A stretch of 64,000 bases of DNA, taken from the NCBI GenBank assembly GCA_024641005.1, contig JAHEDX010000008.1, positions 11,881 through 75,880 on the forward strand, given 5' to 3'. Under the pieces are notes generated by a model, which did not search any database, was not told the origin of the DNA, and saw nothing but the letters and a program-made list of their open reading frames with translations. This document shows, in pieces, positions 1 through 64,000 of the stretch (positions within the stretch are counted from its first letter, which is position 1; every line of letters starts with the position of its first letter). The DNA is from Acidimicrobiaceae bacterium. GTDB lineage: Bacteria; Actinomycetota; Acidimicrobiia; Acidimicrobiales; Ilumatobacteraceae. The translations under genes and the position numbers were made by a program.

Positions 1-120
1 CAGACTACCCGTCACCCCTGGTCAGCGAGGTCGTTCCGGGCAATGCCGCCGATCGGGTGCTCGACGGGATCAGTCGACGCGTTCGGACGGTCGGATCCGA
101 CGGTCCGCTGGACCGCCGCC

Positions 121-265
121 CATTCGGCTGCGTCGGTTCAGGCGGATTCGACCTGCACCAGGGTGTCGCTGTATGCCACGCCGCCGCCCCATTCGGCTGC
201 GTCGGTTCAGGCGGATTCGACCTGCACCAGGGTGTCGCTGTATGCCACGCCGCCGCCCCATTCGG
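121..265. repeat. 69-bp perfect tandem duplication, two full copies plus 7 bp
   Basis: Positions 121-189 and 190-258 are identical over 69 bp, and a third copy begins at 259 (cattcgg) before diverging. The unit carries the last 17 codons and stop of the molybdopterin oxidoreductase encoded on the minus strand, plus 17 bp beyond it. The functional stop lies in copy 190-258; copy 121-189 is a relic beyond the stop. The unit is a multiple of three, so read-through of the UGA would add 23 residues and end at the same stop in the other copy. Nothing else recognisable lies between 1 and 206. Confidence 0.95.
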
Positions 266-2249
266 TGAGCCTGTCGTTCGTGAGACTGTTGGCGACCTTG
301 CCGTCAGGGTGATGATCGCGCCACCAGCCCCACGGGATCGACGCCAACCCCGGGCGCAGCCTCCCGGTGATCTTCACCGGCAGCTCGAGACTGGCACGGT
401 CGTTGAAGACGCGCGCGGTCGAGCCCTCGACCAGACCCCTCGACACCGCGTCGGCGGCATCGAGTTCGAGGAACGGGCCGCCTTCCACCGGCCCGTGCTT
501 GGGCAGATCCGAGTAGCCGGAGTTGAGGAAACGCGTGTGGTGCTTGGGGGTCATCAACTGCAGGGGGAAGCGGTCTGCGTCGGGACCCTGCGGACCCTCG
601 CGAGGCGGCACGAATGTCGGCAGTCGAGGTTGGCCCATCTGCTCGAGTGTCGAGCTCGCGAACTCGACCTTGCCCGACGGTGTGGGGAACCCACCGTCGG
701 CCCACGGCCGGTTGTCGTCGGGGAAGGGGACCTTCAACCAGCCGTCACGACGGAGCGCGTCGAGATCGACGGAGGGGAGCGAGTCGCGCAACACGGTGAG
801 GTCGTCGTCGAACAACGACGACTCGGTCAGTCCCATGGCGCCGGCAATCCGGCGGAAGCATTCGGTGTTGCTGACCGCCTCACCGAGGGGTTCGATCGCG
901 GCCTCGTTCCAGCCCAGCCAGAGATGCCCCCACGCCGTCGTGACGTCGTCGGCTTCGATGTGGGTGGTGGCGGGCAGCACGATGTCGGCGTACTTGGCGG
1001 TGTCGGTGAGGAACTGTTCGTGCACGACGGTGAACAGGTCGTCGCGGGCCATCCCCTCGCGGGCCGTCTCGGCGTTGGGCACGATCACGAGCGGATTCGA
1101 GTTCCACACGATCATCGCCTTCACGGGAGGTTGCTCGGCGAGCAGGATCTCACCGAGGCGGCTCATGTTCAAAGTGCGCACCTCACGGCCGGCGAGCAGA
1201 TCGGGGCGGGCCAACGCCGCCTCGTCGACCAGTTCGTCCTGCCACGAGCCGACGCTGCGGAACAGGCCGCCTCCGAGGTCGCTCCACGCGCCGGTGAGCG
1301 CCGGAAGGCAGGCGAGGGTGCGGTAGAACATGGCGCCGTTCTCGTGGTGCTCGGCTCCGATCAGGCTGCGGATCGCGGCAGGTCGCGTCGTCGCGTACTC
1401 GCGCGCGAGCACCTCGATCACGTCTGCGTCGACGCCGCACGCCTCGGACGCTCGGGCAGGGGTCCACGGCCTGACCTCGGCCGCCAGTTCGTCGAACCCC
1501 AGGGTGTGTGCCGTGACCCAAGCGTGATCGATCAGGTCGTCGCGGATGATGACGTGCATGATCGCCAACATCATCGCGATGTCGGTACCCGGAAGTGGCT
1601 GGATGAACTGATCACAATCATCGGCGGTCAAGGTGCGGATCGGGTCGATCACGACGACCTTGGCCCCGTTGGCGCGTGCCTTTTCGATCACCGGCCACAG
1701 ATGCCGGTTGGTGAGCTTGGTGTTGGTGGCCCACAGCAGGATCAGTTTCGAGTGCTCGAGCTGCAGGGGGTCGCCACCGAGACCTGTTCCGTTCGTCATC
1801 CGTACGCCGGCACCGACCGTCGGCCCGCAGATGTTGCGCAACAGCCGGGTTGCGCCGATGTGGTGGAAGAAGCGGGACGAGATGCCCTGCGTGGCCAGCA
1901 AGCTCTGGTTGCCGGCGTCGCTGAACGGCATCACGGCCTCGCCGCCGTGCTCGGCGATGATCGCGCCGAGACGCGTGCCGATCTCGGACAACGCGTCGTG
2001 CCAGCTGATCTGCTCGAACTGTCCACTGCCCTTCGGTCCTGTGCGTCGCAGCGGGTGCAATACCCTGTCGGGCGAGTACACGCGGTCGAGGAAGCGGTTG
2101 ACCTTCGGGCACAGCTCGCCGTAGCTGTACGGGTGTTCGGGGTTGCCGCGCAGCTTGACGGCGACGCCGTGTTCGACGGTGACGGTCCACCCGCACGAAT
2201 CGGGGCAGTCGTGGTGACAGACCCCGTTGACGGTCTCGGCAGTGCTCAT
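207..2249 (-). CDS. Molybdopterin-dependent oxidoreductase of the DMSO-reductase family
   Basis: The predicted protein has 680 residues. Near the N-terminus C11, C15, C19 and C47 form the C-x3-C-x3-C-x27-C pattern that holds a [4Fe-4S] cluster, and the following sequence fits the bis-MGD-binding family (formate dehydrogenase / nitrate reductase / thiosulfate reductase type), with a molydopterin-dinucleotide-binding domain in the last 120 residues. I chose ATG 2249 because the preceding in-frame sequence is arginine-rich non-coding and the Fe-S motif follows within 11 residues. There is no twin-arginine signal, so it should be cytoplasmic. No electron-transfer subunit or cofactor gene lies nearby, so the substrate cannot be named. 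Its 3' end is tandemly duplicated. Confidence 0.9.
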   Translation of the reverse strand: MSTAETVNGVCHHDCPDSCGWTVTVEHGVAVKLRGNPEHPYSYGELCPKVNRFLDRVYSPDRVLHPLRRTGPKGSGQFEQISWHDALSEIGTRLGAIIAEHGGEAVMPFSDAGNQSLLATQGISSRFFHHIGATRLLRNICGPTVGAGVRMTNGTGLGGDPLQLEHSKLILLWATNTKLTNRHLWPVIEKARANGAKVVVIDPIRTLTADDCDQFIQPLPGTDIAMMLAIMHVIIRDDLIDHAWVTAHTLGFDELAAEVRPWTPARASEACGVDADVIEVLAREYATTRPAAIRSLIGAEHHENGAMFYRTLACLPALTGAWSDLGGGLFRSVGSWQDELVDEAALARPDLLAGREVRTLNMSRLGEILLAEQPPVKAMIVWNSNPLVIVPNAETAREGMARDDLFTVVHEQFLTDTAKYADIVLPATTHIEADDVTTAWGHLWLGWNEAAIEPLGEAVSNTECFRRIAGAMGLTESSLFDDDLTVLRDSLPSVDLDALRRDGWLKVPFPDDNRPWADGGFPTPSGKVEFASSTLEQMGQPRLPTFVPPREGPQGPDADRFPLQLMTPKHHTRFLNSGYSDLPKHGPVEGGPFLELDAADAVSRGLVEGSTARVFNDRASLELPVKITGRLRPGLASIPWGWWRDHHPDGKVANSLTNDRLTEWGGGVAYSDTLVQVESA

Positions 2250-2354
2250 CGCACCATCGTACGACCTGGGACGAACTCGCTCGGGCGGAATATCACCGTG
2301 CCGATCGGGCGACGGGACCTGGAGGTCAATTCGCCATGGCCGTAAGCTCCGCTG

Positions 2355-3659
2355 ATGCCGACCGTTCGCAACTGGGCCCGAAATCAAGCATGCATTCCCA
2401 CGGCGGTCGAACGTCCGACGACGACCGACGAGGTGGCGGCGATCGTGCGCCGTACCCATGCCGAGGGTGGTCGCGTCAAGACGATCGGTGCGGGGCATTC
2501 GTTCACGGCGACGGCGATGACCCGGGGTGTACTGCTGTCACTCGAACGGATGAACAACCTGCTCGATGTGGACACGGTGAGGTCACGTGTGACGGTGCAG
2601 GCGGGCATCACGCTGTCGGCGCTGGGTGACCGTCTCGCCGAGGCCGGGCTGGCCATGCCGAACCTCGGTGATATCAACGTGCAGTCGATCGCCGGAGCGA
2701 TCAACACCGCCACCCATGGCACGGGCCTCGAACTCGGCAACATCGCGACGGCGATCGTCGGTCTCGAGTTGGTCGACGGACGTGGCGAGGTGATCCGTTG
2801 CGACGAGGCGGTCAATGCCGACGTGTTGCACGTGGCTCGCGTCGGGGTCGGTGCGCTCGGCGTGCTGACCGAGGTGACCATCCAATGCGTGCCGGCGTTC
2901 AACCTGCACGCGCACGAGACCATCGAGCGTCTGGACGATCTGCTCGCCGACATTCCCGCACTGGCGGCCAGTGCCGAACACGCCGAGTTCTTCTGGTTCC
3001 CCGGGTCCTCGAAGTGCCAGGTCAAACGCAACTCACGAACTGACGAACCGGCTCGACCTCCGTCTCGCCTGGCGTATGTCCGTGACAAGTACGTGGCCGA
3101 GAATCTCGCATTCGGCACCGTGTGTCGGGTGGGCCGCCGCTTCCCGTCGCTGGCGCCGAAGATCGCCAAGGCGATCACCGGTCTGGCCGACGAGCGCGAT
3201 CTCGTCGACCGCAGCGACAAGGTGTTCGCGAGCCCCCGCAAGGTGAAGTTCGTCGAGATGGAGTACGGCATCCCGATCGAGTTCTTGGCAGACGCGGTGG
3301 CGCGGGTCCGCGATCTCACGGCCGAGTTGAGCTTCCCGACCCTCTTTCCGATCGAGGTTCGAGTGTCGGCCGGCGACGACATCCCGTTGTCGACCGGCTA
3401 TGGACGCGCGAACGGCTGGGTGGCGGTGCACCAGTATCGCGGTGCGCCGTACGAGCACTACTTCCAGGGTGTCGAGTCGATCATGAACGACTATGCCGGG
3501 CGTCCGCACTGGGGCAAGTTGCACTTCCAGTCGGCGACCACGTTGCGCGATCGCTATCCCGAGTGGGATGTCTTCGGGGCCATGCGGGCCCGCCTCGACC
3601 CCGACGGTACCTTCCGCAACGACTACCTCGACCGCGTGTTGGGCCCCGTCGCGACCTGA
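2355..3659 (+). CDS. FAD-linked oxidoreductase, gulono/arabinono-1,4-lactone oxidase family
   Basis: The 434-residue protein has an N-terminal PCMH-type FAD-binding domain (about 1-180) containing G-A-G-H48-S-F, where the histidine is the usual site of covalent FAD attachment, and a C-terminal ALO-type domain ending with H385-W-G-K, a signature of sugar-lactone and alditol oxidases. It probably oxidises an aldonolactone or polyol and passes electrons to oxygen or a dye-like acceptor; the exact sugar cannot be read. It diverges from the molybdenum enzyme. A -10-like TAAGCT at 2343-2348 ends 6 nt before the ATG and there is no Shine-Dalgarno sequence, so the mRNA is probably leaderless. Confidence 0.88.
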   Translation: MPTVRNWARNQACIPTAVERPTTTDEVAAIVRRTHAEGGRVKTIGAGHSFTATAMTRGVLLSLERMNNLLDVDTVRSRVTVQAGITLSALGDRLAEAGLAMPNLGDINVQSIAGAINTATHGTGLELGNIATAIVGLELVDGRGEVIRCDEAVNADVLHVARVGVGALGVLTEVTIQCVPAFNLHAHETIERLDDLLADIPALAASAEHAEFFWFPGSSKCQVKRNSRTDEPARPPSRLAYVRDKYVAENLAFGTVCRVGRRFPSLAPKIAKAITGLADERDLVDRSDKVFASPRKVKFVEMEYGIPIEFLADAVARVRDLTAELSFPTLFPIEVRVSAGDDIPLSTGYGRANGWVAVHQYRGAPYEHYFQGVESIMNDYAGRPHWGKLHFQSATTLRDRYPEWDVFGAMRARLDPDGTFRNDYLDRVLGPVAT

Positions 3660-3755
3660 CATACCGACTCTCAGGTGGCTCGATGACGGTGTCACGGCCG
3701 ATGGCTGCGCACAACCCATCAGAGCGACGCAAGGCTTGGCAGGTACGGTCGGTCG

Positions 3756-4985
3756 ATGGCTCAGGGCGACGTTGCGACCACGTTCGTGCGGTGGGCGTGG
3801 ATGCGGGCGCTCAGCTTTCGCGGCTACTGGATCGTCACCAGCCTGTATCTCGTGATCGACGCCGACCTGTCGGCGTTCCAACTCGTGTTTCTCGGCACGG
3901 CGATGGAGGTCACCGTGCTGGTGTCGGAGATCCCCACCGGGGTCATTGCCGACACCATCAGTCGCAAGTGGTCGATCGTGATCTCGCACCTGCTGATGGG
4001 TACCGGGATGCTGATCACCGGCACCGTCACCGCCTTTCCCGCTCTGGTGGCGGCACAGATGTTGTGGGGATTCGGCTGGACGTTCTCGAGCGGTGCCGAT
4101 GTCGCCTGGGTGACCGACGAGCTCAACGACCCGTTGCGGGTCGACAAGGTCCTGACCTCGCGGGCCCGCTGGCAGCAGTTCGGCGGCGCTGTCGGCATGC
4201 TCGTGGTCGGAGCGCTCGCCTGGGCCACGAGCCTGGGCACGGCGATCATCCTCGCTGGTGTGATGATGGTGCTCCTCGGCGGATATGTCGTGGTGGGCTT
4301 CAGCGAGCGCGAGTTCACGCCGACCCGAGAGCACCGCTGGCAGGAGTCGAAGTCGATCTTCCGGCGTGGGTTCTCGCTCGCCCGAAACGACCACGAGATC
4401 ATGCTCGTGTTCGCGGCGACCCTGTTGATCAACTCCGGTGCGGAGGCATTCGACCGGCTGTACCCGAAACGACTGGTCGATCTCGGTTTCCCGCAGCAAC
4501 CCGACCCGATCGTGTGGTTCACCGCGCTCGGCGTGACCACGCTTGCCGTCGGAGCACTCGCGCTGGTGATCGTCGAGGCACGTATCGACGGCGCCGGGGT
4601 CGCTCGCCGCGTGTATGCCGCGACCTGTTTCATCGGAGCGCTCGGTTTGGTCGTGTTGGCGCACGCGCCCAACGACCTGGCCGGCATGGTCGGTGTGCTG
4701 ATGGTCGGTGGGGTCGCGTGGACCGTCATCCGGGCGGTCAGCTCGATCTGGGTGAATCGCCGCGCGACCAGTGATGTGCGCGCCACGGTCCAGTCGTTTC
4801 TCGGTCAGGTCGAATCGTCGGGTGAGATCCTCGGTGGCCTCGTGATGGGCGTACTGGCACAGGCGACCTCGATCACCGTCGCTCTCACGTGCTCGGCGGC
4901 GTTGGTCACGTGCGCCGGCCTGGTGGTGATGCGATCGCGCTCCGGGCGTGACTCCGGCGCGGCATCTACGAGGGTCGCGGTATGA
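3756..4985 (+). CDS. Major facilitator superfamily transporter
   Basis: A 409-residue polytopic membrane protein with about 12 hydrophobic segments. The loop after the second helix reads G-V-I-A-D-x-x-S-R-K, a form of the MFS motif A (G-x-x-x-D-x-x-G-R-R), which places it with drug/solute antiporters. TACGGT at 3744-3749 ends 6 nt before the ATG, suggesting a leaderless start. The stop codon overlaps the start of the next gene by 4 nt (ATGA), so it is translationally coupled to a flavoprotein. The substrate is unknown; a link to the flavoprotein's substrate is plausible but unproven. Confidence 0.85.
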   Translation: MAQGDVATTFVRWAWMRALSFRGYWIVTSLYLVIDADLSAFQLVFLGTAMEVTVLVSEIPTGVIADTISRKWSIVISHLLMGTGMLITGTVTAFPALVAAQMLWGFGWTFSSGADVAWVTDELNDPLRVDKVLTSRARWQQFGGAVGMLVVGALAWATSLGTAIILAGVMMVLLGGYVVVGFSEREFTPTREHRWQESKSIFRRGFSLARNDHEIMLVFAATLLINSGAEAFDRLYPKRLVDLGFPQQPDPIVWFTALGVTTLAVGALALVIVEARIDGAGVARRVYAATCFIGALGLVVLAHAPNDLAGMVGVLMVGGVAWTVIRAVSSIWVNRRATSDVRATVQSFLGQVESSGEILGGLVMGVLAQATSITVALTCSAALVTCAGLVVMRSRSGRDSGAASTRVAV

Positions 4986-6211
4986 GTCCGACACGTTCTG
5001 CGACGGTGATCGGTGGCGGGCCGGCAGGGCTGATCGCGGCGGAGCTGCTCGCAGGTGCCGGGATCACCGTCACGGTCTACGACCACAAGCCGTCGGTCGG
5101 CCGGAAGTTCGTCCTGGCGGGGCGTAGCGGAATGAACATCACCAACAGCGAACCGATGTCGTCGTTCGTGACGAATTACGGGCCGGCGGCACCGCGTCTG
5201 CAGGCTGCATTGGACGGCTTCGGACCCGAAGATCTGCGGGCATGGTGTGCCGGTCTGGGTGAGTCGACCTATGTCGGGTCCAGCGGCCGCGTGTTCCCTG
5301 CTTCGTTCCGTGCGACCCCATTGCTTCGAGCCTGGTTGCGACGGCTCGGCGATCTCGGAGTGCGTTTCGTGAACAGGGCCAGATGGCTCGGCTGGGACGC
5401 TGATGAGGTGCATCGTTTCGCCGGTGCGGATGGACACGAGTTCACGGTGGCCAGCGACGTCACGGTGTTCGCGCTCGGTGGCGCGAGTTGGCCCCGCGTC
5501 GGTTCGGACGGCGGCTGGGTGACCGAGTTCCGGCGTGCCGGCATCTCGGTGAGCCCTCTGCGCCCTGCAAACGTCGGCGTGCGAGTCGCGTGGTCGACCG
5601 ACTTCGTCGATCGGTACGAGGGAGAACCACTCAAGAACGTCTCGATCACCGCTCGATCGGCCGATGGTGATCACACCGTGCGCGGCGATCCGGTCGTGAC
5701 CCGCAGCGGGCTGGAAGGCGGCCCGATCTACGCCTTGTCGGTTCCGATCCGGGAATCGATGGATCTGAACGGGATGTGCGAGCTCGCGTTCGATCTGCAT
5801 CCGGATCAGTCGGTCGACCGACTGATCGAGCGGCTTGCCAGACGTCGGCCGAAGGATTCGACGACCACCTGGTTGCGTCGCTCGATCGGTCTCCACCCGG
5901 TGATGATCGGCCTGCTTCGTGAAGCGACCGGCAACGAGCTGCCGACCGACCTCGACCGTCTGGGCGCGCTCGTGAAACACGTGACGATCCGTGCGGTCGC
6001 GACGATGCCGATCGATCGCGCGATCTCGACTGCCGGCGGCGTGATGTTCTCTGAGCTCGATGCCTCGCTGATGCTCCTGCGCCGGCCGGGCACGTTCGTT
6101 GCCGGAGAGATGCTCGACTGGGAGGCCCCGACCGGTGGCTATCTCCTCCAGGCCTCGTTCAGCACCGGGGTGGCAGCGGCGCGAGGGGCAATCGCGTATC
6201 TGCAGAGCTGA
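4982..6211 (+). CDS. BaiN/RdsA-like NAD(P)/FAD-dependent flavoprotein (HI0933 family)
   Basis: The 409-residue protein begins with the Rossmann motif G-G-G-P-A-G-L-I-A-A-E (residues 11-21) followed by G-R-K-F-x-L-A-G-R-S-G-M-N-I-T-N, which is typical of the HI0933/YhiN family. The C-terminus has the second FAD contact region (A-G-E-M-L-D-W-E-A-P-T-G-G-Y). It most resembles the actinobacterial/pseudomonad subgroup of this family whose physiological reaction is not established. It is the second gene of a two-gene operon with the MFS transporter (4-nt overlap). A strong hairpin follows 32 bp after its stop. Confidence 0.87.
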   Translation: MSPTRSATVIGGGPAGLIAAELLAGAGITVTVYDHKPSVGRKFVLAGRSGMNITNSEPMSSFVTNYGPAAPRLQAALDGFGPEDLRAWCAGLGESTYVGSSGRVFPASFRATPLLRAWLRRLGDLGVRFVNRARWLGWDADEVHRFAGADGHEFTVASDVTVFALGGASWPRVGSDGGWVTEFRRAGISVSPLRPANVGVRVAWSTDFVDRYEGEPLKNVSITARSADGDHTVRGDPVVTRSGLEGGPIYALSVPIRESMDLNGMCELAFDLHPDQSVDRLIERLARRRPKDSTTTWLRRSIGLHPVMIGLLREATGNELPTDLDRLGALVKHVTIRAVATMPIDRAISTAGGVMFSELDASLMLLRRPGTFVAGEMLDWEAPTGGYLLQASFSTGVAAARGAIAYLQS

Positions 6212-6243
6212 CTCGGGGGAGCAGGTTTCGCCGGCGTGCCCGA

Positions 6244-6266
6244 GGGTCGCGCGCCGCGCGCGACCC
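6244..6266 (+). terminator. GC-rich hairpin, probable terminator
   Basis: A perfect 10-bp stem (GGGTCGCGCG / CGCGCGACCC) with a CCG loop lies between the flavoprotein and the methyltransferase. There is no T-tract, as is usual in high-GC actinobacteria. Ending the MFS-flavoprotein transcript is the simplest role. Confidence 0.6.
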
Positions 6267-6286
6267 GTCGCGTAGCCTGACCGACA

Positions 6287-7687
6287 ATGTCGGATGAGTC
6301 CTCGATCGCGCGCGTCCCGGGTCGCCGTCGTACCACCACGTCGAACTTCGGGGTGAGCCGCCGCGAGTCGCACGACGCATCGGGGTTCTACGGCCGATTC
6401 GAGCCGCCGGTGGTCGATGATGACGACACCGTGCTTCCCCCGTCGCCCGTCGTCGAGCCGTTCGTGTGCGGCGACGCCCGCAACATGGACACGTTGGCCG
6501 ACGGTTCGGTCGCGCTCGTCGTCACCTCGCCGCCATACTTCGCCGGCAAGCAATACGAGGAGGAGCTCGAGCGCGACGGTATCCCCAGCTCGTATCTCGA
6601 GTATCTCGATCTGTTGCACGACGTCTTCGCCGAATGTGTGCGGGTGCTCGAGCCCGGTGGGCGGATCGCCGTCAATGTGGCCAATCTGGGACGCAAGCCG
6701 TACCGCAGCCTCGGCGCCGACGTGATCCACATCCTGCAGGACCGACTGGGCCTGTTGTTGCGCGGTGAGATCGTCTGGCAGAAAGGCGCCGGGGCGAGCG
6801 GGTCGTGCGCGTGGGGCTCGTTTCGCAGCCCGTCCAATCCGGTGTTGCGCGATGTGACCGAGCGCGTGATCGTGGCCAGCAAGGGACGGTTCCAGCGGGC
6901 GCTCACGGTCGACCAGCGCCGCGAACGTGGGCTGCCGCATGCGGCGACGATCGCCACCGAAGACTTCATGGCGCTCACGCTCGACGTGTGGCAGACCCCG
7001 TCCGAGAGCGCCCGTCGCGTCGGCCACCCTGCACCGTTCCCGATCGAGCTGCCCGAGAAGTTGATCGAGCTCTACACGTACGGCGGCGATCTCGTACTCG
7101 ATCCGTTCATGGGCAGCGGATCCACGCTCGTCGCTGCATCGCGCACCGGCCGTCGCTACGTGGGCTATGACCTCGACCCCGGCTATGTCGAGCTGGCGAT
7201 GGCTCGTGTCCACGACGAAGGCCACCCGCCCCCGGCAGAACCCGCCCGGCTCGCCGGGTCGAAGGACCGCATCGAACAGGTCCTCGGCGCTGCGGGCTTC
7301 GTGACCGAGGGCCCGAATGTTCGGGTCAAGGCCAGCGGTCTGACGGTTCATGACGTCGCGACCGACCGCACCGGCGGGCGTTGGGTGATCGAGCTCGGAG
7401 GTCCGTTCGTGCGGCATCGTGGCGGGCTCACCTCGGTCGACGCCGTGTGGCGAACCCTCGGCCGCGCCCACGTGCTGCGCGGTTTGGGTGAGCGTGTGCT
7501 CGTGCTCACCAGCGATCTGCCGCGCCGACGCAGCGAGTTCGATCAAGCGATCCGGACCGCTGGACCCGAAGCGATCTTCGACATCATCGACGTGTTCGAT
7601 GAGGATGCTCTCGAACGCTTGGCGGCGTACGCGTCGGGTGCAACGGCACAGCTCCCCGGCTTCTGGAACCCGACCGACCTCGGCTGA
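6287..7687 (+). CDS. Orphan site-specific DNA methyltransferase with extra C-terminal domain
   Basis: The 466-residue protein has the catalytic motif T80-S-P-P-Y84 before the AdoMet-binding motif D272-P-F-M-G-S-G-S-T, the beta-class order. The SPPY form suggests N4-methylcytosine, though some N6-adenine enzymes share it. Residues about 325-450 form a second domain not needed for methylation; it contains D359 and the strand R-W-V-I-E369-L-G-G, followed by a helix and an L-V-L-T-S-D strand, which resembles a PD-(D/E)xK nuclease core lacking the lysine. No separate restriction endonuclease or specificity gene is adjacent, so it is an orphan or a self-contained fusion. TAGCCT at 6273-6278 lies 8 nt before the ATG. 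Confidence 0.85.
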   Translation: MSDESSIARVPGRRRTTTSNFGVSRRESHDASGFYGRFEPPVVDDDDTVLPPSPVVEPFVCGDARNMDTLADGSVALVVTSPPYFAGKQYEEELERDGIPSSYLEYLDLLHDVFAECVRVLEPGGRIAVNVANLGRKPYRSLGADVIHILQDRLGLLLRGEIVWQKGAGASGSCAWGSFRSPSNPVLRDVTERVIVASKGRFQRALTVDQRRERGLPHAATIATEDFMALTLDVWQTPSESARRVGHPAPFPIELPEKLIELYTYGGDLVLDPFMGSGSTLVAASRTGRRYVGYDLDPGYVELAMARVHDEGHPPPAEPARLAGSKDRIEQVLGAAGFVTEGPNVRVKASGLTVHDVATDRTGGRWVIELGGPFVRHRGGLTSVDAVWRTLGRAHVLRGLGERVLVLTSDLPRRRSEFDQAIRTAGPEAIFDIIDVFDEDALERLAAYASGATAQLPGFWNPTDLG

Positions 7688-7704
7688 TCCGGGCGGCGGA
7701 ATCG

Positions 7705-8361
7705 TCAGTGGCAGCGCGTGACGTCGATGCGGTCACCGATCGAGCCGGTGCGAAGCTGTTCGCGTGTCAGTGCACCGGCGCGATCCGGGTCGATCGCGTA
7801 CGAGCGGCCGTCGACCGAGCGGCTGCGGGCCCACACGACGGCGGCGATCCTGCCGTCGATCACCACGGCTCCTCCCGAGTCACCGGGCTCGACGAGCGCT
7901 TCGAGCTCGAACCCTGGTCGCACCGTCTCACCTTCGACGTAGATGTCCTCGGTGCGGATGTCGATTCGCCGCACCACGGTCACCGGCACCCGCGCGATCT
8001 CGCCATCGCGCATCACGTAGGCCACGCCGGTGTCACCCGCCTCGACACCTTCACTCGACACCTGCCACGGCGTTCCGTTCAAGCCGTCCGCCGCCAGATA
8101 GGCGAGGTCCATCTCGGGATCGAAGGCGATGACGTGCGCCGTCATCGTTTGCCCGTCTCGAACGACTCGAATCGCTTCAGCCCCAGCGATCACATGTGCC
8201 GAGGTCAGTACGAGTTCTGCCCCGACGAGCGCGCCGCTCCCGGTGTCGTTGCCGGGATCGCACGAATCGACGACGATGCCGACCGCCGCTGAGGGTGGGT
8301 CGGGCGCACAACCGGACGAGATCACGGACGCGAGCAGGAAGACTGCAGCGGTCGGTCTCAG
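7705..8361 (-). CDS. Secreted trypsin-like serine protease (lipoprotein candidate)
   Basis: Starting at CTG 8361 the product is 218 residues: a hydrophobic signal ending in I-S-S-G-C18 (lipobox-like), then a chymotrypsin/trypsin fold with the triad H56 (L-T-S-A-H), D85 (D-P-E-M-D-L-A) and S162 (G-D-S-G-G). C34 and C217 could pair. The start is decided by an AAGGA sequence 6 nt upstream and by the CTGA overlap with the stop of the preceding acetyltransferase gene; no ATG or GTG upstream gives a signal peptide. It should act outside the membrane. No substrate can be inferred. Confidence 0.8.
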   Translation of the reverse strand: MRPTAAVFLLASVISSGCAPDPPSAAVGIVVDSCDPGNDTGSGALVGAELVLTSAHVIAGAEAIRVVRDGQTMTAHVIAFDPEMDLAYLAADGLNGTPWQVSSEGVEAGDTGVAYVMRDGEIARVPVTVVRRIDIRTEDIYVEGETVRPGFELEALVEPGDSGGAVVIDGRIAAVVWARSRSVDGRSYAIDPDRAGALTREQLRTGSIGDRIDVTRCH

Positions 8362-8804
8362 ATGAGTTCCTTCGACATCCAGACCGACGTGTCGGCGATG
8401 TAGCCATGCCGCGCGTACAGGCGCCGAGCTGCCTCGTTGGTCAGTTCGGTTTCGAGAAAGATGCGTTTGACCCCTCGCTCCCTGCAATCTGCCTCGATCA
8501 CCCGCAGGGCCTCACCGCCCCGGCCTTGCCCGCGAGTGCGAACGTAGAACTCGTCGAGCACGACGTCGAGTCCGCCGATTTCGATCGACCATCCCCAGGT
8601 GACCACGATGTATCCGTCTGCGCTGTCACCGGTCGGTTCGATCATCCAGATCGCACCGAAGGTGTCGTCGGCCAACAAGGGCCCGAGGCCGTTGCGGGCC
8701 ACTGTTGCGTCGAAGACGTGGTCGTCGGCGTCGCAGTATTCGCTGACCAATTCGAGCAGGATCTCGAGGTCGTCGGGCACCGCCCTCCTCACCAACGTCG
8801 TCAC
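8358..8804 (-). CDS. GNAT family N-acetyltransferase
   Basis: A 148-residue GNAT protein. The acetyl-CoA loop is R-T-R-G-Q-G-R-G-G-E-A-L (about residues 90-101), followed by the typical L-T-N-E-A-A-R-R-L-Y-A-R-H-G-Y end. The GTG start at 8804 lies 7 nt after TAGGTT on the minus strand (8812-8817), so it is probably leaderless. It is followed by the protease gene with a 4-nt CTGA overlap. Acceptor substrate unknown. Confidence 0.88.
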   Translation of the reverse strand: MTTLVRRAVPDDLEILLELVSEYCDADDHVFDATVARNGLGPLLADDTFGAIWMIEPTGDSADGYIVVTWGWSIEIGGLDVVLDEFYVRTRGQGRGGEALRVIEADCRERGVKRIFLETELTNEAARRLYARHGYIADTSVWMSKELI

Positions 8805-8808
8805 GCTG

Positions 8809-8817
8809 TAGAACCTA
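8809..8817. promoter_or_regulatory. Overlapping divergent -10 elements (bidirectional promoter)
   Basis: The sequence TAGAACCTA contains TAGAAC on the plus strand (8809-8814) and TAGGTT on the minus strand (8812-8817). The start codons are 7 nt downstream on the minus strand (GTG 8804) and 6 nt downstream on the plus strand (TTG 8821). The two genes are separated by only 16 bp, so both promoters must share this site. Transcription starts are inferred, not measured. Confidence 0.6.
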
Positions 8818-8820
8818 CTG

Positions 8821-9468
8821 TTGGTGGTCGTGCCCTTGCCGATCGATCACCCTCTGACGCCGGTGATGCGGGCCGCTGCGGTGGGCCATTTTCCACCGGT
8901 CGACGGTGGCGTCGACGTGATGCCCCCCGACCCTTCGGGTACCCATGCCGTCGTGGAGTTCACCGGTCACTCGTTCGTGCTCACCGATCGTGACCCGGAC
9001 GACGACCTGTTCCTCGCTGTCGATGGCTATGGCGGGGCGAGTCAACCGCGATTGCTGACCGAACTCGCCGGGCGGAACGGCTGGGTGGGCTCGCTCGATC
9101 TCGTCATGGCGCGCCGGGTCGGTGCGATCACCGAGACCCCGTTGCCGCTTCGCGACGACGTGAATCACCCCCGGGTCGAGCGTGCACTCCATCATCGACG
9201 CAACGTGAGCGTCTACGGCGACGAGCGCGGGATCGTCACGCTCGGCAACGGACTGGTGGGCCGCCGAGAGATCTCGCTCGAGCTCACCGGTGCCGCACCC
9301 GACGGTCGCGTCGGCCGGGATCTGGTCGAAGCGGCGTTGGCGCATCTCGATGGTGACGACATCGTGTTCGCACAGGTGGCCCCAGGCAATGCGGCGTCGG
9401 TGCGGATGTTTCTGGCCTGCAGGTTCGTGCCGATCGGCAGTGAGGTACTGATCGAACCGCGGGACTGA
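8821..9468 (+). CDS. Divergent GNAT-like acetyltransferase
   Basis: 215 residues. The C-terminal 60 residues look like a GNAT core (D-G-R-V-G-R-D-L-V-E-A-A-L, then A-P-G-N-A-A-S-V-R-M-F-L-A-C-R-F-V-P-I-G), whereas the first 100 residues are poorly conserved. The TTG start at 8821 is chosen because it lies 6 nt after TAGAAC; GTG 8824 or 8830 are alternatives. It diverges from another GNAT gene, so the pair may derive from one duplicated family or act on related substrates, but they are not close paralogues. Function unknown. Confidence 0.65.
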   Translation: MVVVPLPIDHPLTPVMRAAAVGHFPPVDGGVDVMPPDPSGTHAVVEFTGHSFVLTDRDPDDDLFLAVDGYGGASQPRLLTELAGRNGWVGSLDLVMARRVGAITETPLPLRDDVNHPRVERALHHRRNVSVYGDERGIVTLGNGLVGRREISLELTGAAPDGRVGRDLVEAALAHLDGDDIVFAQVAPGNAASVRMFLACRFVPIGSEVLIEPRD

Positions 9469-9481
9469 CACGAACCAGCGG

Positions 9482-10894
9482 TCAGTTCCCGAGGAACGCC
9501 ACGGCCAGATTGGCAGGGGCAGCATCGCTGAGATCGATCGGCTCCGAGACCTCGAGATCGTTGTCGATCGTGATGAGTTCGGTCCGCCCGGTCGTGCCGG
9601 TGATGACGACCGTGTGTCCGTCCGGGGCGAGCGTTGCGGTTCGAACCCGACCGAGCCGAGCCGAGCCGGCCTCGGACACGACCTCGGTGACACCTGCCCG
9701 TTCGCCGATCACGGTGCATCCGTCGATCGACGTGCCGGTGACGGTGAGGTCGGTGAGGTCGGCGAGCTGCTTGCCGGTCGACAGCGAGAGGAGGGATTGG
9801 TAGGCATCACCTCCGCCGACCGGGAGGCATGACCAGGCGGGGTTGGGTGGTGGAACATCGACCGGTGTCGCGAACGTGGCCGAGAACATCGTGCCGCCTT
9901 TGAGATCCACGATCGTTTCGAACCCGTTGCCGACGACCACGAGTCGTTGCCCGTCGAGCGCCGGTCGCACCCACTGCACACGTGCTCCGTCGGGTACGGC
10001 GATGGTGCCGACGTCCTGGGTCTGCTCGTCGCCGGGCTCGACGCTGTACACGCCTCCGGTGATCGACACGAAGACGAGCCGGTTCCCGGTCATGATGCCG
10101 CCGGCCGGAATCTCGGCGGGCACGTTCGCCTGGTTGTGTCGATCGAGGTCGATGAGCGCGACGTCGGCCTGTAACCCGACGGTCTGGCTGGTCGCCACCA
10201 GTTCGTCGCCGACAGCCACGGGTTGGTCGGGCAGGAAATGGGCCCCGTCGATGCCGGGTTGAACGATGATCGTCTGGAAGTTCGCCGCGTCGGCGATCGC
10301 GAACGCGGAACCGTCCGCTGCCCATCTGACCGTGTCGGCGAACATCAAGGGGTTGGTCTGGCCTGCTGCGTCACCGACGTCGATCGTGCTTGCGGTGCCG
10401 ACGTCGACGATCACGATGTCTCCACCGGTCGGCTTGCCGACCAGCAGCTGCAGCGACCCGTCGGTGGGAATCGGCGTGACCGTGTTGCCCCGTTCGATCG
10501 GGATGATGACGGGGGCGACATCGGGAGTGGACGTGTCGGTGATCGCGATCTGGTCGGCGCCGACGATGGCGATCCGAGTGCCCAACGTGTGAATGTCGGT
10601 CGCACGTCCCGAACCGGCGAACTCGGCGACCACGTTTCCGGAGTCGTCGATCGTCGTGAACGCGCCGGTCGTCCGGTTGACGAGGGCGATCTGACTCCAG
10701 TCGTCCCCGGCTCCGCTGGCGGTGTCGGAGTCTCCCTCGAGGAGCCGCCACCCGAACAATCCGAGGGCTGCCACCGCGGTGATCCCAATCGTGGTCACCA
10801 GCATGCGTCGCGCGGCATAGTTCGGTGCTGATCGCGACGATCCCGACGGGCGCGGCTTGCCTCCGGGCGGCGTGGAGGGGGTCGCGTCGGTCAT
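9482..10894 (-). CDS. Membrane-anchored extracytoplasmic beta-propeller-like protein, unknown function
   Basis: 470 residues: a Pro/Ser-rich cytoplasmic N-terminus, one transmembrane helix (about 31-52), then an extracytoplasmic region of repeating short beta-strand segments (V-V-D-x-G-x, A-W-A-A-D-G-S-A-F-A-I-A, L-x-G-x-R-L-V-V-V-G) resembling WD40/TolB-type propeller blades. No catalytic motif is visible. On the minus strand TACAGT (10903-10908) ends 8 nt before the ATG. It is convergent with the GNAT-like gene and divergent from the zinc ribbon gene. Confidence 0.7.
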   Translation of the reverse strand: MTDATPSTPPGGKPRPSGSSRSAPNYAARRMLVTTIGITAVAALGLFGWRLLEGDSDTASGAGDDWSQIALVNRTTGAFTTIDDSGNVVAEFAGSGRATDIHTLGTRIAIVGADQIAITDTSTPDVAPVIIPIERGNTVTPIPTDGSLQLLVGKPTGGDIVIVDVGTASTIDVGDAAGQTNPLMFADTVRWAADGSAFAIADAANFQTIIVQPGIDGAHFLPDQPVAVGDELVATSQTVGLQADVALIDLDRHNQANVPAEIPAGGIMTGNRLVFVSITGGVYSVEPGDEQTQDVGTIAVPDGARVQWVRPALDGQRLVVVGNGFETIVDLKGGTMFSATFATPVDVPPPNPAWSCLPVGGGDAYQSLLSLSTGKQLADLTDLTVTGTSIDGCTVIGERAGVTEVVSEAGSARLGRVRTATLAPDGHTVVITGTTGRTELITIDNDLEVSEPIDLSDAAPANLAVAFLGN

Positions 10895-10971
10895 CGGGGA
10901 TGACTGTAGGCAATGCGAACGCCTCTCGCGTCGCGTCGAGTCATCGAATGATCTGGTTACAGTCGACGGTT

Positions 10972-11151
10972 GTGGAGTTCACGTGCCCGCGATGCCAGTC
11001 GACCGTCGAATCCCGGTTCTACGGTCCGTGTGAATCGTGTCGTACCCAGCTGCGCGCGACCTTCCACAGCGAGGGGCGCGTCGTCGAACTCGCCGAGTAC
11101 GAGCCGAAGATGAACGTCACCCCCAACGCGGTCGCCCTCAAGGACGATTGA
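10972..11151 (+). CDS. Small zinc-ribbon protein, unknown function
   Basis: About 59 residues starting M-E-F-T-C-P-R-C, with two C-x2-C knuckles (CPRC and CESC) 14 residues apart, so it should bind one zinc ion. The GTG at 10972 is chosen because TACAGT (10958-10963) lies 8 nt upstream; ATG 10948 in frame would add 8 residues. It could bind nucleic acid or a protein partner; nothing in the context decides. Confidence 0.6.
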   Translation: MEFTCPRCQSTVESRFYGPCESCRTQLRATFHSEGRVVELAEYEPKMNVTPNAVALKDD

Positions 11152-11191
11152 GGTCGGACCTCGGTCGAACCTGCCCCGACCGGTTCCGAAC

Positions 11192-11226
11192 CGACGCAAA
11201 GTCGCTTCAGAACCACCGTTGGTCGG
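11192..11226. repeat. Degenerate copy of the pbpA-upstream repeat
   Basis: CGACGCAAAGTCGC followed about 12 bp later by CCGTTGGT matches the order and spacing found twice at 61291-61432. CGAC-GCAAA-GTCG can fold as a small hairpin. The similarity is short outside these blocks, so a shared origin is only suggested. Confidence 0.4.
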
Positions 11227-11280
11227 GAATCGGCTTGGTGTCGATTGGGTTCCGTTGGTGGAGGTGGGGCGGGAGCGGCG

Positions 11281-12549
11281 TCAGGTCTCGGGGATCCCGC
11301 CTCCGGGGCGGAACTCGGACTGCTCGCCGGTCTCGGCTCGCTTGGCCATGCGGTCAGCGGTGATCCGCATCGCCGCCGCGGCCCGCTCGTTCTCCATCAC
11401 CTTGCTCATGATCGCTCGACCGGCGCCACCCATCAGCTCGGCCCGGTGCTCGTGCAGATATGCCTGTGATTCGCGCAGCCCGACCGTCATGCCACGCAAC
11501 TCCGGAACGACGTACCGAGCGAACAGATCCCACGAGCGCAGCGTGTTCTCACGGTTGGCCCAGTCGTGGGCGAATCCCATCACGACCCCGAATCCGCCGG
11601 TGACCTCTTGAAGGTGACGGATCGCCGCCACGAGTTGATCGGGGGTACCGATCACTGATGTACCGGTGCCGGTGGCGCCGCCCGATGCGGTGCGATCCAG
11701 CAGGTCCCACTTGTCGTCCACGTGCTCGGCGCCCGGTCGCCCGAGCGTCCAGACGTTGTACTCGTTGTGCCAGCGCTGCAAGCCGTCGACGGCCTGGTTG
11801 CGAGCGTCCTGCTCGGTCTCGGCAAGGTGGAACGACATGAGCACTCGCCAGTTCGCCCGGTCGACGGTCTGGCCGTGCAGAACGGCGGATTCTTCGGCGA
11901 ACGACCATTGGGTGGGGAGCGCGTCGAGCCCGTCGGACGAGTTGGAGGCGATCGACAGCACCCCCATGCCGTACTTGCCGGCCAGGGTCATCCCCGAGGG
12001 GGAGATCGACGAGGCGGTGACCATCGGCATCTCGGTCTGGACCGGGAGCAGCTGCAGCCGGGCATCGTGCAGCTGGAACCAGTCACTCTCGTGGGTGAAT
12101 CGCTCCTCGCCGCGCAACAACCGCAGGATCACTCCGAGCGATTCGTCCTGCCGGTCGCGCAGCAGGGTGGGGTCGATGCCGTGGGTCTTGGCGTCGGAGG
12201 GCAGCGCCCCCGGACCCGAGCCGAACATCGCTCGTCCGTTCGACATGTGATCCAGCTGGACGATCCGCTGCGCAACGTTGAACGGGTGGTGATAGGGGAG
12301 ACTGGTGACGCCGGTGCCGAGCCGGATCCGGTGCGTGTGCTGAGCGGCTGCGGCCAAGAACATCTCGGGTGAGGCGATCATCTCCCAACCACTCGAATGG
12401 TGCTCTCCGCACCAGAACTCGTCGAAACCGAGCTGGTCGAGATGCTTGACCAGCTCGAGGTCGCTCCGGAACTGCAGCACCGGGTTTTCCCCGGTCGGGT
12501 GATGCGGTGCGAGAAAGCAGCCGAACCGGAGCGGTTTCGTGAGGGGCAT
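11281..12549 (-). CDS. LLM class flavin/F420-dependent oxidoreductase, long form
   Basis: The 422-residue protein has the luciferase-like TIM-barrel features: F-W-C-G-E-H-H near residue 48, R-I-R-L-G-T-G, the L-D-H-M-S-N-G-R region, and a glycine-rich G-S-G-P-G-A-L. The length and motifs resemble FMN-dependent monooxygenases of the limonene monooxygenase/luciferase branch more than the short F420 enzymes. ATG 12549 is preferred to GTG 12552 because TAGTCT (minus strand, 12556-12561) ends 6 nt upstream of it. Substrate unknown. Confidence 0.82.
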   Translation of the reverse strand: MPLTKPLRFGCFLAPHHPTGENPVLQFRSDLELVKHLDQLGFDEFWCGEHHSSGWEMIASPEMFLAAAAQHTHRIRLGTGVTSLPYHHPFNVAQRIVQLDHMSNGRAMFGSGPGALPSDAKTHGIDPTLLRDRQDESLGVILRLLRGEERFTHESDWFQLHDARLQLLPVQTEMPMVTASSISPSGMTLAGKYGMGVLSIASNSSDGLDALPTQWSFAEESAVLHGQTVDRANWRVLMSFHLAETEQDARNQAVDGLQRWHNEYNVWTLGRPGAEHVDDKWDLLDRTASGGATGTGTSVIGTPDQLVAAIRHLQEVTGGFGVVMGFAHDWANRENTLRSWDLFARYVVPELRGMTVGLRESQAYLHEHRAELMGGAGRAIMSKVMENERAAAAMRITADRMAKRAETGEQSEFRPGGGIPET

Positions 12550-12628
12550 CACCCGAGACTAGAGACGCTTCAACGACAGGGTCGGGCCGGACGAGCATCC
12601 CGCTATCCTGTGTTCACCCGAAACACCG

Positions 12629-12702
12629 GGGGACGTAGCTCAGTTGGCTAGAGCACCTGCTTTGCAAGCAGGAAGTCGTGGGTTCGAGTCCCATCGTCTC
12701 CA
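12629..12702 (+). tRNA. tRNA-Ala (anticodon TGC)
   Basis: A full cloverleaf of 74 nt: acceptor stem GGGGACG / CGTCTCC with one G-U pair, D arm GCTC...GAGC, anticodon stem CCTGC / GCAGG with loop TTTGCAA, T arm GTGGG-TTCGAGT-CCCAT, discriminator A. The CCA end is not encoded. It reads GCA and other GCN codons. The stop codon of the convergent signalling gene begins 2 bp after its end. Confidence 0.97.
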
Positions 12703-12703
12703 C

Positions 12704-15514
12704 TCAACCACCGGGGGTCGTGGCGTCGCCGGTCGTTCGTGACGTGTCCCGTTGCTCGTCGATGTACTCCGTCAGCGACGAGCGTCCGATGTCGATGGCC
12801 TCCGACCGGGTGCGGCGGGCGCCGGTGCGGAGGTGCCGGCCGAGCTCGTCGGCATCGAATTCGGCGTCCAGACGATCGCGCAGGACGCTGAGGTCCTGGG
12901 TCACGAAGGCGGGCTGCGCAACGTTCGAGCGTTCGTAGCCCGCGGTCACGGCCCCGACGAGCACCGCAGCGGTGACGCGGTCGGGTATGACCGCCGCCGC
13001 GAACTGCAACGTCCAGAAGTCGGCGTCGTCGGACCAGTGGATGCCGGTATCGGTCAGCGCGGCGAGCAGGTGCCGCGCAGCCGCTCGGGGATGTCCGAGG
13101 TCGCGGTCGGCGATGCCGAGGAAGATGCTGGCGTCCACGACGCCGGGAGCGATCGTCAGCTCCTCGAAGCGCTCGCGAGCCTCGATCAGATGGGTTCGGG
13201 CTGCGTCCGGCTGCCCCAACGCAAGCAAGCTGCGACCGAGCCCGCACATCGCCACCGCAATCGAGTGGGCGTGGTCGGCGCGCCGCGCCTCTGCGAGCGA
13301 GTCGGCGTAATCGCGTGCGGCCTGGTCGTACTGGCCCTGGTTGAACCGCCCCGAGGCCAACGTGCCCAGCGAGAGGCTGACCCCGTAGCCTCCGGCGCTG
13401 CGCAGCTCGACGATCGCTTCGGCCAGGACGCGCTCGGCGTCGTCGTTCCGGCCGAGTTCGAAGTACCAGTCGCCCAGGTTGTTGAGGGCGGCGCCGAGAC
13501 GCTCGCGGTCGCTCAATCTCCGGCGGATCTCCACCTGGCGCTCCAACGCCTCGACCGCACGGTCGGGATGACCCATGACGCCGAGCAGACTCCCCTGGCT
13601 GTGTAGCGCATCTGCCAGCACCTGGTCGGCGAGATCAGGGTCGAGTGCGAACAGGTCGTCGCACCACTGCAGTCCTTCGCGGTGTTGACCAGCGGCGTAC
13701 CACAGGTAGCCGAGTCCCCCGACCAGACGACCTGCTGTGGTCAGCTGCCGCGCATCGACGGTGTAATGAAGTGACGCTCTGAAGTCTGCTTCGTCCTGGT
13801 CGAGTCGTGCCAGCGCGCCACCGAGATCGCCGGCGCGCTGCTGGGCCTGCAGTTGCGCGGCCAGGTCCGCGTAGTGCTCGGCGTGTCGCTGCGCGAGCAC
13901 GTCGCGCTCGCCGGCATCGTCGAGTTGACGCCGAGCGAACTCGCGAAGTGTCTCGAGCAGGATGTATCTGGTCGTGCCGTCGCGGGCGGAGTCGGTGGTG
14001 ACCATCGACTTGTCGACGAGCGCCATGAGCAGGTCGGTGACGACGAAGTCGTCGATTCCGTCACCGCTGCAGATCTGCTCCGCGGCGGCGAGCGAGAAGC
14101 CCGCGGCGAACACACCGAGCCGACGGAAGAGCAGCCGTTCGTCGGGCGCCAACAGGTCGTGACTCCACTCGATGGTGCTGAGCAGCGTCCGTTGGCGGCC
14201 TTCGGCGTTCCGATCGGCAGCGGTGAGCAGCCGAAAGCGCTCGCCGAGCCGATCGAGAATCTCGGCGGGCGACAGGGAGCGGGTTCGTGCCGCTGCGAGT
14301 TCCAGGGCCAGCGGAATGCCGTCGAGACGCCGACAGATGCTCACCACTGCCTTCACGTTGTCCGGCGTCACGGCGAATTCGGCTGACGCCAACTGCGACC
14401 GTTCGGCGAACAGGCGGACCGCGTCATGACTGTACGCCTCTTCGACCGTGGCATCAGCGTCGGGTAGCGACAACGACGGCACTCGGTAGAGCGCTTCACC
14501 TGCGACGCCGAGCCGCTCCCGGCTGGTGGCCAGCACTCGGAGGTTCGGACATGCTGTCAACAGGTCGTGACAGAGTCCCGCCATCGGGCTGATGACCTGT
14601 TCACAGTTGTCGAGGACGAGCAGGACCCGCTGGGCACCGATGTACTCGGCCATCGAGCGAACCAACGGTGTCCCGGCCACCCGGGTCACGGCAAAGCGCT
14701 GGGCGATCTCGTCGACGAGCACGTCGGCATCGCGAACGGCCCCCAGTTCGGCGACGCGAAGACCGTCGGGGAAATCACCGAGGAGTTCTTGGGCGACGCG
14801 CATCGCCAACCGCGTCTTGCCGGCGCCCCCGGCCCCTGACAGCGTCACGAGTCGATGCTCGTTGAGCAGACCCATCACCTCGCGCAGTTCGCTGCTTCGA
14901 CCGATGAAGCTCGTCAGTTGCGTCGGGAGATGGTCGTCAGGACCCTCCACGGTTCGCAGACGGGGAAAATCTCGAGCGAGCGCCGGGTGACAGACCTGAT
15001 GGATCCGCTCCGGTTCGCTCAGGCCGCGCAGTCGGTGCGTGCCGAGGTCGAGGAGTTCGACACCCGCCGGTAGGCGTCCCGCCAGCAGATCGACGGTTGC
15101 CTGCGACAGGACGAGCTGGCCGCCATGGGCGCTCGCCGCCATCCGGGCCCCGCGGTTGACTACAGCACCGAAGTAGTCGCCGTTGCGAAGGGCCGCCATG
15201 CCGGAGTGCACACCGACACGCACCTTGAAGGTGAGCCCTGCTGCGGGCTCCACGAACGCGAGCTGCACCTCCAGCGCGGCCGCGACCGCCTCGGCAGCCG
15301 CCTGGAACGCGACCGCAAAACTGTCGCCGGCGGTGGAGAACACGTAACCGTCGTGTGCCTCCGCGATCGCCCTGATCCGCCGGTCGTGCTCGGCCAGTGA
15401 CTGCGTCATCGTCTCGGGGACCTGGTCCCAGAGCGCGGTCGAGCCTTCGATGTCGGTGAACAGGAACGTGACATCGCCCGTCGGTGGGCTCGGTGGGCTC
15501 GGTGGTGGCTTCAT
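12704..15514 (-). CDS. Class III nucleotidyl cyclase-domain / STAND ATPase / TPR signalling protein
   Basis: 936 residues. Residues 13-175 form a class III cyclase domain with both metal aspartates (D21 in F-T-D-I-E-G-S-T, D64 in G-D-S-F), the adenine-contacting aspartate D113 and the transition-state pair N120/R124, but the purine-binding lysine position is S60. Residues about 200-520 are an NTPase of the AfsR/LuxR-type STAND group: P-loop G-A-G-G-A-G-K233-T, Walker B L-L-V-L-D-N-C, T-S-R-E-R-L and G-I-P-L-A-L. The rest, to about 900, is TPR-like helices. No LuxR DNA-binding domain follows. It probably senses through the TPR part and makes or responds to a nucleotide; cyclase activity is uncertain. 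Confidence 0.85.
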   Translation of the reverse strand: MKPPPSPPSPPTGDVTFLFTDIEGSTALWDQVPETMTQSLAEHDRRIRAIAEAHDGYVFSTAGDSFAVAFQAAAEAVAAALEVQLAFVEPAAGLTFKVRVGVHSGMAALRNGDYFGAVVNRGARMAASAHGGQLVLSQATVDLLAGRLPAGVELLDLGTHRLRGLSEPERIHQVCHPALARDFPRLRTVEGPDDHLPTQLTSFIGRSSELREVMGLLNEHRLVTLSGAGGAGKTRLAMRVAQELLGDFPDGLRVAELGAVRDADVLVDEIAQRFAVTRVAGTPLVRSMAEYIGAQRVLLVLDNCEQVISPMAGLCHDLLTACPNLRVLATSRERLGVAGEALYRVPSLSLPDADATVEEAYSHDAVRLFAERSQLASAEFAVTPDNVKAVVSICRRLDGIPLALELAAARTRSLSPAEILDRLGERFRLLTAADRNAEGRQRTLLSTIEWSHDLLAPDERLLFRRLGVFAAGFSLAAAEQICSGDGIDDFVVTDLLMALVDKSMVTTDSARDGTTRYILLETLREFARRQLDDAGERDVLAQRHAEHYADLAAQLQAQQRAGDLGGALARLDQDEADFRASLHYTVDARQLTTAGRLVGGLGYLWYAAGQHREGLQWCDDLFALDPDLADQVLADALHSQGSLLGVMGHPDRAVEALERQVEIRRRLSDRERLGAALNNLGDWYFELGRNDDAERVLAEAIVELRSAGGYGVSLSLGTLASGRFNQGQYDQAARDYADSLAEARRADHAHSIAVAMCGLGRSLLALGQPDAARTHLIEARERFEELTIAPGVVDASIFLGIADRDLGHPRAAARHLLAALTDTGIHWSDDADFWTLQFAAAVIPDRVTAAVLVGAVTAGYERSNVAQPAFVTQDLSVLRDRLDAEFDADELGRHLRTGARRTRSEAIDIGRSSLTEYIDEQRDTSRTTGDATTPGG

Positions 15515-15853
15515 CGCAGTCGCACCATCCTGTCATGCGGATGACGACTACTCGACTCCATCGGGTGGCCTCGTGGCAGGCGTGAGTCGGGTGAACGGGT
15601 CGGCCGTTGCCCGTCCGCAGACGACTGCGTTCGGGAGGACGTTTCCCGGTTCAGCGTGTGCTGGAGGAGTCGTCGCCGTCGGCGAGGCGGGTGACGTCAG
15701 CGAGGTCGACGGCAGAGGTGTCGCCGGGAGCGCTCATGACCGGCGCGCCGTGGGGGCAGCGACACGCTCTGGGTGGGTAATGGCTCACTCCGGTGCCAGC
15801 GTTCGGGTGTGCCCGGCCCCGCCGGGCCATCTCTACGCGCGGGACCGTTCAGC
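15515..15853. other. 339-bp intergenic region, no convincing gene
   Basis: It separates two minus-strand genes. The only short reading frame of note is 28 codons on the minus strand (15737 to 15651, starting M-S-A-P-G-D-T), acidic and serine-rich, with no clear ribosome binding site; I do not call it. No strong hairpin or repeat is seen. Confidence 0.5.
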
Positions 15854-16900
15854 TCATTCGAACAGTTGCTCGCAGCCGGTACCCGAGAGCACGGTGTCGA
15901 CCCGACCCTGGTCGTTGGTGTCGAGCGCCTCGTAACCCTCGCGCAACCAATGCAGGCACTTGCCCTGATATCCGAACGGGCCCTGGCGGTACTCGACGCC
16001 GTCGATCTGGCACACGACCTCGTCGTCGCCCTCGATCAGTGTGCGTGCGTTGGCGACCATGAACGGGGCATAGGTCCGACCGATCTCGGCGAGCAGGTCG
16101 CAGGTCGCCGGGTCGAGTGCATCGAGCGCGTCCCAACCGGCGCCATCGGTGACGGGGAGCCACGACAGGTCGTCCATCCGCTCGACCCAGTTGACCACCT
16201 TCGGCGCCACGTCGACCGCGACGGCCATCGACGTCGGATCAAACCGCACCAACTGGGTCAGCTGGCCGTAGAGGCCGAAGTCTCCCCGTCCGGGCCGGTC
16301 ACCGAGCATGAAGTCTCCCCGTGCGAAGCGGGCCTGCATGATCTGCAACACCCGGCGATACGAGGCCTCGATGATCGGCGTGTTCCAGTCGGTCGACCCC
16401 ACGAGCGCGCGCCGCCCGATCTGGCGTTGCGTGATGAAGTCGTACATCTGCTGCGACTGATCGGAGTCGAGCTGGAGGTTGCGTGAGATCGGAAGCAGCT
16501 TGCCGGCCTTGTCGATGTCGGCCTGGTAGGCCCACCGGTAGTGGTACATCGCCTTGGTCAGCCATTCGTCGGCGAAGTCCTCGATCAGGGCGTCGATGAA
16601 GGCGAGCGCCTTGTCGGTCGGTACGAGACTCCGGTCGTGGTGCTCGGCTTCGAGGCGCATGATCTGCGGAGACGAGTCGACGGTGACGTCGCGGTAGCCG
16701 TCTCCGTCCTCGTTCGGGTACGCGATCACGGGGATGATCGGCACGGGCGGCGCCGGCAGGTCGTCCCACTTGGACTCGCGCAGCATCCACCGGAACGGGA
16801 TGTGGCGATAACGCAGCACCCCGCGCATCTTGAGCGTGTACGGCGACCCGTACTGGCCGGCGAGCACGAGCGGACGAGCGAGCTGATCGGTCATGGCCAT
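15854..16900 (-). CDS. Glutathione S-transferase family protein
   Basis: 348 residues with a thioredoxin-like N-terminal domain (L-V-L-A-G-Q-Y-G-S-P-Y-T-L-K, then P-V-I-A-Y-P and a D-S-S-P-Q-I segment typical of the glutathione-binding strand) and an all-helical C-terminal domain with G-D-R-P-G-R-G-D-F-G-L-Y-G-Q, matching the GST C-terminal signature region. Actinobacteria usually lack glutathione, so the thiol partner may be mycothiol or the protein may be a non-enzymatic relative. GGAAGA lies upstream of ATG 16900; ATG 16894 is an alternative. It may be the last gene of a run from 20557 (LLM, acyl-CoA synthetase, hydrolase, this). Confidence 0.75.
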   Translation of the reverse strand: MAMTDQLARPLVLAGQYGSPYTLKMRGVLRYRHIPFRWMLRESKWDDLPAPPVPIIPVIAYPNEDGDGYRDVTVDSSPQIMRLEAEHHDRSLVPTDKALAFIDALIEDFADEWLTKAMYHYRWAYQADIDKAGKLLPISRNLQLDSDQSQQMYDFITQRQIGRRALVGSTDWNTPIIEASYRRVLQIMQARFARGDFMLGDRPGRGDFGLYGQLTQLVRFDPTSMAVAVDVAPKVVNWVERMDDLSWLPVTDGAGWDALDALDPATCDLLAEIGRTYAPFMVANARTLIEGDDEVVCQIDGVEYRQGPFGYQGKCLHWLREGYEALDTNDQGRVDTVLSGTGCEQLFE

Positions 16901-17007
16901 CCAGTCTTCCGCATCGACACGACGTCGCCGCTGTTCGACTGGTACCCATCGTCGTTGCGGATCGCGCCGACTGCGCCGGCCGGGGAACGGGTGGGGGCGG
17001 CGGGTAC

Positions 17008-17886
17008 TCAGGCGCCGGTCAGGAAATCGACCACGTGCTGGTTGACGACGGCCGGCTGCTCGAGTTGCAGGAAGTGTCCGGCATCCTCGACGATCTCGAC
17101 GCTCGCCCATGGACACAACTCGCGCGCCGACTCGGCCACCTCCACGCCGATACAACCGTCGTTGCGACCGTGCAGAACCAGGGTCGGCTGGCTGAGCTCG
17201 CGACCACCCGCCGCCTGGATGAGGTCGAGGTCGGGGGTGCGTTTGCCTTGGCCCAGCGTCGCGCGGTAGTAGCCGAGCGCGGCTGACAGGTTCGACGGGT
17301 CACGCAGACAGCGCTTCGCGTTCTCGATGTCGTGAGCAGCGGAGAAGCCTGGCGACCAGTCGGCCCAGAGCAGATCGATGAAGGCCAGGTCATTCGCCGG
17401 CACCACCATGTCGGCGAGTGGATGCTGGAAGACGAACGTGTACCAGCTGCGCTTGAGCTGGTTCAGGTTCGTGGCAAGCGCCATGCCCATCGCTCGGCCG
17501 GGCGGCCCGGCCATGCCGACGACACGCTGCCAGCGGTCGGGGGCGCTTCCTGCGGCGCCGTACACCGATAGTGCGCCCCAGTCGTGACCGATCAGCACGG
17601 CGTCACTGTCCGCACCGAGCACGTCGTGCAGTGCGTTGGCGTCGGCCGACAACGCTCCGGTTTGGAAGAGGCCGTCGGCGGGCACGCTGGTGGGGGCGTA
17701 TCCGCGGGTGAACGGGGCGACGGCTCGATAGCCGGCGTCGGCAAGCGTGGGCATCAGGTGACGCCACGAATGAGCGCTGTCGGGGAAGCCGTGGAGGCAC
17801 AGGGCAAGCGGGCCCGAACCACACTCGAGGAAGGTGAAGTCGACCCCGTTGGCTGAGGCGGTCGAGCTCGTGATCGCTGCTGTCAT
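17008..17886 (-). CDS. Alpha/beta hydrolase, epoxide-hydrolase-like
   Basis: 292 residues from ATG 17886; a GTG at 17907 would add 7. Oxyanion motif H32-G-F-P, nucleophile elbow G-H-D102-W-G, acid in R-N-D-G and base in G-H271-F-L-Q-L-E. An aspartate nucleophile followed by Trp is characteristic of epoxide hydrolases and haloalkane dehalogenases rather than esterases. It lies downstream of an acyl-CoA synthetase and an LLM oxidoreductase on the same strand, which suggests a role in breaking down an oxidised hydrophobic compound. Confidence 0.85.
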   Translation of the reverse strand: MTAAITSSTASANGVDFTFLECGSGPLALCLHGFPDSAHSWRHLMPTLADAGYRAVAPFTRGYAPTSVPADGLFQTGALSADANALHDVLGADSDAVLIGHDWGALSVYGAAGSAPDRWQRVVGMAGPPGRAMGMALATNLNQLKRSWYTFVFQHPLADMVVPANDLAFIDLLWADWSPGFSAAHDIENAKRCLRDPSNLSAALGYYRATLGQGKRTPDLDLIQAAGGRELSQPTLVLHGRNDGCIGVEVAESARELCPWASVEIVEDAGHFLQLEQPAVVNQHVVDFLTGA

Positions 17887-17956
17887 GCCGTCGAACGTAG
17901 CCGTCACCCGGTTGGCGACCAGCGTCCGTGGGCCGCCCGCCCATAGGGTCGGGGAG

Positions 17957-19615
17957 TCAGTCGATGCCCAGCGCGTCTCGAGCGGTTCGTACCGCCCACT
18001 TGTAGTCGGACTTGCCGTTGGGGCTGCGGAACAGGGTGTCGACCCGCACGATGTGCTTGGGCAGCTTGTAGCCCGACAGTCGGCCGCGCAGCGCTCCGAT
18101 CAGCTCGTCGTCGGTCACTTCGATACCGTCCGCGAGTTCGATGACAGCGGTGACCGCCGACCCCCACTTCGGGTCGGGAACCCCGACCACGTTCACGTCG
18201 ACGACGGCGTCGAGCAGCTTGAGCTGCTCCTCGATCTCTTCCGGGAAGACCTTCTCGCCACCGGTGTTGATCGACACGGACCCACGCCCCAGCAGCGTGA
18301 TCGTGCCGTCAGCGGCGACGGTTGCCCAGTCGCCGGGGATCGACCACCGACGTCCCTCGATCTCTCGGAACGTCTCGGCCGATTTCACCGGGTCGCCGTA
18401 GTAGCCGAGGGGGATCGGTCCGCCGACGGCAAGTTGACCCTGCTCGTCGGAGCCAGGTTCCACGCGGCGGCCATCCGGGGTGAACACCGCTGCGTCCGGC
18501 CCGAGCACGAACGTCGCGGTCGTGGTGTCGCCTCCGGTACCCATCGACTCTTTGCCGGCGAAGCCGACACCCTCGCTCGAACCGAGCGAGTCGAAGCACG
18601 ACAACCCCGAACCTCCGGCCTGGGCGTGACCGAGCAGGCGTTCTTTCACGGGTTGACTCCACATCACACCCGATGACGTGACCACCCGAACCGAGGTGAG
18701 ATCGACGGGATCCCCTGCGGCGGCGCGTTCGTCGAGCGCGTCGACCATCGGCAGACAGAACACATCCCCGACGATCGAGATACTGGTGCAGCGCTGCTCT
18801 TCGACGGTTCGCCACAGCTCATGGGCGTCGAGTCGTCGGCTGGGGGTGGTGACGACGGCACCACCGGCGAACAACGCGCTCAACGCCCCGATACCAGCGG
18901 TGCCATGCATCAGCGGCGACGCCGCCAGCTGGCGCGGCGTCAGGCCCGTCGCGTCGATCGCGTCGACCATCGCCGGGATCTCGGCGAGCGAGGTCGGCGG
19001 CGCAACACCGATACCGGCGAGGAGCCGTTGAGTGATCGCAATGACGTTCTCGTGCGGCCACATCACGCCTTTCGGGTTGCCCGTGGTGCCACCGGTGTAG
19101 AGGATCCACAGGTCGTCACCGCGTCGCTCGACGCGGGCCGCCGGCTCGCAACCGGCGATCAACGCCTCGAAGTCGACGGCCCACTCCGGAACGACGTCTC
19201 CTCCGACCTGGATCCACAGCCGCACCCCACCGAGGCCGGGACGCACATGGTCGAACCGCTCGGCCAAGGATGCGTCGAAGAAGACGGCCTTGGCATCGCT
19301 GTTGTCGATGAGGTACTCGAGCTCGGCCTCGACATAGCGGTAGTTCACGTTGCACGGAGCGGCGCGCACCTTGAACGCAGCGAACTCGGCCTCCATGTAC
19401 TCGTTGCCGTTGTAGAGCGCGCACGCCACATTGTCTCCGGCGCCGATGCCGACACCGGCCAGCGCCCCCGCCAGAAAGCCGGCGCGCTGTTCGAACTGGG
19501 CCCACGTGCGTGACACCCCATCGCAGTGAAGTGCCAGGGCTTCACCGCGATGGTCGGCGACCGCCTCCCACGCCGAGGCGAGGTTCATCGCTGTCATGTC
19601 GGTCCCGCTGGCCAT
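17957..19615 (-). CDS. Acyl-CoA synthetase (AMP-forming), FadD type
   Basis: 552 residues with the adenylate-forming signatures: P-loop Y-T-G-G-T-T-G-N-P-K-G, the S-L-G-S-S-E-G region, G-D-W, the hinge G-R-G-S-V-S-I-N-T-G-G-E-K-V and the catalytic lysine in S-P-N-G-K-S-D-Y-K. It should activate a fatty or aromatic carboxylic acid to its CoA thioester in the cytoplasm. TACGAT lies 9 nt upstream of the ATG on the minus strand. The LLM gene is 36 bp upstream and the hydrolase 70 bp downstream. Confidence 0.9.
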   Translation of the reverse strand: MASGTDMTAMNLASAWEAVADHRGEALALHCDGVSRTWAQFEQRAGFLAGALAGVGIGAGDNVACALYNGNEYMEAEFAAFKVRAAPCNVNYRYVEAELEYLIDNSDAKAVFFDASLAERFDHVRPGLGGVRLWIQVGGDVVPEWAVDFEALIAGCEPAARVERRGDDLWILYTGGTTGNPKGVMWPHENVIAITQRLLAGIGVAPPTSLAEIPAMVDAIDATGLTPRQLAASPLMHGTAGIGALSALFAGGAVVTTPSRRLDAHELWRTVEEQRCTSISIVGDVFCLPMVDALDERAAAGDPVDLTSVRVVTSSGVMWSQPVKERLLGHAQAGGSGLSCFDSLGSSEGVGFAGKESMGTGGDTTTATFVLGPDAAVFTPDGRRVEPGSDEQGQLAVGGPIPLGYYGDPVKSAETFREIEGRRWSIPGDWATVAADGTITLLGRGSVSINTGGEKVFPEEIEEQLKLLDAVVDVNVVGVPDPKWGSAVTAVIELADGIEVTDDELIGALRGRLSGYKLPKHIVRVDTLFRSPNGKSDYKWAVRTARDALGID

Positions 19616-19651
19616 ACGGTGCCGATCGTAGGGTGCGCGCTGATCGGTGGG

Positions 19652-20557
19652 TCACGCAAAGGCGGCGAAGATCTCTGCGAAGGCCTCCGCTTGACCGCCA
19701 GAGGTCGACGAGGGGACGACGATGGGTGTGGTGACACCGACGTCGAACCACGCCTCGATGCCCTCTCTCACGCGACCGGCCGGTCCCGAGAGCGTGCAGT
19801 CGTCGAGCCAGCGGTCGCTCATCGCTGCCTGCACCGCGTCGGAGTCGCGCGCCTCGAGGCCGGCGATCACAGCGGTCATCTCGGCTTCGTATCCGGCTTC
19901 GATCCAGTAGTTGCGATAGTTCGGCAACGCCACGTATCGCTGCAGGGTCGTGCGGTTTCTCGCACGTGCCGCATCGATGTCGTCGTCGATCACCGTGGGG
20001 ATCATGTTGCCGATCCAGAAGTCGTCGCGACGCTGGTCGGGGACGAGGGCGAGCGAGTGCGTCATGCGGCTCCGCGAGGCGTTGGCCCACACCGCGCCGG
20101 AAGAGATCTCGACCGCTAGGTCGACCATCTTGTCGCGCAGCGTGGCCAGCACCAGGGGCGGCGATCCGCCCATGTTCTCCGCCGCGGCACGCATCGTTGC
20201 GACGTACTCACGCATGTCGCTGAGCGGCTTGCCGGTCTCGACGCCGAGTCGTCTGACCACCGGGCCGTGTGTCACCCCGACGCCGAGCCGGAAACGTCCC
20301 TGAGCGATTTCGTGCACATAGCTCGCCGACGTGGCGAGTGCCGCAGGATGCTGCAGATAGATCGGCTGGATCGACGTGCCGAACTCGATCCGGCTCGTCG
20401 TGTGGGCGATCGACAGGCACAAGCCCATCGCATCACCCAAGCTGGGACAGTAGATCCCGGAGAATCCACGTCGCTCGATCTCGGTGGCGAGCTCGACCAT
20501 CTGGGCGCGCCGGCCGGGCACGGCGGTGAGCGACAAGGCAGGCATACGGTCAGTCAT
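19652..20557 (-). CDS. LLM class F420-dependent oxidoreductase
   Basis: 301 residues of the luciferase-like TIM barrel: R-R-G-F-S-G-I-Y-C-P-S, T-S-R-I-E-F-G-T-S-I-Q, and G-R-F-R-L-G-V-G-V-T-H-G. The size and the G-V-G-V-x-H-G-P motif fit the short F420-dependent branch common in mycobacteria. TAGGTT on the minus strand (20564-20569) ends 6 nt before the ATG, so it is probably leaderless. It heads a run with the acyl-CoA synthetase and diverges from the acyl-CoA dehydrogenase 141 bp away. Confidence 0.85.
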   Translation of the reverse strand: MTDRMPALSLTAVPGRRAQMVELATEIERRGFSGIYCPSLGDAMGLCLSIAHTTSRIEFGTSIQPIYLQHPAALATSASYVHEIAQGRFRLGVGVTHGPVVRRLGVETGKPLSDMREYVATMRAAAENMGGSPPLVLATLRDKMVDLAVEISSGAVWANASRSRMTHSLALVPDQRRDDFWIGNMIPTVIDDDIDAARARNRTTLQRYVALPNYRNYWIEAGYEAEMTAVIAGLEARDSDAVQAAMSDRWLDDCTLSGPAGRVREGIEAWFDVGVTTPIVVPSSTSGGQAEAFAEIFAAFA

Positions 20558-20697
20558 CCCTGGAACCTACGCGCCGGGCGCGCACAGGCGTACTGCGGAG
20601 CGAATCGGCCCGTCGACGCGCCGGGTGGCGCCGCTGCGGCGAGGGCTGTGATTTCCGTCTAGAACTGCCCTGGTGAACACGAAGACGTCGCAGGGTC

Positions 20698-21939
20698 ATG
20701 TCTGAGGTCGACGAGCAACTCGTCGTCGAGCAGGTGCTCGACTGGTTCCATGGTGCCTGGGACCCGGACCTGTCGCTGCTCGAGTGGCGTGAGCGTCTGG
20801 TCGACTCAGGCTGGGCGGTGCCGTCATGGTCGTCCGATTGGTTCGGCCGGGGTCTGCCGGCATGGACTGATCGCGTCGCCCACGGCGCGATTCGCGCCGT
20901 TGGGGGAGTAGCGGTGCCGCTCGGTGGCGGCATGATGCTGGCCGCTCCGACGATGTACGAGCACGCTTCCGACGACGTGAAGGCGCGTCTGATGCACCGG
21001 ACGTTGACCGGTGAGCTCACGTGGTGCCAGCTGTTCAGCGAGCCCGGTGCCGGTTCCGATCTCGCTGGGCTCAAGGCGACCGCCGTCCTCGATGGTGATG
21101 TGTGGGTCGTGAACGGGCAAAAGGTGTGGAATACCAGCGCAGATCACGCCGATATGGGAATCCTGGTCGCCCGGACCGATTGGGACGTGCCCAAGCACGC
21201 CGGCATCACCTATTTCGCGATCGACATGCACCAGCCGGGCGTCGAAGCCCGGCCGATCCGGCAGATGAACGAGTATCAGTCGTTCAACGAGGTGTTCCTG
21301 ACCGACGCCCGCATCCCTCACTCCGACGTGATCGGCGAGGTCGGTGGTGGATGGCGGGTGGCGCGAGCCACGTTGGCCCACGAGCGGGCGTTCTCGGTGC
21401 AGCGCTCGCTTGCGCTCGCACCCGACGCCTCCGGTCGAGTGATCGACGAAGCGCGGGCCGAGGCGGCCGAGTATCTGAAGACCTATGAGTGGTATCCACA
21501 GCGGGCAGGCCGTGCCGACCTCGTCGCCGGCCGCGCTGAGGCCGCCGGTCGGGCTGACGACGCGATCGTACGACAGCAGATGATGCGACTGCACAGCTTC
21601 CAGCGCGCCTCCCAGTGGACGGCCGACCGGGCCAAGGCCGCGCGTGAACCCGGGCGACCTCCGGGCTCCGAGGGGTCGATCGGCAAGCTCGCGCTGTCGG
21701 AGGTCGCTCGCCGATCCCATGCCGTCCATACAGCGATCGCCGGTGCCCAGGCGATGCTTCGAGATGGCGACGACCCGCTCGACGGCGTGGTCTCGGAGGT
21801 ACTGCTGTCGACGCCCGCACAGTCGATCGCCGGCGGTACCGACGAGATCCAGAAGAACATCCTGGGCGAGAACATGCTCGGTCTCAAGAAAGAACCATCG
21901 GTCGACACCCGCATCCCGTTCAAGGACGTCGGTCAATGA
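20698..21939 (+). CDS. Acyl-CoA dehydrogenase
   Basis: 413 residues with the FAD-dependent fold: W-C-Q-L-F-S-E-P-G-A-G-S-D-L-A-G (the first acyl-CoA dehydrogenase signature), G-Q-K-V-W-N-T-S, and the C-terminal Q-S-I-A-G-G-T-D-E-I-Q-K-N-I-L-G (the second signature, CoA/FAD contact). The N-terminus is short and begins with an acidic helix, as in FadE members acting on bulky or branched CoA esters. It introduces an alpha-beta double bond. Divergent from the LLM/FadD run, so perhaps the same pathway. Confidence 0.92.
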   Translation: MSEVDEQLVVEQVLDWFHGAWDPDLSLLEWRERLVDSGWAVPSWSSDWFGRGLPAWTDRVAHGAIRAVGGVAVPLGGGMMLAAPTMYEHASDDVKARLMHRTLTGELTWCQLFSEPGAGSDLAGLKATAVLDGDVWVVNGQKVWNTSADHADMGILVARTDWDVPKHAGITYFAIDMHQPGVEARPIRQMNEYQSFNEVFLTDARIPHSDVIGEVGGGWRVARATLAHERAFSVQRSLALAPDASGRVIDEARAEAAEYLKTYEWYPQRAGRADLVAGRAEAAGRADDAIVRQQMMRLHSFQRASQWTADRAKAAREPGRPPGSEGSIGKLALSEVARRSHAVHTAIAGAQAMLRDGDDPLDGVVSEVLLSTPAQSIAGGTDEIQKNILGENMLGLKKEPSVDTRIPFKDVGQ

Positions 21940-22014
21940 CGTCTCGCGTGTGGCTCCACCGAGTGCACGGCAGCCGGTCGATCGCGGTGCAATATCGAAT
22001 CCCGACCAACTTAG

Positions 22015-22060
22015 TTGACTTTCGTTCGCCGATTTGGTGGAATGTTGACTACTTCAGTCA
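22015..22060 (+). promoter_or_regulatory. Promoter with repeated TTGACT and a palindrome
   Basis: TTGACT (22015-22020), 17 bp, then TGGAAT (22038-22043) gives a plausible promoter in an unusually AT-rich stretch. TTGACT recurs exactly 30 bp later (22045), and TGACT-ACTTC-AGTCA (22046-22060) is an inverted repeat placed where a regulator would sit at or just after the start site. It controls the OsmC gene. Confidence 0.5.
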
Positions 22061-22124
22061 TATTTAGACGTTCTGCCCGAGCAGTACGTCGACATTCACT
22101 CCCCGAACGAAGGAATCAACACCA

Positions 22125-22682
22125 GTGACCACCACCGTGACCACCACCGTGACCCGCGACGCCACCCCCGACGTGACCGTTGCCCTGAACGACGTCGACC
22201 TCGAGGCGGTTGGCACGCTTGCCTCCGCGATCATCGACGACCCGGCCAGAGGCGCAACCAACTGGAACGCCTCGGTTCGATGGGCCGGCGGCTTTCGATC
22301 TCATGCCACCATCCGGGAGTTCGAGCCGATCCAGTCGGACGAGCCTCACGGGCTCGGTGGCACGGATGTCGCTCCGAACCCCGTCGAACAACTGCTTGCC
22401 GCACTCGGCAACTGCTTGGTGGTCGGCTATGCGGCCAACGCCAGCGCTCGTGGGATCGAGCTGAGAGATCTGCGTATCGAACTCGGCGGCGATCTCGATC
22501 TGCACACCTTCCTGGGGCTCCGTCAGGGCAACGCCGGCTTCGAAAGCATCACGGCCACCGTCCAGATCGACAGCGACGCCACCGCGGAGGAGCTCGCGGA
22601 GTTGCATGCCAAGGTGACGACGACTTCGCCCGTCGGGCACACCCTGGCGCGGGCCGTCCCCGTCACCATCGAACTCGCCTGA
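22125..22682 (+). CDS. OsmC family protein, single-cysteine variant
   Basis: 185 residues. N-x-V-E88-Q-L-L-A-A-L-G-N-C97 is the peroxidatic cysteine region of OsmC/Ohr. The second conserved cysteine, normally in a C-P-V motif, is replaced by S168 (T-T-S168-P-V-G-H). The first 45 residues, rich in Thr/Val, precede the domain. GTG 22125 follows AAGGAA at 9-10 nt. OsmC/Ohr proteins reduce organic hydroperoxides through two cysteines; this one would need an external thiol or has another role. Confidence 0.85.
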   Translation: MTTTVTTTVTRDATPDVTVALNDVDLEAVGTLASAIIDDPARGATNWNASVRWAGGFRSHATIREFEPIQSDEPHGLGGTDVAPNPVEQLLAALGNCLVVGYAANASARGIELRDLRIELGGDLDLHTFLGLRQGNAGFESITATVQIDSDATAEELAELHAKVTTTSPVGHTLARAVPVTIELA

Positions 22683-22770
22683 TTCGACGAACGTCGTCGG
22701 TGACCGGGTCGTCAGAACGGCGTTCGAGAGGTCGATGCACCGGGGCGATTCTCGTTCGAGTCCGTCCGCC

Positions 22771-22978
22771 GAGACTGGTAGCCGCCCAGCTGGTAGGATG
22801 GAACCTCTCGGGCGAGTCGCCTCGTTTGGGCAGGACGGCCACCGCGCAGTCGCCCCGTGCAGGCTCGACGCCTTGACCTGAGCCCGATCGCATCGCGCAG
22901 TCGACTGGCCCGCACCAGAGAGTTCGCGATCGACGCGGGTCCACCGTCGCCCATCCGAAACAGTGAGAAAGAGTCATC
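22771..22978 (+). promoter_or_regulatory. Putative promoter and long 5' leader
   Basis: TAGGAT at 22794-22799 with GAGACT 17 bp upstream could be a promoter, which would leave about 172 nt of untranslated leader before the next gene. The leader is GC-rich and I do not recognise a known riboswitch. The 296 bp between the two genes hold no convincing reading frame. Confidence 0.35.
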
Positions 22979-23254
22979 ATGGCCAAACGCAAGCTTCCCG
23001 TCTCCCGTTGGCACAACGGAACGACCCCGGTCGAGGACCTGGCGCCGAACGAGCAGCTGGCCCATCAGATCGTCACCGAGTTCGGTGATCTCACTCCGTC
23101 GGTCGTGCGGATCATGGACGCTGAGCTCAGCGAAGACGACCGCAACGTGGCGTTGAACGCCTTCCGTGACTCGCTCGGCACGATCGGCGACCCGAACCGC
23201 GACCCGCGTGTCGCGATCAGCAACGCCGTCGGCGCCGGCGTCTCGTCGGACTGA
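22979..23254 (+). CDS. Small conserved-looking acidic protein, unknown function
   Basis: 91 residues, beginning M-A-K-R-K-L-P-V-S-R-W and mostly helical, with a D-P-N-R-D-P-R-V-A-I-S-N-A-V-G segment. There is no signal, membrane segment or metal motif. GAAAGAG lies 5 nt before the ATG. Codon composition matches its neighbours, so I consider it real, but I do not recognise the family. Confidence 0.6.
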   Translation: MAKRKLPVSRWHNGTTPVEDLAPNEQLAHQIVTEFGDLTPSVVRIMDAELSEDDRNVALNAFRDSLGTIGDPNRDPRVAISNAVGAGVSSD

Positions 23255-23262
23255 ACAACAGC

Positions 23263-23286
23263 CCGGGCGGCTCGATCGTCGCCCGG
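23263..23286. terminator. Bidirectional hairpin terminator
   Basis: CCGGGCG (23263-23269) and CGCCCGG (23280-23286) pair across a 10-nt loop in the 49 bp between two convergent genes. No T-tract. Confidence 0.5.
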
Positions 23287-23303
23287 CGTCGACGTACCGA
23301 GGC

Positions 23304-24083
23304 TCAGCTACGTCGCACGAAGACAGGTTCGTCGGCGCTCGAGCGGGCGGGATCGTAGCAATACCCAGAACCGTCGAAATCCAGCAGCGCCTTGGGTGAC
23401 TTGACGCGCTCGCGGATGATCCAGCCTGCCATCGCCCCACGCGCCCGCTTCGCGAAGAAGCTCACCACTTTGTAGTCGTCGTCGCCCTTGGCGTCGACGA
23501 ACTTGGGCGTGATGATCCGCCCATCGAACCGGTCGGGCTGTACCGCCCCGAAGTACTCGTTGGATGCAAGGTTGACCAGCGCCCTGGCGCCGGGGCTGGC
23601 GTCGAGGTCGGCGTTCAACGCATCGGTCACACGGTCGCCCCAGAACGAGTAGAGGTCGCGTCCGCCGGGGTGCTCGACCCTCGAACCCATCTCGAGTCGG
23701 TAGGGCTGGATGAGATCGAGCGGTCGCAGCACACCGTGCAGGCCCGACAGGATCCGCAGCACCTTCTGAGCATGGGTGTAGTCGCGTTCGGTGAAGGTGG
23801 CGGCGGCATCCAACCCGATATATGTGTCGCCGTTGAACGCCAACACGGCCGGTCGAGCGTTGGCGGGGGTGAACGGTGGCTCCCAGTCCTGAAATCGTTC
23901 GAAGTTGAGTTCCGCCAAGGTGGGAGAGATCGACATCATCGCTGCCAGATCGTCGGGCGACTTGCCGGCCATGATCGACGCGAGCTCGCGCGAACGGTCG
24001 AGCATGACGGGTTCGCTGTACTTGCGAGTGGGCAGACGCGACTCGAAGTCGAGCGACTTTGCGGGCGACACGACGATCAGCAC
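23304..24083 (-). CDS. yaaA: YaaA family protein (DUF328)
   Basis: 259 residues with the diagnostic start I-V-V-S-P-A-K-S-L-D-F, F-N-G-D-T-Y-I-G-L, the R-I-L-S-G-L-H-G-V-L-R-P-L-D segment and K-F-V-D-A-K-G-D-D-D-Y-K-V-V-S-F-F-A-K-R-A-R-G. In E. coli YaaA lowers intracellular free iron and protects DNA during peroxide stress. The GTG at 24083 lies 7 nt after TAGAAC on the minus strand. OsmC about 0.6 kb away is another stress-type gene, but on the other strand. Confidence 0.95.
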   Translation of the reverse strand: MLIVVSPAKSLDFESRLPTRKYSEPVMLDRSRELASIMAGKSPDDLAAMMSISPTLAELNFERFQDWEPPFTPANARPAVLAFNGDTYIGLDAAATFTERDYTHAQKVLRILSGLHGVLRPLDLIQPYRLEMGSRVEHPGGRDLYSFWGDRVTDALNADLDASPGARALVNLASNEYFGAVQPDRFDGRIITPKFVDAKGDDDYKVVSFFAKRARGAMAGWIIRERVKSPKALLDFDGSGYCYDPARSSADEPVFVRRS

Positions 24084-24137
24084 GCCAACAGTTCTAGCGG
24101 GTGAATGCGGCGGCCGACGCGCCGGCGACCTGAACGC

Positions 24138-25178
24138 TCAGGAGTCGGCGACGGGCTCGGCTGTGACCTCGGCGACGATGTCCACCAGTTGAGCGACCGT
24201 GTCGAGACGTTGCCGGGCGGTGCCCGACAGCTTGGCTTGCAGCGTGCTGATCCCGGCGTCGCGATACAGGCGTACCCGCTCGGTGATCATCTCCGGGGTC
24301 CCCAACAAGTTGGTGTGCAGACCGATCTCGATCGGGACGCGGGCTGCCGCCTCGTCGCGTCGCCCCGCTTGCCAGAGTTCGTAGACGGCTTGCACGTCGT
24401 CGCCGTAACCCTGGTTGGTGAATGCCCGGTTGTAGAAGTTGGTGTCAGCGGTGCCCATCGCGCCGATCGTGAAGGCATAGCCATCCGCATGCCGGCGACC
24501 AGCCTCTTCGACGTCGTCGGTGAACTCGACCGCCACGGGCATGATCAGTTCGAGATCGCTCAGCTTCCGTCCTGCCCGTTCGCACCCCGCACGAATCGAC
24601 GACAGGAACACGTCGGCGTGCTCGGGCATGAAGGCGTTGCCCAGCCATCCGTCGGCGATCTCACCGGTCAGCTCGAGGCTCTTCGGCCCGAGCGCAGCGA
24701 TCACCATCGGAATCGGATCGACGGGCGACGCCATCGACCTGATGCCCCGGCCCGAACCTGGTAGCGGCAGCTGATAGGCGACCCCATCGTGTTCCAAGCG
24801 GTCTCCTCGCGCGATCTGCCGAACGATCTCGATCGTGTCCCGCATCGCCGCGAGCGGCTTGTGGAACGGCACCCCGTGCCATGCCTCCATGACCCGTGGG
24901 CCGCTGGACCCGAGACCCAGCACGAGTCGTCCGCCCGACAGTTCTTGCACCGACATCGCCTGCATCGCCAGCATCGCCGGAGTTCGCGCCCCGACCTGCA
25001 CGATGCCGGTGCACAGGCGAATCGTCGAGGTACGGGCCGCCAGGAAGGCGAGCGGGGTCACTGCGTCGTGACCCCATGCCTCGGCAATCCAGACCGACGT
25101 CGCGCCGATCCGCTCGGCGTCGACGACGAATTCGGCGTCGTCGGGCGACGACACCCCGACCCCGACCCCAACGTGCAT
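24138..25178 (-). CDS. LLM class F420-dependent oxidoreductase
   Basis: 346 residues: S-V-W-I-A-E-A-W-G-H-D, T-S-T-I-R-L-C-T-G-I-V-Q, G-R-L-V-L-G-L-G-S-S-G-P-R-V, and I-A-D-G-W-L-G-N. These match the methylene-H4MPT-reductase-like F420 branch. TAGGTT on the minus strand (25185-25190) ends 6 nt before the ATG (leaderless type). Its direction and 60-bp spacing allow it to be read with the upstream aminotransferases. Substrate unknown. Confidence 0.85.
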   Translation of the reverse strand: MHVGVGVGVSSPDDAEFVVDAERIGATSVWIAEAWGHDAVTPLAFLAARTSTIRLCTGIVQVGARTPAMLAMQAMSVQELSGGRLVLGLGSSGPRVMEAWHGVPFHKPLAAMRDTIEIVRQIARGDRLEHDGVAYQLPLPGSGRGIRSMASPVDPIPMVIAALGPKSLELTGEIADGWLGNAFMPEHADVFLSSIRAGCERAGRKLSDLELIMPVAVEFTDDVEEAGRRHADGYAFTIGAMGTADTNFYNRAFTNQGYGDDVQAVYELWQAGRRDEAAARVPIEIGLHTNLLGTPEMITERVRLYRDAGISTLQAKLSGTARQRLDTVAQLVDIVAEVTAEPVADS

Positions 25179-25238
25179 GCGACGAACCTAGTCGGGCCTC
25201 CGGCCGGGACCGCGCGTCGGTCGTCACCCGGCGGAGCG

Positions 25239-26516
25239 TCAGGAGGCGATCATCCTCAGCGAGTCGGCTACCGCAGAGACCAAGCGATCGCAGTCGTCGT
25301 CGGTGATCGCGGTCGACAGGGCCATGTACCCCCGTGGGGCCAGATAGATGCCACGGTCGACCAATTCGTGGAAGAGCAGTTCCTTCAGTACCGGGTCGGC
25401 AGTCGCCAGGTCGGCAGGCGATGTGACGGGGCCCGTCACGGTATGGATGGTCATCAGCGATCCCATCCCGCTGACGCACAACGGCAGCGGGGACGCCTCG
25501 AACACGGCGGTCAGGCGGGACATGACCGAATCGCCTGTCACGAACAGGGCGTCGAGCACGTCGGCGGTGAGCAACTCGCCGAGCGCAGTGGCGCCGGCGG
25601 CCATCGTGACGACATTGTTGTTGAATGTCCCGCCATGGGTCAGGTCTCCGCCGCGCGCCGGATCGAAGGCCGCCATCACGTCGGCTCTCCCACCGAACGC
25701 GCCGAAGGTCATGCCGCCTGCGAGGTACTTGCCGAGCGTGGTGAGATCCGGCGTGATGCCCAGCCGGGCCTGCACGCCCCCGGCGGCCATCCGTGAGGTC
25801 ATCACCTCGTCGAAGATCAGCAGCGCTCCCACTTCGTCGCAGCGAGCGCGCAGCGCGCTCAGGAACTCGGATGTGGCCGGGATGCATCCGGCGCTGCCCA
25901 TCATCGGCTCGACGAGTACCGCCGCCGTCGCTCGGTCGACGACATGCCCGACGTCATGGAGATCGTTGAAGCGCATCCGGTCGAACTCGAACGGAGCGAG
26001 CAGCGCTTCACCGCCATGGCCGAAGTAGAGCAATCCACCGTGGTAGGCGGCGTCACACACCACGATGCGGTCGCGGCCCGTGTGGTGACGGGCGAGCTGG
26101 ATCGCCATCAGGTTCGCCTCGGTGCCCGAGTTGGTGAAACGCACCTGTTCGATCGACGGGAAGCGATCCACGACCGCTTCGGCAAATCGGACCTCGTCGG
26201 TGTGCACCCCGCCGAAGCTCCAGCCACGGCCGAGCGTTGCGATCACCGCGGCCTCGACGGGTCCAGGGTCGTGTCCGAGCAGCCCCGCCGAGTAGTCGCC
26301 CAGGAAGTCGACGTACTCGTGTCCGTCGACATCGACGATGTGTGAACCGGTCGCCGACGCGATCCGGAACGGGAACGGCGCGAAGTCGAGCACAGATCGG
26401 GTCGATCCACCCGGCATCACGAGCGCGGCTCGTTCGAAGATCTCTCGCGATCTCGGCCGTTTGGAGGTGTACCGCTCCCTGGCTCGATCGAGTGGTGTCG
26501 CGAACCGGTTGCTCAT
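25239..26516 (-). CDS. Class III PLP aminotransferase/aminomutase, glutamate-1-semialdehyde aminomutase-like
   Basis: 425 residues of PLP fold type I. The N-terminal M-P-G-G-S-T-R-S-V resembles HemL and beta-amino acid transaminases; N-S-G-T-E-A-N binds the cofactor phosphate, D-E-V is the pyridine-N contact, and the Schiff-base lysine is in T-L-G-K-Y-L-A-G-G-M-T-F-G-A-F-G-G. It is a paralogue rather than the housekeeping HemL: its neighbours are beta-amino-acid catabolic genes, and no haem gene is adjacent. A beta-amino acid or 2,3-aminomutase-type substrate is possible. Confidence 0.8.
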   Translation of the reverse strand: MSNRFATPLDRARERYTSKRPRSREIFERAALVMPGGSTRSVLDFAPFPFRIASATGSHIVDVDGHEYVDFLGDYSAGLLGHDPGPVEAAVIATLGRGWSFGGVHTDEVRFAEAVVDRFPSIEQVRFTNSGTEANLMAIQLARHHTGRDRIVVCDAAYHGGLLYFGHGGEALLAPFEFDRMRFNDLHDVGHVVDRATAAVLVEPMMGSAGCIPATSEFLSALRARCDEVGALLIFDEVMTSRMAAGGVQARLGITPDLTTLGKYLAGGMTFGAFGGRADVMAAFDPARGGDLTHGGTFNNNVVTMAAGATALGELLTADVLDALFVTGDSVMSRLTAVFEASPLPLCVSGMGSLMTIHTVTGPVTSPADLATADPVLKELLFHELVDRGIYLAPRGYMALSTAITDDDCDRLVSAVADSLRMIAS

Positions 26517-26615
26517 GGGCCCATGTTCGCGCTGCGCATCGACCCCGCAGCACCTGGGCGGCAGGTTGGTCGTCAGGGTGTGGAGTCGGGTGCGCCGTCA
26601 GGGTGCAACGTGTGC

Positions 26616-27941
26616 TCAGTCGAGCAGGGCGAGCACCTCGTCGATGATCGCCAGTCCGGCCTGCGCGTCCTCGATGCTGATCGTGCACGGCGGCACGACA
26701 TGGATGCGGTTGCCGGCGACGAACGGCCACAGGCCCCGCGACTTACAGGCCGCTGCGACGGTCTGCATCGTCGCAGCATCGACCGGTGCGCGCGACGCTT
26801 GATCGCTGACCAGCTCGATCGCCCAGAACACGCCGAGCCCGCGCACCTCGCCGACGCACGCGTGCCGCCCGGCCATCGAATGCAGCGCCGGGCCGATCAC
26901 CTCGGCCCCGATCATCCGTGCGTGCTCGACGACCCCTTCGTCCTCGAAGATGTTGATCGACGCGACTGCGGTCGCGCATGCGAGCGGATGGCCGGAGTAG
27001 GTCAGTCCACCCTGGTAGACGCGTTCACGGAATGTGTCGGCGATGCGCTGTGAGATGGCGACGCCGCCGAGCGGCACATAGCCCGAGTTGACACCTTTGG
27101 CGAAGGTGATCAGGTCGGGGACGACACCCCAGTGGTTGATTGCGAACCACTCACCGCATCGACCGAATCCGGCCATCACCTCGTCGGCGATCATGACGAT
27201 CCCGAACTCGTCGCACAGCTCGCGCACACCGGCGAGGTAGCCGTCGGGTGGAACGAGGATGCCGTTCGTGCCGACGACCGTCTCGAGCACGATTGCAGCG
27301 ATGCGGTCGCCGCCCTCGCCGACGACGACGTCGCGTAGGTGCTCGAGCGCCCGAACCGACTCCTCCTGCTCGGTGGTGGCGTGGAACGCCGAGCGGTAGA
27401 GATAGGGCCCGAAGAACTTGATGGCCCCTGGCATCCCGGGCTCGCTGTCGAACCGGCGCGACTCGCCCGTCAGACTGATCGCGGCCGTGGTGCTGCCGTG
27501 GTAGCTGCGGTACGCGGACAGCACCTTGCTGCGCCCGGTGTGTCCCTTCGCCAGACGGATCGCGTTCTCGATCGCTTCGGCCCCACCGTTGGTGAAGAAC
27601 ACCATGTTCAGGTCACCCGGCGCCCGCTCGGCGATCAGGCGGGCAGCTTCGCTGCGCATGTCGTTGGCCGCGCTCGGCGCGATCGTGCACAGTCGGTCGG
27701 CCTGCGCCTTGATCGCCTCGATCATCCGGGGATGTTGATGGCCGAGATTGACGTTGACGAGCTGGCTGGAGAAATCGAGCCACGTGTTGCCGTGGTCGTC
27801 CCAGATCCGCGAGCCCGAACCCCCGGCGATCACCGTTGGCTGGAGGGGCCCCTGCGCCGACCACGAGTGGAAGACATGGGCGCGATCGTTGGCGAATGCC
27901 GACGCGAGGTACTGGTCCGTCGGAACATCGAGACTGGTCAT
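26616..27941 (-). CDS. Class III omega-aminotransferase, likely beta-alanine/beta-aminoisobutyrate transaminase
   Basis: 441 residues with F-F-T-N-G-G-A-E-A-I-E-N (phosphate binding), S-Y-H-G-S-T, I-A-D-E-V-M-A-G-F-G-R and the lysine in F-A-K-G-V-N-S-G-Y-V-P-L-G-G. This is the omega-amino acid:pyruvate class. In the reductive pyrimidine pathway the beta-amino acid released by beta-ureidopropionase is deaminated to a semialdehyde; this gene diverges from that enzyme's gene across 103 bp. TAGGCT on the minus strand (27948-27953) ends 6 nt before the ATG. Confidence 0.87.
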   Translation of the reverse strand: MTSLDVPTDQYLASAFANDRAHVFHSWSAQGPLQPTVIAGGSGSRIWDDHGNTWLDFSSQLVNVNLGHQHPRMIEAIKAQADRLCTIAPSAANDMRSEAARLIAERAPGDLNMVFFTNGGAEAIENAIRLAKGHTGRSKVLSAYRSYHGSTTAAISLTGESRRFDSEPGMPGAIKFFGPYLYRSAFHATTEQEESVRALEHLRDVVVGEGGDRIAAIVLETVVGTNGILVPPDGYLAGVRELCDEFGIVMIADEVMAGFGRCGEWFAINHWGVVPDLITFAKGVNSGYVPLGGVAISQRIADTFRERVYQGGLTYSGHPLACATAVASINIFEDEGVVEHARMIGAEVIGPALHSMAGRHACVGEVRGLGVFWAIELVSDQASRAPVDAATMQTVAAACKSRGLWPFVAGNRIHVVPPCTISIEDAQAGLAIIDEVLALLD

Positions 27942-27963
27942 CGGGTCAGCCTAAATCCCTGGC

Positions 27964-28008
27964 AGTGACATGTCACTAAGGTGAGCACTCGGGCAGGGTG
28001 TCCCTGCC
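27964..28008. promoter_or_regulatory. Operator-like palindromes between divergent catabolic genes
   Basis: AGTGACATGTCACT (27964-27977) is a perfect 14-bp palindrome. It lies 10 bp upstream of the -10 of the aminotransferase, where its -35 would be, and upstream of the beta-ureidopropionase operon, whose candidate -10 is TACAGT at 28015-28020. GGCAGGG-TGT-CCCTGCC (27992-28008) is a second inverted repeat. A single regulator could control both directions. No regulator gene is immediately adjacent. Confidence 0.6.
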
Positions 28009-28044
28009 TGGTTGTACAGTTGACCCGAGCCCTGAGGGGGAACG

Positions 28045-28887
28045 ATGGCGAACACAGTTCGAGCAGCCCTGTTGCAGACCGACTGGACCGGCGACAAGGA
28101 ATCGATGATCGACAAGCACGAGGAACAGGCTCGTGCAGCTGCCGCTCAGGGCGCCCAGGTGATGTGCTTCCAGGAGTTGTTCTACGGCCCCTATTTCTGC
28201 CAGGTGCAGGACGCCGAGTACTACGCGTACACCGAGGAGATCCCGAACGGGCCGACCACCCAGCGGTTCCAGTCGGTCGCCAAGGAGTTGGGCATGGTGC
28301 TGGTGCTGCCGATGTACGAGATCGTGCAGGCCGGTCTGTACTACAACACCGCAGCGGTCATCGACGCCGATGGCACCTATCTCGGCAAGTATCGCAAGCA
28401 GCACATCCCGCAGGTCAAGGGCTTCTGGGAGAAGTTCTATTTCACGCCGGGCAGCGGCGGCTACCCGGTGTTCGACACCGCCGTGGGCAAGGTCGGCGTG
28501 TACATCTGCTACGACCGGCACTTCCCCGAGGGTTGGCGTTGTCTCGGCCTCAACGGGGCCGAGATCGTGTTCAACCCGTCTGCCACGCACCGTGGGTTGT
28601 CCGAGTACCTGTGGAGCATCGAGCAGCCGGCCGCTGCGTGCGCCAACATGTATTACGTCGGAGCGATCAACCGGGTCGGCATCGAGCCGCTCGGCGAGAA
28701 CGACTTCTACGGTCAGAGCTACTTCGTCAACCCGCGCGGTCAGTACGTCGGCGAGAAGGGTGATCCGCACAACCCTGAGCTGATCGTGCGCGACCTCGAC
28801 CTCGGCCTGATTCGTGAGGTCCGCGACGGATGGCAGTTCTACCGCGATCGCCGCCCCGAGGCGTACGACGAAATCACGGCCCGCTGA
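28045..28887 (+). CDS. Beta-ureidopropionase (N-carbamoyl-beta-alanine amidohydrolase), nitrilase superfamily
   Basis: 280 residues with the nitrilase triad E44 (C-F-Q-E-L-F), K118 (K-Y-R-K-Q-H-I-P) and C155 (Y-I-C-Y-D-R-H-F-P-E). The K-x-H-I-P and C-Y-D-R-H-F-P-E signatures match the beta-ureidopropionase/carbamoylputrescine hydrolase branch. It cleaves N-carbamoyl-beta-alanine to beta-alanine, CO2 and ammonia, step three of reductive uracil breakdown. A strong GGGGGAA precedes the ATG. Dihydropyrimidinase follows after 72 bp that contain a large inverted repeat. Confidence 0.92.
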   Translation: MANTVRAALLQTDWTGDKESMIDKHEEQARAAAAQGAQVMCFQELFYGPYFCQVQDAEYYAYTEEIPNGPTTQRFQSVAKELGMVLVLPMYEIVQAGLYYNTAAVIDADGTYLGKYRKQHIPQVKGFWEKFYFTPGSGGYPVFDTAVGKVGVYICYDRHFPEGWRCLGLNGAEIVFNPSATHRGLSEYLWSIEQPAAACANMYYVGAINRVGIEPLGENDFYGQSYFVNPRGQYVGEKGDPHNPELIVRDLDLGLIREVRDGWQFYRDRRPEAYDEITAR

Positions 28888-28897
28888 ACCCGAACCC

Positions 28898-28934
28898 GCG
28901 TAACGGTCTGGTGCCAGGCACCAAACCGTTACGC
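28898..28934. repeat. REP-like long inverted repeat
   Basis: Two 18-nt arms (28898-28915 and 28917-28934) flank a single central A with one mismatch (28908/28924). The core is TGGTGCC-A-GGCACCA flanked by CGTAACGGT and ACCGTTACG. It begins 11 bp after the beta-ureidopropionase stop and ends 15 bp before the Shine-Dalgarno of dihydropyrimidinase. It could act as an mRNA-stabilising or attenuating hairpin, or as a mobile palindromic element. There is no T-tract. Confidence 0.9.
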
Positions 28935-28959
28935 CGAGAGCTGATCTGGAGGAATCTCG

Positions 28960-30375
28960 ATGACACGCACTTTGATCACCAACGGCATGATCGTCTCTGC
29001 CACCGGGCGAGCGTCCGGTGACGTCCTGATCGACGGCGAGACGATCGCCGCGATCCTCGCGCCCGGCCAGGCGGCCGGTCTCGGCATCTCCGCCGATCGC
29101 ACGATCGACGCGACCGGCAAGTACGTCGTGCCCGGGGGCATCGACGTGCACACCCACATGGAGCTGCCGTTCGGTGGAACCGAGGCCAGTGACACGTTCG
29201 AGACCGGAACGGTGGCCGCAGCCTGGGGTGGGGTCACCACGATCGTCGACTTCGCGGTGCAGAACACCAACACCAGCGTGCACGAGCGGCTCGCCGAGTG
29301 GCACGAGAAGGCGGCCGGCAACTGCGCCATCGACTACGGCTTCCACCAGATCATCGGCGGCGTCGACGAGGAGTCGCTGAAGGCGATGACCTATCTGGTC
29401 GACAACGAAGGCATCACGAGCTTCAAGCTGTTCATGGCCTACCCCGGCGTCCTCTACAGCGACGATGGCCAGATCCTGCGGGCGATGCAGAACGCATCCG
29501 AGTCGGGGGCGATGATCATGATGCACGCCGAGAACGGCATCGCGATCGACGTGCTCGTGGCCCAGTCGATCGCGCGAGGCGACACCGATCCCCGTTTCCA
29601 CTCGTTGACCCGCCCGGCAGAGATGGAGGGCGAGGCGACACATCGCGCCATCCAGCTTGCCAAGGTGGCCGGCAACGTGCCGCTCTACATCGTGCACATG
29701 TCGGCTTCAGAGGCGCTCGAGGAGGTCGCTGCAGCCCAGCACGCCGGCCTCAACGTGTTCGGCGAAACCTGCCCGCAATACCTCTACCTCTCGCTCGAGG
29801 ATCACCTCGCCCAGCCCGGCTTCGAGGGGGCCAAGTGGGTGTGCTCGACACCGTTGCGCACCAAGCACCAGCATCACCAGAACGATCTCTGGAAGGGTCT
29901 GCGCATGAACGAGTTGGCGATCGTGTCGACCGATCACTGCCCGTTCTGCTTCAAAGACCAGAAAGAGCTCGGGCTCGGTGACTTCTCCAAGATCCCCAAC
30001 GGCATCGGGGGAGTCGAGCACCGGATGGAGCTGCTCTATCAGGGTGTCGTGACCGGTGAGATCAGCCTCGAGCGCTGGGTCGAGACCTGCGCCACCACAC
30101 CTGCTCGCATGTTCGGTCTCGACCGCAAGGGCGAGATCGCCCCGGGCTTCGATGCCGATGTCCTGATCTGGGATCCCAACAACAGGACCAAGATCGGGAT
30201 CAACGACAAGCATCACATGAACATGGACCATTCGGCTTACGAGGGGTTCGAGATCGACGGCAAGGTCGACACGGTCATCAGCCGTGGCACCGTGGTCGTC
30301 GAGAACGACACCTTCGTCGGCAAGGTGGGTCACGGCAAGTACGTCAAGCGTGGTCTCAGCCGCTATCTCCACTGA
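28960..30375 (+). CDS. hydA: Dihydropyrimidinase (D-hydantoinase)
   Basis: 471 residues of the amidohydrolase superfamily. All di-zinc ligands are visible: H64-T-H66, carboxylated K156 (S-F-K-L-F-M), H189 (M-M-H-A-E-N), H246 (V-H-M-S) and D325 (S-T-D-H-C-P-F). The spacing and G-G-I-D-V-H-T-H-M-E are those of dihydropyrimidinase. It opens 5,6-dihydrouracil or dihydrothymine to the N-carbamoyl-beta-amino acid. GGAGGAAT lies 6-7 nt before the ATG. The gene lies between beta-ureidopropionase and the semialdehyde dehydrogenase. Confidence 0.96.
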   Translation: MTRTLITNGMIVSATGRASGDVLIDGETIAAILAPGQAAGLGISADRTIDATGKYVVPGGIDVHTHMELPFGGTEASDTFETGTVAAAWGGVTTIVDFAVQNTNTSVHERLAEWHEKAAGNCAIDYGFHQIIGGVDEESLKAMTYLVDNEGITSFKLFMAYPGVLYSDDGQILRAMQNASESGAMIMMHAENGIAIDVLVAQSIARGDTDPRFHSLTRPAEMEGEATHRAIQLAKVAGNVPLYIVHMSASEALEEVAAAQHAGLNVFGETCPQYLYLSLEDHLAQPGFEGAKWVCSTPLRTKHQHHQNDLWKGLRMNELAIVSTDHCPFCFKDQKELGLGDFSKIPNGIGGVEHRMELLYQGVVTGEISLERWVETCATTPARMFGLDRKGEIAPGFDADVLIWDPNNRTKIGINDKHHMNMDHSAYEGFEIDGKVDTVISRGTVVVENDTFVGKVGHGKYVKRGLSRYLH

Positions 30376-30467
30376 TACTCACGGTCTGTTCGGCGTTCCG
30401 CGTCGACCCTTCCGTCCCCGTAACTCGTCGCTGGCGTTTGCCCCGTCACGGCGCCTCCCAAGAACCA

Positions 30468-30486
30468 CCGGGCCGTCTCGGCCCGG
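30468..30486 (+). terminator. Hairpin upstream of the semialdehyde dehydrogenase gene
   Basis: CCGGGCCG-TCT-CGGCCCGG is a perfect 8-bp stem with a 3-nt loop. It may partially terminate transcription after dihydropyrimidinase or shield the downstream mRNA; the Shine-Dalgarno AAGGA follows about 10 nt later. Confidence 0.5.
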
Positions 30487-30507
30487 CCCTCCAGAAGGAC
30501 CCAACTC

Positions 30508-31992
30508 ATGAACAGCATTCAGCATTGGATCGACGGGAAGATCGTCGAGTCGACGTCGGGTCGCACCGCGCCCGTGTACAACCCGGCGTTGGGGGAACAG
30601 ACCGGCGCCGTGGCGCTCGCTTCCGTCGGCGAGGTCGATACGGCGGTGGCCGCGGCGGCGGCAGCGTTGCCGGCTTGGCGGGCGACCAGTCTGTCGAAGC
30701 GGGCCGAGATCCTGTTCCGGATGCGCGAGCTGGTCGACGCGAACCGCAAGGAGATCGCGACGCTGCTCACGTCCGAGCACGGCAAGGTGTTGTCGGATGC
30801 GATGGGCGAGGTGGCTCGAGGGCTCGAGAACATCGAATTCGCGTGTGGAGTACCGCATCTGCTCAAGGGCGGCTTCAGCGAGCAGGCGGCGACGGGTGTC
30901 GACGTCTACTCGATCCGTCAACCGCTCGGTGTCGTCGCCGGAATCACACCGTTCAACTTCCCCGCCATGGTGCCGATGTGGATGTTCGCGAACGCCTTGG
31001 CATGTGGCAACACCTTCGTGCTCAAGCCGAGCGAGAAGGACCCTTCGGTGGCACTGTTCCTGGCTGAACTGTTGGCGCAGGCGGGACTGCCGGCCGGTTG
31101 TTTCAACGTCGTGCAAGGCGACAAGGTGGCGGTCGACCGTTTGCTCGAACACCCCGATGTCAAGGCCGTCAGCTTCGTCGGCTCGACGCCGATCGCGAAG
31201 TACATCTACGAGACCGGCACCGCCAACGGAAAGCGGGTGCAGGCGCTGGGTGGCGCAAAGAACCACATGCTCGTGTTGGCCGACGCGGACCTCGACATGG
31301 CTGCCGACGCGGCGATCGGCGCGGCGTACGGCTCGGCAGGCGAGCGGTGCATGGCGATCAGCGTCGTGCTCGCGTCCGATGCGATCGCCGACGATCTCGT
31401 CGCCAAGATCGCCGAGCGGATCCCGGCGGTCAAGGTGGGTCCGGGCAACCAGCCCGACAGCGAGATGGGCCCACTGATCACTGCCGAGCACCGCGACAAG
31501 GTCGCCGGCTACATCGACGGTGCGCCCGCCGAGGGTGCCACGATCGTCGTCGACGGCCGCCCGTCCCAGGCCACCGACGGGTTCTTCATCAACCCGACCC
31601 TCATCGACAACGTGCGTCCTGGCATGGCGTGCTACGACCATGAGATCTTCGGCCCGGTGCTGGCGATCATGCGGGTGCACGGCTACGAGGACGGCGTCGC
31701 CACCATCAACGCCAACCCGTTCGCCAACGGCACGGCGATCTTCACTCGCGACGGTGGCGCGGCACGCCAGTTCCAGTTCGACATCGAGGTGGGCATGGTC
31801 GGCATCAATGTGCCGATCCCGGTGCCGGTCAGCTACTACAGCTTCGGTGGGTGGAAGGCCAGCCTGTTCGGCGATACCCACATGTACGGCCCGGAAGGCA
31901 TCAACTTCTACACCCGCGGCAAGGTCGTCACCAGCCGTTGGCCCGACCCGGCCAAGTCGACCGTCGACCTCGGCTTCCCCGAGACGCGATGA
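30508..31992 (+). CDS. mmsA: CoA-acylating methylmalonate/malonate-semialdehyde dehydrogenase
   Basis: 494 residues of the aldehyde dehydrogenase superfamily. The catalytic cysteine is C281 (G-S-A-G-E-R-C-M-A-I-S), and the usual general-base glutamate is replaced in A-K-N252-H-M-L-V, which is diagnostic for the CoA-dependent MmsA branch. It converts malonate semialdehyde to acetyl-CoA and methylmalonate semialdehyde to propionyl-CoA with NAD and release of CO2. Here it would finish degradation of beta-alanine and beta-aminoisobutyrate produced from uracil and thymine. Confidence 0.94.
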   Translation: MNSIQHWIDGKIVESTSGRTAPVYNPALGEQTGAVALASVGEVDTAVAAAAAALPAWRATSLSKRAEILFRMRELVDANRKEIATLLTSEHGKVLSDAMGEVARGLENIEFACGVPHLLKGGFSEQAATGVDVYSIRQPLGVVAGITPFNFPAMVPMWMFANALACGNTFVLKPSEKDPSVALFLAELLAQAGLPAGCFNVVQGDKVAVDRLLEHPDVKAVSFVGSTPIAKYIYETGTANGKRVQALGGAKNHMLVLADADLDMAADAAIGAAYGSAGERCMAISVVLASDAIADDLVAKIAERIPAVKVGPGNQPDSEMGPLITAEHRDKVAGYIDGAPAEGATIVVDGRPSQATDGFFINPTLIDNVRPGMACYDHEIFGPVLAIMRVHGYEDGVATINANPFANGTAIFTRDGGAARQFQFDIEVGMVGINVPIPVPVSYYSFGGWKASLFGDTHMYGPEGINFYTRGKVVTSRWPDPAKSTVDLGFPETR

Positions 31993-32112
31993 TGTGTCCG
32001 CCACCACGTGCACTCAGGCAGGTGCGCCCCATCGATCAGATGACGGTGCGGGTGGTGGCTCGCACCACGGCGACGTGACTTCGTCGGACAACCCAAGGAG
32101 CAAATTACCAAC

Positions 32113-33129
32113 ATGGACATCGGCATCGTCTTGCAGACCACCCCGCCCGCGTTACGGGTGATCGAGCTCGCGAAACGCGCTGAATCCCTGGGTTTCTCAC
32201 ACGTGTGGGCGTTCGACTCCCACATCTTGTGGGAGGAGCCGTACGTGATCTTCAGCCAGATCCTCGCCGAGACCCGCAACGTGATCGTCGGGCCGATGGT
32301 CACCAATCCGTCCACCCGTGATTGGACCGTGACGGCCAGCACCTATGCCACGCTCAACGAGATGTACGGCAACCGCACCATCTGCTCGATGGGTCGAGGT
32401 GATTCGGCGGTTCGCGTGACCAACGGCAAGCCGACCACGCTCGCCACGATGGGTGAATCGATCCACGTCATCAGAGAACTCGCCAACGGTCGCAGCGTGG
32501 ACTACAAGGGGTCGACGATCACATTGCCGTGGGCATCGAAGTCGCGACTCGAGGTGCTCGGTGCCGGCTACGGGCCCAAGGCGCTCAAACTGATCGGCGA
32601 GACCTGCGACGGTTTCGTCCTGCAGCTCGCCGATCCGCAGATCGCCGAGTGGACCATCACCAGCGTGCGCACCGCAGCCGAGCAGGCCGGGCGCAACCCG
32701 GACGATCTCACGATCGTCGTCGCCGCGCCCGCCTATGTGGGTGACGACCTGCCGTACATGCGCGACCAGTGCCGCTGGTTCGGTGGCATGGTCGGCAACC
32801 ATGTGGCCGACATCGTCGCCCGCTACGGCGACGATGCCCCGGTGCCCCAGGCGCTCACCGACTACATCAAGCACCGCGAGGGATACGACTACAACCAGCA
32901 CGGACGGACCGGCAACACGCACGCGGCGTTCGTGCCCGACGAGATCATCGACCGGTTCTGCATCCTCGGCCCGGTCGAGGCTCACATCGAGCGCCTGCAG
33001 CAGCTGAGGGAGCTCGGCGTCGATCAATTCGCGATCTATCTGCAGCACGACGGCAAGGACCACACCTTGCTGCAATACGGCGAGCACATCATTCCGGGCT
33101 TCAACGAGCACGTCCTCGCCAAGTCGTGA
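32113..33129 (+). CDS. LLM class F420-dependent oxidoreductase in the pyrimidine operon
   Basis: 338 residues of the F420-dependent luciferase-like fold: F-S-H-V-W-A-F-D-S-H, V-G-P-M-V-T-N-P-S-T-R-D, M-G-R-G-D-S-A-V-R, and L-E-V-L-G-A-G-Y-G-P-K-A-L-K-L-I-G-E-T-C-D-G. It resembles the TIGR03842-type subgroup. It is co-directional between mmsA and an ABC importer (5 bp to the next gene). AAGGAG lies 12 nt before the ATG. No dihydropyrimidine dehydrogenase is present in the window, so reduction of the pyrimidine ring with F420H2 is an attractive but untested function. Confidence 0.87.
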   Translation: MDIGIVLQTTPPALRVIELAKRAESLGFSHVWAFDSHILWEEPYVIFSQILAETRNVIVGPMVTNPSTRDWTVTASTYATLNEMYGNRTICSMGRGDSAVRVTNGKPTTLATMGESIHVIRELANGRSVDYKGSTITLPWASKSRLEVLGAGYGPKALKLIGETCDGFVLQLADPQIAEWTITSVRTAAEQAGRNPDDLTIVVAAPAYVGDDLPYMRDQCRWFGGMVGNHVADIVARYGDDAPVPQALTDYIKHREGYDYNQHGRTGNTHAAFVPDEIIDRFCILGPVEAHIERLQQLRELGVDQFAIYLQHDGKDHTLLQYGEHIIPGFNEHVLAKS

Positions 33130-33133
33130 TGCC

Positions 33134-34006
33134 GTGATCCGTCGCGCTGCCCGTCGTACCGTGCTGTTCTGCATCGCGCTGTTCCTGGTGGCGTGCGCAT
33201 GGGAGCTGTACAAGGTGGTCGGCCCCGACGATGGTGGCTCGGTGTTCGGGATCACGATGATCCCCAAGGCGTCGAATCGGGCGATGCCCCACACCTGGGA
33301 CATGGTGCAGCGGCTCGGCCAACCCGAGAACCGTGGCGGAGATGACCCCATCTGGGTCACCGTCGCCGGTTACTCGTGGTACACGTTCCGGTTGGCGCTC
33401 GTGGGTCTGGTGCTCGGGGTCGCGGTCGGTGTCGGACTCGCCGTGTTGATGGCCCGTTTCCGGTTCGCGGAGCGCGGACTGTTGCCGTGGATCATCATGT
33501 CGCAGACGGTGCCCTTGATCGCGCTGGCGCCCCAGGTGGTCAGCTGGAGCGGCCGGATCGACATCTTCGGATGGGAGTGGCCCAGGTGGGCGTCGGTCTG
33601 TGTGCTCGCCGCGTTCCTGGCGTTCTTCCCGGTCGCGGTCGGAACCTTGCGGGGCCTCAAATCCGCACCGGCCGCGTCGCTCGAACTGATGGACAGCTAC
33701 GCGGCATCGTGGAACAGGACCCTCTTCAAGCTGCGCTTCCCGGCCGCCGTTCCCCATATCGTGCCGGCCCTCAAGCTGGCGGCGACGCTGTCGGTCGTCG
33801 GTGTGGTCGTCGCCGAGATCTCGACCGGTATCCGGGGTGGGATCGGACGCGCCGTGTTGTCGTATCAGCAGGCCTCGACGGGTGATCCGACCAAGGTCTA
33901 TGCGGCCGTGCTCGGCGCTGCAGCCCTCGGCCTGATGTTGTTCGGTCTCGTGGTGTTGATCGACGTGTTGTTGATGAGGAATCGCCCGCAGGAGAACGCA
34001 GCATGA
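33134..34006 (+). CDS. ABC transporter permease (BPD_transp_1)
   Basis: 290 residues with about six membrane helices and the EAA-like loop G-T-L-R-G-L-K-S-A-P-A-A-S-L-E-L-M-D-S-Y-A-A-S that contacts the ATPase. A large extracytoplasmic segment (about 30-80) follows the first helix. GTG 33134 begins 5 bp after the LLM stop, so translation is probably coupled. It is one of two permeases, which should form a heterodimer with the product of 34841-35626. Confidence 0.9.
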   Translation: MIRRAARRTVLFCIALFLVACAWELYKVVGPDDGGSVFGITMIPKASNRAMPHTWDMVQRLGQPENRGGDDPIWVTVAGYSWYTFRLALVGLVLGVAVGVGLAVLMARFRFAERGLLPWIIMSQTVPLIALAPQVVSWSGRIDIFGWEWPRWASVCVLAAFLAFFPVAVGTLRGLKSAPAASLELMDSYAASWNRTLFKLRFPAAVPHIVPALKLAATLSVVGVVVAEISTGIRGGIGRAVLSYQQASTGDPTKVYAAVLGAAALGLMLFGLVVLIDVLLMRNRPQENAA

Positions 34007-34043
34007 TGCGCCTTGCGACGGGCGGAACGATCGAGGAGCAGTC

Positions 34044-34844
34044 ATGAGCGCGGTCATCGTCAATCAGGTCTCGAAGGTGTTCAACGTCGACAAACCGAAC
34101 CACGTCGACGCGTTGGCCGAGATCGAGCTGGTGATCGAACCGGGTGAGTTCGTTTCGCTGATCGGCCCGTCCGGCTGTGGCAAGTCGACCTTGTTGCGCC
34201 TGATCGCCAACCTGATCGAGCCGACGGTCGGCAATGTGCTCGTGAACGGCAAGCCGGCGGCGCAGGCACGCCTCGATCAGGACTACGGCATGGCCTTCCA
34301 GCAGGCCGGTCTGTTCGACTGGCGCTCGGTCGAGAAGAACATCGAGTTGCCGCTCGAACTGAAGGGGTGGGACAAGGCGAGGCGTCGGGCACGCGCGCAA
34401 GAAATGCTCGAACTCGTCAAACTCCCGGAATTCGCCCGTCACATGCCGTGGCAATTGTCTGGTGGCATGCAGCAACGTGTTGCGATCGCCAGGGCGCTGG
34501 CCGCCCACCCGCCCTTGCTGTTGATGGACGAACCCTTCGGCGCTCTCGACGAGATGACGCGCGAGCACATGCAGGCCGAGCTGCTTCAGATCTGTGCCGC
34601 CACCGGTACCACCGTGGTGTTCGTGACGCACTCGATCCCCGAGGCGGCCTACCTGTCCGACCGGGTGGTCGTCATGTCGCCGCGTCCGGGTCGGATCACC
34701 GAGATCATCGACGTCGACCTGGGTGCCAAGCGCAACGAGGACACACGCGAAGCCGATGTGTTCTACGACTCGATCACGTCGATCCGTGAGGCGCTGCGCG
34801 GCATCGAGCACGCCGCCGTCCGTGGTGGGGTCGACGACCGGTGA
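34044..34844 (+). CDS. ABC transporter ATP-binding protein
   Basis: 266 residues with Walker A G41-P-S-G-C-G-K-S-T, signature L-S-G-G-M-Q-Q (138-144), Walker B L-L-L-M-D162-E-P-F-G-A-L-D and the switch histidine in V-T-H-S. The closest families are the nitrate/sulfonate/taurine and hydroxymethylpyrimidine importers (SsuB/TauB/ThiZ type). GAGGAG lies 6 nt before the ATG, and the stop overlaps the next start (GTGA). Confidence 0.94.
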   Translation: MSAVIVNQVSKVFNVDKPNHVDALAEIELVIEPGEFVSLIGPSGCGKSTLLRLIANLIEPTVGNVLVNGKPAAQARLDQDYGMAFQQAGLFDWRSVEKNIELPLELKGWDKARRRARAQEMLELVKLPEFARHMPWQLSGGMQQRVAIARALAAHPPLLLMDEPFGALDEMTREHMQAELLQICAATGTTVVFVTHSIPEAAYLSDRVVVMSPRPGRITEIIDVDLGAKRNEDTREADVFYDSITSIREALRGIEHAAVRGGVDDR

Positions 34845-35626
34845 GCCTGCGTCGTGTCCTGCAGGCCGTGGTTCCGCCGGCGATCTTCGGGCTGGTGTTC
34901 GTGCTCGGATGGGAAGCAATCGTGAAGGGCTTCGACCTCAAGCCCTACTTCCTGCCGGCGCCCAGTGCGATCTGGAGCGCGTTCACCGACAATCTCGATC
35001 TGGTTCGCAGTGCGGCGATGGTCTCCGGCGCCAACGCTCTCGTCGGTCTGTTGGTCGGGACGCTGCTGGGCGTCGCTGCCAGCTTCCTGCTGATGAGATT
35101 CCAGATCCTCAACGAGCTGGTCTCACCGTTGGCGATCGCCCTCAACGCCGTGCCGATCATCGTGCTCGTGGCCGTCTTCCAGAACATGTTCGCCAGCACG
35201 AGCGAGATCCCGCGGCGACTGATGGTGACGCTGATCGTGTTCTTCATCGTGCTCGTCAATGTCGCCAAGGGGCTCCGTCAAGTGCACCCGACACATCTCG
35301 AGCTGATGCGGTCGTATGCTGCGTCTCCGGCCGCAATCTTGACCAAGACCCGTATTCCGAACGCCTTGCCCTATCTGTTCACTGCGTTGAAGATCGCGGC
35401 GCCCACCGCGGTCATCACCGCCTTCGTCTCCGAGTACTTCGGCGGCCGGCAGAACGGTCTCGGCTATTTCATCCCGTCCAACTTCGCCAACTCGAAGAAT
35501 GCTGTCGCTTGGGCGTACGTCATCGGGGCATGCCTGCTGGGCTTGACCTTCTACCTGGTCTCCGTACTGTTGGAGAGCATCATCAAACAAAGTCGGGGCG
35601 CTGCCCCGGGGGGAGCAACAACATGA
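34841..35626 (+). CDS. ABC transporter permease (BPD_transp_1)
   Basis: 261 residues, six predicted helices, with the coupling loop A-K-G-L-R-Q-V-H-P-T-H-L-E-L-M-R-S-Y-A-A-S. It starts with GTG overlapping the ATPase stop by 4 nt, and its own stop overlaps the substrate-binding protein start by 4 nt. The unit is thus permease, ATPase, permease, binding protein, all translationally coupled. Confidence 0.92.
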   Translation: MSLRRVLQAVVPPAIFGLVFVLGWEAIVKGFDLKPYFLPAPSAIWSAFTDNLDLVRSAAMVSGANALVGLLVGTLLGVAASFLLMRFQILNELVSPLAIALNAVPIIVLVAVFQNMFASTSEIPRRLMVTLIVFFIVLVNVAKGLRQVHPTHLELMRSYAASPAAILTKTRIPNALPYLFTALKIAAPTAVITAFVSEYFGGRQNGLGYFIPSNFANSKNAVAWAYVIGACLLGLTFYLVSVLLESIIKQSRGAAPGGATT

Positions 35627-36882
35627 GAACACGCAAGATCACCAAGGTGATCGGTGCGCTCGCCGCCTTGTCGATCGTCGCCGCTGCCTGCGGTGGAGAC
35701 GACGACAGCACGAGCAGCACCGATGCGCCGGACGCGACCGATGCGCCCAGTGCGACCGATGCACCCGACGCCACGGATGCGCCGGCTGCGACGGATGCAC
35801 CCACCGCGACGGATGCACCGGCTGCGACGGATGCACCGCAGTGCGAAACACCCGACGACGTGAAGCTGCAGCTGCAGTGGTTCACCCAGGCCCAGTTCGC
35901 CGGCTACTACGCGGCGATCGATCAGGGCTTCTACGCGGGCCAGTGTCTGAACGTCGAGATCCTCGAGGGTGGCGTCGACATCGTGCCGCAGACACAGCTC
36001 GCGAACGGCGACGTCGATTTCGCGTTGGCGTGGGTCCCCAAGGCGCTGGCCAGCCGTGAGGCGGGCGCGAACATCGTGAACATCGCGCAGATCTACCAGC
36101 GTTCCGGCACCTTGCAGGTGTCGTTCGTCGACAAGGGCATCACGTCGCCGGCCGACTTCGCCGGCAAGAAGATCGGCAACTGGGGCTACGGCAACGAGTA
36201 CGAGGTGTTCGCGGCCCTGGGGGCCGAGGGTCTCGATCCGGCAGCCGATGTCGAGCTGGTCGGTCAGAACTTCGACATGAACGCGCTGCTCGCCGGTGAG
36301 ATCGATGCCGCCGAGGCGATGACCTACAACGAGTACGCCCAGGTGCTGGAGGCCGTGAACACCGACACGGGAGAGCTCTACACCCCCGCTGACTTCAATG
36401 TGATCAGCTACGAAGAGGTCGGGGTCGGGATGCTCCAGGACGCGATCTGGGCCGACGCCGACAAGCTGGCCAATGACGCGGGGTACAAGGACATCGCCAC
36501 CCGGTTCGTCGCGGCCTCGATGGAGGGTTGGACCTATTGCCGTGACAATGTCGAGTCGTGCCGTGACATCGTGCTCGCCGCCGGCCCGACCCTCGGCGCC
36601 AGCCACCAGCTGTGGCAGATGAACGAGGTCAACAAGCTGGTGTGGCCGGCGACGAATGGCATCGGGTACATCGACCAGGCCGCTTGGGACCGCACCGTCG
36701 AGATCGCGCAGGGTACGCCGAATCTCGAGGGTGCCACCGTGTTGACGGCCGCGCCGACGGATGGTGCCTTCACGAACGAGATCGTCGAGGCCGCCTGGGC
36801 GCTGCTCGGCGACATGGGTCTCGATCTCTACGGAGAGGGCTACACGCCGGTCGAGGTGACCCTCAACGAGGGCGGCAACTGA
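35623..36882 (+). CDS. ABC transporter substrate-binding lipoprotein, NMT1/THI5-like
   Basis: 419 residues: a signal peptide with lipobox (V-A-A-A-C-G-G), a repetitive Thr-Asp-Ala-Pro linker (33-72), then the NMT1/THI5 domain starting K-L-Q-L-Q-W-F-T-Q-A-Q-F-A-G-Y-Y-A-A, typical of proteins binding thiamine-pyrimidine precursors, riboflavin or alkylsulfonates. The downstream G-N-W-G-Y-G-N-E-Y-E-V-F segment is also shared with pyrimidine-type binders. ATG 35623 overlaps the permease stop (ATGA), with GGGGAG 8 nt upstream. Membership in the pyrimidine operon suggests a pyrimidine or ureide ligand. A strong hairpin ends the operon. Confidence 0.92.
   Translation: MRTRKITKVIGALAALSIVAAACGGDDDSTSSTDAPDATDAPSATDAPDATDAPAATDAPTATDAPAATDAPQCETPDDVKLQLQWFTQAQFAGYYAAIDQGFYAGQCLNVEILEGGVDIVPQTQLANGDVDFALAWVPKALASREAGANIVNIAQIYQRSGTLQVSFVDKGITSPADFAGKKIGNWGYGNEYEVFAALGAEGLDPAADVELVGQNFDMNALLAGEIDAAEAMTYNEYAQVLEAVNTDTGELYTPADFNVISYEEVGVGMLQDAIWADADKLANDAGYKDIATRFVAASMEGWTYCRDNVESCRDIVLAAGPTLGASHQLWQMNEVNKLVWPATNGIGYIDQAAWDRTVEIAQGTPNLEGATVLTAAPTDGAFTNEIVEAAWALLGDMGLDLYGEGYTPVEVTLNEGGN
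35719..35838 (+). repeat. 18-bp coding tandem repeat (TDAPxA linker)
   Basis: Nearly seven copies of an 18-bp unit encode T-D-A-P-x-A, where x is D, S, D, A, T, A. It forms a flexible acidic linker between the lipid anchor and the binding domain. The copies differ mostly by single bases, so the number may vary between strains. Confidence 0.9.
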
Positions 36883-36933
36883 TCGGTTCCTCCACATGAG
36901 CGTGGTCTGATCCGCGCGACGTGACGCAGTGCG

Positions 36934-36963
36934 CAGTAGGGCCGGTGACTTCCGGCCCTACTG
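36934..36963 (+). terminator. Strong hairpin terminator of the ABC/pyrimidine operon
   Basis: A perfect 12-bp stem (CAGTAGGGCCGG / CCGGCCCTACTG) with the loop TGACTT starts 51 bp after the binding-protein stop. There is no T-tract. It probably ends the transcript that starts before 28045. Confidence 0.75.
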
Positions 36964-36993
36964 TCGCGTCCGGGTTCACGGCATCCTGTTCGG

Positions 36994-37470
36994 ATGCGAA
37001 TTGCCCCGCTGCTCGTCGCCGTGTCCCTCACCTCGTCTCTTGCCCTCTCTGCGTGCGGCGGCGGTGATGACGACAGCAGCTCCACCACGACCGGGCCGAC
37101 GGTGCCGGGGCAGATCGACACCGGCCTCGACCCCGTCGAACTGCCCGACGAATTCCCCTCGGAGGTGCCGTTGCCTACTGGGCTCGTGATCCTCGACGCG
37201 CCGGTGTTGAGCGGCGGGACGATCGAGCTCTACGAGGTCACGGGTTGGCATGAGGGGGATCCCGTCGAGGTCGCCACCGATTATCTCGACGAACTCGAAC
37301 GGATCGGATACGAGGTCGTCAGCCGTACCGAGACACCGAACAACCTGTTCTTCATCGCTCAGAACGACGACTGGTTCGTCAGCGCCGGCTTCTTCCCCGA
37401 CCCGATCCGCCTGGAAGGGACCTCGGTCGGGATCACCGTCGGCCCGGCCGGCGACGCTTCCTCGGGTTGA
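36994..37470 (+). CDS. Small secreted lipoprotein, unknown function
   Basis: 158 residues: signal peptide with lipobox (A-L-S-A-C), a short Asp/Ser/Thr linker, then a compact domain with P-D-E-F-P-S-E-V-P-L-P-T-G, G-W-H-E-G-D-P-V-E-V-A-T-D-Y-L and V-G-I-T-V-G-P. The P-x-D-x-P-x-P motif is common in actinobacterial surface lipoproteins of unknown role. It follows the terminator of the importer operon, so it is probably separately expressed; CATCCT lies 6 nt before the ATG. Confidence 0.7.
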   Translation: MRIAPLLVAVSLTSSLALSACGGGDDDSSSTTTGPTVPGQIDTGLDPVELPDEFPSEVPLPTGLVILDAPVLSGGTIELYEVTGWHEGDPVEVATDYLDELERIGYEVVSRTETPNNLFFIAQNDDWFVSAGFFPDPIRLEGTSVGITVGPAGDASSG

Positions 37471-37545
37471 TCCACCGCGACCGGGCCGACTGTTGGGGTG
37501 CCCAGCCGCTCGGGCAGCGTCGGCTGAGCCGCTTTCGAGTTCGGC

Positions 37546-38007
37546 TCACTTGTGCTGTTCGAGTACCGAACGCAGATGCATCGGCCGGCGAGGCACCGGT
37601 GAGCTCGTCACGATGTTGGTGACCGAGTCACCGTGCTCCCACAATTTGTCGAGCAGTTCCTCGAGGTGCGCGGTGCCCTGCAACCTTGCCCGGATCACGT
37701 GCGACTCCGAGCCGGTGACCCGGTTCGCCTCGATGACCTCTGGGATGTCCCGCAAGATCTCGTCGACCCCGGCCGCGCCGCGGGGCGAGTTGAGGCGGAT
37801 CACGCACAACAACGGGAACCCGAGCGCCTCGTAATCGACGACCGCGCGATACCCCTTGATCACACCGAGTTCTTCCATCTTGCGCACCCGCTCGGTGACG
37901 GCCGGAGCGGTGAGACCGACCCGCTCGCCCAGTTCGCGATATGACATTCGGCCCTCGACCTGCAACAGGTCGACGATGTCGCGGTTGATGTCATCCAGGT
38001 CGATCAT
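37546..38007 (-). CDS. Lrp/AsnC family transcriptional regulator
   Basis: 153 residues from ATG 38007. Residues 1-60 form the AsnC-type helix-turn-helix (D-I-N-R-D-I-V-D-L-L, Y-R-E-L-G-E-R-V-G-L-T-A-P-A-V-T-E-R-V), and the rest is the RAM/AsnC ligand-binding domain (V-T-G-S-E-S-H-V-I). It should bind an amino acid-type effector and form octamers. TATGAT (minus strand, 38015-38020) ends 7 nt before the ATG. A palindromic TTTCGAAA lies in its promoter spacer, suggesting autoregulation. The nearby beta-amino acid genes are possible targets. Confidence 0.92.
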   Translation of the reverse strand: MIDLDDINRDIVDLLQVEGRMSYRELGERVGLTAPAVTERVRKMEELGVIKGYRAVVDYEALGFPLLCVIRLNSPRGAAGVDEILRDIPEVIEANRVTGSESHVIRARLQGTAHLEELLDKLWEHGDSVTNIVTSSPVPRRPMHLRSVLEQHK

Positions 38008-38014
38008 GGTCAAT

Positions 38015-38128
38015 ATCATACTTTCGAAAGCTTCACCATGTAATGCTTTTGAAATCATTGGTCAACGACCGGAATAACCATGAGAAACGTTGTTTCGAAA
38101 TTGGTGATTTCATGTCCGGTCCGTACCG
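38015..38128. promoter_or_regulatory. Divergent promoter region with three TTTYGAAA boxes
   Basis: TTTCGAAA occurs at 38022-38029 and 38093-38100 and TTTTGAAA at 38047-38054, in the AT-richest stretch of the window. The first is inside CTTTCGAAAG, between the -10 (TATGAT, minus) and a -35-like ATTACA of the Lrp gene. The third abuts the -35 region of the plus-strand promoter whose -10 is TACCGT (38124-38129). These are likely operators for the Lrp-type regulator. Confidence 0.65.
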
Positions 38129-38136
38129 TTACATCC

Positions 38137-38298
38137 ATGAATGACATGCAAAATCAGGCGTTCAGTCAACTCCTCGCGGCATGGCGGCGCCGAGAGGTTG
38201 CTCGCGATGCCCGCAACTTCCGCCAGTTGGCCGACGCCCGCTTCGACCTCGACGGCGCCCGCAATCAGATGCGATCGTCCCTCGTTGCCCCACGCTGA
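38137..38298 (+). CDS. 53-residue protein divergent from the Lrp regulator
   Basis: Starts M-N-D-M-Q-N-Q-A-F-S-Q-L-L-A-A-W and is a mostly charged helix with an R/D-rich second half. TACCGT ends 7 nt before the ATG (leaderless pattern), and an Lrp-type box lies upstream, which supports expression. In-frame ATG 38080 would place the start before the promoter. Family not recognised; it could be a regulated small effector. Confidence 0.5.
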   Translation: MNDMQNQAFSQLLAAWRRREVARDARNFRQLADARFDLDGARNQMRSSLVAPR

Positions 38299-38430
38299 AC
38301 CAACCCGTTCTCGGCCGACCCGGCAACGTCGCCGGTCCGGCTTTCCTCGTCTCGGGTACGTCCGTCGAGTCCTCGCGACTCCGGACCTGCCCGATTCGTC
38401 ATTTTTCGCCGCCCCGGTAGGCGTATTCCC

Positions 38431-40809
38431 TCACCCCCCGAGGCCGGTCAGCACGTCCTGCAGCGACTCGAGCCCTGCTGCCAGCGAGTCGGTCAGGTCG
38501 GCGAGCGCGGTGTCGCGGACATCGATCGAGATCGGCACGTCGAGCTGCACCGGGAACTCCTCGCTGATCGGCACCGTCTCGTCGATCGGGATGTCGACCA
38601 CCAGATCGACCGGCACGTCGATGTCGACCGGTACGGTGACGTCGACGGGCACGCTGAACCCGAGCCGCGTGTCGACCCTGATCGTGGTGTCGAACGACTC
38701 GCGGATCGGGATCGAGGTCTTGATCGGGACCTGCACCGTGCGGCGGATCACCACATCGGTGTCGACCGGGATCACCTCGTCGATGCTGACGTCGAACGAC
38801 AAGGTCGACTCACCGAACGATCGCAGCCCGGCGATGGCCTCCTCGACGCCAGCAGACACCTGTGGTTCGAGCGCCACCAACTGCTCTTGGAACCCGGTGA
38901 TCTGCGACGCGTAGAGCGCTGCCCCAGCCTCCACCCGGTCGAGGTCCTCACGCGCCGTGGTGAGTTCGGCACGGGCGGCCGCGGCGTCGTCCTCGGCGGT
39001 GGCGACGCGGGAGAACAACAAGGCGATCGTGACCAGCGCGCCGATCAGCAGCAGTGCCAGGAGGCCGATCATCACGTTCATCCGTCGGGTGAGTGCATCG
39101 ATCCTGGCGTCGGGGCCGACCGGCACCGGCTCGGGCGTCGTGCCGCCGTCGGCCGCTGACTCGCTCGAGGCCGACTCACCGACCTGGCTGTCGGTGGCCG
39201 GCGTCCCCCCGTCTCCGGACGGAGACTCGGGCAGGTCTGCTGGCTGCGGTGTGTCCGTCATGATCATGTCTCCGTCGCTGGTGATGCGTCGCATCGCGAA
39301 TGTCGTGAGCAGGCCTGCGCCGATCACCACCGCTGCAGCGGTGAAGGTCTCGGCGATCGCCTGGGCAGTGAGGGTTTCCTGGGCATCGAGCAGGGCGGCC
39401 TCGAAGCCGGGGTCGGTGAGTGGCGGTAGGTCGATCGTGCCGCGCAGACTGTTGAAGCGCGTCAGGCCCCATGCCGTGAGCGCCGACAGGCCGACGCTCA
39501 GGCCGAGCAGCCGGACCACCATCACGATCGCAGCGGCCGCGCCGCGTTGATCGGCGGGTGCCGCGTCGACGACGGCGGTGGTGGTGGGTGCGACGGTCAA
39601 CCCGAAGCCGGCCCCGAGCAACGCGAGCTGGAAGGCGAACGCCGGGTACGACGTGTCCGCCGTCCATGAAGCGCCCATCCAGGCGTAGGCGAACGTGGAC
39701 AGAGCGGTGCCGATCAGGACGGGTGGGCGATACCACCACCGCTCGGTCGCCCGCCCTCCGAGATATGACGCGATCGCCATCGCGGCCGTCAGCGCCGACA
39801 ATGTCCAACCGGCGTACACCGCTGCTCGTTCGAGATCGACCTCGACCGAGTTGATGAACAGTGGTACGTCGACCATCGCGATCACCAGACCGGCGCCGAC
39901 CACGAAGTTCACCAACAACGCGGCACGCAGGTTGCGACCCCGGAACAGCCGGGGATCGAAGAGTGGATTGTCGACCCGGCGTTGCTGCACGACGAACGCG
40001 ACCGCCGCCACTAGGGCGACGGCGTACAGCCACCGCAGGTCGGTGCCGCCGCCCGTCAACTCGTCGAGCCCGTTGACGCTCTGGATCTCGGCCGAACCCA
40101 ATAGTGCGACATTGAGCGAGACGAGTGCGACCGTGAGCAGCGTGGCGCCGACCCAGTTGACACGCTGGCGGTGCTGCGGCCGGTCGTGACCTGCGAGCGC
40201 CCACCACGAAGCCGCCAATCCGACCAGGGCGAGCGGGATGTTCAACCAGAACTGCCACTGCCACGACAGGAACCGCACGAGCATCGCGCCGTACAGCGGG
40301 CCCCACACCCAGCCCATCGTCTCGATCGCTCCGAGCGTGCCGAGTGCCCTGGCGCGCTTGCCCTCGGGGTAGACATCGCCGACGACTGCGAGCGCCACCG
40401 GCACCATCGCCCCGCCGCCGATCGCGGTCAGGACACGACCGGTGAGGAACCAGCCGAAGGCCGAGTCGAACGATGTCGACAACGGGATCAGCGTGGTGCC
40501 GACGAGGAAGAGCAGGTATGCGGCGACGAAGGTGCGGCGTCGGCCGAGCACGTCGCTGACCCGACCCGCGATCGGCATCACCGCGACGAACGCGATCAGG
40601 TACGCGTTGACGACCCAGGCCGCGTCGTCGAGCCCGTCCGGCAGGACCAGTCCGAGGTCACCGATGATCGGGCGCAGCATCGTCGACACGACCGTGAGGT
40701 CGTCGGCGGCGACGAACACGCTGAACCCGACGACGGCGAGGATCGCGGCGGGAGAGATCGGCCGCTTCGTCGGCCGGCCGTCCGGAGTGGCATTCGCGTT
40801 CGGGCCCAT
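38431..40809 (-). CDS. P55/EmrB-type MFS exporter with extra TM, coiled-coil and beta-repeat C-terminal extension
   Basis: 792 residues. Residues 22-508 are a DHA2-type exporter of about 14 helices with motif A-like G-R-V-S-D-V-L-G-R-R-R and motif C-like G-P-L-Y-G. Then come an acidic Pro/Ser linker (510-570), one more helix (578-600), a predicted coiled coil (605-650), and a beta-rich region (670-765) with repeated V-P-V-D-x-D/T-V-P-V units. The gene is 1 bp downstream of an LprG-like gene. In mycobacteria the LprG/P55 (Rv1410c) pair exports triacylglycerides to the cell envelope. An internal ATG (39261) 8 nt after GGAG could also produce the extension alone. Confidence 0.85.
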   Translation of the reverse strand: MGPNANATPDGRPTKRPISPAAILAVVGFSVFVAADDLTVVSTMLRPIIGDLGLVLPDGLDDAAWVVNAYLIAFVAVMPIAGRVSDVLGRRRTFVAAYLLFLVGTTLIPLSTSFDSAFGWFLTGRVLTAIGGGAMVPVALAVVGDVYPEGKRARALGTLGAIETMGWVWGPLYGAMLVRFLSWQWQFWLNIPLALVGLAASWWALAGHDRPQHRQRVNWVGATLLTVALVSLNVALLGSAEIQSVNGLDELTGGGTDLRWLYAVALVAAVAFVVQQRRVDNPLFDPRLFRGRNLRAALLVNFVVGAGLVIAMVDVPLFINSVEVDLERAAVYAGWTLSALTAAMAIASYLGGRATERWWYRPPVLIGTALSTFAYAWMGASWTADTSYPAFAFQLALLGAGFGLTVAPTTTAVVDAAPADQRGAAAAIVMVVRLLGLSVGLSALTAWGLTRFNSLRGTIDLPPLTDPGFEAALLDAQETLTAQAIAETFTAAAVVIGAGLLTTFAMRRITSDGDMIMTDTPQPADLPESPSGDGGTPATDSQVGESASSESAADGGTTPEPVPVGPDARIDALTRRMNVMIGLLALLLIGALVTIALLFSRVATAEDDAAAARAELTTAREDLDRVEAGAALYASQITGFQEQLVALEPQVSAGVEEAIAGLRSFGESTLSFDVSIDEVIPVDTDVVIRRTVQVPIKTSIPIRESFDTTIRVDTRLGFSVPVDVTVPVDIDVPVDLVVDIPIDETVPISEEFPVQLDVPISIDVRDTALADLTDSLAAGLESLQDVLTGLGG

Positions 40810-40810
40810 C

Positions 40811-41623
40811 TCAGGTGCTCACGTTGTCGGGCGGGTCGATCGTGAAACTGTCGCCGTAGCGACCGAGTGCGAGCACCCAGTACGAGTCACCACTGTCGAT
40901 CACGGTGGTGAACTCGGCTGCCGTCACGAGGCTGGTCTCGGGGTGAACCCACAGGTCGAGGGGAACGTCCTGGCCGCGCACCAGTCCGACGGTGATGTCG
41001 CTCACCTGGGCCGCCGGCGCGATGCCCCTCACGTGGTACCGCTCGCCGCCACGATCGTCGATCCCTACCAGTATGACGTCGCGCAGCTCGGTGAGCAGCG
41101 GGCGCCATCCGTCTTGTGGATCGAAGAACTTCGAGGGGTCGATGTCGTATCCGTCGGGCAGCGTTTCGAAGTCGCCGGTGACCGGGTTGGAGATCCAGAC
41201 CTCGGCATCGATGGCGACGGCCCCCAACTTGGTGCTGAGATTGTCGTTGACCGTCACGGTCAGCTCGGCCTGGGCCTGGCTGGGCACCGTGAACTGCCCG
41301 CGTAGGCTGTCGAGCGCGATCCGCTCGAACTGGTCGATGAAGACCGGTGCACCGGTTCGCTCCAACTCGAATTCGACACTGGTGACTGCACCCATCGCCT
41401 CGGCGGCCTGGCGAACGATCAGCTCGGGATCAGCCTGGGGGTCCGCCACGGCTCGATCGCTGTCGACGCCGGCTCGGTCGATCGACCCGTCACCGGCCGA
41501 TGTTCGCGATCCGCCGATCCAACCACCGGCCACCGCGAACGTCAGCGCCAGGGCGACCGCCGCGCAGGCCAGTGCGGTACCGGCGAAGACAGCGGTGCCG
41601 TCAGTTCCTCGGCGATCGGTCAT
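40811..41623 (-). CDS. LprG/LppX-like envelope protein
   Basis: 270 residues: one N-terminal hydrophobic segment (11-34), then a domain with the LppX_LprAFG pattern (A-A-E-A-M-G-A-V-T-S-V-E-F-E-L-E, later F-E-T-L-P-D-G-Y-D-I-D-P-S-K-F-F-D-P). The segment has C20 but no good lipobox, so it is probably an uncleaved anchor. AAGGAG lies 7 nt before ATG 41623. Its stop is 1 bp from the exporter start, the arrangement of mycobacterial lprG-Rv1410c. It is expected to carry lipid across the periplasm for the exporter. Confidence 0.8.
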   Translation of the reverse strand: MTDRRGTDGTAVFAGTALACAAVALALTFAVAGGWIGGSRTSAGDGSIDRAGVDSDRAVADPQADPELIVRQAAEAMGAVTSVEFELERTGAPVFIDQFERIALDSLRGQFTVPSQAQAELTVTVNDNLSTKLGAVAIDAEVWISNPVTGDFETLPDGYDIDPSKFFDPQDGWRPLLTELRDVILVGIDDRGGERYHVRGIAPAAQVSDITVGLVRGQDVPLDLWVHPETSLVTAAEFTTVIDSGDSYWVLALGRYGDSFTIDPPDNVST

Positions 41624-41689
41624 GCATCTCCTTCTGCTCCCCGGACCGGGATCGGGGGCAACAGCCATTCAACCAGCCGAGGTGGTTGG

Positions 41690-42724
41690 CTATGACGCGG
41701 CCCGAACGGCCCGTGCCACCTCGCCCCATCTGCCGGCATCCGCCGGGTTGCGGTGGATCGACTCTTCGGCGAGGTACATCACCAGTCGGGCAGCAGTACC
41801 CGAGTAGCGCTCGATCAGTCGGTCCGCGAGCTCGTCCCATCGACATACGACGGCGAAGTCGTCGAGCATCTCGTCGGTGATCATCGCCGCCATCTCCTCG
41901 AACTTGCCCTGCCGGATCAGCGATCCGAGCTGTGGGGTCACACCCTCGTAGCCCAGGTCGTCGAACTGGAACGCGTAGTTGGGCGTCGAGCCGTAGAACG
42001 CGATCTGGCTGCGGGCCCGGCTCACCAGGGCTGCCCTGTCCTCGGGCGTGTCGCCGGGGGCGGCGAACACCGGAATCGTGAGTTCGACCTCGGAAGGGTC
42101 GCGGTTGGCCGACTCGGCCCCGGCGGCAACCCCGGGCAACAGTCGGTGTTCGATGTAGTGCATCGAGTGCAACGGGTGAACGTGCACTCCGTCGGCCACC
42201 TCACCGGCGACCCTGGTCATGAGCGGACCTACGGCGCTGATGTCGACCTTCACATCACCGAACTCGTGGCGAGGTGGTGACCATGCCGCCGGCAGGTAGT
42301 TCAACTGGTAGAAGGGCCCGTCGTGAGCGAGCTGCTCGTCGCCTCGGAACGCACGCACACAGGCCTTCACGGCGGCCACGTAGTCGCGCAAGCGAGCCGC
42401 AGCCGGTTTGAACTCCGCGGAGTATCGGCGCACCACGTGCCCCTTCACCTGGCTGCCGAGGCCGAGCCGGAATCGGCCCTGTGTGTTCTGTGCCATCTCC
42501 CAGGCCACTGCCGCAGAGATCATCGGGCTGCGTGGGAACGCGACGGCGATTCCGGTGCTGAAGTGCAGGTCGGGGGCTGCCATCGCCGCTGCTGCGATCT
42601 TCATCCACGGAACCTCTGAGGTCTCGGTGAACAGCATCCCCGAGAAGCCGTTGGCCTCGAGCAGGCGAGCAAAATCAGCGGTGTCGGCCCAGGTTCCGGC
42701 ACCGGTCATGAGATCGAATTCCAC
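41690..42724 (-). CDS. LLM class F420-dependent oxidoreductase
   Basis: 344 residues with L-E-A-N-G-F-S-G-M-L-F-T-E-T, H-F-S-T-G-I-A-V-A-F-P-R-S-P, G-R-F-R-L-G-L-G-S-Q-V-K-G-H-V-V-R-R-Y and G-E-V-A-D-G-V-H-V-H-P. The Q-V-K-G-H motif is typical of the TIGR03617-like mycobacterial subgroup. GTG 42724 follows AGGGG at a good distance. It is 66 bp upstream of the LprG-like gene but a link is not evident. Confidence 0.87.
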   Translation of the reverse strand: MEFDLMTGAGTWADTADFARLLEANGFSGMLFTETSEVPWMKIAAAAMAAPDLHFSTGIAVAFPRSPMISAAVAWEMAQNTQGRFRLGLGSQVKGHVVRRYSAEFKPAAARLRDYVAAVKACVRAFRGDEQLAHDGPFYQLNYLPAAWSPPRHEFGDVKVDISAVGPLMTRVAGEVADGVHVHPLHSMHYIEHRLLPGVAAGAESANRDPSEVELTIPVFAAPGDTPEDRAALVSRARSQIAFYGSTPNYAFQFDDLGYEGVTPQLGSLIRQGKFEEMAAMITDEMLDDFAVVCRWDELADRLIERYSGTAARLVMYLAEESIHRNPADAGRWGEVARAVRAAS

Positions 42725-42789
42725 ACGTACCCCTCTCGTCGTTCAACGTGTCGCGCTGTGGACGTTACGACGAACGGGACTCCAACCGA

Positions 42790-43359
42790 TCAGCGGGCCA
42801 TGCCGTAGAACTCGGCGTTGGGTCGCATACCGGTGAAGTTGGCGTAGCGGTTCGACAGCGCGAACAGTGCCGTGATCGCACCGATGTCCCAGATCTCGTC
42901 GTCGGTGAAGCCCTTGGTGCGCATGTCGGCGAGATCGTCGTCGCTCACGTTCGCCGAGTCGCGGGCGACTTTGAGCGCGAACTCGACGATATGGCGCTGG
43001 CGCTCGGTCAGGTCCGCCTTGGCGGGGTTGGTGGCGACCTGGTCGGCGATCAACGGGTTCTTCATGCGGATCCTCAAGATCGCACCATGGGCGACGACGC
43101 AATAGAGGCAGCCGTTGACCGCTGATGTGGCGACGACGATCAGCTCGCGCTCGGCCTTCGAGAGGCCCTCGCTCGAATCCATCAAGGCGTCATGGAAGGC
43201 GAAGAACGCACGGAACTCGGCCGGGCGCCGGGCGAATGCCAGGAAGACGTTGGGCACGAAGCCCGACTTCTCCTGCACGGCGAGGATCTGCTCGCGGATG
43301 TCGTCGGGCAGGTCGTCGAGCTCGGGAACGTCGAAGCGTGAGATCGGGAAGTCGCTCAT
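42790..43359 (-). CDS. AhpD-like carboxymuconolactone decarboxylase / peroxidase-related protein
   Basis: 189 residues. E72 and C84-L-Y-C87-V-V-A-H91 form the AhpD redox motif (E...C-x2-C-x3-H). Its length and V-P-N-V-F-L-A-F segment match the peroxidase-related subgroup. It should reduce alkyl hydroperoxides or relay electrons. It is 28 bp downstream of the methyltransferase gene at the end of a three-gene run. Confidence 0.87.
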   Translation of the reverse strand: MSDFPISRFDVPELDDLPDDIREQILAVQEKSGFVPNVFLAFARRPAEFRAFFAFHDALMDSSEGLSKAERELIVVATSAVNGCLYCVVAHGAILRIRMKNPLIADQVATNPAKADLTERQRHIVEFALKVARDSANVSDDDLADMRTKGFTDDEIWDIGAITALFALSNRYANFTGMRPNAEFYGMAR

Positions 43360-43387
43360 GCAGCGAGCTTCGCGCAGCCGGTCGCCG

Positions 43388-44020
43388 TCAGGCGCGCCGG
43401 AGCACACTCCACAGACCGCATCCGGCGTTCGATGCCACTCCCGTCCACGCTCCCGGGAGGGCAGCCGCTACGTCTGAGGGTGGGAGATGGATCGGTGTCT
43501 GATCGCCGAGCGTGTTGACCCAGACCACGTGACCGCCGGGGCGGAGAATGCGATCGACCTCGGTCGGGAACAGCAGCATGTTGATCAGCAGCACGACGTC
43601 GGCGGCGTCGTCGGCGAACGGGAGGCAGGACGAATCCGCTCGGACCTTGGGCGCGAGACCGGTGGGAGCGTGGGCGAGCATCTGTTCGGAGAGGTCGACC
43701 GAGATCTGTTCGCGGACGCGGCCGTGCAGCAGGCGGGTGCCGGCACCGGTGCCTGCGCCGAGTTCGATCCAGCGGGCGTCGAGCGGGGGCATCCCACGCT
43801 CGATGGCATCGAGCACCGGAGCTGCCTTGGTCGGGTCGACGTGGCGATCGCTCCATTCGGCGGCGAGGCCGTCGAACAACGCGGCCACCCGCGCCGCATC
43901 GCTTGGCGTCCACGGTTCACCGAATGCCATCGCCCGAGTCAGTTGACGCATCGGGTGATCGGGCCCGGCGTGCACGTCCGGCGCGCAGTAGTCGGGGTGG
44001 GCGGGCAGACCGACGATCAT
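43388..44020 (-). CDS. Class I SAM-dependent methyltransferase
   Basis: 210 residues with motif I W-I-E-L-G-A-G-T-G-A-G-T (84-95), an acidic end to strand 2 (I-S-V-D-L-S-E-Q-M-L) and motif II/III D-D-A-A-D-V-V-L-L-I-N-M, then R-I-L-R-P-G-G-H-V-V-W-V-N. It is a Methyltransf_11-type enzyme with unknown acceptor. Its ATG overlaps the stop of the RNA methyltransferase gene by 4 nt. Confidence 0.87.
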   Translation of the reverse strand: MIVGLPAHPDYCAPDVHAGPDHPMRQLTRAMAFGEPWTPSDAARVAALFDGLAAEWSDRHVDPTKAAPVLDAIERGMPPLDARWIELGAGTGAGTRLLHGRVREQISVDLSEQMLAHAPTGLAPKVRADSSCLPFADDAADVVLLINMLLFPTEVDRILRPGGHVVWVNTLGDQTPIHLPPSDVAAALPGAWTGVASNAGCGLWSVLRRA

Positions 44021-44823
44021 GTCGGGCGAGTCTGTCGGGCGACGACCGCAAACGCCACTGCCGCGGCGGCACCGACGTTGAGCGAGTCGACGTCGGGGTG
44101 GATCGGTAGTCGGACACTACGAGTCGCCGCGCGCATGGCGTGATGAGAGAGGCCCGGGCCTTCGGCCCCGACCATCACGGCGACCCGTTCGGGTACGTCG
44201 AGTTCCCAGATGTCGCGACTGTCTGCCGCCGGCGTCATTGCCCAGGTCTCGAAGCCAGCGTTGTCGAAGCGATCGAGCACACCCGGCCACTCGGTGGTCG
44301 CTACACGGCACACCGGAAGGAACAGGATCTCACCCATGCTCACCCGAACCGTTCGCCGGGTGTACGGATCGATGCACGTCGGGTCCAGCACGAGCGCCTG
44401 GATGCCGAAGGCCCGTGCCGATCGGGCGATCGCTCCCAGGTTTTCGGGATCGTTGAGACCTTCGAGGATCGCGACGCGGCGGTGGCGGGCAACGATGGTG
44501 TCGACGGTGGCAAGCGGGAGCCGGTCGGCAGATGCGATCGCGCCGCGATGCAGATCGAAGCCGACGATGTCCTCCAGGAGATCCCGGTCGACGACATACA
44601 CCGGTGCATCGAGCTGCTCGAGTAGCTCGGCCATCCGCTCGTACTTGCGTTCGGACACCAGGACCGAACGAACCCGGTGCGGTGCTGCTGACAACCGTTC
44701 GATCGCGACCGGACCTTCGGCGATGAAGAACTCGTCACCCTCGATGTGCCGCCTCGCGGCTGCGTCCTTGAGCTCCCGATAATCGAGTAGGCGCTCGTCG
44801 CCGGCATCGTCGATTCGTTCCAT
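44017..44823 (-). CDS. TrmH/SpoU family rRNA or tRNA 2'-O-methyltransferase
   Basis: 268 residues with the three SPOUT motifs: N124-D-P-E-N-L-G-A-I-A-R134-S (motif 1), V-M-V-G-A-E221-G-P-G-L-S (motif 2) and H-P-D-V-D-S-L-N249-V-G-A-A-A-A-V-A (motif 3). The N-terminal substrate-binding domain starts with E-G-D-E-F-F-I-A-E-G-P. It methylates a ribose 2'-OH in stable RNA. The target is not readable; the family includes RlmB-like enzymes. GGAG lies 6 nt before the ATG. It heads a coupled run with two other genes. Confidence 0.92.
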   Translation of the reverse strand: MERIDDAGDERLLDYRELKDAAARRHIEGDEFFIAEGPVAIERLSAAPHRVRSVLVSERKYERMAELLEQLDAPVYVVDRDLLEDIVGFDLHRGAIASADRLPLATVDTIVARHRRVAILEGLNDPENLGAIARSARAFGIQALVLDPTCIDPYTRRTVRVSMGEILFLPVCRVATTEWPGVLDRFDNAGFETWAMTPAADSRDIWELDVPERVAVMVGAEGPGLSHHAMRAATRSVRLPIHPDVDSLNVGAAAAVAFAVVARQTRPT

Positions 44824-44916
44824 GGTCGCTCCAGTGTGCCCGTCCGGATTCGCCTGGGCGCGTCGATTGCCGCATCTACGTCGCGAACCGTTGCGGTCGG
44901 GCGGCCTCCGTTGCGT

Positions 44917-45861
44917 TCAGTCGGGCCCGATCACCGACCGGGCGATTTCGGTGACGTGGCGCAGATCCGAACCGCAGCAACCACCGAAGACGTTGAGCCA
45001 GGGCAGCTCGGCCTTGAGCGCGCGGTAGCTCTGTGCCAGCTCGACGGGGTTCCCGGCGTCGAGCACCTCGGATTCGTCGAGTTCGGCATGGCTCATCCGT
45101 GAGGCGTTGCAGCGCAGACCGCGTATCCGGCGGGCCCAGTCGGTATCGGCCAGCTCACCGGCAAAGTGATCGGGGTGGGCGCAGTTGACCATGTAGTACG
45201 CGGCGACCCCGGCCGTTGCGTCGTCCACCGACGAGATCGCATCCCCGAGTAGTTGACCGGTCGGCAATCTCCCGTCGGTTTCGACGGTGAACGAGACCAC
45301 GACCGGCAGACCGAACGATTCGGCGGCGCGCACCACGCCGATCGCCTCGTCGGACTGGGTGAAGGTGAGTGCGGTGACCATGTCGACGTCGGTGTCGGCA
45401 AGCCAGGCCAACTGCTCGCTGTGATATCGCTGGGCGTCGTCGGCGGCGATCGCTTCGTCGGGTGCGTAGGCATCGCCGCGTGGACCGATCAGCCCGTTGA
45501 TGACGATCGGTCCGGCGTTCGTCGAGAACCTGCGGCGTAGATCAGATGCGAACTCGACGGCCGCATGGTTCGACTCCCGAAGCGCGGCCGGGCTCACGCC
45601 GAGCTCTTCGGCGAAGTGGGACTGGGCTCGCCATGTCTGTGTGTCGAGAACGAACCCGACGCCGATGTCACGAGCGAGCGTCAGGAATCCCTCCATGTAT
45701 CGCGTGAGAGATGCTCGCCCACGCGCGTCGTCGAGCAAGGTGTGTGCGGCGAACGCAGGGATTTCGATGCCGTGATTGAAGATCAGATCCGTCTCGATGC
45801 CCGCATCACTGAGGAACATCCCACCGTCGAGTTGGGGAAGGTGCTGTCGGTGGGTCGTCAT
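44917..45861 (-). CDS. Homocysteine S-methyltransferase
   Basis: 314 residues of the Pfam S-methyl_trans domain. The zinc ligands are C227 (V-N-C-A-H-P) and C295-C296 (G-G-C-C-G-S-D), and the N-terminal D-A-G-I-E-T-D is the substrate loop. It transfers a methyl group from S-methylmethionine or a related donor to homocysteine, giving methionine; it does not have cobalamin domains. GAGGAG is placed 10 nt before ATG 45861. A -10-like TAGAGT on the minus strand (45986-45991) would give a leader of about 118 nt. Confidence 0.92.
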   Translation of the reverse strand: MTTHRQHLPQLDGGMFLSDAGIETDLIFNHGIEIPAFAAHTLLDDARGRASLTRYMEGFLTLARDIGVGFVLDTQTWRAQSHFAEELGVSPAALRESNHAAVEFASDLRRRFSTNAGPIVINGLIGPRGDAYAPDEAIAADDAQRYHSEQLAWLADTDVDMVTALTFTQSDEAIGVVRAAESFGLPVVVSFTVETDGRLPTGQLLGDAISSVDDATAGVAAYYMVNCAHPDHFAGELADTDWARRIRGLRCNASRMSHAELDESEVLDAGNPVELAQSYRALKAELPWLNVFGGCCGSDLRHVTEIARSVIGPD

Positions 45862-46044
45862 CGGTCGTGGGCTCCTCGTTCGATCTGGGCGTGAACCGGT
45901 GGGTGAGCGCCGGTGTCCGTTCGACGTGCATTGTCGACGCTGTCGAACTCGCGAAGGACGCCCCGCACCGTTCTGCGGATGTCGAACTCTAACCGACCTC
46001 GAACGGGGTCGATGACGGGTCGCAACTCGACTCGAACGATGGAG

Positions 46045-46073
46045 TTGACGGGCGTGCTGCTCGGTGGCACAAT
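46045..46073 (+). promoter_or_regulatory. Promoter of the AlkB-like gene
   Basis: TTGACG (46045-46050), exactly 17 bp, CACAAT (46068-46073). The GTG start codon follows 7 nt later, so the first transcribed base is probably the first base of the codon. In-frame ATG 46039 lies inside or before this promoter, so it is not the start. Confidence 0.7.
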
Positions 46074-46080
46074 CGAACAA

Positions 46081-46686
46081 GTGTTCTATCAAGGGTCGTT
46101 GTTCGGCACGTTGGTGCCCGAGTTCGACCCGGCCTTTCTCGAGCTGCATCGCCTCGATCTCGACGACACGACCTGGGTCGATCTCGCTCCGGGCTGGTTG
46201 CGCGGTGCTGATCATGTCTACGACGAACTCGTCGCCAATCTGCCGTTCCGGCAGCGAACAGGGGTGACGATGTACGACCGGGTCGTCGACGAGCCACGGC
46301 TGTCGGCCTGGTGGCGTGCCGAGCACGACATGCCCGAGCCGATGTCGATCCTGCGCGATATTCGCGTCTTGTTGTCCGAGCGCTACCGCGAGCCGTTCGA
46401 CTCCATCGGTTTCAACCTCTATCGCGACGGCAACGATTCGGTCGCCTGGCACGGCGATCGTCACCGTCATGTCGTCACCAACCCGGTCATCGCGATCGTC
46501 AGCCTCGGGGCCCCGCGCCCACTGCGCCTACGACCTCGAGGTGGAGGCGCTTCGGTCAGCTGGCAGCTCGGAAACGGCGATCTCTTCGTGATGGGCGGCG
46601 CGTGTCAACACGACTGGGAGCACACCGTGCCGAAGGTCAGGGCGACGTCGGGTCCGCGGCTCAGCGTCACGTTCCGCTCGGTGTGA
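46081..46686 (+). CDS. AlkB-like 2OG-Fe(II) dioxygenase
   Basis: 201 residues from GTG 46081: H124-G-D126 and H181 bind iron, N112-L-Y114 and R193...R199 (P-R-L-S-V-T-F-R) match the 2-oxoglutarate and base pocket of AlkB. It oxidatively demethylates 1-methyladenine and 3-methylcytosine in DNA or RNA. The start is decided by the promoter ending 7 nt upstream; the protein then begins F-Y-Q-G-S-L-F-G, as in other AlkB homologues. It stands alone, without ada or alkA beside it. Confidence 0.9.
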   Translation: MFYQGSLFGTLVPEFDPAFLELHRLDLDDTTWVDLAPGWLRGADHVYDELVANLPFRQRTGVTMYDRVVDEPRLSAWWRAEHDMPEPMSILRDIRVLLSERYREPFDSIGFNLYRDGNDSVAWHGDRHRHVVTNPVIAIVSLGAPRPLRLRPRGGGASVSWQLGNGDLFVMGGACQHDWEHTVPKVRATSGPRLSVTFRSV

Positions 46687-46780
46687 GCTGTGCTGACGGT
46701 GGTCAGCGGCGAACGAGGTTGTGGTGGTCCTCGATCGCGGCGCGACGTGAGCTGTGCTGACGACGGTCAGCGGCGAAAGA
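46683..46780. repeat. 34-bp direct repeat, each with a small hairpin
   Basis: Positions 46683-46716 and 46747-46780 match at 31 of 34 bases (starting GTGAGCTGTGCTGACG). Each contains GCTGAC-4 nt-GTCAGC. The first includes the AlkB stop and the second the 3' end of the convergent VOC gene. They may serve as paired terminators. Confidence 0.85.
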
Positions 46781-47186
46781 CCATGTCGTCATCCGCGAAC
46801 GCCTTGAACTCGAGCGCGTTGCCGGCCGGATCCAGCACGAACATCGTCGACTGCTCTCCGGGCTGACCGACGAAACGGGTGTGCGGCTCGATCACGAACT
46901 CGGTCTCCGCCTCGCGCAGGCGTTCCGCCAAGGCCTGCCATTCGGCGGGTCGCAACAGCAACCCGAAGTGCGGCACCGGGACCTCGTCGCCGTCGACGGG
47001 ATTGTGGGCGCGTTCTGACCGCTGCCCGACCAGGTGGGCGACGATCTGGTGACCGAAGAGGTCGAAGTCGACCCAGTGGTCGGCAGAGCGCCCCTCGGGG
47101 CAACCGAGGACGTCTCCGTAGAAGGCGCGTGCTGCCGCGAGGTCGTCGACGGGAAACGCGAGGTGGAAGCGCGGTCGTTCTGTCAT
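46767..47186 (-). CDS. VOC superfamily (glyoxalase-like) protein
   Basis: 139 residues. [23 protein letters not shown] begins the first beta-alpha-beta unit and [13 protein letters not shown] the second, with candidate metal ligands H8, H73-type (P-H-F-G-L) and E128-type (L-E-F-K). A dioxygenase or lyase reaction is possible; no substrate is evident. Convergent with the AlkB gene. Confidence 0.87.
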
Positions 47187-47216
47187 GGCCGATCGATCAG
47201 CATTCTGCCCGTCGGC

Positions 47217-47648
47217 TCAGCGTGGAAGTGGGATGGCGTATGTGCCTTGGGCCGCTGCGGTGATCTTGTCGGGACGCCCCTCGCACCACACATGTGCGGT
47301 GCCCACGACGCTTCGACGATTGACGGCCTCGAGTGTGGCCTTGCAGAAGATGCGCTCGCCCTGAGCCGGGCGCAGGAACCGAATCGACAACTCGGACGTC
47401 AACGCCATCGGCTCGATTCGATCGAGTGCGGCGAACGCGAGGAACCACAACGCGCAGTCGACGAGTGAGAACTGGCACGGCCCTGATACGAAACCGCCGG
47501 GGCGGATGTCGGTGGGCAAGACGTCGTAGGCGGCGATCCCGAAGCCCGGTCCGATGTCGATGCAGCGGTTGCCGGTCCCGGGAAACTGCTCGCGCAGCAT
47601 GGTGTTCACGGCATCGATGTCGAACGAGAGCGAGTCGGTCACGTTCAC
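47217..47648 (-). CDS. Hotdog-fold thioesterase (PaaI type)
   Basis: About 143 residues starting at GTG 47648 (GTG 47642 also possible); longer frames would run into the divergent gene. G-F-V-S-G-P-C-Q-F-S-L-V-D-C-A-L-W and L-S-I-R-F-L-R-P-A-Q-G-E match the PaaI-like hotdog fold, with the aspartate in place as catalytic residue. It likely hydrolyses an acyl-CoA. 33 bp separate it from the flavoprotein gene. Confidence 0.8.
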   Translation of the reverse strand: MNVTDSLSFDIDAVNTMLREQFPGTGNRCIDIGPGFGIAAYDVLPTDIRPGGFVSGPCQFSLVDCALWFLAFAALDRIEPMALTSELSIRFLRPAQGERIFCKATLEAVNRRSVVGTAHVWCEGRPDKITAAAQGTYAIPLPR

Positions 47649-47681
47649 ACCGTACGGATCGAACGTGATACGAATCGAACC

Positions 47682-48884
47682 ATGATGCGCGAGGTGGTTG
47701 TCGTCGGAGCGTCGCTGGCGGGGCTGCGAGCGGTCGAATCGCTCCGCACCGGCGGCTATGACGGCGGGATCACCGTGATCGGCTCCGAACCACACCTGCC
47801 GTACGACCGTCCGCCGCTGTCGAAGCGGCTGCTCTCCGGTGAGTGGCAGCTGGAGCGCATCGCGCTCCGCAAACCCGAGGACATGGGGTCACTCGACGCC
47901 CAGTGGCGCACTGGCGTGGCGGCCGTCGGCCTCGACACCGACGCGCGTCGGGTCTCGCTCGCTGACGGGTCGACGGTCGGCTACGACGGGTTGATCATGG
48001 CGACCGGGGCGACTGCACGTCGACTGCCCGGTCAGGAGGACTTCGAGCACGTGGTCGTGTTGCGTACGGTCGACGACGCGCTCACGTTGCGCAACCGCAT
48101 CGTCGACGGCGGCAAGCGCGTGATCGTGATCGGTGCGGGTTTCATCGGGCTCGAAGTGGCGGCCACGGCACGCCAGTTGGGCAACGAGGTGCTCGTACTC
48201 GAGGGTGGTCCGGCGCCCTTGATGCGAGCGTTGGGCACCGAAATGGGGGCCGCCGTCGCTGCCGTTCACGGCGATCGCGGCGTCGAGATCCGCTGTGATG
48301 TCACGGTCGAAGGTCTCGCTCCGGGCGCAGTCGTGGTCGACGGCGGCTGGCACGAGCAAGCCGACGTGATCGTGGTCGGCATCGGTGTGTCGCCTGCGGT
48401 CGAATGGCTCGCAGGCTCGGCACTGCGGGTGACCGACGGCGTCGTCTGCGGCTCGGATCTCAACGCGGGAGCGCCGCTCGTCTATGCGGCCGGCGACATG
48501 ATGCGCTGGCACAATCCGCTCTTCGACGAGGAGATGCGGGTCGAGCACTGGACCAATGCTGCCGAGCAGGGCTCGCTCGCGGCATCCAATCTGCTGTCCG
48601 AGGCGGCGGGCCAACCGACCGAAGCCTATGCGCCGGTCCCGTTCTTCTGGAGCGAGCAGTTCGATCGCCGGATCCAGTTTCTCGGGCGTGCCGGTGCCGA
48701 CGACGAGGTGAGGATCGTCGCCGGTTCGATTGCCGACCGCCGGTTCGCGGCACTGTTCGGGCGTGCCGGACGTCTTCGCGGTGTGCTCGGTGTCAACATG
48801 CCTCGCCACGTCATGCCGTTCCGCAAGTCGCTCATGGAGCGGTTGAGCTGGGACGACGCCTTGGCCCAGGCCGCTGCGATGTAG
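47682..48884 (+). CDS. Ferredoxin-reductase-type FAD/NAD oxidoreductase
   Basis: 400 residues: FAD motif V-V-V-G-A-S-L-A-G-L-R-A, NAD motif V-I-G-A-G-F-I-G-L-E-V-A, A-T-G-A and the second FAD contact Y-A-A-G-D-M-M. The C-terminal domain (F-F-W-S-E-Q-F) fits the rhodocoxin/putidaredoxin reductase class. It moves electrons from NADH to a ferredoxin serving a P450 or dioxygenase. No partner ferredoxin is adjacent. Confidence 0.9.
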   Translation: MMREVVVVGASLAGLRAVESLRTGGYDGGITVIGSEPHLPYDRPPLSKRLLSGEWQLERIALRKPEDMGSLDAQWRTGVAAVGLDTDARRVSLADGSTVGYDGLIMATGATARRLPGQEDFEHVVVLRTVDDALTLRNRIVDGGKRVIVIGAGFIGLEVAATARQLGNEVLVLEGGPAPLMRALGTEMGAAVAAVHGDRGVEIRCDVTVEGLAPGAVVVDGGWHEQADVIVVGIGVSPAVEWLAGSALRVTDGVVCGSDLNAGAPLVYAAGDMMRWHNPLFDEEMRVEHWTNAAEQGSLAASNLLSEAAGQPTEAYAPVPFFWSEQFDRRIQFLGRAGADDEVRIVAGSIADRRFAALFGRAGRLRGVLGVNMPRHVMPFRKSLMERLSWDDALAQAAAM

Positions 48885-48970
48885 CAGTCCGACGGTGCAC
48901 CGGGTGGCGGCGGGGAACCGACGTCGGCCAAGTGCACCGAGTGAGTCGTGAGCTGTCTAGGCTCGCGATC

Positions 48971-50200
48971 ATGTCGCACCTGTCGAATGTGTGGTTCAAG
49001 GTGACCGACCTCCAGGTCGCAACCGGCCGGGGCTGTCGTGTCACCACCGTTGATGGTCACGAGTACCTCGATTTCGCGGCCGGCATCGCCGTCAACTCGA
49101 CGGGTCACTGCCATCCCAAGGTCACCGCCGCGATCGCCGAACAGGCAGAGCGTTTCGTGCATGCCCAGGCCAATGTGTTCACCCACGATCTCATGGAGCC
49201 GCTGGCCGCCAAGTTGAACGAGATCACCCCGGACGGTATCGACACGTTCTTCTTCGCCAACTCGGGTGCGGAGATCACCGAGGCGGCGGTGAAGTTGGCC
49301 AAGCAGGCGACGAAACGGCAGAACGTGATCGTCTTCCAGGGCTCGTTCCACGGCCGTACCCACATGGCAATGGCGATGACGACGTCGAAGACGATCTACC
49401 GGGCCGGCCATGCGCCACTGCCGAGCGGGGTGTTCGTGTCGCCGTACCCGGATCCGTTGGCATCCGATCAGGAAGCCACGATCAACGCCTCGCTGCGGGC
49501 GTTCGATCGCCTCTTGTTGACCCAGACGGCACCGTCGGAGACGGCCGCGGTGATCCTCGAGCCCGTGTTGGGCGAGGGTGGGTACATCCCTGCACCGCGA
49601 GCGTTCGTCGAGGGCATCGTCGAGCGATGCCGCGAGCACGGCATCATGTTCATCGCCGACGAGGTGCAGAGTGGTTTCGGCCGTACCGGTAGCTGGTTCG
49701 CGGTCGACCATCTCGGTATCGAGCCCGACATCATCTGCATGGCGAAGGGCATCGCGTCGGGATTCCCGTTCTCCGCGCTCGGCACCCGTCGTGAACTCGA
49801 CGACCTGTGGACCAAGGGCAGCCACGGTGGGACCTATGGCGGTAACCCGATCGGCTGTGCCGCCGCGCTGGCCACCATCGAGGTGATGAGCGAACCGGGG
49901 TTCATGGACAATGTGCGGGCGCGCGGCAGTCAGTTGCGCGACGCGCTGAGCGAACTCAAAGAGCGGTATCCGGTGTTGCGCCAGGTGCGCGGACCTGGCT
50001 TGATGGTCGGCGCCAGCTTCGAGAACCCGGATCGGGTTCCGGCGGTGATCCAGCACTGCCTCCGCGAAGGTCGACTGATCCTGATGAACGCCGGCACCTA
50101 CGGCAACATCATCCGGTGGATGCCCCCGTTGGTGGTCTCGGCGTCCGAAATCGACGAGGCCGTTGCAGCGTTCTCGAACGCGCTCAAGGCAACCGACTGA
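48971..50200 (+). CDS. Class III aminotransferase (GABA/ornithine type)
   Basis: 409 residues from ATG 48971, with N-S-G-A-E-I-T-E-A-A-V-K-L-A, S-F-H-G-R-T, I-L-E-P-V-L-G-E-G-G-Y, F-I-A-D-E-V-Q-S-G-F-G-R-T-G and the PLP lysine in M-A-K-G-I-A-S-G-F-P. It matches GabT/acetylornithine-type enzymes using an omega-amino group and 2-oxoglutarate. TAGGCT (48958-48963) ends 7 nt before the ATG, a leaderless pattern. It leads a three-gene unit with a MarR regulator and a 2OG oxygenase. Confidence 0.88.
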   Translation: MSHLSNVWFKVTDLQVATGRGCRVTTVDGHEYLDFAAGIAVNSTGHCHPKVTAAIAEQAERFVHAQANVFTHDLMEPLAAKLNEITPDGIDTFFFANSGAEITEAAVKLAKQATKRQNVIVFQGSFHGRTHMAMAMTTSKTIYRAGHAPLPSGVFVSPYPDPLASDQEATINASLRAFDRLLLTQTAPSETAAVILEPVLGEGGYIPAPRAFVEGIVERCREHGIMFIADEVQSGFGRTGSWFAVDHLGIEPDIICMAKGIASGFPFSALGTRRELDDLWTKGSHGGTYGGNPIGCAAALATIEVMSEPGFMDNVRARGSQLRDALSELKERYPVLRQVRGPGLMVGASFENPDRVPAVIQHCLREGRLILMNAGTYGNIIRWMPPLVVSASEIDEAVAAFSNALKATD

Positions 50201-50209
50201 CCCCGGTTC

Positions 50210-50665
50210 ATGCCTCGACTCGACGCCGCCAGGGTCGCGGCTTGGCGAGATCTGCAGTCGATCGTCGCCGAGGTGACGCGGCACGTCGACGACGATCTGC
50301 GGCTCGAGTGGGCGGTGCCGCTGGGTTGGTTCGACGTGCTCGCCGGTCTCCGACACTCGGGCGGCCGAGCCCGACCACAGGATCTCGCGTCGGCAATGAG
50401 AATCCCCCCTTCGAGTCTCAGCCGACGCCTCGATCGGTTGGAGGAAGAGGGCTGGATTGCCCGCCACCGCAACATCGATCCGGACGATCACCGGGCGGTG
50501 GAGGTCGAGCTCACGCCGCGTGGTCGAGCGCTGTGGCGCGAGATGAGCATCACCTACCGACGATCGATCCAAGCCAGGTTCGCCTCCCGACTGACCGACG
50601 AACAGATCGCAGCGATCACCGAACTCAACGGTCTGCTCGATCCGGGCGCCCAGGGAGATGAGTGA
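50210..50665 (+). CDS. MarR family transcriptional regulator
   Basis: 151 residues with the winged helix L-A-S-A-M-R-I-P-P-S-S-L-S-R-R-L-D-R-L-E-E-E-G-W-I, then wing D-P-D-D-H-R-A-V-E-V-E-L-T-P-R-G. It should bind DNA as a dimer and respond to a small ligand. It is 9 bp after the aminotransferase and overlaps the oxygenase start by 4 nt (GTGA), so it may regulate this unit. Confidence 0.92.
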   Translation: MPRLDAARVAAWRDLQSIVAEVTRHVDDDLRLEWAVPLGWFDVLAGLRHSGGRARPQDLASAMRIPPSSLSRRLDRLEEEGWIARHRNIDPDDHRAVEVELTPRGRALWREMSITYRRSIQARFASRLTDEQIAAITELNGLLDPGAQGDE

Positions 50666-51639
50666 CCACCTCGATCCCGGTCATCGACCTGGCGCCGCTC
50701 GAGGAGGGCGTCCCGGGCAGGGACCGCGTGGTCGATGCCTTCGTCCGGGCGTACAGCGATGTCGGGTTCGCCTACCTGATCGGGCATCGGGTCGCTCCGG
50801 CGTTGATCGATGCCGTGTTCGGTGCATCGAAGGCATTCCACGCCCTGCCGTTGGACAGCAAGATGGTGATTCGACTCGACGGCCGTCATCGCGGTTACAT
50901 CCCGATCTCGACCTCGACCGACCGGACCTCCACGCTCGCGACGGTGACGAAGCCGAATCAGAGCGCGTCGTTCATGATGATGCGCGAGGATCCTGCCGAC
51001 TCCGCTGAGGTCGCGTCGGGCACCTACCTCGCGGGCCCCAACCGGTGGCCGGATCTCCCAGGGTTTCGTGAATCGGTCGAGGCGTACTACGACGCGATGT
51101 GCCGGCTCGGCTTCCGTCTGCTCGACGTGGTGTCGAGCGCGCTCGGCGATGACGCAGGGGTGTTGTCGTCCGCGTTCGCCACGCCGACGACCTGGTTGCG
51201 GTTGTTGCACTATCCGCCTGTGCCGGTCGGCGCGGCCGGCGACCTGTGGGGCTCGGCGCCGCATCGAGACTTCGGCTGCATCACGATCCTCGCCCAGGAC
51301 GACGTCGGCGGCCTCCAGGTGCGCACCCCGAAGGGGGGATGGATCGACGTGCCGCCGCGGTCCGATGCCTTCGTCATGAATGTGGGAGACATGCTCCATC
51401 GGTGGAGCAACGGTCGCTTGCTGTCGACTCCGCACAGGGTGGTCAATCGCACGGGCCGCGAGCGCTACTCGGTGCCGTTCTTCTTCGATCCGCACATGTC
51501 GACGACGATCGAACCGCTGCCGGGATGCGTCGACGCGTCAGGTCCCGCCCGCTTCCATCCGATCGAGTTCGGGGCGTTCGTGCGTGGCGAGCTCGAGGCC
51601 TCGTATGACCGTCACCAGCCCGGGCAGCAACAGCAGTAG
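50662..51639 (+). CDS. Isopenicillin-N-synthase-like 2OG-Fe(II) oxygenase
   Basis: 325 residues. The N-terminal DIOX_N region starts I-P-V-I-D-L-A-P-L; the C-terminal half has H-R-D-F-G-C-I-T-I-L-A-Q-D-D-V-G-G-L-Q-V and H-R-V-V-N-R...R-Y-S-V-P-F-F-F, giving the H-x-D...H facial triad and the R-x-S 2OG clamp. It should hydroxylate or desaturate a small molecule. GTG 50662 overlaps the regulator stop. The aminotransferase-MarR-oxygenase unit may modify an amino compound. Confidence 0.9.
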   Translation: MTTSIPVIDLAPLEEGVPGRDRVVDAFVRAYSDVGFAYLIGHRVAPALIDAVFGASKAFHALPLDSKMVIRLDGRHRGYIPISTSTDRTSTLATVTKPNQSASFMMMREDPADSAEVASGTYLAGPNRWPDLPGFRESVEAYYDAMCRLGFRLLDVVSSALGDDAGVLSSAFATPTTWLRLLHYPPVPVGAAGDLWGSAPHRDFGCITILAQDDVGGLQVRTPKGGWIDVPPRSDAFVMNVGDMLHRWSNGRLLSTPHRVVNRTGRERYSVPFFFDPHMSTTIEPLPGCVDASGPARFHPIEFGAFVRGELEASYDRHQPGQQQQ

Positions 51640-51682
51640 CGCTGATGCCGCGCCGCGCCAACCGCCGCGCCGGCGACCATTG

Positions 51683-54025
51683 TCAGGCGTCGACGGGGAC
51701 GAGTTCCTCTGCGTCTGACGTGCCCAGGGACGCGTGCAGCTCCTCGAGCTCGTGTCCCTCGACATTGAGGGTCGGGATGAGTCGATCGAGCCATTTCGGG
51801 AACCACCAGTTCTTCGACCCGAGCAGTTCCATCGTGGCCGGCACGAGCAGCATGCGCACGAGCGTCGCGTCGAGCAGCACCGCGAGCGCCAGGCCGGAGC
51901 CGAACAACTTGACGATGCGGTTGTCCTCGAGCAGGAAGGCGCCGAACACGACGACCATGATCGCGGCCGCCGCGGTGATGACCCGCGCTGTGGCGGCGAG
52001 GCCGTCGGCGACCGAGTTGACGGGGTCGCCGGTGCGGTCGTACTCCTCCTTGACGCGTGACAGCAGGAAGACTTCGTAGTCCATCGACAGGCCGAAGACG
52101 ATAGCGAACAGCATCATCGGCACGAACGGTTCGATCGGCGCCGGTTCGATGCCGGTGAGTCCGCCCAACCAGCCCCACTGGAAGATCGCGACGATCACGC
52201 CGTACGCGGCCGAGATCGACAGCATGTTCATGATGACCGCCTTCAGGGGCACGAGCAGCGAGCGGAACACCATCATCAGCAGCAGGAACGAGACGGCCAG
52301 AACAGCGCCGTAGAACACGAGGATGCGGCCACCGAGGTAGTTGCTGAAATCGATGTTGGCCGGCACCGAGCCCGTGAGGTGGACGACGACGTCGGTGTCG
52401 GCGACCACGGGTGGGATCACCTCGTTGCGAAGCCGGTCGACGGTGTCTTCAGTGGCGGAATCCTGTGGCGACGTCTTCGGGATGATGCGCAGGATGAACG
52501 CGTCAGATGCGGCCGGGTCGTTCAGATCGCTCGGGAACGGCTGCGAGACCGAATCCACGCCAGGGTCGGCGGCAATGGCGGCGGCGAGCTCGCCGACCAC
52601 CGGAACGTCCTGTGGCCCCGAGACCTCGGCGGCGACGACGAAGGGACCATTGAATCCGGGGCCGAACCCTTCGGCGACGAGGTCGTATGCCTGGCGGGTC
52701 GTGGTGTCCTCGGGGAAGTTGCCCTCGTCGGCGAAACCGAGACGCAGGCCGAGCACCGGAGCGGTGAGCACCACCAGGATGCCTCCGGCGACCAATACGC
52801 CGGTCCACGGACGAGCCTGCACCAACCGGCTCCACCGGTACGCCCAGGTCTCGCGGATCGGCTTGTGCCGTCGAGGCGGAACCTCGGCTCGCAGTGGCTT
52901 GATCGCCAGGCTGGTGAGCAGGGTGCCGACGAAGAACACCGCGCCGGTCACGCCGAGCACGGGGACCCTGAGCCCGACACCGAGCAGCCCGATCGCGGCG
53001 AAGCCGGCGGCGATGAGCCCACGCCAGCGGGTCACCTCGATGCGGTTACCGGCCAACGCGAGCAGTGCGGGCAACAAGGTGATCGAGGCGAGCAGCGTGA
53101 CCGCCACGGTGGCGGCCGCCGCGATACCCATTCCGGCGACGAACTTCAATCCGATCAACAGCATGCCCAGCAGCGACATCACGACGGTGATCCCGGCGAA
53201 CACGACCGCTCGGCCGGCCGTGTCCATGGCGCCGACGGTCGCCTGCTCGGAGGTTGCTCCGGCATGTGTCAGCTCTCGATACCGCGTGATGATGAACAGG
53301 GCGTAGTCGATACCGACACCGAGTCCGATCATGATGCCGATCAGCGGAGCGAACTCGGGGATGCTGACGACGTTCGTCAGCAGCGACACCAGTCCGAAGC
53401 CACCGGCTCCCACCCCGGCGACGGCGATACCGATCGGAAGTCCCATCGCCAGCACGGAACCGAAGGCCAGGATCAGCACGACGATTGCGAATGCGAGACC
53501 GATCAACTCGGATTGCGGGGGTTCGAAGTTGGCGAAGGCGCGTCCGCCCAACTCGACTCGCAGGCCGTCGATTCCGGGGATCGCGTCGTCGATCTGGGAC
53601 CCGATCGCTGCTGCCTCGTTCTGGTCGATGTCGTTGGCGAGGTTGATCTCGGCGAACGCGATCGTTCCGTCAGCACTGATCTGCTCGGCGCCGAACGGTG
53701 TGTACGGGCTGATGACCCTGACGCCGGGGATCTGAGCGACCTGATCGAACATGTCGGTCATCGCAGCCTCGATCTCAGGGCTGGTGATGCCGTCGGGAGA
53801 CTGGAAGACGATCTGGCCGCCGAAGCTGCCCGCTCCGAACTGGGGGAAGTACTCGGCGATCGTCTCGAACCCACTCGCACTCTCGGACGCCGGTGTCTCG
53901 AACTCGCCGTTGAAGGATGAACCGATCAGGCCGCCGAGCGCGTTGAGGCCGACGAGGAGGGCGATCCAGATCCCGACGACGATCCAGCGATGGTGGTAAC
54001 ACCAGCGGGCGAGGTTGCGATACAT
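51683..54025 (-). CDS. MMPL/RND family transporter
   Basis: 780 residues: two halves each with a large extracytoplasmic loop and six-helix bundle. The N-terminal anchor (R-W-I-V-V-G-I-W-I-A-L-L-V) precedes the first loop; G-I-G-V-D-Y-A-L-F-I-I-T-R-Y-R-E and V-F-G-L-S-M-D-Y-E-V-F-L-L-S-R-V-K-E-E-Y are the two D-Y/F-containing MMPL signatures for proton coupling. It probably exports a lipid or drug. GGAG lies 7 nt before the ATG. A divergent TetR gene suggests ligand-induced control. Confidence 0.93.
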   Translation of the reverse strand: MYRNLARWCYHHRWIVVGIWIALLVGLNALGGLIGSSFNGEFETPASESASGFETIAEYFPQFGAGSFGGQIVFQSPDGITSPEIEAAMTDMFDQVAQIPGVRVISPYTPFGAEQISADGTIAFAEINLANDIDQNEAAAIGSQIDDAIPGIDGLRVELGGRAFANFEPPQSELIGLAFAIVVLILAFGSVLAMGLPIGIAVAGVGAGGFGLVSLLTNVVSIPEFAPLIGIMIGLGVGIDYALFIITRYRELTHAGATSEQATVGAMDTAGRAVVFAGITVVMSLLGMLLIGLKFVAGMGIAAAATVAVTLLASITLLPALLALAGNRIEVTRWRGLIAAGFAAIGLLGVGLRVPVLGVTGAVFFVGTLLTSLAIKPLRAEVPPRRHKPIRETWAYRWSRLVQARPWTGVLVAGGILVVLTAPVLGLRLGFADEGNFPEDTTTRQAYDLVAEGFGPGFNGPFVVAAEVSGPQDVPVVGELAAAIAADPGVDSVSQPFPSDLNDPAASDAFILRIIPKTSPQDSATEDTVDRLRNEVIPPVVADTDVVVHLTGSVPANIDFSNYLGGRILVFYGAVLAVSFLLLMMVFRSLLVPLKAVIMNMLSISAAYGVIVAIFQWGWLGGLTGIEPAPIEPFVPMMLFAIVFGLSMDYEVFLLSRVKEEYDRTGDPVNSVADGLAATARVITAAAAIMVVVFGAFLLEDNRIVKLFGSGLALAVLLDATLVRMLLVPATMELLGSKNWWFPKWLDRLIPTLNVEGHELEELHASLGTSDAEELVPVDA

Positions 54026-54194
54026 GCTGTTCTCCGACGTGGGGGGTGAGCGGCGGGTGAGATCGAGGTGATCCGTACGTGTCTAACGGCGGGATTGTTG
54101 AATCGCAACGGTGTCGTAGCGGAATGTGCCGGGTGTCACAGCGATTCTCATGCTTTCCGGTAGGTCGGGATCGTGGATTCGGTCTCGATACCGA

Positions 54195-54206
54195 TACGGT
54201 TCCGTA
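54195..54206. promoter_or_regulatory. Candidate TetR operator
   Basis: TACGG-TT-CCGTA lies 5 bp before the TetR start codon in the 186-bp divergent region. Further CCGTA half-sites occur in the region, for example ATCCGTACG near 54071. Binding here would block the regulator's own transcription and could affect the MMPL gene. Confidence 0.45.
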
Positions 54207-54211
54207 GCAGT

Positions 54212-54772
54212 ATGGCTCGACCTCTCAGTGACGCCGCCCGCCGAAAGATGCTACGGGCCACGCAGGACATTGCGGTCGCGCACGGCCTGGAGGGGTTCTC
54301 GGTCGACGAGGTGGCCCGTCGTTCGGGTGTGGCGAAGAGCACGATCTATCGGCACTTCGGGACCGGTGACGAGCTGCTGTTGGCCGCGATGGGTGAACTC
54401 GTCGACGCGGTGCCCGACGCCGACACTGGGTCGCTGCTCGGCGATCTCACGCTGATCATGACGCAGTTCGTGGCGATCGCGACGCAGCCGTCGATCCGGC
54501 GGCTGTTCACGTCGGTGCTGAACCGCTCGCTCGACAACGACGACTTCGCCGCCCTGCAGGAAGAGCTCGTGACCGAACGCAAGGCCCCCATGCGCCGAGC
54601 TCTGCAGCGCGGTATGGCCCGGGGCGAGATCGACCCCGAGATCGACCTCGAGTTGGCGAGCACGATCGTGCAAGGCCCGTTCGTCGCTCGCGTACTCCAC
54701 GAGCGCGGATCGTTTCGGCAGGGCGAAGTCGAACGGATCGTCGAATTGATGGTCAAGGCGATGGCGCCCTGA
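54212..54772 (+). CDS. TetR family transcriptional regulator
   Basis: 186 residues from ATG 54212. The helix-turn-helix is F-S-V-D-E-V-A-R-R-S-G-V-A-K-S-T-I-Y-R-H-F (about 30-50), and the C-terminal domain is the TetR_C_11-like ligand domain. It is divergent from the MMPL exporter, the usual arrangement for a repressor of that transporter. Confidence 0.92.
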   Translation: MARPLSDAARRKMLRATQDIAVAHGLEGFSVDEVARRSGVAKSTIYRHFGTGDELLLAAMGELVDAVPDADTGSLLGDLTLIMTQFVAIATQPSIRRLFTSVLNRSLDNDDFAALQEELVTERKAPMRRALQRGMARGEIDPEIDLELASTIVQGPFVARVLHERGSFRQGEVERIVELMVKAMAP

Positions 54773-54853
54773 ACCGGCGTCAGTGACCGATGGCACCTTC
54801 GATGGCCCACGTCCGGTTCTGCCTCGGCTGGTGATGGCGACCAGACTCTGCCC

Positions 54854-56023
54854 ATGACCACCGCCGTGATCGTCGACGCGATTCGAACCCCGCTCGGTCG
54901 TCGGAACGGGAAGCTCAAGGATTGGCATCCGGTCGATCTGGCGGCGCACACGCTCGAGGCATTGCAGCAGCGCAACGATCTGGACCCGAGCATGGTCGAC
55001 GACGTGGTCTTCGGATGCGTGATGCAGGTCGGGGAACAGGCCGTCAACGTGGCGCGCAACGCGGTGCTTGCGGCCGGCTGGCCCGAGTCGGTTCCCGGCA
55101 CGACGGTCGACCGTCAGTGTGGGTCGAGCCAGCAGGCTGCCCACTTCGCCGCCCAGGGTGTGATCGCCGGTGCCTATGACGTTGTGGTCGCCGGCGGGGT
55201 CGAGGTGATGACGAGGGTTCCGATGGGTTCGTCGATGGCGGACGGCAAGTTCGGCTATCCGTTCGGACCTCGGATCGGTGCTCGCTACGCACAGCAGGGC
55301 GGTCTGGTGCCGCAGGGTATTTCGGCCGAGTTGATCGCCGACCAGTGGAACATCACCCGCGAGGAGATGGACGCGATCGGAGTGCAGTCGCAACAGCGAG
55401 CGGCACGTGCCACTGACGAGGGTCGTTTCGACCGTGAGATCCTGCCGTTGCTCGGCGCCGACGGGCAGATGATGACGCGTGACGAGGGCTTGCGCGACAC
55501 GACGCTCGAGACGCTGGCGAAGCTCAAGCCGGCATTCATCGCCGAAGAGGACGGGGGCCGCGTGACCGCCGGGAACTCGTCTCAGATCACCGACGGTGCG
55601 GCTGCGATGTTGATCATGAGCGAGCAGCGGGCGCTCGAGTTGGGGCTCACCCCGCGGGCCAGGTTCGTCGAGTTCGCGCTCGCCGGTACCGACCCTCGGC
55701 TGATGCTGACGGCACCGATCCCGGCCACCCACAAGGTGCTCGAGCGGGCGGGCCTGTCGCTCGCCGACATCGATGCGATCGAGATCAACGAGGCCTTCGC
55801 CGCCGTGGTGCTGGCGTGGGAACGTGAGCACCATCCCGACATGACGAAGGTCAACATCAATGGTGGTGCGATCGCGCTCGGCCATCCGCTCGGTTGTTCG
55901 GGTGCGCGACTGATGACGTCGTTGCTCAACGAACTCGAACGGACCGGCGGCCGGTTCGGCCTGCAGACGATGTGCGAGGGAGGCGGCATGGCCAACGCCA
56001 CGATCATCGAGCGCCTCGGCTGA
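54854..56023 (+). CDS. Thiolase (acetyl-CoA C-acyltransferase)
   Basis: 389 residues with nucleophile C89 (D-R-Q-C-G-S-S), H344 (I-A-L-G-H-P-L-G-C-S-G-A-R) and C374 (M-C-E-G-G-G-M-A). This is a degradative or acetoacetyl-forming thiolase of the FadA/AtoB type; I cannot separate them by sequence. CAGACT ends 6 nt before the ATG. It is 81 bp after the TetR gene. Confidence 0.93.
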   Translation: MTTAVIVDAIRTPLGRRNGKLKDWHPVDLAAHTLEALQQRNDLDPSMVDDVVFGCVMQVGEQAVNVARNAVLAAGWPESVPGTTVDRQCGSSQQAAHFAAQGVIAGAYDVVVAGGVEVMTRVPMGSSMADGKFGYPFGPRIGARYAQQGGLVPQGISAELIADQWNITREEMDAIGVQSQQRAARATDEGRFDREILPLLGADGQMMTRDEGLRDTTLETLAKLKPAFIAEEDGGRVTAGNSSQITDGAAAMLIMSEQRALELGLTPRARFVEFALAGTDPRLMLTAPIPATHKVLERAGLSLADIDAIEINEAFAAVVLAWEREHHPDMTKVNINGGAIALGHPLGCSGARLMTSLLNELERTGGRFGLQTMCEGGGMANATIIERLG

Positions 56024-56154
56024 GCGTGCGTCGGTTCGGTCCGGCTCCGACACGGCGCCCCAGGTCAGAGCGTCGAAATGGCGGCCGGATCACCCCGTTA
56101 TGCACCGACTTCCGCTACCCACAGGGGCTGGGGATAACCAGATAGCCTGAGCGC

Positions 56155-56430
56155 ATGATCATGGCCACGTCTGTGGGGAGTGTGGTATGGGTGCTCGGCG
56201 GGCTGGTGCTGATGGTCGTGCTGTGGAAGACCGGCATGGCCATGCTGAATGCGCTCTCAGCACCCCCGGCCCCGCCACCCGAACCCGGTGAGCTCCGCAA
56301 GATGAATGTCAGGTATAGGTGCGATGTGTGTGGTGTGGAGCTGCGATTGACGCTCGCTCCCGACGAGGATCCACCGCCTCCGAAGCACTGCCTCGAGGAG
56401 ATGATCATCGTCGCCCCGCTGTTCGAATAG
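56155..56430 (+). CDS. Small membrane protein with C-terminal zinc-knuckle-like motif
   Basis: 91 residues: one membrane helix (about 7-28), a Pro-rich linker, then Y-R-C-D-V-C-G-V-E-L-R-L and P-P-P-K-H-C. C-x2-C and H-C could bind one zinc. TAGCCT (56143-56148) ends 6 nt before the ATG (leaderless). Function unknown. It sits beside DnaA-box-like sites and crgA. Confidence 0.65.
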   Translation: MIMATSVGSVVWVLGGLVLMVVLWKTGMAMLNALSAPPAPPPEPGELRKMNVRYRCDVCGVELRLTLAPDEDPPPPKHCLEEMIIVAPLFE

Positions 56431-56441
56431 GCGCTGATCGC

Positions 56442-56507
56442 TTGTCCACAGCGCTGTGGACAAGTCTGGGGGAAATGACATCGCTGTCATTCGTGACGTG
56501 TGGACAA
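56442..56507. other. Cluster of DnaA-box-like sites
   Basis: TTGTCCACA (56442-56450) and its complement TGTGGACAA at 56455-56463 and 56499-56507. The first two form a perfect 24-bp palindrome (56441-56464). ATGACA-TCGC-TGTCAT (56475-56490) lies between. A weaker TGGGGATAA is at 56129-56137. TTGTCCACA is the usual actinobacterial DnaA box. dnaA and dnaN are not in the window, so this is not shown to be the origin. Confidence 0.7.
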
Positions 56508-56543
56508 CCACCTCTCAGGGCGGTGAATCGGATGCGCTGCGTG

Positions 56544-56855
56544 TTATCGCCACTTGGTGGCCGTGTACAGGCCACCGAGGATGCATCCGAGCCCCACCAG
56601 GGTGAGGAAGTTGTTGCCGGTGAACACCAGGTTGCGCAGGATGATCACGACCATGCCTGCCAGGAACAGGATCACCATCAAGACCGGAATCCACGGCTTG
56701 GGTGCCTTCATCTGCGACGTGACAGGTGGTGTGTAGCGAGACGAAGAGTGCACGCCGTGCTCGTTCTCGGTCGGGTTGGCGAAATGCTGCTCACCCGGAC
56801 GAGTGCCCTTTGGCGTCGTACGACCGCCACCTGTCTTGCGTTTTGGAGGTGCCAC
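56544..56855 (-). CDS. crgA: Cell division protein CrgA
   Basis: 103 residues from GTG 56855: a basic N-terminus (A-P-P-K-R-K-T-G-G-G-R), then two membrane helices, K-P-W-I-P-V-L-M-V-I-L-F-L-A-G-M-V and a second ending G-G-L-Y-T-A-T-K-W-R. The W-I-P-x-x-M and final W-R pattern is diagnostic for CrgA, which binds FtsZ, FtsI and PBPs and affects septum formation. Its position between small genes and pabA/pknB is conserved in mycobacteria. Confidence 0.9.
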   Translation of the reverse strand: MAPPKRKTGGGRTTPKGTRPGEQHFANPTENEHGVHSSSRYTPPVTSQMKAPKPWIPVLMVILFLAGMVVIILRNLVFTGNNFLTLVGLGCILGGLYTATKWR

Positions 56856-56919
56856 GGGATGCGAGTCTAGGGCCCGAACCGGAGCACTACGTGTCTGGTG
56901 CCCTCTGTATCGTGGCTGC

Positions 56920-57498
56920 GTGCCCCGCATCCTCGTGATCGACTCGTACGACAGCTTCGTCTACAACCTCGTGCAGTATCTCGGCGAACTGGGTGCTGAC
57001 CCGATCGTGTACCGCAATGACCAGGTCACCGTCGCCGAGGCGCTGGCTCTCGACCCCGATGGCGTGCTGCTCTCGCCGGGCCCTGGCAGGCCCGAGGCAT
57101 CGGGCATCATCTGTGACGCCGTCACTGCCTGTGCGGCGGCCGGCATACCGGTGTTGGGCGTCTGTCTGGGCCACCAGGCGATCGGCCACGTCTACGGCGC
57201 CGCAGTGGTGAGGGCACCAGAGTTGATGCACGGCAAGACGTCACCGATCGAGCATCACGGTGTCGGGGTGTTCGCCGGGTTGCCCTCGCCATTGACGGCC
57301 ACCCGCTATCACTCGCTGGTGCTCGACCCCGACACGATTCCCGATGCGCTCGAGGTGACTGCGCGCTCAGCCGATGGCATCGTGATGGGGGTTCGCCACC
57401 GGCACTTCGATGTCGAAGGGGTGCAGTTCCACCCCGAGAGCATCCTCACGGGCTGCGGACACGATCTGCTTCGCAACTTCCTCGACCGCACGAACTGA
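56920..57498 (+). CDS. pabA: Anthranilate/aminodeoxychorismate synthase component II (glutamine amidotransferase)
   Basis: 192 residues from GTG 56920. I-D-S-Y-D-S-F-V-Y-N-L start, C82 (V-C-L-G-H), H171-P-E173 catalytic triad and S-P-G-P-G-R-P. It supplies ammonia for folate or tryptophan synthesis; the pabA/trpG name is not resolvable from sequence. TATCGT (56908-56913) ends 6 nt before GTG. In M. tuberculosis the trpG/pabA gene occupies the same place next to pknB. Confidence 0.92.
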   Translation: MPRILVIDSYDSFVYNLVQYLGELGADPIVYRNDQVTVAEALALDPDGVLLSPGPGRPEASGIICDAVTACAAAGIPVLGVCLGHQAIGHVYGAAVVRAPELMHGKTSPIEHHGVGVFAGLPSPLTATRYHSLVLDPDTIPDALEVTARSADGIVMGVRHRHFDVEGVQFHPESILTGCGHDLLRNFLDRTN

Positions 57499-57537
57499 CC
57501 GCACGAAACCCCGGATGCGGCAGGTGTGGCCGCGACG

Positions 57538-59649
57538 TCAACCGGTGGTGGTCGTGGTGGCCGCCGTGGTGGGCGGGGCTGTGGTGGGCGCCACGGTGGT
57601 CGTGGTGGTAGTGGTCGTGGTGGTGGTCTGCGCGACGAGCGCCTGGCCCACCACGACGGTGATCACCGTCCCCTTGTCGACTTCCTGATTGCTGGGGACG
57701 CTCTGCTCGAGAACGGTCCCGTCGCGCGGGTCCCCTGCTGCAAGGGTCTTGTAGCTGACATTGATCCCGAGGCCGGCCTCGTCGAGCAGATTGCGCGCCT
57801 GGCCCTCGGTCAGACCGACCAGCGGTGGCACACGGACCTTTCCGGGCCCGGAGCTGACGATCAGCTGCACGGTGCTGCCGCGAGCGACCAGGGTGTTCGG
57901 TGGCGGGTTCGTGTCGATGACGATGCCCGCTGCGATGTTCTCGTCGACCTGCTCGACGGTGGTGACGACCAGCCCGTATTGCGCGGACTCGAGCAGCGCT
58001 CTCGCCACATCGACCGGGTCGTTGATGACGGTTGCGGGGATCGCAACCTGGTCGGGGCCTCCGGACACCACGACCTTGATGACCTGTTCTTGCGGTACCG
58101 CCGTCTCGGCGGCCGGCTCGGTACGGATGACGAGACCGGCAGTGACGTCGCTGAGCTCGGTGACATCCTCGACGCGGAATCCGGAATTGCCGAGGATCGC
58201 GACCGCGTCGGCGAGCGTTCGACCCTCGACGTTGGGCACGATCACGAGCGCCTTCGTCGGGTTGTAGTACAGCTCGATGACGGTGCCCTCGGTCACCACG
58301 GTGCCCGCGGCGGGCACGGTTCGGTGGACGAAATCCTCGTTCACCAGGGGGTTCTCTTCGGGGAACACCTCGTAGGGCAGGTTGAGGGCCTTGAGCGCAC
58401 CGGTGACCGACTGCAACGGTTGATTCGTGTAGTCGTCGAGGGTGCGTGCGGTCGTCGCTGCCTCGCCCTCCTTGGTGAGGCCCTGGTACAGCAGCACGCC
58501 GCCGGCGACCAGGGCGATCAGGGCGATGAACGCGGCCAGCGCATACCAGCCGGTACGAGAGTTGTGGTCTTGGTAGTAGCGGGCGTCGGCCGACGCACCG
58601 GGCGGATACCCGGTGAGATCCGGCCCCGGTTGCATCGGCATCGCAGCGGTCGGCGCGCCCGCGATCTGCGGGTGCACCGTCGTTGGCCCCGAGTTGGCCG
58701 GCTGCACGATGTTGGGCGTGGTGCCGACCGGCTGGGCCGGACCGACCGATCGGGCGGCTGCCACGGCGGCGGCGGGCCGAGCAGCGGCGGCGACGAGGGC
58801 CTGCACCTGCTCGCCATTGCGGAAACGGCGCAGGTCGTCGCGCAGCGCATGGGCGCTGGGATAGCGCAGCTTGGGATCCTTGGCGAGCAGTTTGGCGACG
58901 ATTGCCTCGAACGGCCGGGGGACGCCGTCGACCAGCTTGTTGAGCGGCGTCGGTTGGTCGTGTACCTGCTTGTAGGCGATGCTGACCGGGTTGTCTCCGA
59001 CGAAGGGGGGCTTGCCTGCCACCATCTCGTACATGACGATGCCGAGCGAGTAGAGATCGCTGCGCGGGTCGGGCTGTGCACCCTGGGCCTGTTCGGGCGA
59101 GAAATAGGAGGCGGTTCCCATCACCGAGCCGGCCTGCGTGAGGTTCGACTCGGTCGCCGAGTTCATGGCCCGTGCGATCCCGAAGTCGGCCACCTTCACC
59201 TGGCCGTTCGAACCGATCAGGATGTTGGCGGGCTTGATGTCACGGTGGGCGAGCTCGGCCTCGTGGGCGAACCCGAGCGCGGCCGCGACCTCCGAGGCGA
59301 TCTCTGCGGCCTGGGTCGGGGTGAGCTGCTTGTTGGTCTTGAGGATCTCGGCGAGCGTGCGGCCCTGCACGTACTCCATGGCGATGAAGTAGGTGCCCTC
59401 GTACTTGCCCCAGTCGTAGACGTTGACGATGTTCGGATGGCTCAGGTTTGCGGCAGCTTGCGCTTCGCGTCGGAACCGTTCGACGAAGTTCGGGTCGATC
59501 GCGAACTCGGGGAACAGGATCTTGATCGCGACCTGGCGATCGAGCAGCAGATCGCGCGCCAGGAACACGTCGGCCATGCCGCCGCGCCCAACTCGCTTGT
59601 GGATCTCGTACCGGTCGTTGATGACCGTGGCGTCGCCGCTGTTACTCAT
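57538..59649 (-). CDS. pknB: PASTA-domain Ser/Thr protein kinase
   Basis: 703 residues: kinase domain (14-280) with K43, H135-R-D137, D155-F-G; a juxtamembrane Ala/Pro linker; one helix (367-389); four PASTA domains (about 400-467, 468-533, 534-604, 605-669); and a Thr-rich tail (675-703). The PASTA repeats bind muropeptides or lipid II; the kinase phosphorylates cell-wall and division proteins. AAGGA lies close before the ATG. It is downstream of pbpA (81 bp), and is the only kinase here, whereas mycobacteria also have pknA in this cluster. Confidence 0.97.
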   Translation of the reverse strand: MSNSGDATVINDRYEIHKRVGRGGMADVFLARDLLLDRQVAIKILFPEFAIDPNFVERFRREAQAAANLSHPNIVNVYDWGKYEGTYFIAMEYVQGRTLAEILKTNKQLTPTQAAEIASEVAAALGFAHEAELAHRDIKPANILIGSNGQVKVADFGIARAMNSATESNLTQAGSVMGTASYFSPEQAQGAQPDPRSDLYSLGIVMYEMVAGKPPFVGDNPVSIAYKQVHDQPTPLNKLVDGVPRPFEAIVAKLLAKDPKLRYPSAHALRDDLRRFRNGEQVQALVAAAARPAAAVAAARSVGPAQPVGTTPNIVQPANSGPTTVHPQIAGAPTAAMPMQPGPDLTGYPPGASADARYYQDHNSRTGWYALAAFIALIALVAGGVLLYQGLTKEGEAATTARTLDDYTNQPLQSVTGALKALNLPYEVFPEENPLVNEDFVHRTVPAAGTVVTEGTVIELYYNPTKALVIVPNVEGRTLADAVAILGNSGFRVEDVTELSDVTAGLVIRTEPAAETAVPQEQVIKVVVSGGPDQVAIPATVINDPVDVARALLESAQYGLVVTTVEQVDENIAAGIVIDTNPPPNTLVARGSTVQLIVSSGPGKVRVPPLVGLTEGQARNLLDEAGLGINVSYKTLAAGDPRDGTVLEQSVPSNQEVDKGTVITVVVGQALVAQTTTTTTTTTTTVAPTTAPPTTAATTTTTG

Positions 59650-59730
59650 GGTCCTTGTCTCGTTCCGGACACCCAGACTGGGTGCACCGAACGTTGGTCG
59701 AGGTTATCGACCCCTTGGTGAAGTACACGT

Positions 59731-61263
59731 TCAGGGGCTCCCGGTCTCAGGCGTCGTGGAAGCAGGCGCGGCGGGTTCCGGTGGGTCGATCTTGAACATC
59801 TCGTCGAGCATCGCCTTGGCGATCGGACCCGCCAGACGGCCACCGGTGCCCGCCGAGATCTCGGCGTCGGTGCCTTTCAGCATCACGGCGACCGCGTACT
59901 TGGGCTTGTCGACCGGGGCGAACGCGATGATCCAGGCGTGGGATCGCTCGGGTTCGTCAGGACCGTTGAGCTGGGCGGTACCGGTCTTGGCGGCCACGCT
60001 GATCCCGTTGTCGAGCCCGATGCAGCAGCTGGCGGTGCCGTTGACCGCGACCTCGACCATCAGGTCGGAAAGGATGTCGGCGGTCTCCCTGCTGATCGGT
60101 CGCTTCCAGACGTCGGGCTGGGTGCTGTCGATCACCCGGCCGTTGTGGTCGAGCTCGGCATCCACGACGAACGGAGCCATCATCGCTCCGTCGTTGGCCA
60201 CCGTCGCGGCGACCATCGCCATGTGGATCGGGACCATCTGGTCTTCGTTCTGGCCGAATCCCCGCATGGCGAGCAAGGGCAGGTTCTGATCGATGTCGGT
60301 GAAGTCGCCGATCGTGCTGGACGCCGCGCGCGGCAGGTCGATCGGGATCGTCTCGCCCACGCCCCATCGGGCGATGTACTCCTGGAACCGATCGGGTCCC
60401 AGGTCGATCGCGGTCTGCGCGAAGGGGATGTTGCACGACCGGCGGAACACCTCGGTGAGATCGCCGCCGCACACCGTGCCGCCGTAGTTCTGGATCGGAT
60501 CGGTGGTCTGTGGTGGTACCCATTCCGACACTGGTTCCCAGTAGCTGTCGAGCGTGATCACATCGGCATCGAGGCCGGCGCCGGTGGTGAGCACCTTGAA
60601 GGTCGAGCCCGGCATGTAGCGCTGCTGGTAGGCGTTGGCGAGCAGCGGGTCGCGCTCGTCCGCCTGCAGTCCGGTGAGGTAGTCGAATGCGGTGGCGTAG
60701 TCGGGGTCGGCGACCTGATTGGGATCGAAACTGGGGTAGCTCCACATCGAGATCACGGCACCGGTGTCGATCTCCATCAGCACGATCGACCCCTCGCGCG
60801 GCCCGAGCAGGAACTTGGCGACTTCCTGCATGTCGTTTCGCAGCGTGAGGTGCAGCGAGCCCGAGTTGTCGTTGTTGCGGCCGAGGATGTTCTCGATCGC
60901 CCGGACCTGCTGGGTGAAGGTGTCGCCCGTGAGCACGTCCGATTTCGACTGTTCGAGCTGGGTGGCCCCGAGGCCGAACGTGTAGTAGCCGGTGATGTGG
61001 GCGAAGAGGTCACCGGTCGGATAGATGCGGTCGTACTTGACGTCGCTGTCGCCCATGGCTTGCACCGACATCGCGGTCACGACGCCGTCGGCGGTGACGA
61101 TCGGACCGCGAGGCGTGTCGAATTGTCGGATCAGGGCACGGGTGTTGCCCGGCTCGGTTGCGAGTTCTTCGGTCCGGCCGACCTGCCAGTAGTTGAGCGC
61201 CGCGAACAACAAGACGTAGAGCCCGATCATCACGGCCGCGAGCTGCCGGATCCGCCGGTTCAT
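59731..61263 (-). CDS. pbpA: Class B penicillin-binding protein PbpA
   Basis: 510 residues from ATG 61263 (GTG 61266 also possible): a membrane anchor (9-25), dimerisation domain, and transpeptidase with S220-T-F-K223, S276-C-N278 and K426-T-G428. It cross-links peptidoglycan in partnership with the RodA/FtsW polymerase encoded 187 bp upstream. The intervening DNA holds a direct repeat instead of the tight spacing usual for this pair. The C-terminus is Pro/Ala/Thr-rich. Confidence 0.95.
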   Translation of the reverse strand: MNRRIRQLAAVMIGLYVLLFAALNYWQVGRTEELATEPGNTRALIRQFDTPRGPIVTADGVVTAMSVQAMGDSDVKYDRIYPTGDLFAHITGYYTFGLGATQLEQSKSDVLTGDTFTQQVRAIENILGRNNDNSGSLHLTLRNDMQEVAKFLLGPREGSIVLMEIDTGAVISMWSYPSFDPNQVADPDYATAFDYLTGLQADERDPLLANAYQQRYMPGSTFKVLTTGAGLDADVITLDSYWEPVSEWVPPQTTDPIQNYGGTVCGGDLTEVFRRSCNIPFAQTAIDLGPDRFQEYIARWGVGETIPIDLPRAASSTIGDFTDIDQNLPLLAMRGFGQNEDQMVPIHMAMVAATVANDGAMMAPFVVDAELDHNGRVIDSTQPDVWKRPISRETADILSDLMVEVAVNGTASCCIGLDNGISVAAKTGTAQLNGPDEPERSHAWIIAFAPVDKPKYAVAVMLKGTDAEISAGTGGRLAGPIAKAMLDEMFKIDPPEPAAPASTTPETGSP

Positions 61264-61290
61264 GACGCGCCCCGCCCCGAGCCCGCGCCC

Positions 61291-61432
61291 GGTCCTGCAT
61301 CGACGCAAAGTCGCGGCAGTGGTACCCGTTGGTTCCGGATCGACGGAGAGTCGGTTGGCGTGCGCCTGGTCCTGCATCGACGCAAAGTCGCGGGAGTGGT
61401 ACCCGTTGGTTCCGGATCGACGGAGAGTCGGT
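61291..61432. repeat. 65-bp direct repeat (period 77) with two hairpin motifs per copy
   Basis: Copies 61291-61355 and 61368-61432 differ at one base. Each contains CGAC-GCAAA-GTCG and CGAC-GGAGA-GTCG, two small hairpins, separated by a conserved segment with GTGGTACCCGTTGGTTCCGG. It occupies most of the gap between rodA/ftsW and pbpA. A degenerate relative is at 11192-11226. Confidence 0.92.
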
Positions 61433-61450
61433 GGGTGCTGGCTGTCGGGA

Positions 61451-62887
61451 TCACGAGACGACCTCGCGGACGTCGGCGTAGGCGTCGGTCGCGTCGTCGG
61501 TCTGGGGCAGACCGTGATCGCGGCGGCGAAGTCGCCAGGCGGCCCAGCGTTCGCGCGGTGTCGGGTCGTCGGGGAGCTCGCCGAGCCGCCGGGCGCCCGA
61601 GTCGCTGAGGCGCAACAGGAGGGCCAACAAGATGTAGTTCGACAGCAGTGACGATCCGCCGTAGCTGACGAACGGGAGGGTGATGCCGGTCAGCGGCACC
61701 ACCTTGATCACGCCACCGATGATGATGAACGCCTGCATCCCGACGATCGTGGTGAGGCCGACCGCGAGCAGCTTCTCGAACGTTCGGTCGGTGCGCAACG
61801 CGATGCGCAGACCGGCGCCGATCAGCAGCAGGTAGGCCATCAACACCGCGGTCGCACCGATCATGCCCAACTCTTCGCCGATCGCGGCGAAGATGAAGTC
61901 GTTCTGTGCCTCGGGGACCTTGTCGGGGCTGCCTCGACCGAGCCCGGTGCCAACGAGGCCGCCGTCGGCGAGGCCGTACAGCGCCTGGACGATCTGGAAG
62001 CCCTTGCCGTACTCGTCGGCCCATGGGTCGAGCCAGATGTCGACGCGGGTCTGCACATGGTCGAACAGGCGTGACGACACGAACGCGGCGAGGCCGAACA
62101 GCACGAATCCGAGCACGAGATAGCTGGCCCGCTCGGTGGCGACCCACATCATCACGACGAACAGCGTGAAGAACAGCAACGACGAGCCGAGGTCGCGCTC
62201 GCCGACCATCACCATCACGGCGAATCCCCAGGCGACGAGGATCGGCGCGACGTACTGCAGCTCGGGTAGGCGGAACGGTCCGACCTTCCAGGTGGAGGCG
62301 GAGATCAGCTCACGGCGTTCGGCGAGGTAGGCGGCGAAGAAGACGGCGAGGGCGAGCTTGGCGAACTCGCCGGGTTGGAAGTTGACGGGCCCGAGGTTGA
62401 CCCAGATGCGAGCGCCGTTCACGTTCACGCCGAGGCCCGGCACCATCGGCAAGATCAGCAGGCCGACGCCGACGAAGAACAGGGTCCACTTGTAGCGGGC
62501 CAGGTCGCCGGCGCGTTGAACGAACAAGAGGGTGGCGACGAAGGCGGCGATCGCAACGAGACTCCAGATCGACTGGAGGCCGGCGAGTTCGCTGTCGAGG
62601 CGGGTGATCATCACGTAGCCGAGCCCGTGCAGTAGCACGGTGAGCGGCAGCAGTGTGCTGTCGGCGCCGCGAGCCAACTTGCGTACGGCGATGTGGGCGA
62701 TGCCGATCAGCAACAACAGCAACGCGAGGAACGGGCCGAGGCGCGCCGGGATCTCGGCGTTCGCCCCGAGCGACGCCAGCGTGTAGGCGACACCCACGAT
62801 GGCTGCGGCCATCACGATCAGCGTGAGCTCGGTCGAGCGGCGCCGCGCGACCAGGCGGGCCGAGACCGGCATCGCCTCCACCGACAT
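61451..62887 (-). CDS. rodA: SEDS family peptidoglycan polymerase RodA/FtsW
   Basis: 478 residues, about ten membrane helices, with the SEDS motifs G-A-R-I-W-V-N-L-G-P-V-N-F-Q-P-G-E-F-A-K, a catalytic aspartate-bearing loop (D-H-V-Q-T-R-V-D-I-W-L-D-P-W) and P-F-V-S-Y-G-G-S-S. It polymerises lipid II. The ATG overlaps the pstP stop by 1 nt (TGATG). Neighbouring pbpA makes RodA the better name than FtsW, as in the mycobacterial cluster. Confidence 0.95.
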   Translation of the reverse strand: MSVEAMPVSARLVARRRSTELTLIVMAAAIVGVAYTLASLGANAEIPARLGPFLALLLLLIGIAHIAVRKLARGADSTLLPLTVLLHGLGYVMITRLDSELAGLQSIWSLVAIAAFVATLLFVQRAGDLARYKWTLFFVGVGLLILPMVPGLGVNVNGARIWVNLGPVNFQPGEFAKLALAVFFAAYLAERRELISASTWKVGPFRLPELQYVAPILVAWGFAVMVMVGERDLGSSLLFFTLFVVMMWVATERASYLVLGFVLFGLAAFVSSRLFDHVQTRVDIWLDPWADEYGKGFQIVQALYGLADGGLVGTGLGRGSPDKVPEAQNDFIFAAIGEELGMIGATAVLMAYLLLIGAGLRIALRTDRTFEKLLAVGLTTIVGMQAFIIIGGVIKVVPLTGITLPFVSYGGSSLLSNYILLALLLRLSDSGARRLGELPDDPTPRERWAAWRLRRRDHGLPQTDDATDAYADVREVVS

Positions 62888-64000
62888 CAGTTCCCCGTCG
62901 TGGTCTCGGTGGTGGAGGCGTCGGCGACCGTCGTCGTGGTCACGACCGTCGTGGTCGTGGTCGTGGTCGTGGTCGTGCTGGTCGTCGTGGTCGGGGACAG
63001 GCGATCGGCGACGAACTGTTGCGCGCTGGCCTGCGATTCGAACTGTCGACGTTCTTCGACGAGGGTGATCGACTCCTCGTCGAGCTGGTCGCGCGTGTAC
63101 TGGCCGGTCGCCTCACGCGTGGGCTCGAACCACAGCACGCCGTCGGGCTTGCCCTGGTAGATCCCGACTTCACCGACCTCGTCGAAGTCGACGAAGTAGC
63201 CGCTGCGCGCCCATGCGGCGAGGATCGCTGATCCGAGTACGAGCACGGCGGCGACGCCGAGCCCCAGCACGAATCGGGCCAGACGCCCGCCCTTCTTGTC
63301 GGATTCGGCATCGGCTTCGTCGCCCGACGCGACCTGGTCGACGGCCACCGCAGCGGCAGCGGTCTCGTCCGTACCCGTCGGTGGCTCGGCGGTGCTGCCT
63401 GCCGGCCGTGCCTCACCGTTGGGGTCGGTGTGGTCGCCATCAGGGAGCGGGTCGCTGACGATCTGCTGCTCGCCGGTGTTGTCGACGTTGTCGTCGCTCC
63501 ATACCGGGATGACGTCGAACTCTTCGGTGGGGTCGGGCGGTTCGTCGCCCTCGAGCACGTCGACCACGACCACGGTGATGTTGTCGCGGCCCCCGGCGGC
63601 ATTGGCGGCATCGACCAGAGCCTGGGCGGCGGCATCCGGGTCGTCGGGGTGGGCCGTGATGACGGCGGTGATCTCGTCGTCGTCGATCTCGTCGACGAGC
63701 CCGTCGCTGCACAGCACGAATCGATCGCCGCGGATGATCGGCATCGTCCACGAATCGACCCGCACCGACGGTTCGATCCCGAGCGCACGGGTCACGATGT
63801 TGCGACGCGGGTGCACCCGGGCCTCGGCACGCGTGATGGCACCCTCGGCGACGAGCTCCTGCACGAAGCTGTGATCGACCGTGACCTGGCGCAGTCGGCC
63901 GTGCCGCAGCACGTAGCTGCGTGAGTCGCCGACGTTGGCGATCCCGAGCACGTGACCGTCGAGCCGATCGGTGATCACGGCGATCGCTGTGACGGTGGTG
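62887..64000 (-). CDS. pstP: PP2C-type Ser/Thr phosphatase PstP, 5' end beyond the window
   Basis: 371 residues visible; the N-terminus is outside. G-D-S-R, L-C-S-D-G-L-V-D-E and G-G-R-D-N-I-T-V-V-V-V give the PPM metal-binding aspartates. A linker is followed by one helix (R-F-V-L-G-L-G-V-A-A-V-L-V-L-G), an extracytoplasmic segment and a Thr-rich tail. It reverses PknB phosphorylation. The GTG at 63978 is not the start because the frame continues with T-T-V-T-A-I-A before it. An FHA gene may lie further right. Confidence 0.95.
   Translation of the reverse strand, partial: TTVTAIAVITDRLDGHVLGIANVGDSRSYVLRHGRLRQVTVDHSFVQELVAEGAITRAEARVHPRRNIVTRALGIEPSVRVDSWTMPIIRGDRFVLCSDGLVDEIDDDEITAVITAHPDDPDAAAQALVDAANAAGGRDNITVVVVDVLEGDEPPDPTEEFDVIPVWSDDNVDNTGEQQIVSDPLPDGDHTDPNGEARPAGSTAEPPTGTDETAAAAVAVDQVASGDEADAESDKKGGRLARFVLGLGVAAVLVLGSAILAAWARSGYFVDFDEVGEVGIYQGKPDGVLWFEPTREATGQYTRDQLDEESITLVEERRQFESQASAQQFVADRLSPTTTTSTTTTTTTTTTVVTTTTVADASTTETTTGN

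Follow-up and report, generated by a model that had tools for sequence, protein, structure and literature searches.

Which enzyme reduces uracil in a bacterium whose genes for reductive pyrimidine degradation lie together without a recognizable dihydropyrimidine dehydrogenase (DPD)? The question is raised by a locus in a draft genome near Ilumatobacter (Actinomycetota; 94% complete), which lies within the 64,000-nucleotide stretch of DNA that we analyzed, here called the window. An LLM gene stands among the pathway genes, and the original prediction was that its product may be an F420H2-dependent pyrimidine reductase in place of DPD.

A Putative Pyrimidine-Degradation Operon with an LLM Gene

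Comparisons with NCBIfam, Pfam, and the PDB confirmed each of the predicted genes in its place in the window, as follows.

26616-27941, minus strand: class III transaminase, PRK06062 subfamily (NCBIfam PRK06062, 735 bits; cut-off 472)
28045-28887, plus strand: nitrilase-type beta-ureidopropionase (N-carbamoyl-beta-alanine amidohydrolase), 280 aa, by phmmer against the PDB and context
28960-30375, plus strand: dihydropyrimidinase, D-hydantoinase family (TIGR02033, 535 bits; cut-off 393)
30508-31992, plus strand: CoA-acylating malonate/methylmalonate-semialdehyde dehydrogenase (TIGR01722, 717 bits; cut-off 448.5)
32113-33129, plus strand: LLM oxidoreductase, TIGR03842 (573 bits; cut-off 295)
33134-34006, plus strand: ABC importer permease 1 (PF00528, 69 bits)
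34044-34844, plus strand: ABC importer ATPase (PF00005, 116 bits)
34841-35626, plus strand: ABC importer permease 2 (NCBIfam permease matches below cut-off, best 55.8 bits)
35623-36882, plus strand: NMT1/THI5-type substrate-binding lipoprotein (PF09084, 112 bits, scored on an over-extended ORF)

Every pathway step except uracil reduction thus has a candidate gene at the locus. The dihydropyrimidinase (HydA) matches the dihydropyrimidinase 3sfw with an E-value of 3.2e-137. The transaminase gene is divergent from the operon, and the nearest solved structure to its product is taurine:2-oxoglutarate aminotransferase (6jix, E 3.7e-107); we infer that it likely acts on beta-alanine or beta-aminoisobutyrate. 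The nearest solved chain to the amidohydrolase is CG3027-PA (2vhh, E 6.4e-56), closely followed by the N-carbamoylputrescine amidohydrolase 5h8i (E 2.6e-55) and then by the beta-ureidopropionases 8pt4 and 6ftq (6ftq, E 4.2e-48). Because the 2vhh and 5h8i E-values are so close, and the NCBIfam N-carbamoylputrescine amidase score of 250 bits falls under its cut-off of 410, the exact carbamoyl substrate of this enzyme is assigned from context. The window holds the dihydropyrimidinase and beta-ureidopropionase genes of the Pyd pathway, the second of these calls leaning on that context.

The nearest solved chain to the binding lipoprotein is an N-formyl-aminopyrimidine binding protein (3ix1, E 2.7e-12), and by this sequence likeness the lipoprotein is possibly pyrimidine-binding. 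The 719-aa ORF at 34723-36882 was rejected as over-extended, its first part overlapping permease 2 in another frame; the lipoprotein most likely starts at the ATG at 35623, overlapping the permease 2 stop. A promoter and terminator scan over 27900-37100 gave nothing above chance.

Dihydropyrimidine Dehydrogenase Is Not Found in the Window Genome or Its Relatives

DPD (PreA/PreT, DPYD; PydA) holds the pathway position proposed here for the LLM enzyme, supplying the dihydropyrimidine for dihydropyrimidinase. It belongs to a DHODH-related family, a flavin/Fe-S enzyme in the available text of PMC8097209, whereas the TIGR03842 enzyme is a single-domain LLM barrel. The absence of a recognizable DPD, first noted for the locus, extends genome-wide as far as the PF01180 and PreA searches of the 94% complete assembly reach. 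Apart from a single fragment of 22 bits, the only PF01180 matches there were PyrD (over cut-off for PRK07259) and a protein of the PRK07565 type, so that a missed DPD in this genome is unsupported. Two single-contig relatives, G031 of the same genus and G113 of the same family, had only PyrD and PRK07565 types over cut-off. Matches of the DHO_dh type over cut-off were classified for the window genome (two), G031 (two), and G113 (one), along with one match each from Desertimonas flava, Cryobacterium N22, and C. arcticum, and all were of the PyrD or PRK07565 type; the remaining matches, including the best one of each Microbacteriaceae genome, stood outside this one-by-one classification. PreA exceeded its cut-off in none of 149 actinobacterial genomes. 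With no Pyd dehydrogenase (PreA/PreT or DPYD type) found in these searches, the locus would work like a Pyd pathway in which another enzyme has taken over the first step.

The LLM Gene Is Conserved with Dihydropyrimidinase

On its own, the presence of an LLM gene close to hydA says little, because the window genome has 50 PF00296 matches, five of them in the window. Its conservation is more telling. All 57 LLM loci for which 4 kb or more of upstream sequence was available carried dihydropyrimidinase and the nitrilase-type ureidopropionase, and none of the 80 LLM loci had a PreA/PreT match of 60 bits. Among the 27 loci with full flanks, the class III transaminase was present at 20 and the CoA-acylating semialdehyde dehydrogenase at 18; a second LLM gene of the window, LLM2 (24138-25178), 7 kb away, was conserved at none. 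These counts and the LLM2 control reject a chance co-location of the LLM gene and hydA.

The same association was seen across whole genomes. TIGR03842 was over cut-off in 29 of the 149 Actinomycetota genomes and TIGR02033 in 44, which included all 29 TIGR03842 carriers (Fisher 3.6e-20, n = 149, relatedness ignored). The two genes lay within 15 kb of each other in 23/29 genomes. At 15 loci fetched from other actinobacteria, HydA was near the LLM gene in 13 and an NCS1 symporter in 7. Counting against the predicted role, neither PreA nor the LLM gene reached its cut-off in 15 of the 44 dihydropyrimidinase-positive genomes, and in one genome (G045) 51 kb separate the LLM gene from hydA.

The LLM Protein Is Nearest to F420-Dependent Enzymes

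TIGR03842 (F420_CPS_4043) is a "hypoth_equivalog" model whose name and description give no function. In profile comparison, the window protein matched the F420-dependent methylenetetrahydromethanopterin reductase (Mer) with an E-value of 1.7e-46, versus 2.5e-11 for the best luciferase. A Foldseek search with a predicted model of the protein (pLDDT low, 60-68, at residues 231-270 and about 66-71 at residues 31-40 and 91-110) placed F420 enzymes at ranks 1-10 and a luciferase at rank 11. The nearest structures were the F420-dependent Mer, Adf, and FGD2, and Mer (Foldseek 5.3e-20) was the closest solved relative by both profile and fold. Residues V63, D97, and Q171 are invariant in 32/32 LLM sequences. 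Mapped by sequence alignment, V63, Q171, and D97 fall on the F420-side positions of Mer, namely the cis-peptide Val62, position C 178 (ambiguous in jMer, being Gln in the paper and Asn in the printed chain), and Asp96. By sequence and model, the LLM protein is a candidate member of the F420-dependent hydride transferases (Mer, Adf, FGD), closest to these rather than to the FMN monooxygenases.

The likeness to Mer has limits. Identity over the Mer entries is 20-26%, and the catalytic Glu6 of Mer is not kept, being Val or Cys in the LLM sequences. Since the operon also differs from that of Mer, the substrate is probably a different one; R95, R101, Y153, W222, N229, and H230, also invariant, are candidates for contacting it.

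The LLM Gene Is Linked to F420 Genes in Four Settings

The LLM gene is physically linked to F420 genes in Leisingera, Paracoccus, the L023 locus, and the marine actinobacterium PHSC20C1. On a Leisingera caerulea plasmid, the gene (TIGR03842, 506 bits) closes a complete F420-biosynthesis operon that includes F420:NADPH reductase, in the order cofG-H-D-C-E-npdG-LLM-RutR-like; the RutR-like regulator lies under both RutR cut-offs, which counts against the predicted function. This operon is divergent from genes for a transhydrogenase, an AptA-type transaminase (over cut-off), a Zn hydrolase, HydA, and an NCS1 nucleobase symporter. A Paracoccus alcaliphilus plasmid has the order cofG...npdG-LLM-ABC importer (TIGR03842, 503 bits), with no hydA within 10 kb of this LLM copy. 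The L023 locus carries LLM-cofE-npdG with cofC and cofD, together with a HydA covered only in part, a transaminase, an NCS2-type permease, and a ureidopropionase. In PHSC20C1, FGD and cofE adjoin the operon.

Such linkage supports the F420 part of the predicted function; the gene sets of the hosts are less clear, and several counts weigh against it. F420 genes lie inside the flanks of just 5/80 LLM loci. In 13 named genomes reached through their LLM loci, CofE was found in all 13, CofD in 7, and CofH (threshold E ≤ 1e-50) in 1, so that most of these carriers seem to lack part of the F420 gene set. NpdG was discarded as a universal partner of the LLM gene, being over cut-off in just 5/17 genomes. 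In the window draft genome cofD, cofE, and npdG were found and cofH was not found; its relative G031 has all four.

In some lineages at least, the enzyme for this same reaction might work with FMN, or be able to, in place of F420. The LLM superfamily is a mixed FMN/F420 one in the accessible portion of PMC11094777, and the operon is retained in PHSC20C1 and in five Salinibacterium genomes, where cofE was the only F420 gene found among those sought (CofD, CofH, and NpdG not detected). However, L086, the single Salinibacterium LLM compared, shares 84-86% identity with the LLMs of CofD-positive Microbacteriaceae, the nearest structures are F420 enzymes, and the gene is linked to F420 biosynthesis, NpdG, or FGD in the four settings above. 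Because cofE is kept in all the named carriers and FGD stands beside the PHSC20C1 operon, F420 independence in Salinibacterium is retained as a rival, and FMN use is in our view unlikely.

A Proposed Pathway for Pyrimidine Reduction

Together, the conservation, the absence of DPD as far as the searches reach, and the nearest structures support the reading of the TIGR03842 protein as a putative F420H2-dependent uracil/thymine reductase that replaces DPD, which we hold with good confidence; its substrate, its use of F420 as cofactor, which way the hydride moves, and the kinetics as a whole are what we infer. The locus would be a reductive pyrimidine-degradation operon in which an unrelated enzyme stands in for DPD. 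Uracil or thymine would be taken up by the ABC importer (elsewhere by an NCS1 or NCS2 symporter), and the TIGR03842 enzyme would pass the C5 hydride of F420H2 to the pyrimidine at C6, yielding 5,6-dihydrouracil or dihydrothymine. Dihydropyrimidinase would then open the ring, beta-ureidopropionase would free CO2 and ammonia, the transaminase would yield malonate or methylmalonate semialdehyde, and the CoA-acylating dehydrogenase would yield acetyl- or propionyl-CoA.

The pyrimidine ring is proposed rather than proven, because ring opening by HydA-family enzymes extends to hydantoins, and N-carbamoylputrescine amidohydrolase is a roughly equal match for the window amidohydrolase. The pathway might instead degrade another cyclic ureide, such as a substituted or unsaturated hydantoin, reduced by the LLM enzyme. 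TIGR02033 is a D-hydantoinase model, NCS1 transporters include a hydantoin permease, the Leisingera NCS1 symporter also matches allantoin permease models below cut-off, and the L023 permease is nearest to xanthine permeases, likewise below cut-off. Such a substrate seems quite improbable against the beta-amino acid end steps (the AptA-type transaminase in Leisingera and the methylmalonate-semialdehyde dehydrogenase in the window), the pyrimidine binder nearest to the window lipoprotein, and the RutR-like regulator in Leisingera, sub-cut-off as it is.

RutA (TIGR03612) belongs to the same LLM superfamily and also acts on uracil, using FMN and O2 to cleave the ring. An oxidative, RutA-like monooxygenase or auxiliary role for the window protein, with dihydrouracil coming from outside or from an unrecognized enzyme, has very little probability and was rejected. 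The 22 NCBIfam families matched by the protein at E ≤ 0.001 do not include RutA, which had no match at E ≤ 1e-20 in the window genome, G031, or G113 and was over cut-off in just one genome of the 16 searched. In addition, hydA would have nothing to do if the ring were opened oxidatively, and the LLM gene is linked to F420 genes in the four settings above.

Relation to Known Systems and Implications

Among the matches listed from the open-access literature, as far as their text was available, no report tied F420 to pyrimidine catabolism; the consulted sections of PMC11094777, PMC8498797, PMC8305020, PMC7142369, PMC8097209, PMC9045290, PMC13367373, and PMC10117117 make no link between F420 and pyrimidine reduction. 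The nearest case is a purine one: the available part of PMC12507026 (2025) suggests, from gene neighborhoods of the uric acid clusters of Chloroflexota, that a luciferase-family enzyme dependent on F420 carries out the corresponding reduction. That putative yanthine reductase is likewise an LLM protein (PF00296), proposed where nucleobase catabolism would otherwise use a PydA/YgfK-type reductase, so the idea of an F420 enzyme for nucleobase reduction is not wholly new.

On balance we favor the broader view that TIGR03842 is a new class of enzyme, an F420H2-dependent dihydropyrimidine dehydrogenase that provides the usual first step of the reductive pathway in Actinomycetota, in the absence there of DPD, and that pyrimidine degradation is the purpose of a transferable island with a whole F420-biosynthesis operon in some Proteobacteria. 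If this is true, biocatalysis would have a uracil reductase without iron-sulfur, the unassigned family TIGR03842 would have a function, and F420 would gain a new role, which would shed light on its synthesis in some bacteria.

Gene Content of the Pyrimidine Locus and Conservation of the LLM Gene

Inspection of the window confirmed all the genes originally described at 26616-36882. A divergent transaminase gene is followed on the + strand by tightly packed genes for beta-ureidopropionase, dihydropyrimidinase (HydA), CoA-acylating semialdehyde dehydrogenase, the LLM oxidoreductase and a four-gene ABC importer. The individual assignments were as follows.

Divergent: class III transaminase, nearest to taurine:2-oxoglutarate aminotransferase 6jix
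+ strand: amidohydrolase, closest to CG3027-PA and N-carbamoylputrescine amidohydrolase (E-values nearly equal), then beta-ureidopropionase
+ strand: dihydropyrimidinase, 535 bits against a family cut-off of 393
+ strand: CoA-acylating semialdehyde dehydrogenase, 717 bits against a family cut-off of 448.5
32113-33129, + strand: LLM oxidoreductase, TIGR03842, 573 bits against a cut-off of 295
+ strand: ABC importer binding protein, nearest to the N-formyl-aminopyrimidine binder 3ix1 (E 2.7e-12)

TIGR03842 carries "F420-dependent" in its family name, without an assigned function. Judged by LLM sequence, the nearest named relatives are MAGs of Ilumatobacter (best, 93% identity), and the window's genome is probably itself a MAG close to that genus. 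The window holds five LLM-family (PF00296) matches, including 24138-25178 and 41690-42724. A HemL-like class III aminotransferase gene (25239-26516, - strand), under the cut-offs of the models shown, adjoins the operon.

The proposed link between the LLM gene and hydA held up among the best 80 of 226 confirmed stretches in public genomes, which are thus the closest relatives. With thresholds of at least 150 bits for dihydropyrimidinase and at least 200 bits for nitrilase-type ureidopropionase, both were present in all 57 of these 80 loci with at least 4 kb upstream and in 27/27 of those with 9 kb on both sides. Transaminase, semialdehyde dehydrogenase and binding protein genes were found in 20, 18 and 21 of the same 27, respectively, while the control LLM gene (24138-25178) and the hemL-like transaminase gene of the window were each found in none. 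At a stricter 300-bit threshold, dihydropyrimidinase was retained in 26 of the 27; the exception is locus L023, which includes only part of the dihydropyrimidinase sequence. Across all of the best 80, short contigs included, the count was 64. In Microbacteriaceae the semialdehyde dehydrogenase is often gone from the locus and the LLM gene still adjoins hydA; therefore, the LLM gene belongs with the upper pathway.

TIGR03842 was over cut-off in 29 of 149 Actinomycetota genomes, under nine family labels, and all 29 lie among the 44 genomes with dihydropyrimidinase (TIGR02033) over cut-off (Fisher 3.6e-20, relatedness ignored). The two genes are within 15 kb in 23 carriers, 51 kb apart in one and on different contigs in five. 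Among 15 loci fetched from the 29 carriers, HydA was found in 13 and an NCS1 symporter in 7, and in several the genes for LLM, NCS1, Zn hydrolase, transaminase and HydA are consecutive. Counting against the link, neither the LLM gene nor PreA was over cut-off in 15 of the 44 genomes with dihydropyrimidinase. G123, a draft from the window genome's family, has dihydropyrimidinase and no TIGR03842 over cut-off, a family exception that is possibly a gap.

Search for DPD and RutA

The lack of a recognizable DPD noted at the locus extended genome-wide in PF01180 and PreA searches of the window's draft genome (G000; 175 contigs, 94% complete) and of single-contig relatives from its genus (G031) and family (G113). 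The PF01180 matches in G000 were PyrD (PRK07259, 322 bits), whose gene adjoins an ORF read by eye as carB, a protein of the PRK07565 type (411 bits) and a fragment scoring 22 bits. Because this draft is incomplete, the DHO_dh-type matches of its relatives were also classified; besides fragments of at most 24 bits, they were PyrD and PRK07565 types in G031 and PyrD in G113. Desertimonas flava, Cryobacterium N22 and C. arcticum each had one match classified, again as PyrD. PreA was over cut-off in none of the 149 Actinomycetota genomes (best score, 193 bits); as a control, E. coli PreA reached 688 bits (cut-off, 335), and this cut-off was exceeded in 2 of 14 known genomes. With E. coli PreA and PreT as tblastn queries, none of the 80 LLM loci gave a match of at least 60 bits. 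Of 16 genomes searched for RutA, one (C. arcticum) exceeded the cut-off, and G000, G031 and G113 gave no match at E<=1e-20.

The LLM Protein and F420

The nearest profile to the LLM protein is Mer (1.7e-46). Its AlphaFold model (mean pLDDT 85; residues 231-270 only 60-68) has F420 enzymes as structure matches 1-10. Three of the F420 and substrate positions discussed for M. jannaschii Mer in PMC11094777 are kept in 32/32 LLM sequences, whereas the catalytic Glu6 is replaced by Val or Cys and Phe233 by Met. From the alignment, this is the picture expected if the cofactor were the same and the substrate different.

CofH (E<=1e-50) was found in 97 of the 149 Actinomycetota genomes and in 27 of the 29 LLM carriers. 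The two carriers without a match, G000 and G119, are drafts of 175 and 220 contigs; G119 likewise gave no match for cofD, cofE or npdG, and its congener G087 has cofH and cofD. Among 13 named genomes reached through LLM loci (completeness not stated), CofH was found in 1, CofD in 7 and CofE in 13, with CofE alone among the F420 genes sought in six. These six either take up FO or F420, have an unrecognized synthase or have an LLM enzyme that moved to FMN. NpdG was over cut-off in 5/17 genomes, and F420 genes flank 5 of the best 80 of 226 LLM loci. These gaps weigh more heavily on the claim in Salinibacterium than in Acidimicrobiia.

In G150-G161 (Desertimonas, Cryobacterium, Glaciihabitans, Microterricola, Salinibacterium and PHSC20C1; loci L132, L133, L135, L162 and L180), cofD and cofE were present in six genomes and cofE alone in six, with no CofH/FbiC at E<=1e-50 and FGD in at least one genome lacking CofH. 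These genomes may salvage FO or F420 or have an FO synthase that is not recognized.

F420-Linked Islands

On the one Leisingera caerulea plasmid read, cofG, cofH, cofD, cofC, cofE and npdG are followed by the LLM gene and a TetR_C_3 regulator gene (194 and 171 bits against RutR models, both under cut-off). The divergent side carries pntAB, an AptA-type transaminase (750 bits; cut-off 500), a Zn-dependent hydrolase, hydA (615 bits; cut-off 393) and an NCS1 symporter. The NAD(P) transhydrogenase genes inside this island (3245-6271 of locus L103) are a plausible NADPH source for npdG. In Paracoccus alcaliphilus, the last genes of the same F420 operon encode the LLM protein and an ABC importer of the NMT1 type, with no hydA within 10 kb. 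In Cryobacterium PH31, cofC, cofD and cofE are close to the LLM locus.

At E<=1e-40, thirteen plasmid records matched the LLM protein, and cofE was also present in 11 (ten Leisingera, one Paracoccus), compared to 50 plasmids in all with cofE at E<=1e-20; therefore, F420 operons serve other enzymes as well, for example in Agrobacterium rubi. The island on A. rubi plasmid pW2_73_1 (L117) contains LLM, cofD, cofC, a single cofG/cofH-like gene, cofE and npdG, with class III transaminase and biotin-dependent carboxyltransferase genes, and probably represents another F420-dependent catabolic route.

L023 (JANQHT010000149.1, labelled Spirochaetales) groups LLM, cofE, npdG, cofC and cofD and also encodes the partial HydA, a transaminase, an NCS2-type permease and a ureidopropionase. 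Its LLM protein is 82% identical to that of the window, its cofE and npdG are 63% and 70% identical to those of Leisingera, and its GC content ranges from 0.53 to 0.68 in 1-kb steps. It is either an F420-pyrimidine island of mixed composition that was transferred, or a contig binned in error.

Proposed Reaction

In the proposed reaction, uracil would accept the C5 hydride of F420H2 at C6 and a proton at C5, yielding dihydrouracil. The F420 potential is lower than that of NADP, a property well matched to reducing an aromatic ring. The proton at C5 is supplied in DPD by a cysteine, according to PMC8097209; in the LLM protein, the invariant Y153, H230, D97 and E42 are candidates. In the open-access literature searched, we found neither a described pyrimidine reductase that depends on F420 nor a role assigned to TIGR03842; the nearest precedent there is an F420 luciferase-family enzyme suggested for yanthine reduction in Chloroflexota (PMC12507026). 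The pathway itself is already known; its first enzyme would be new.
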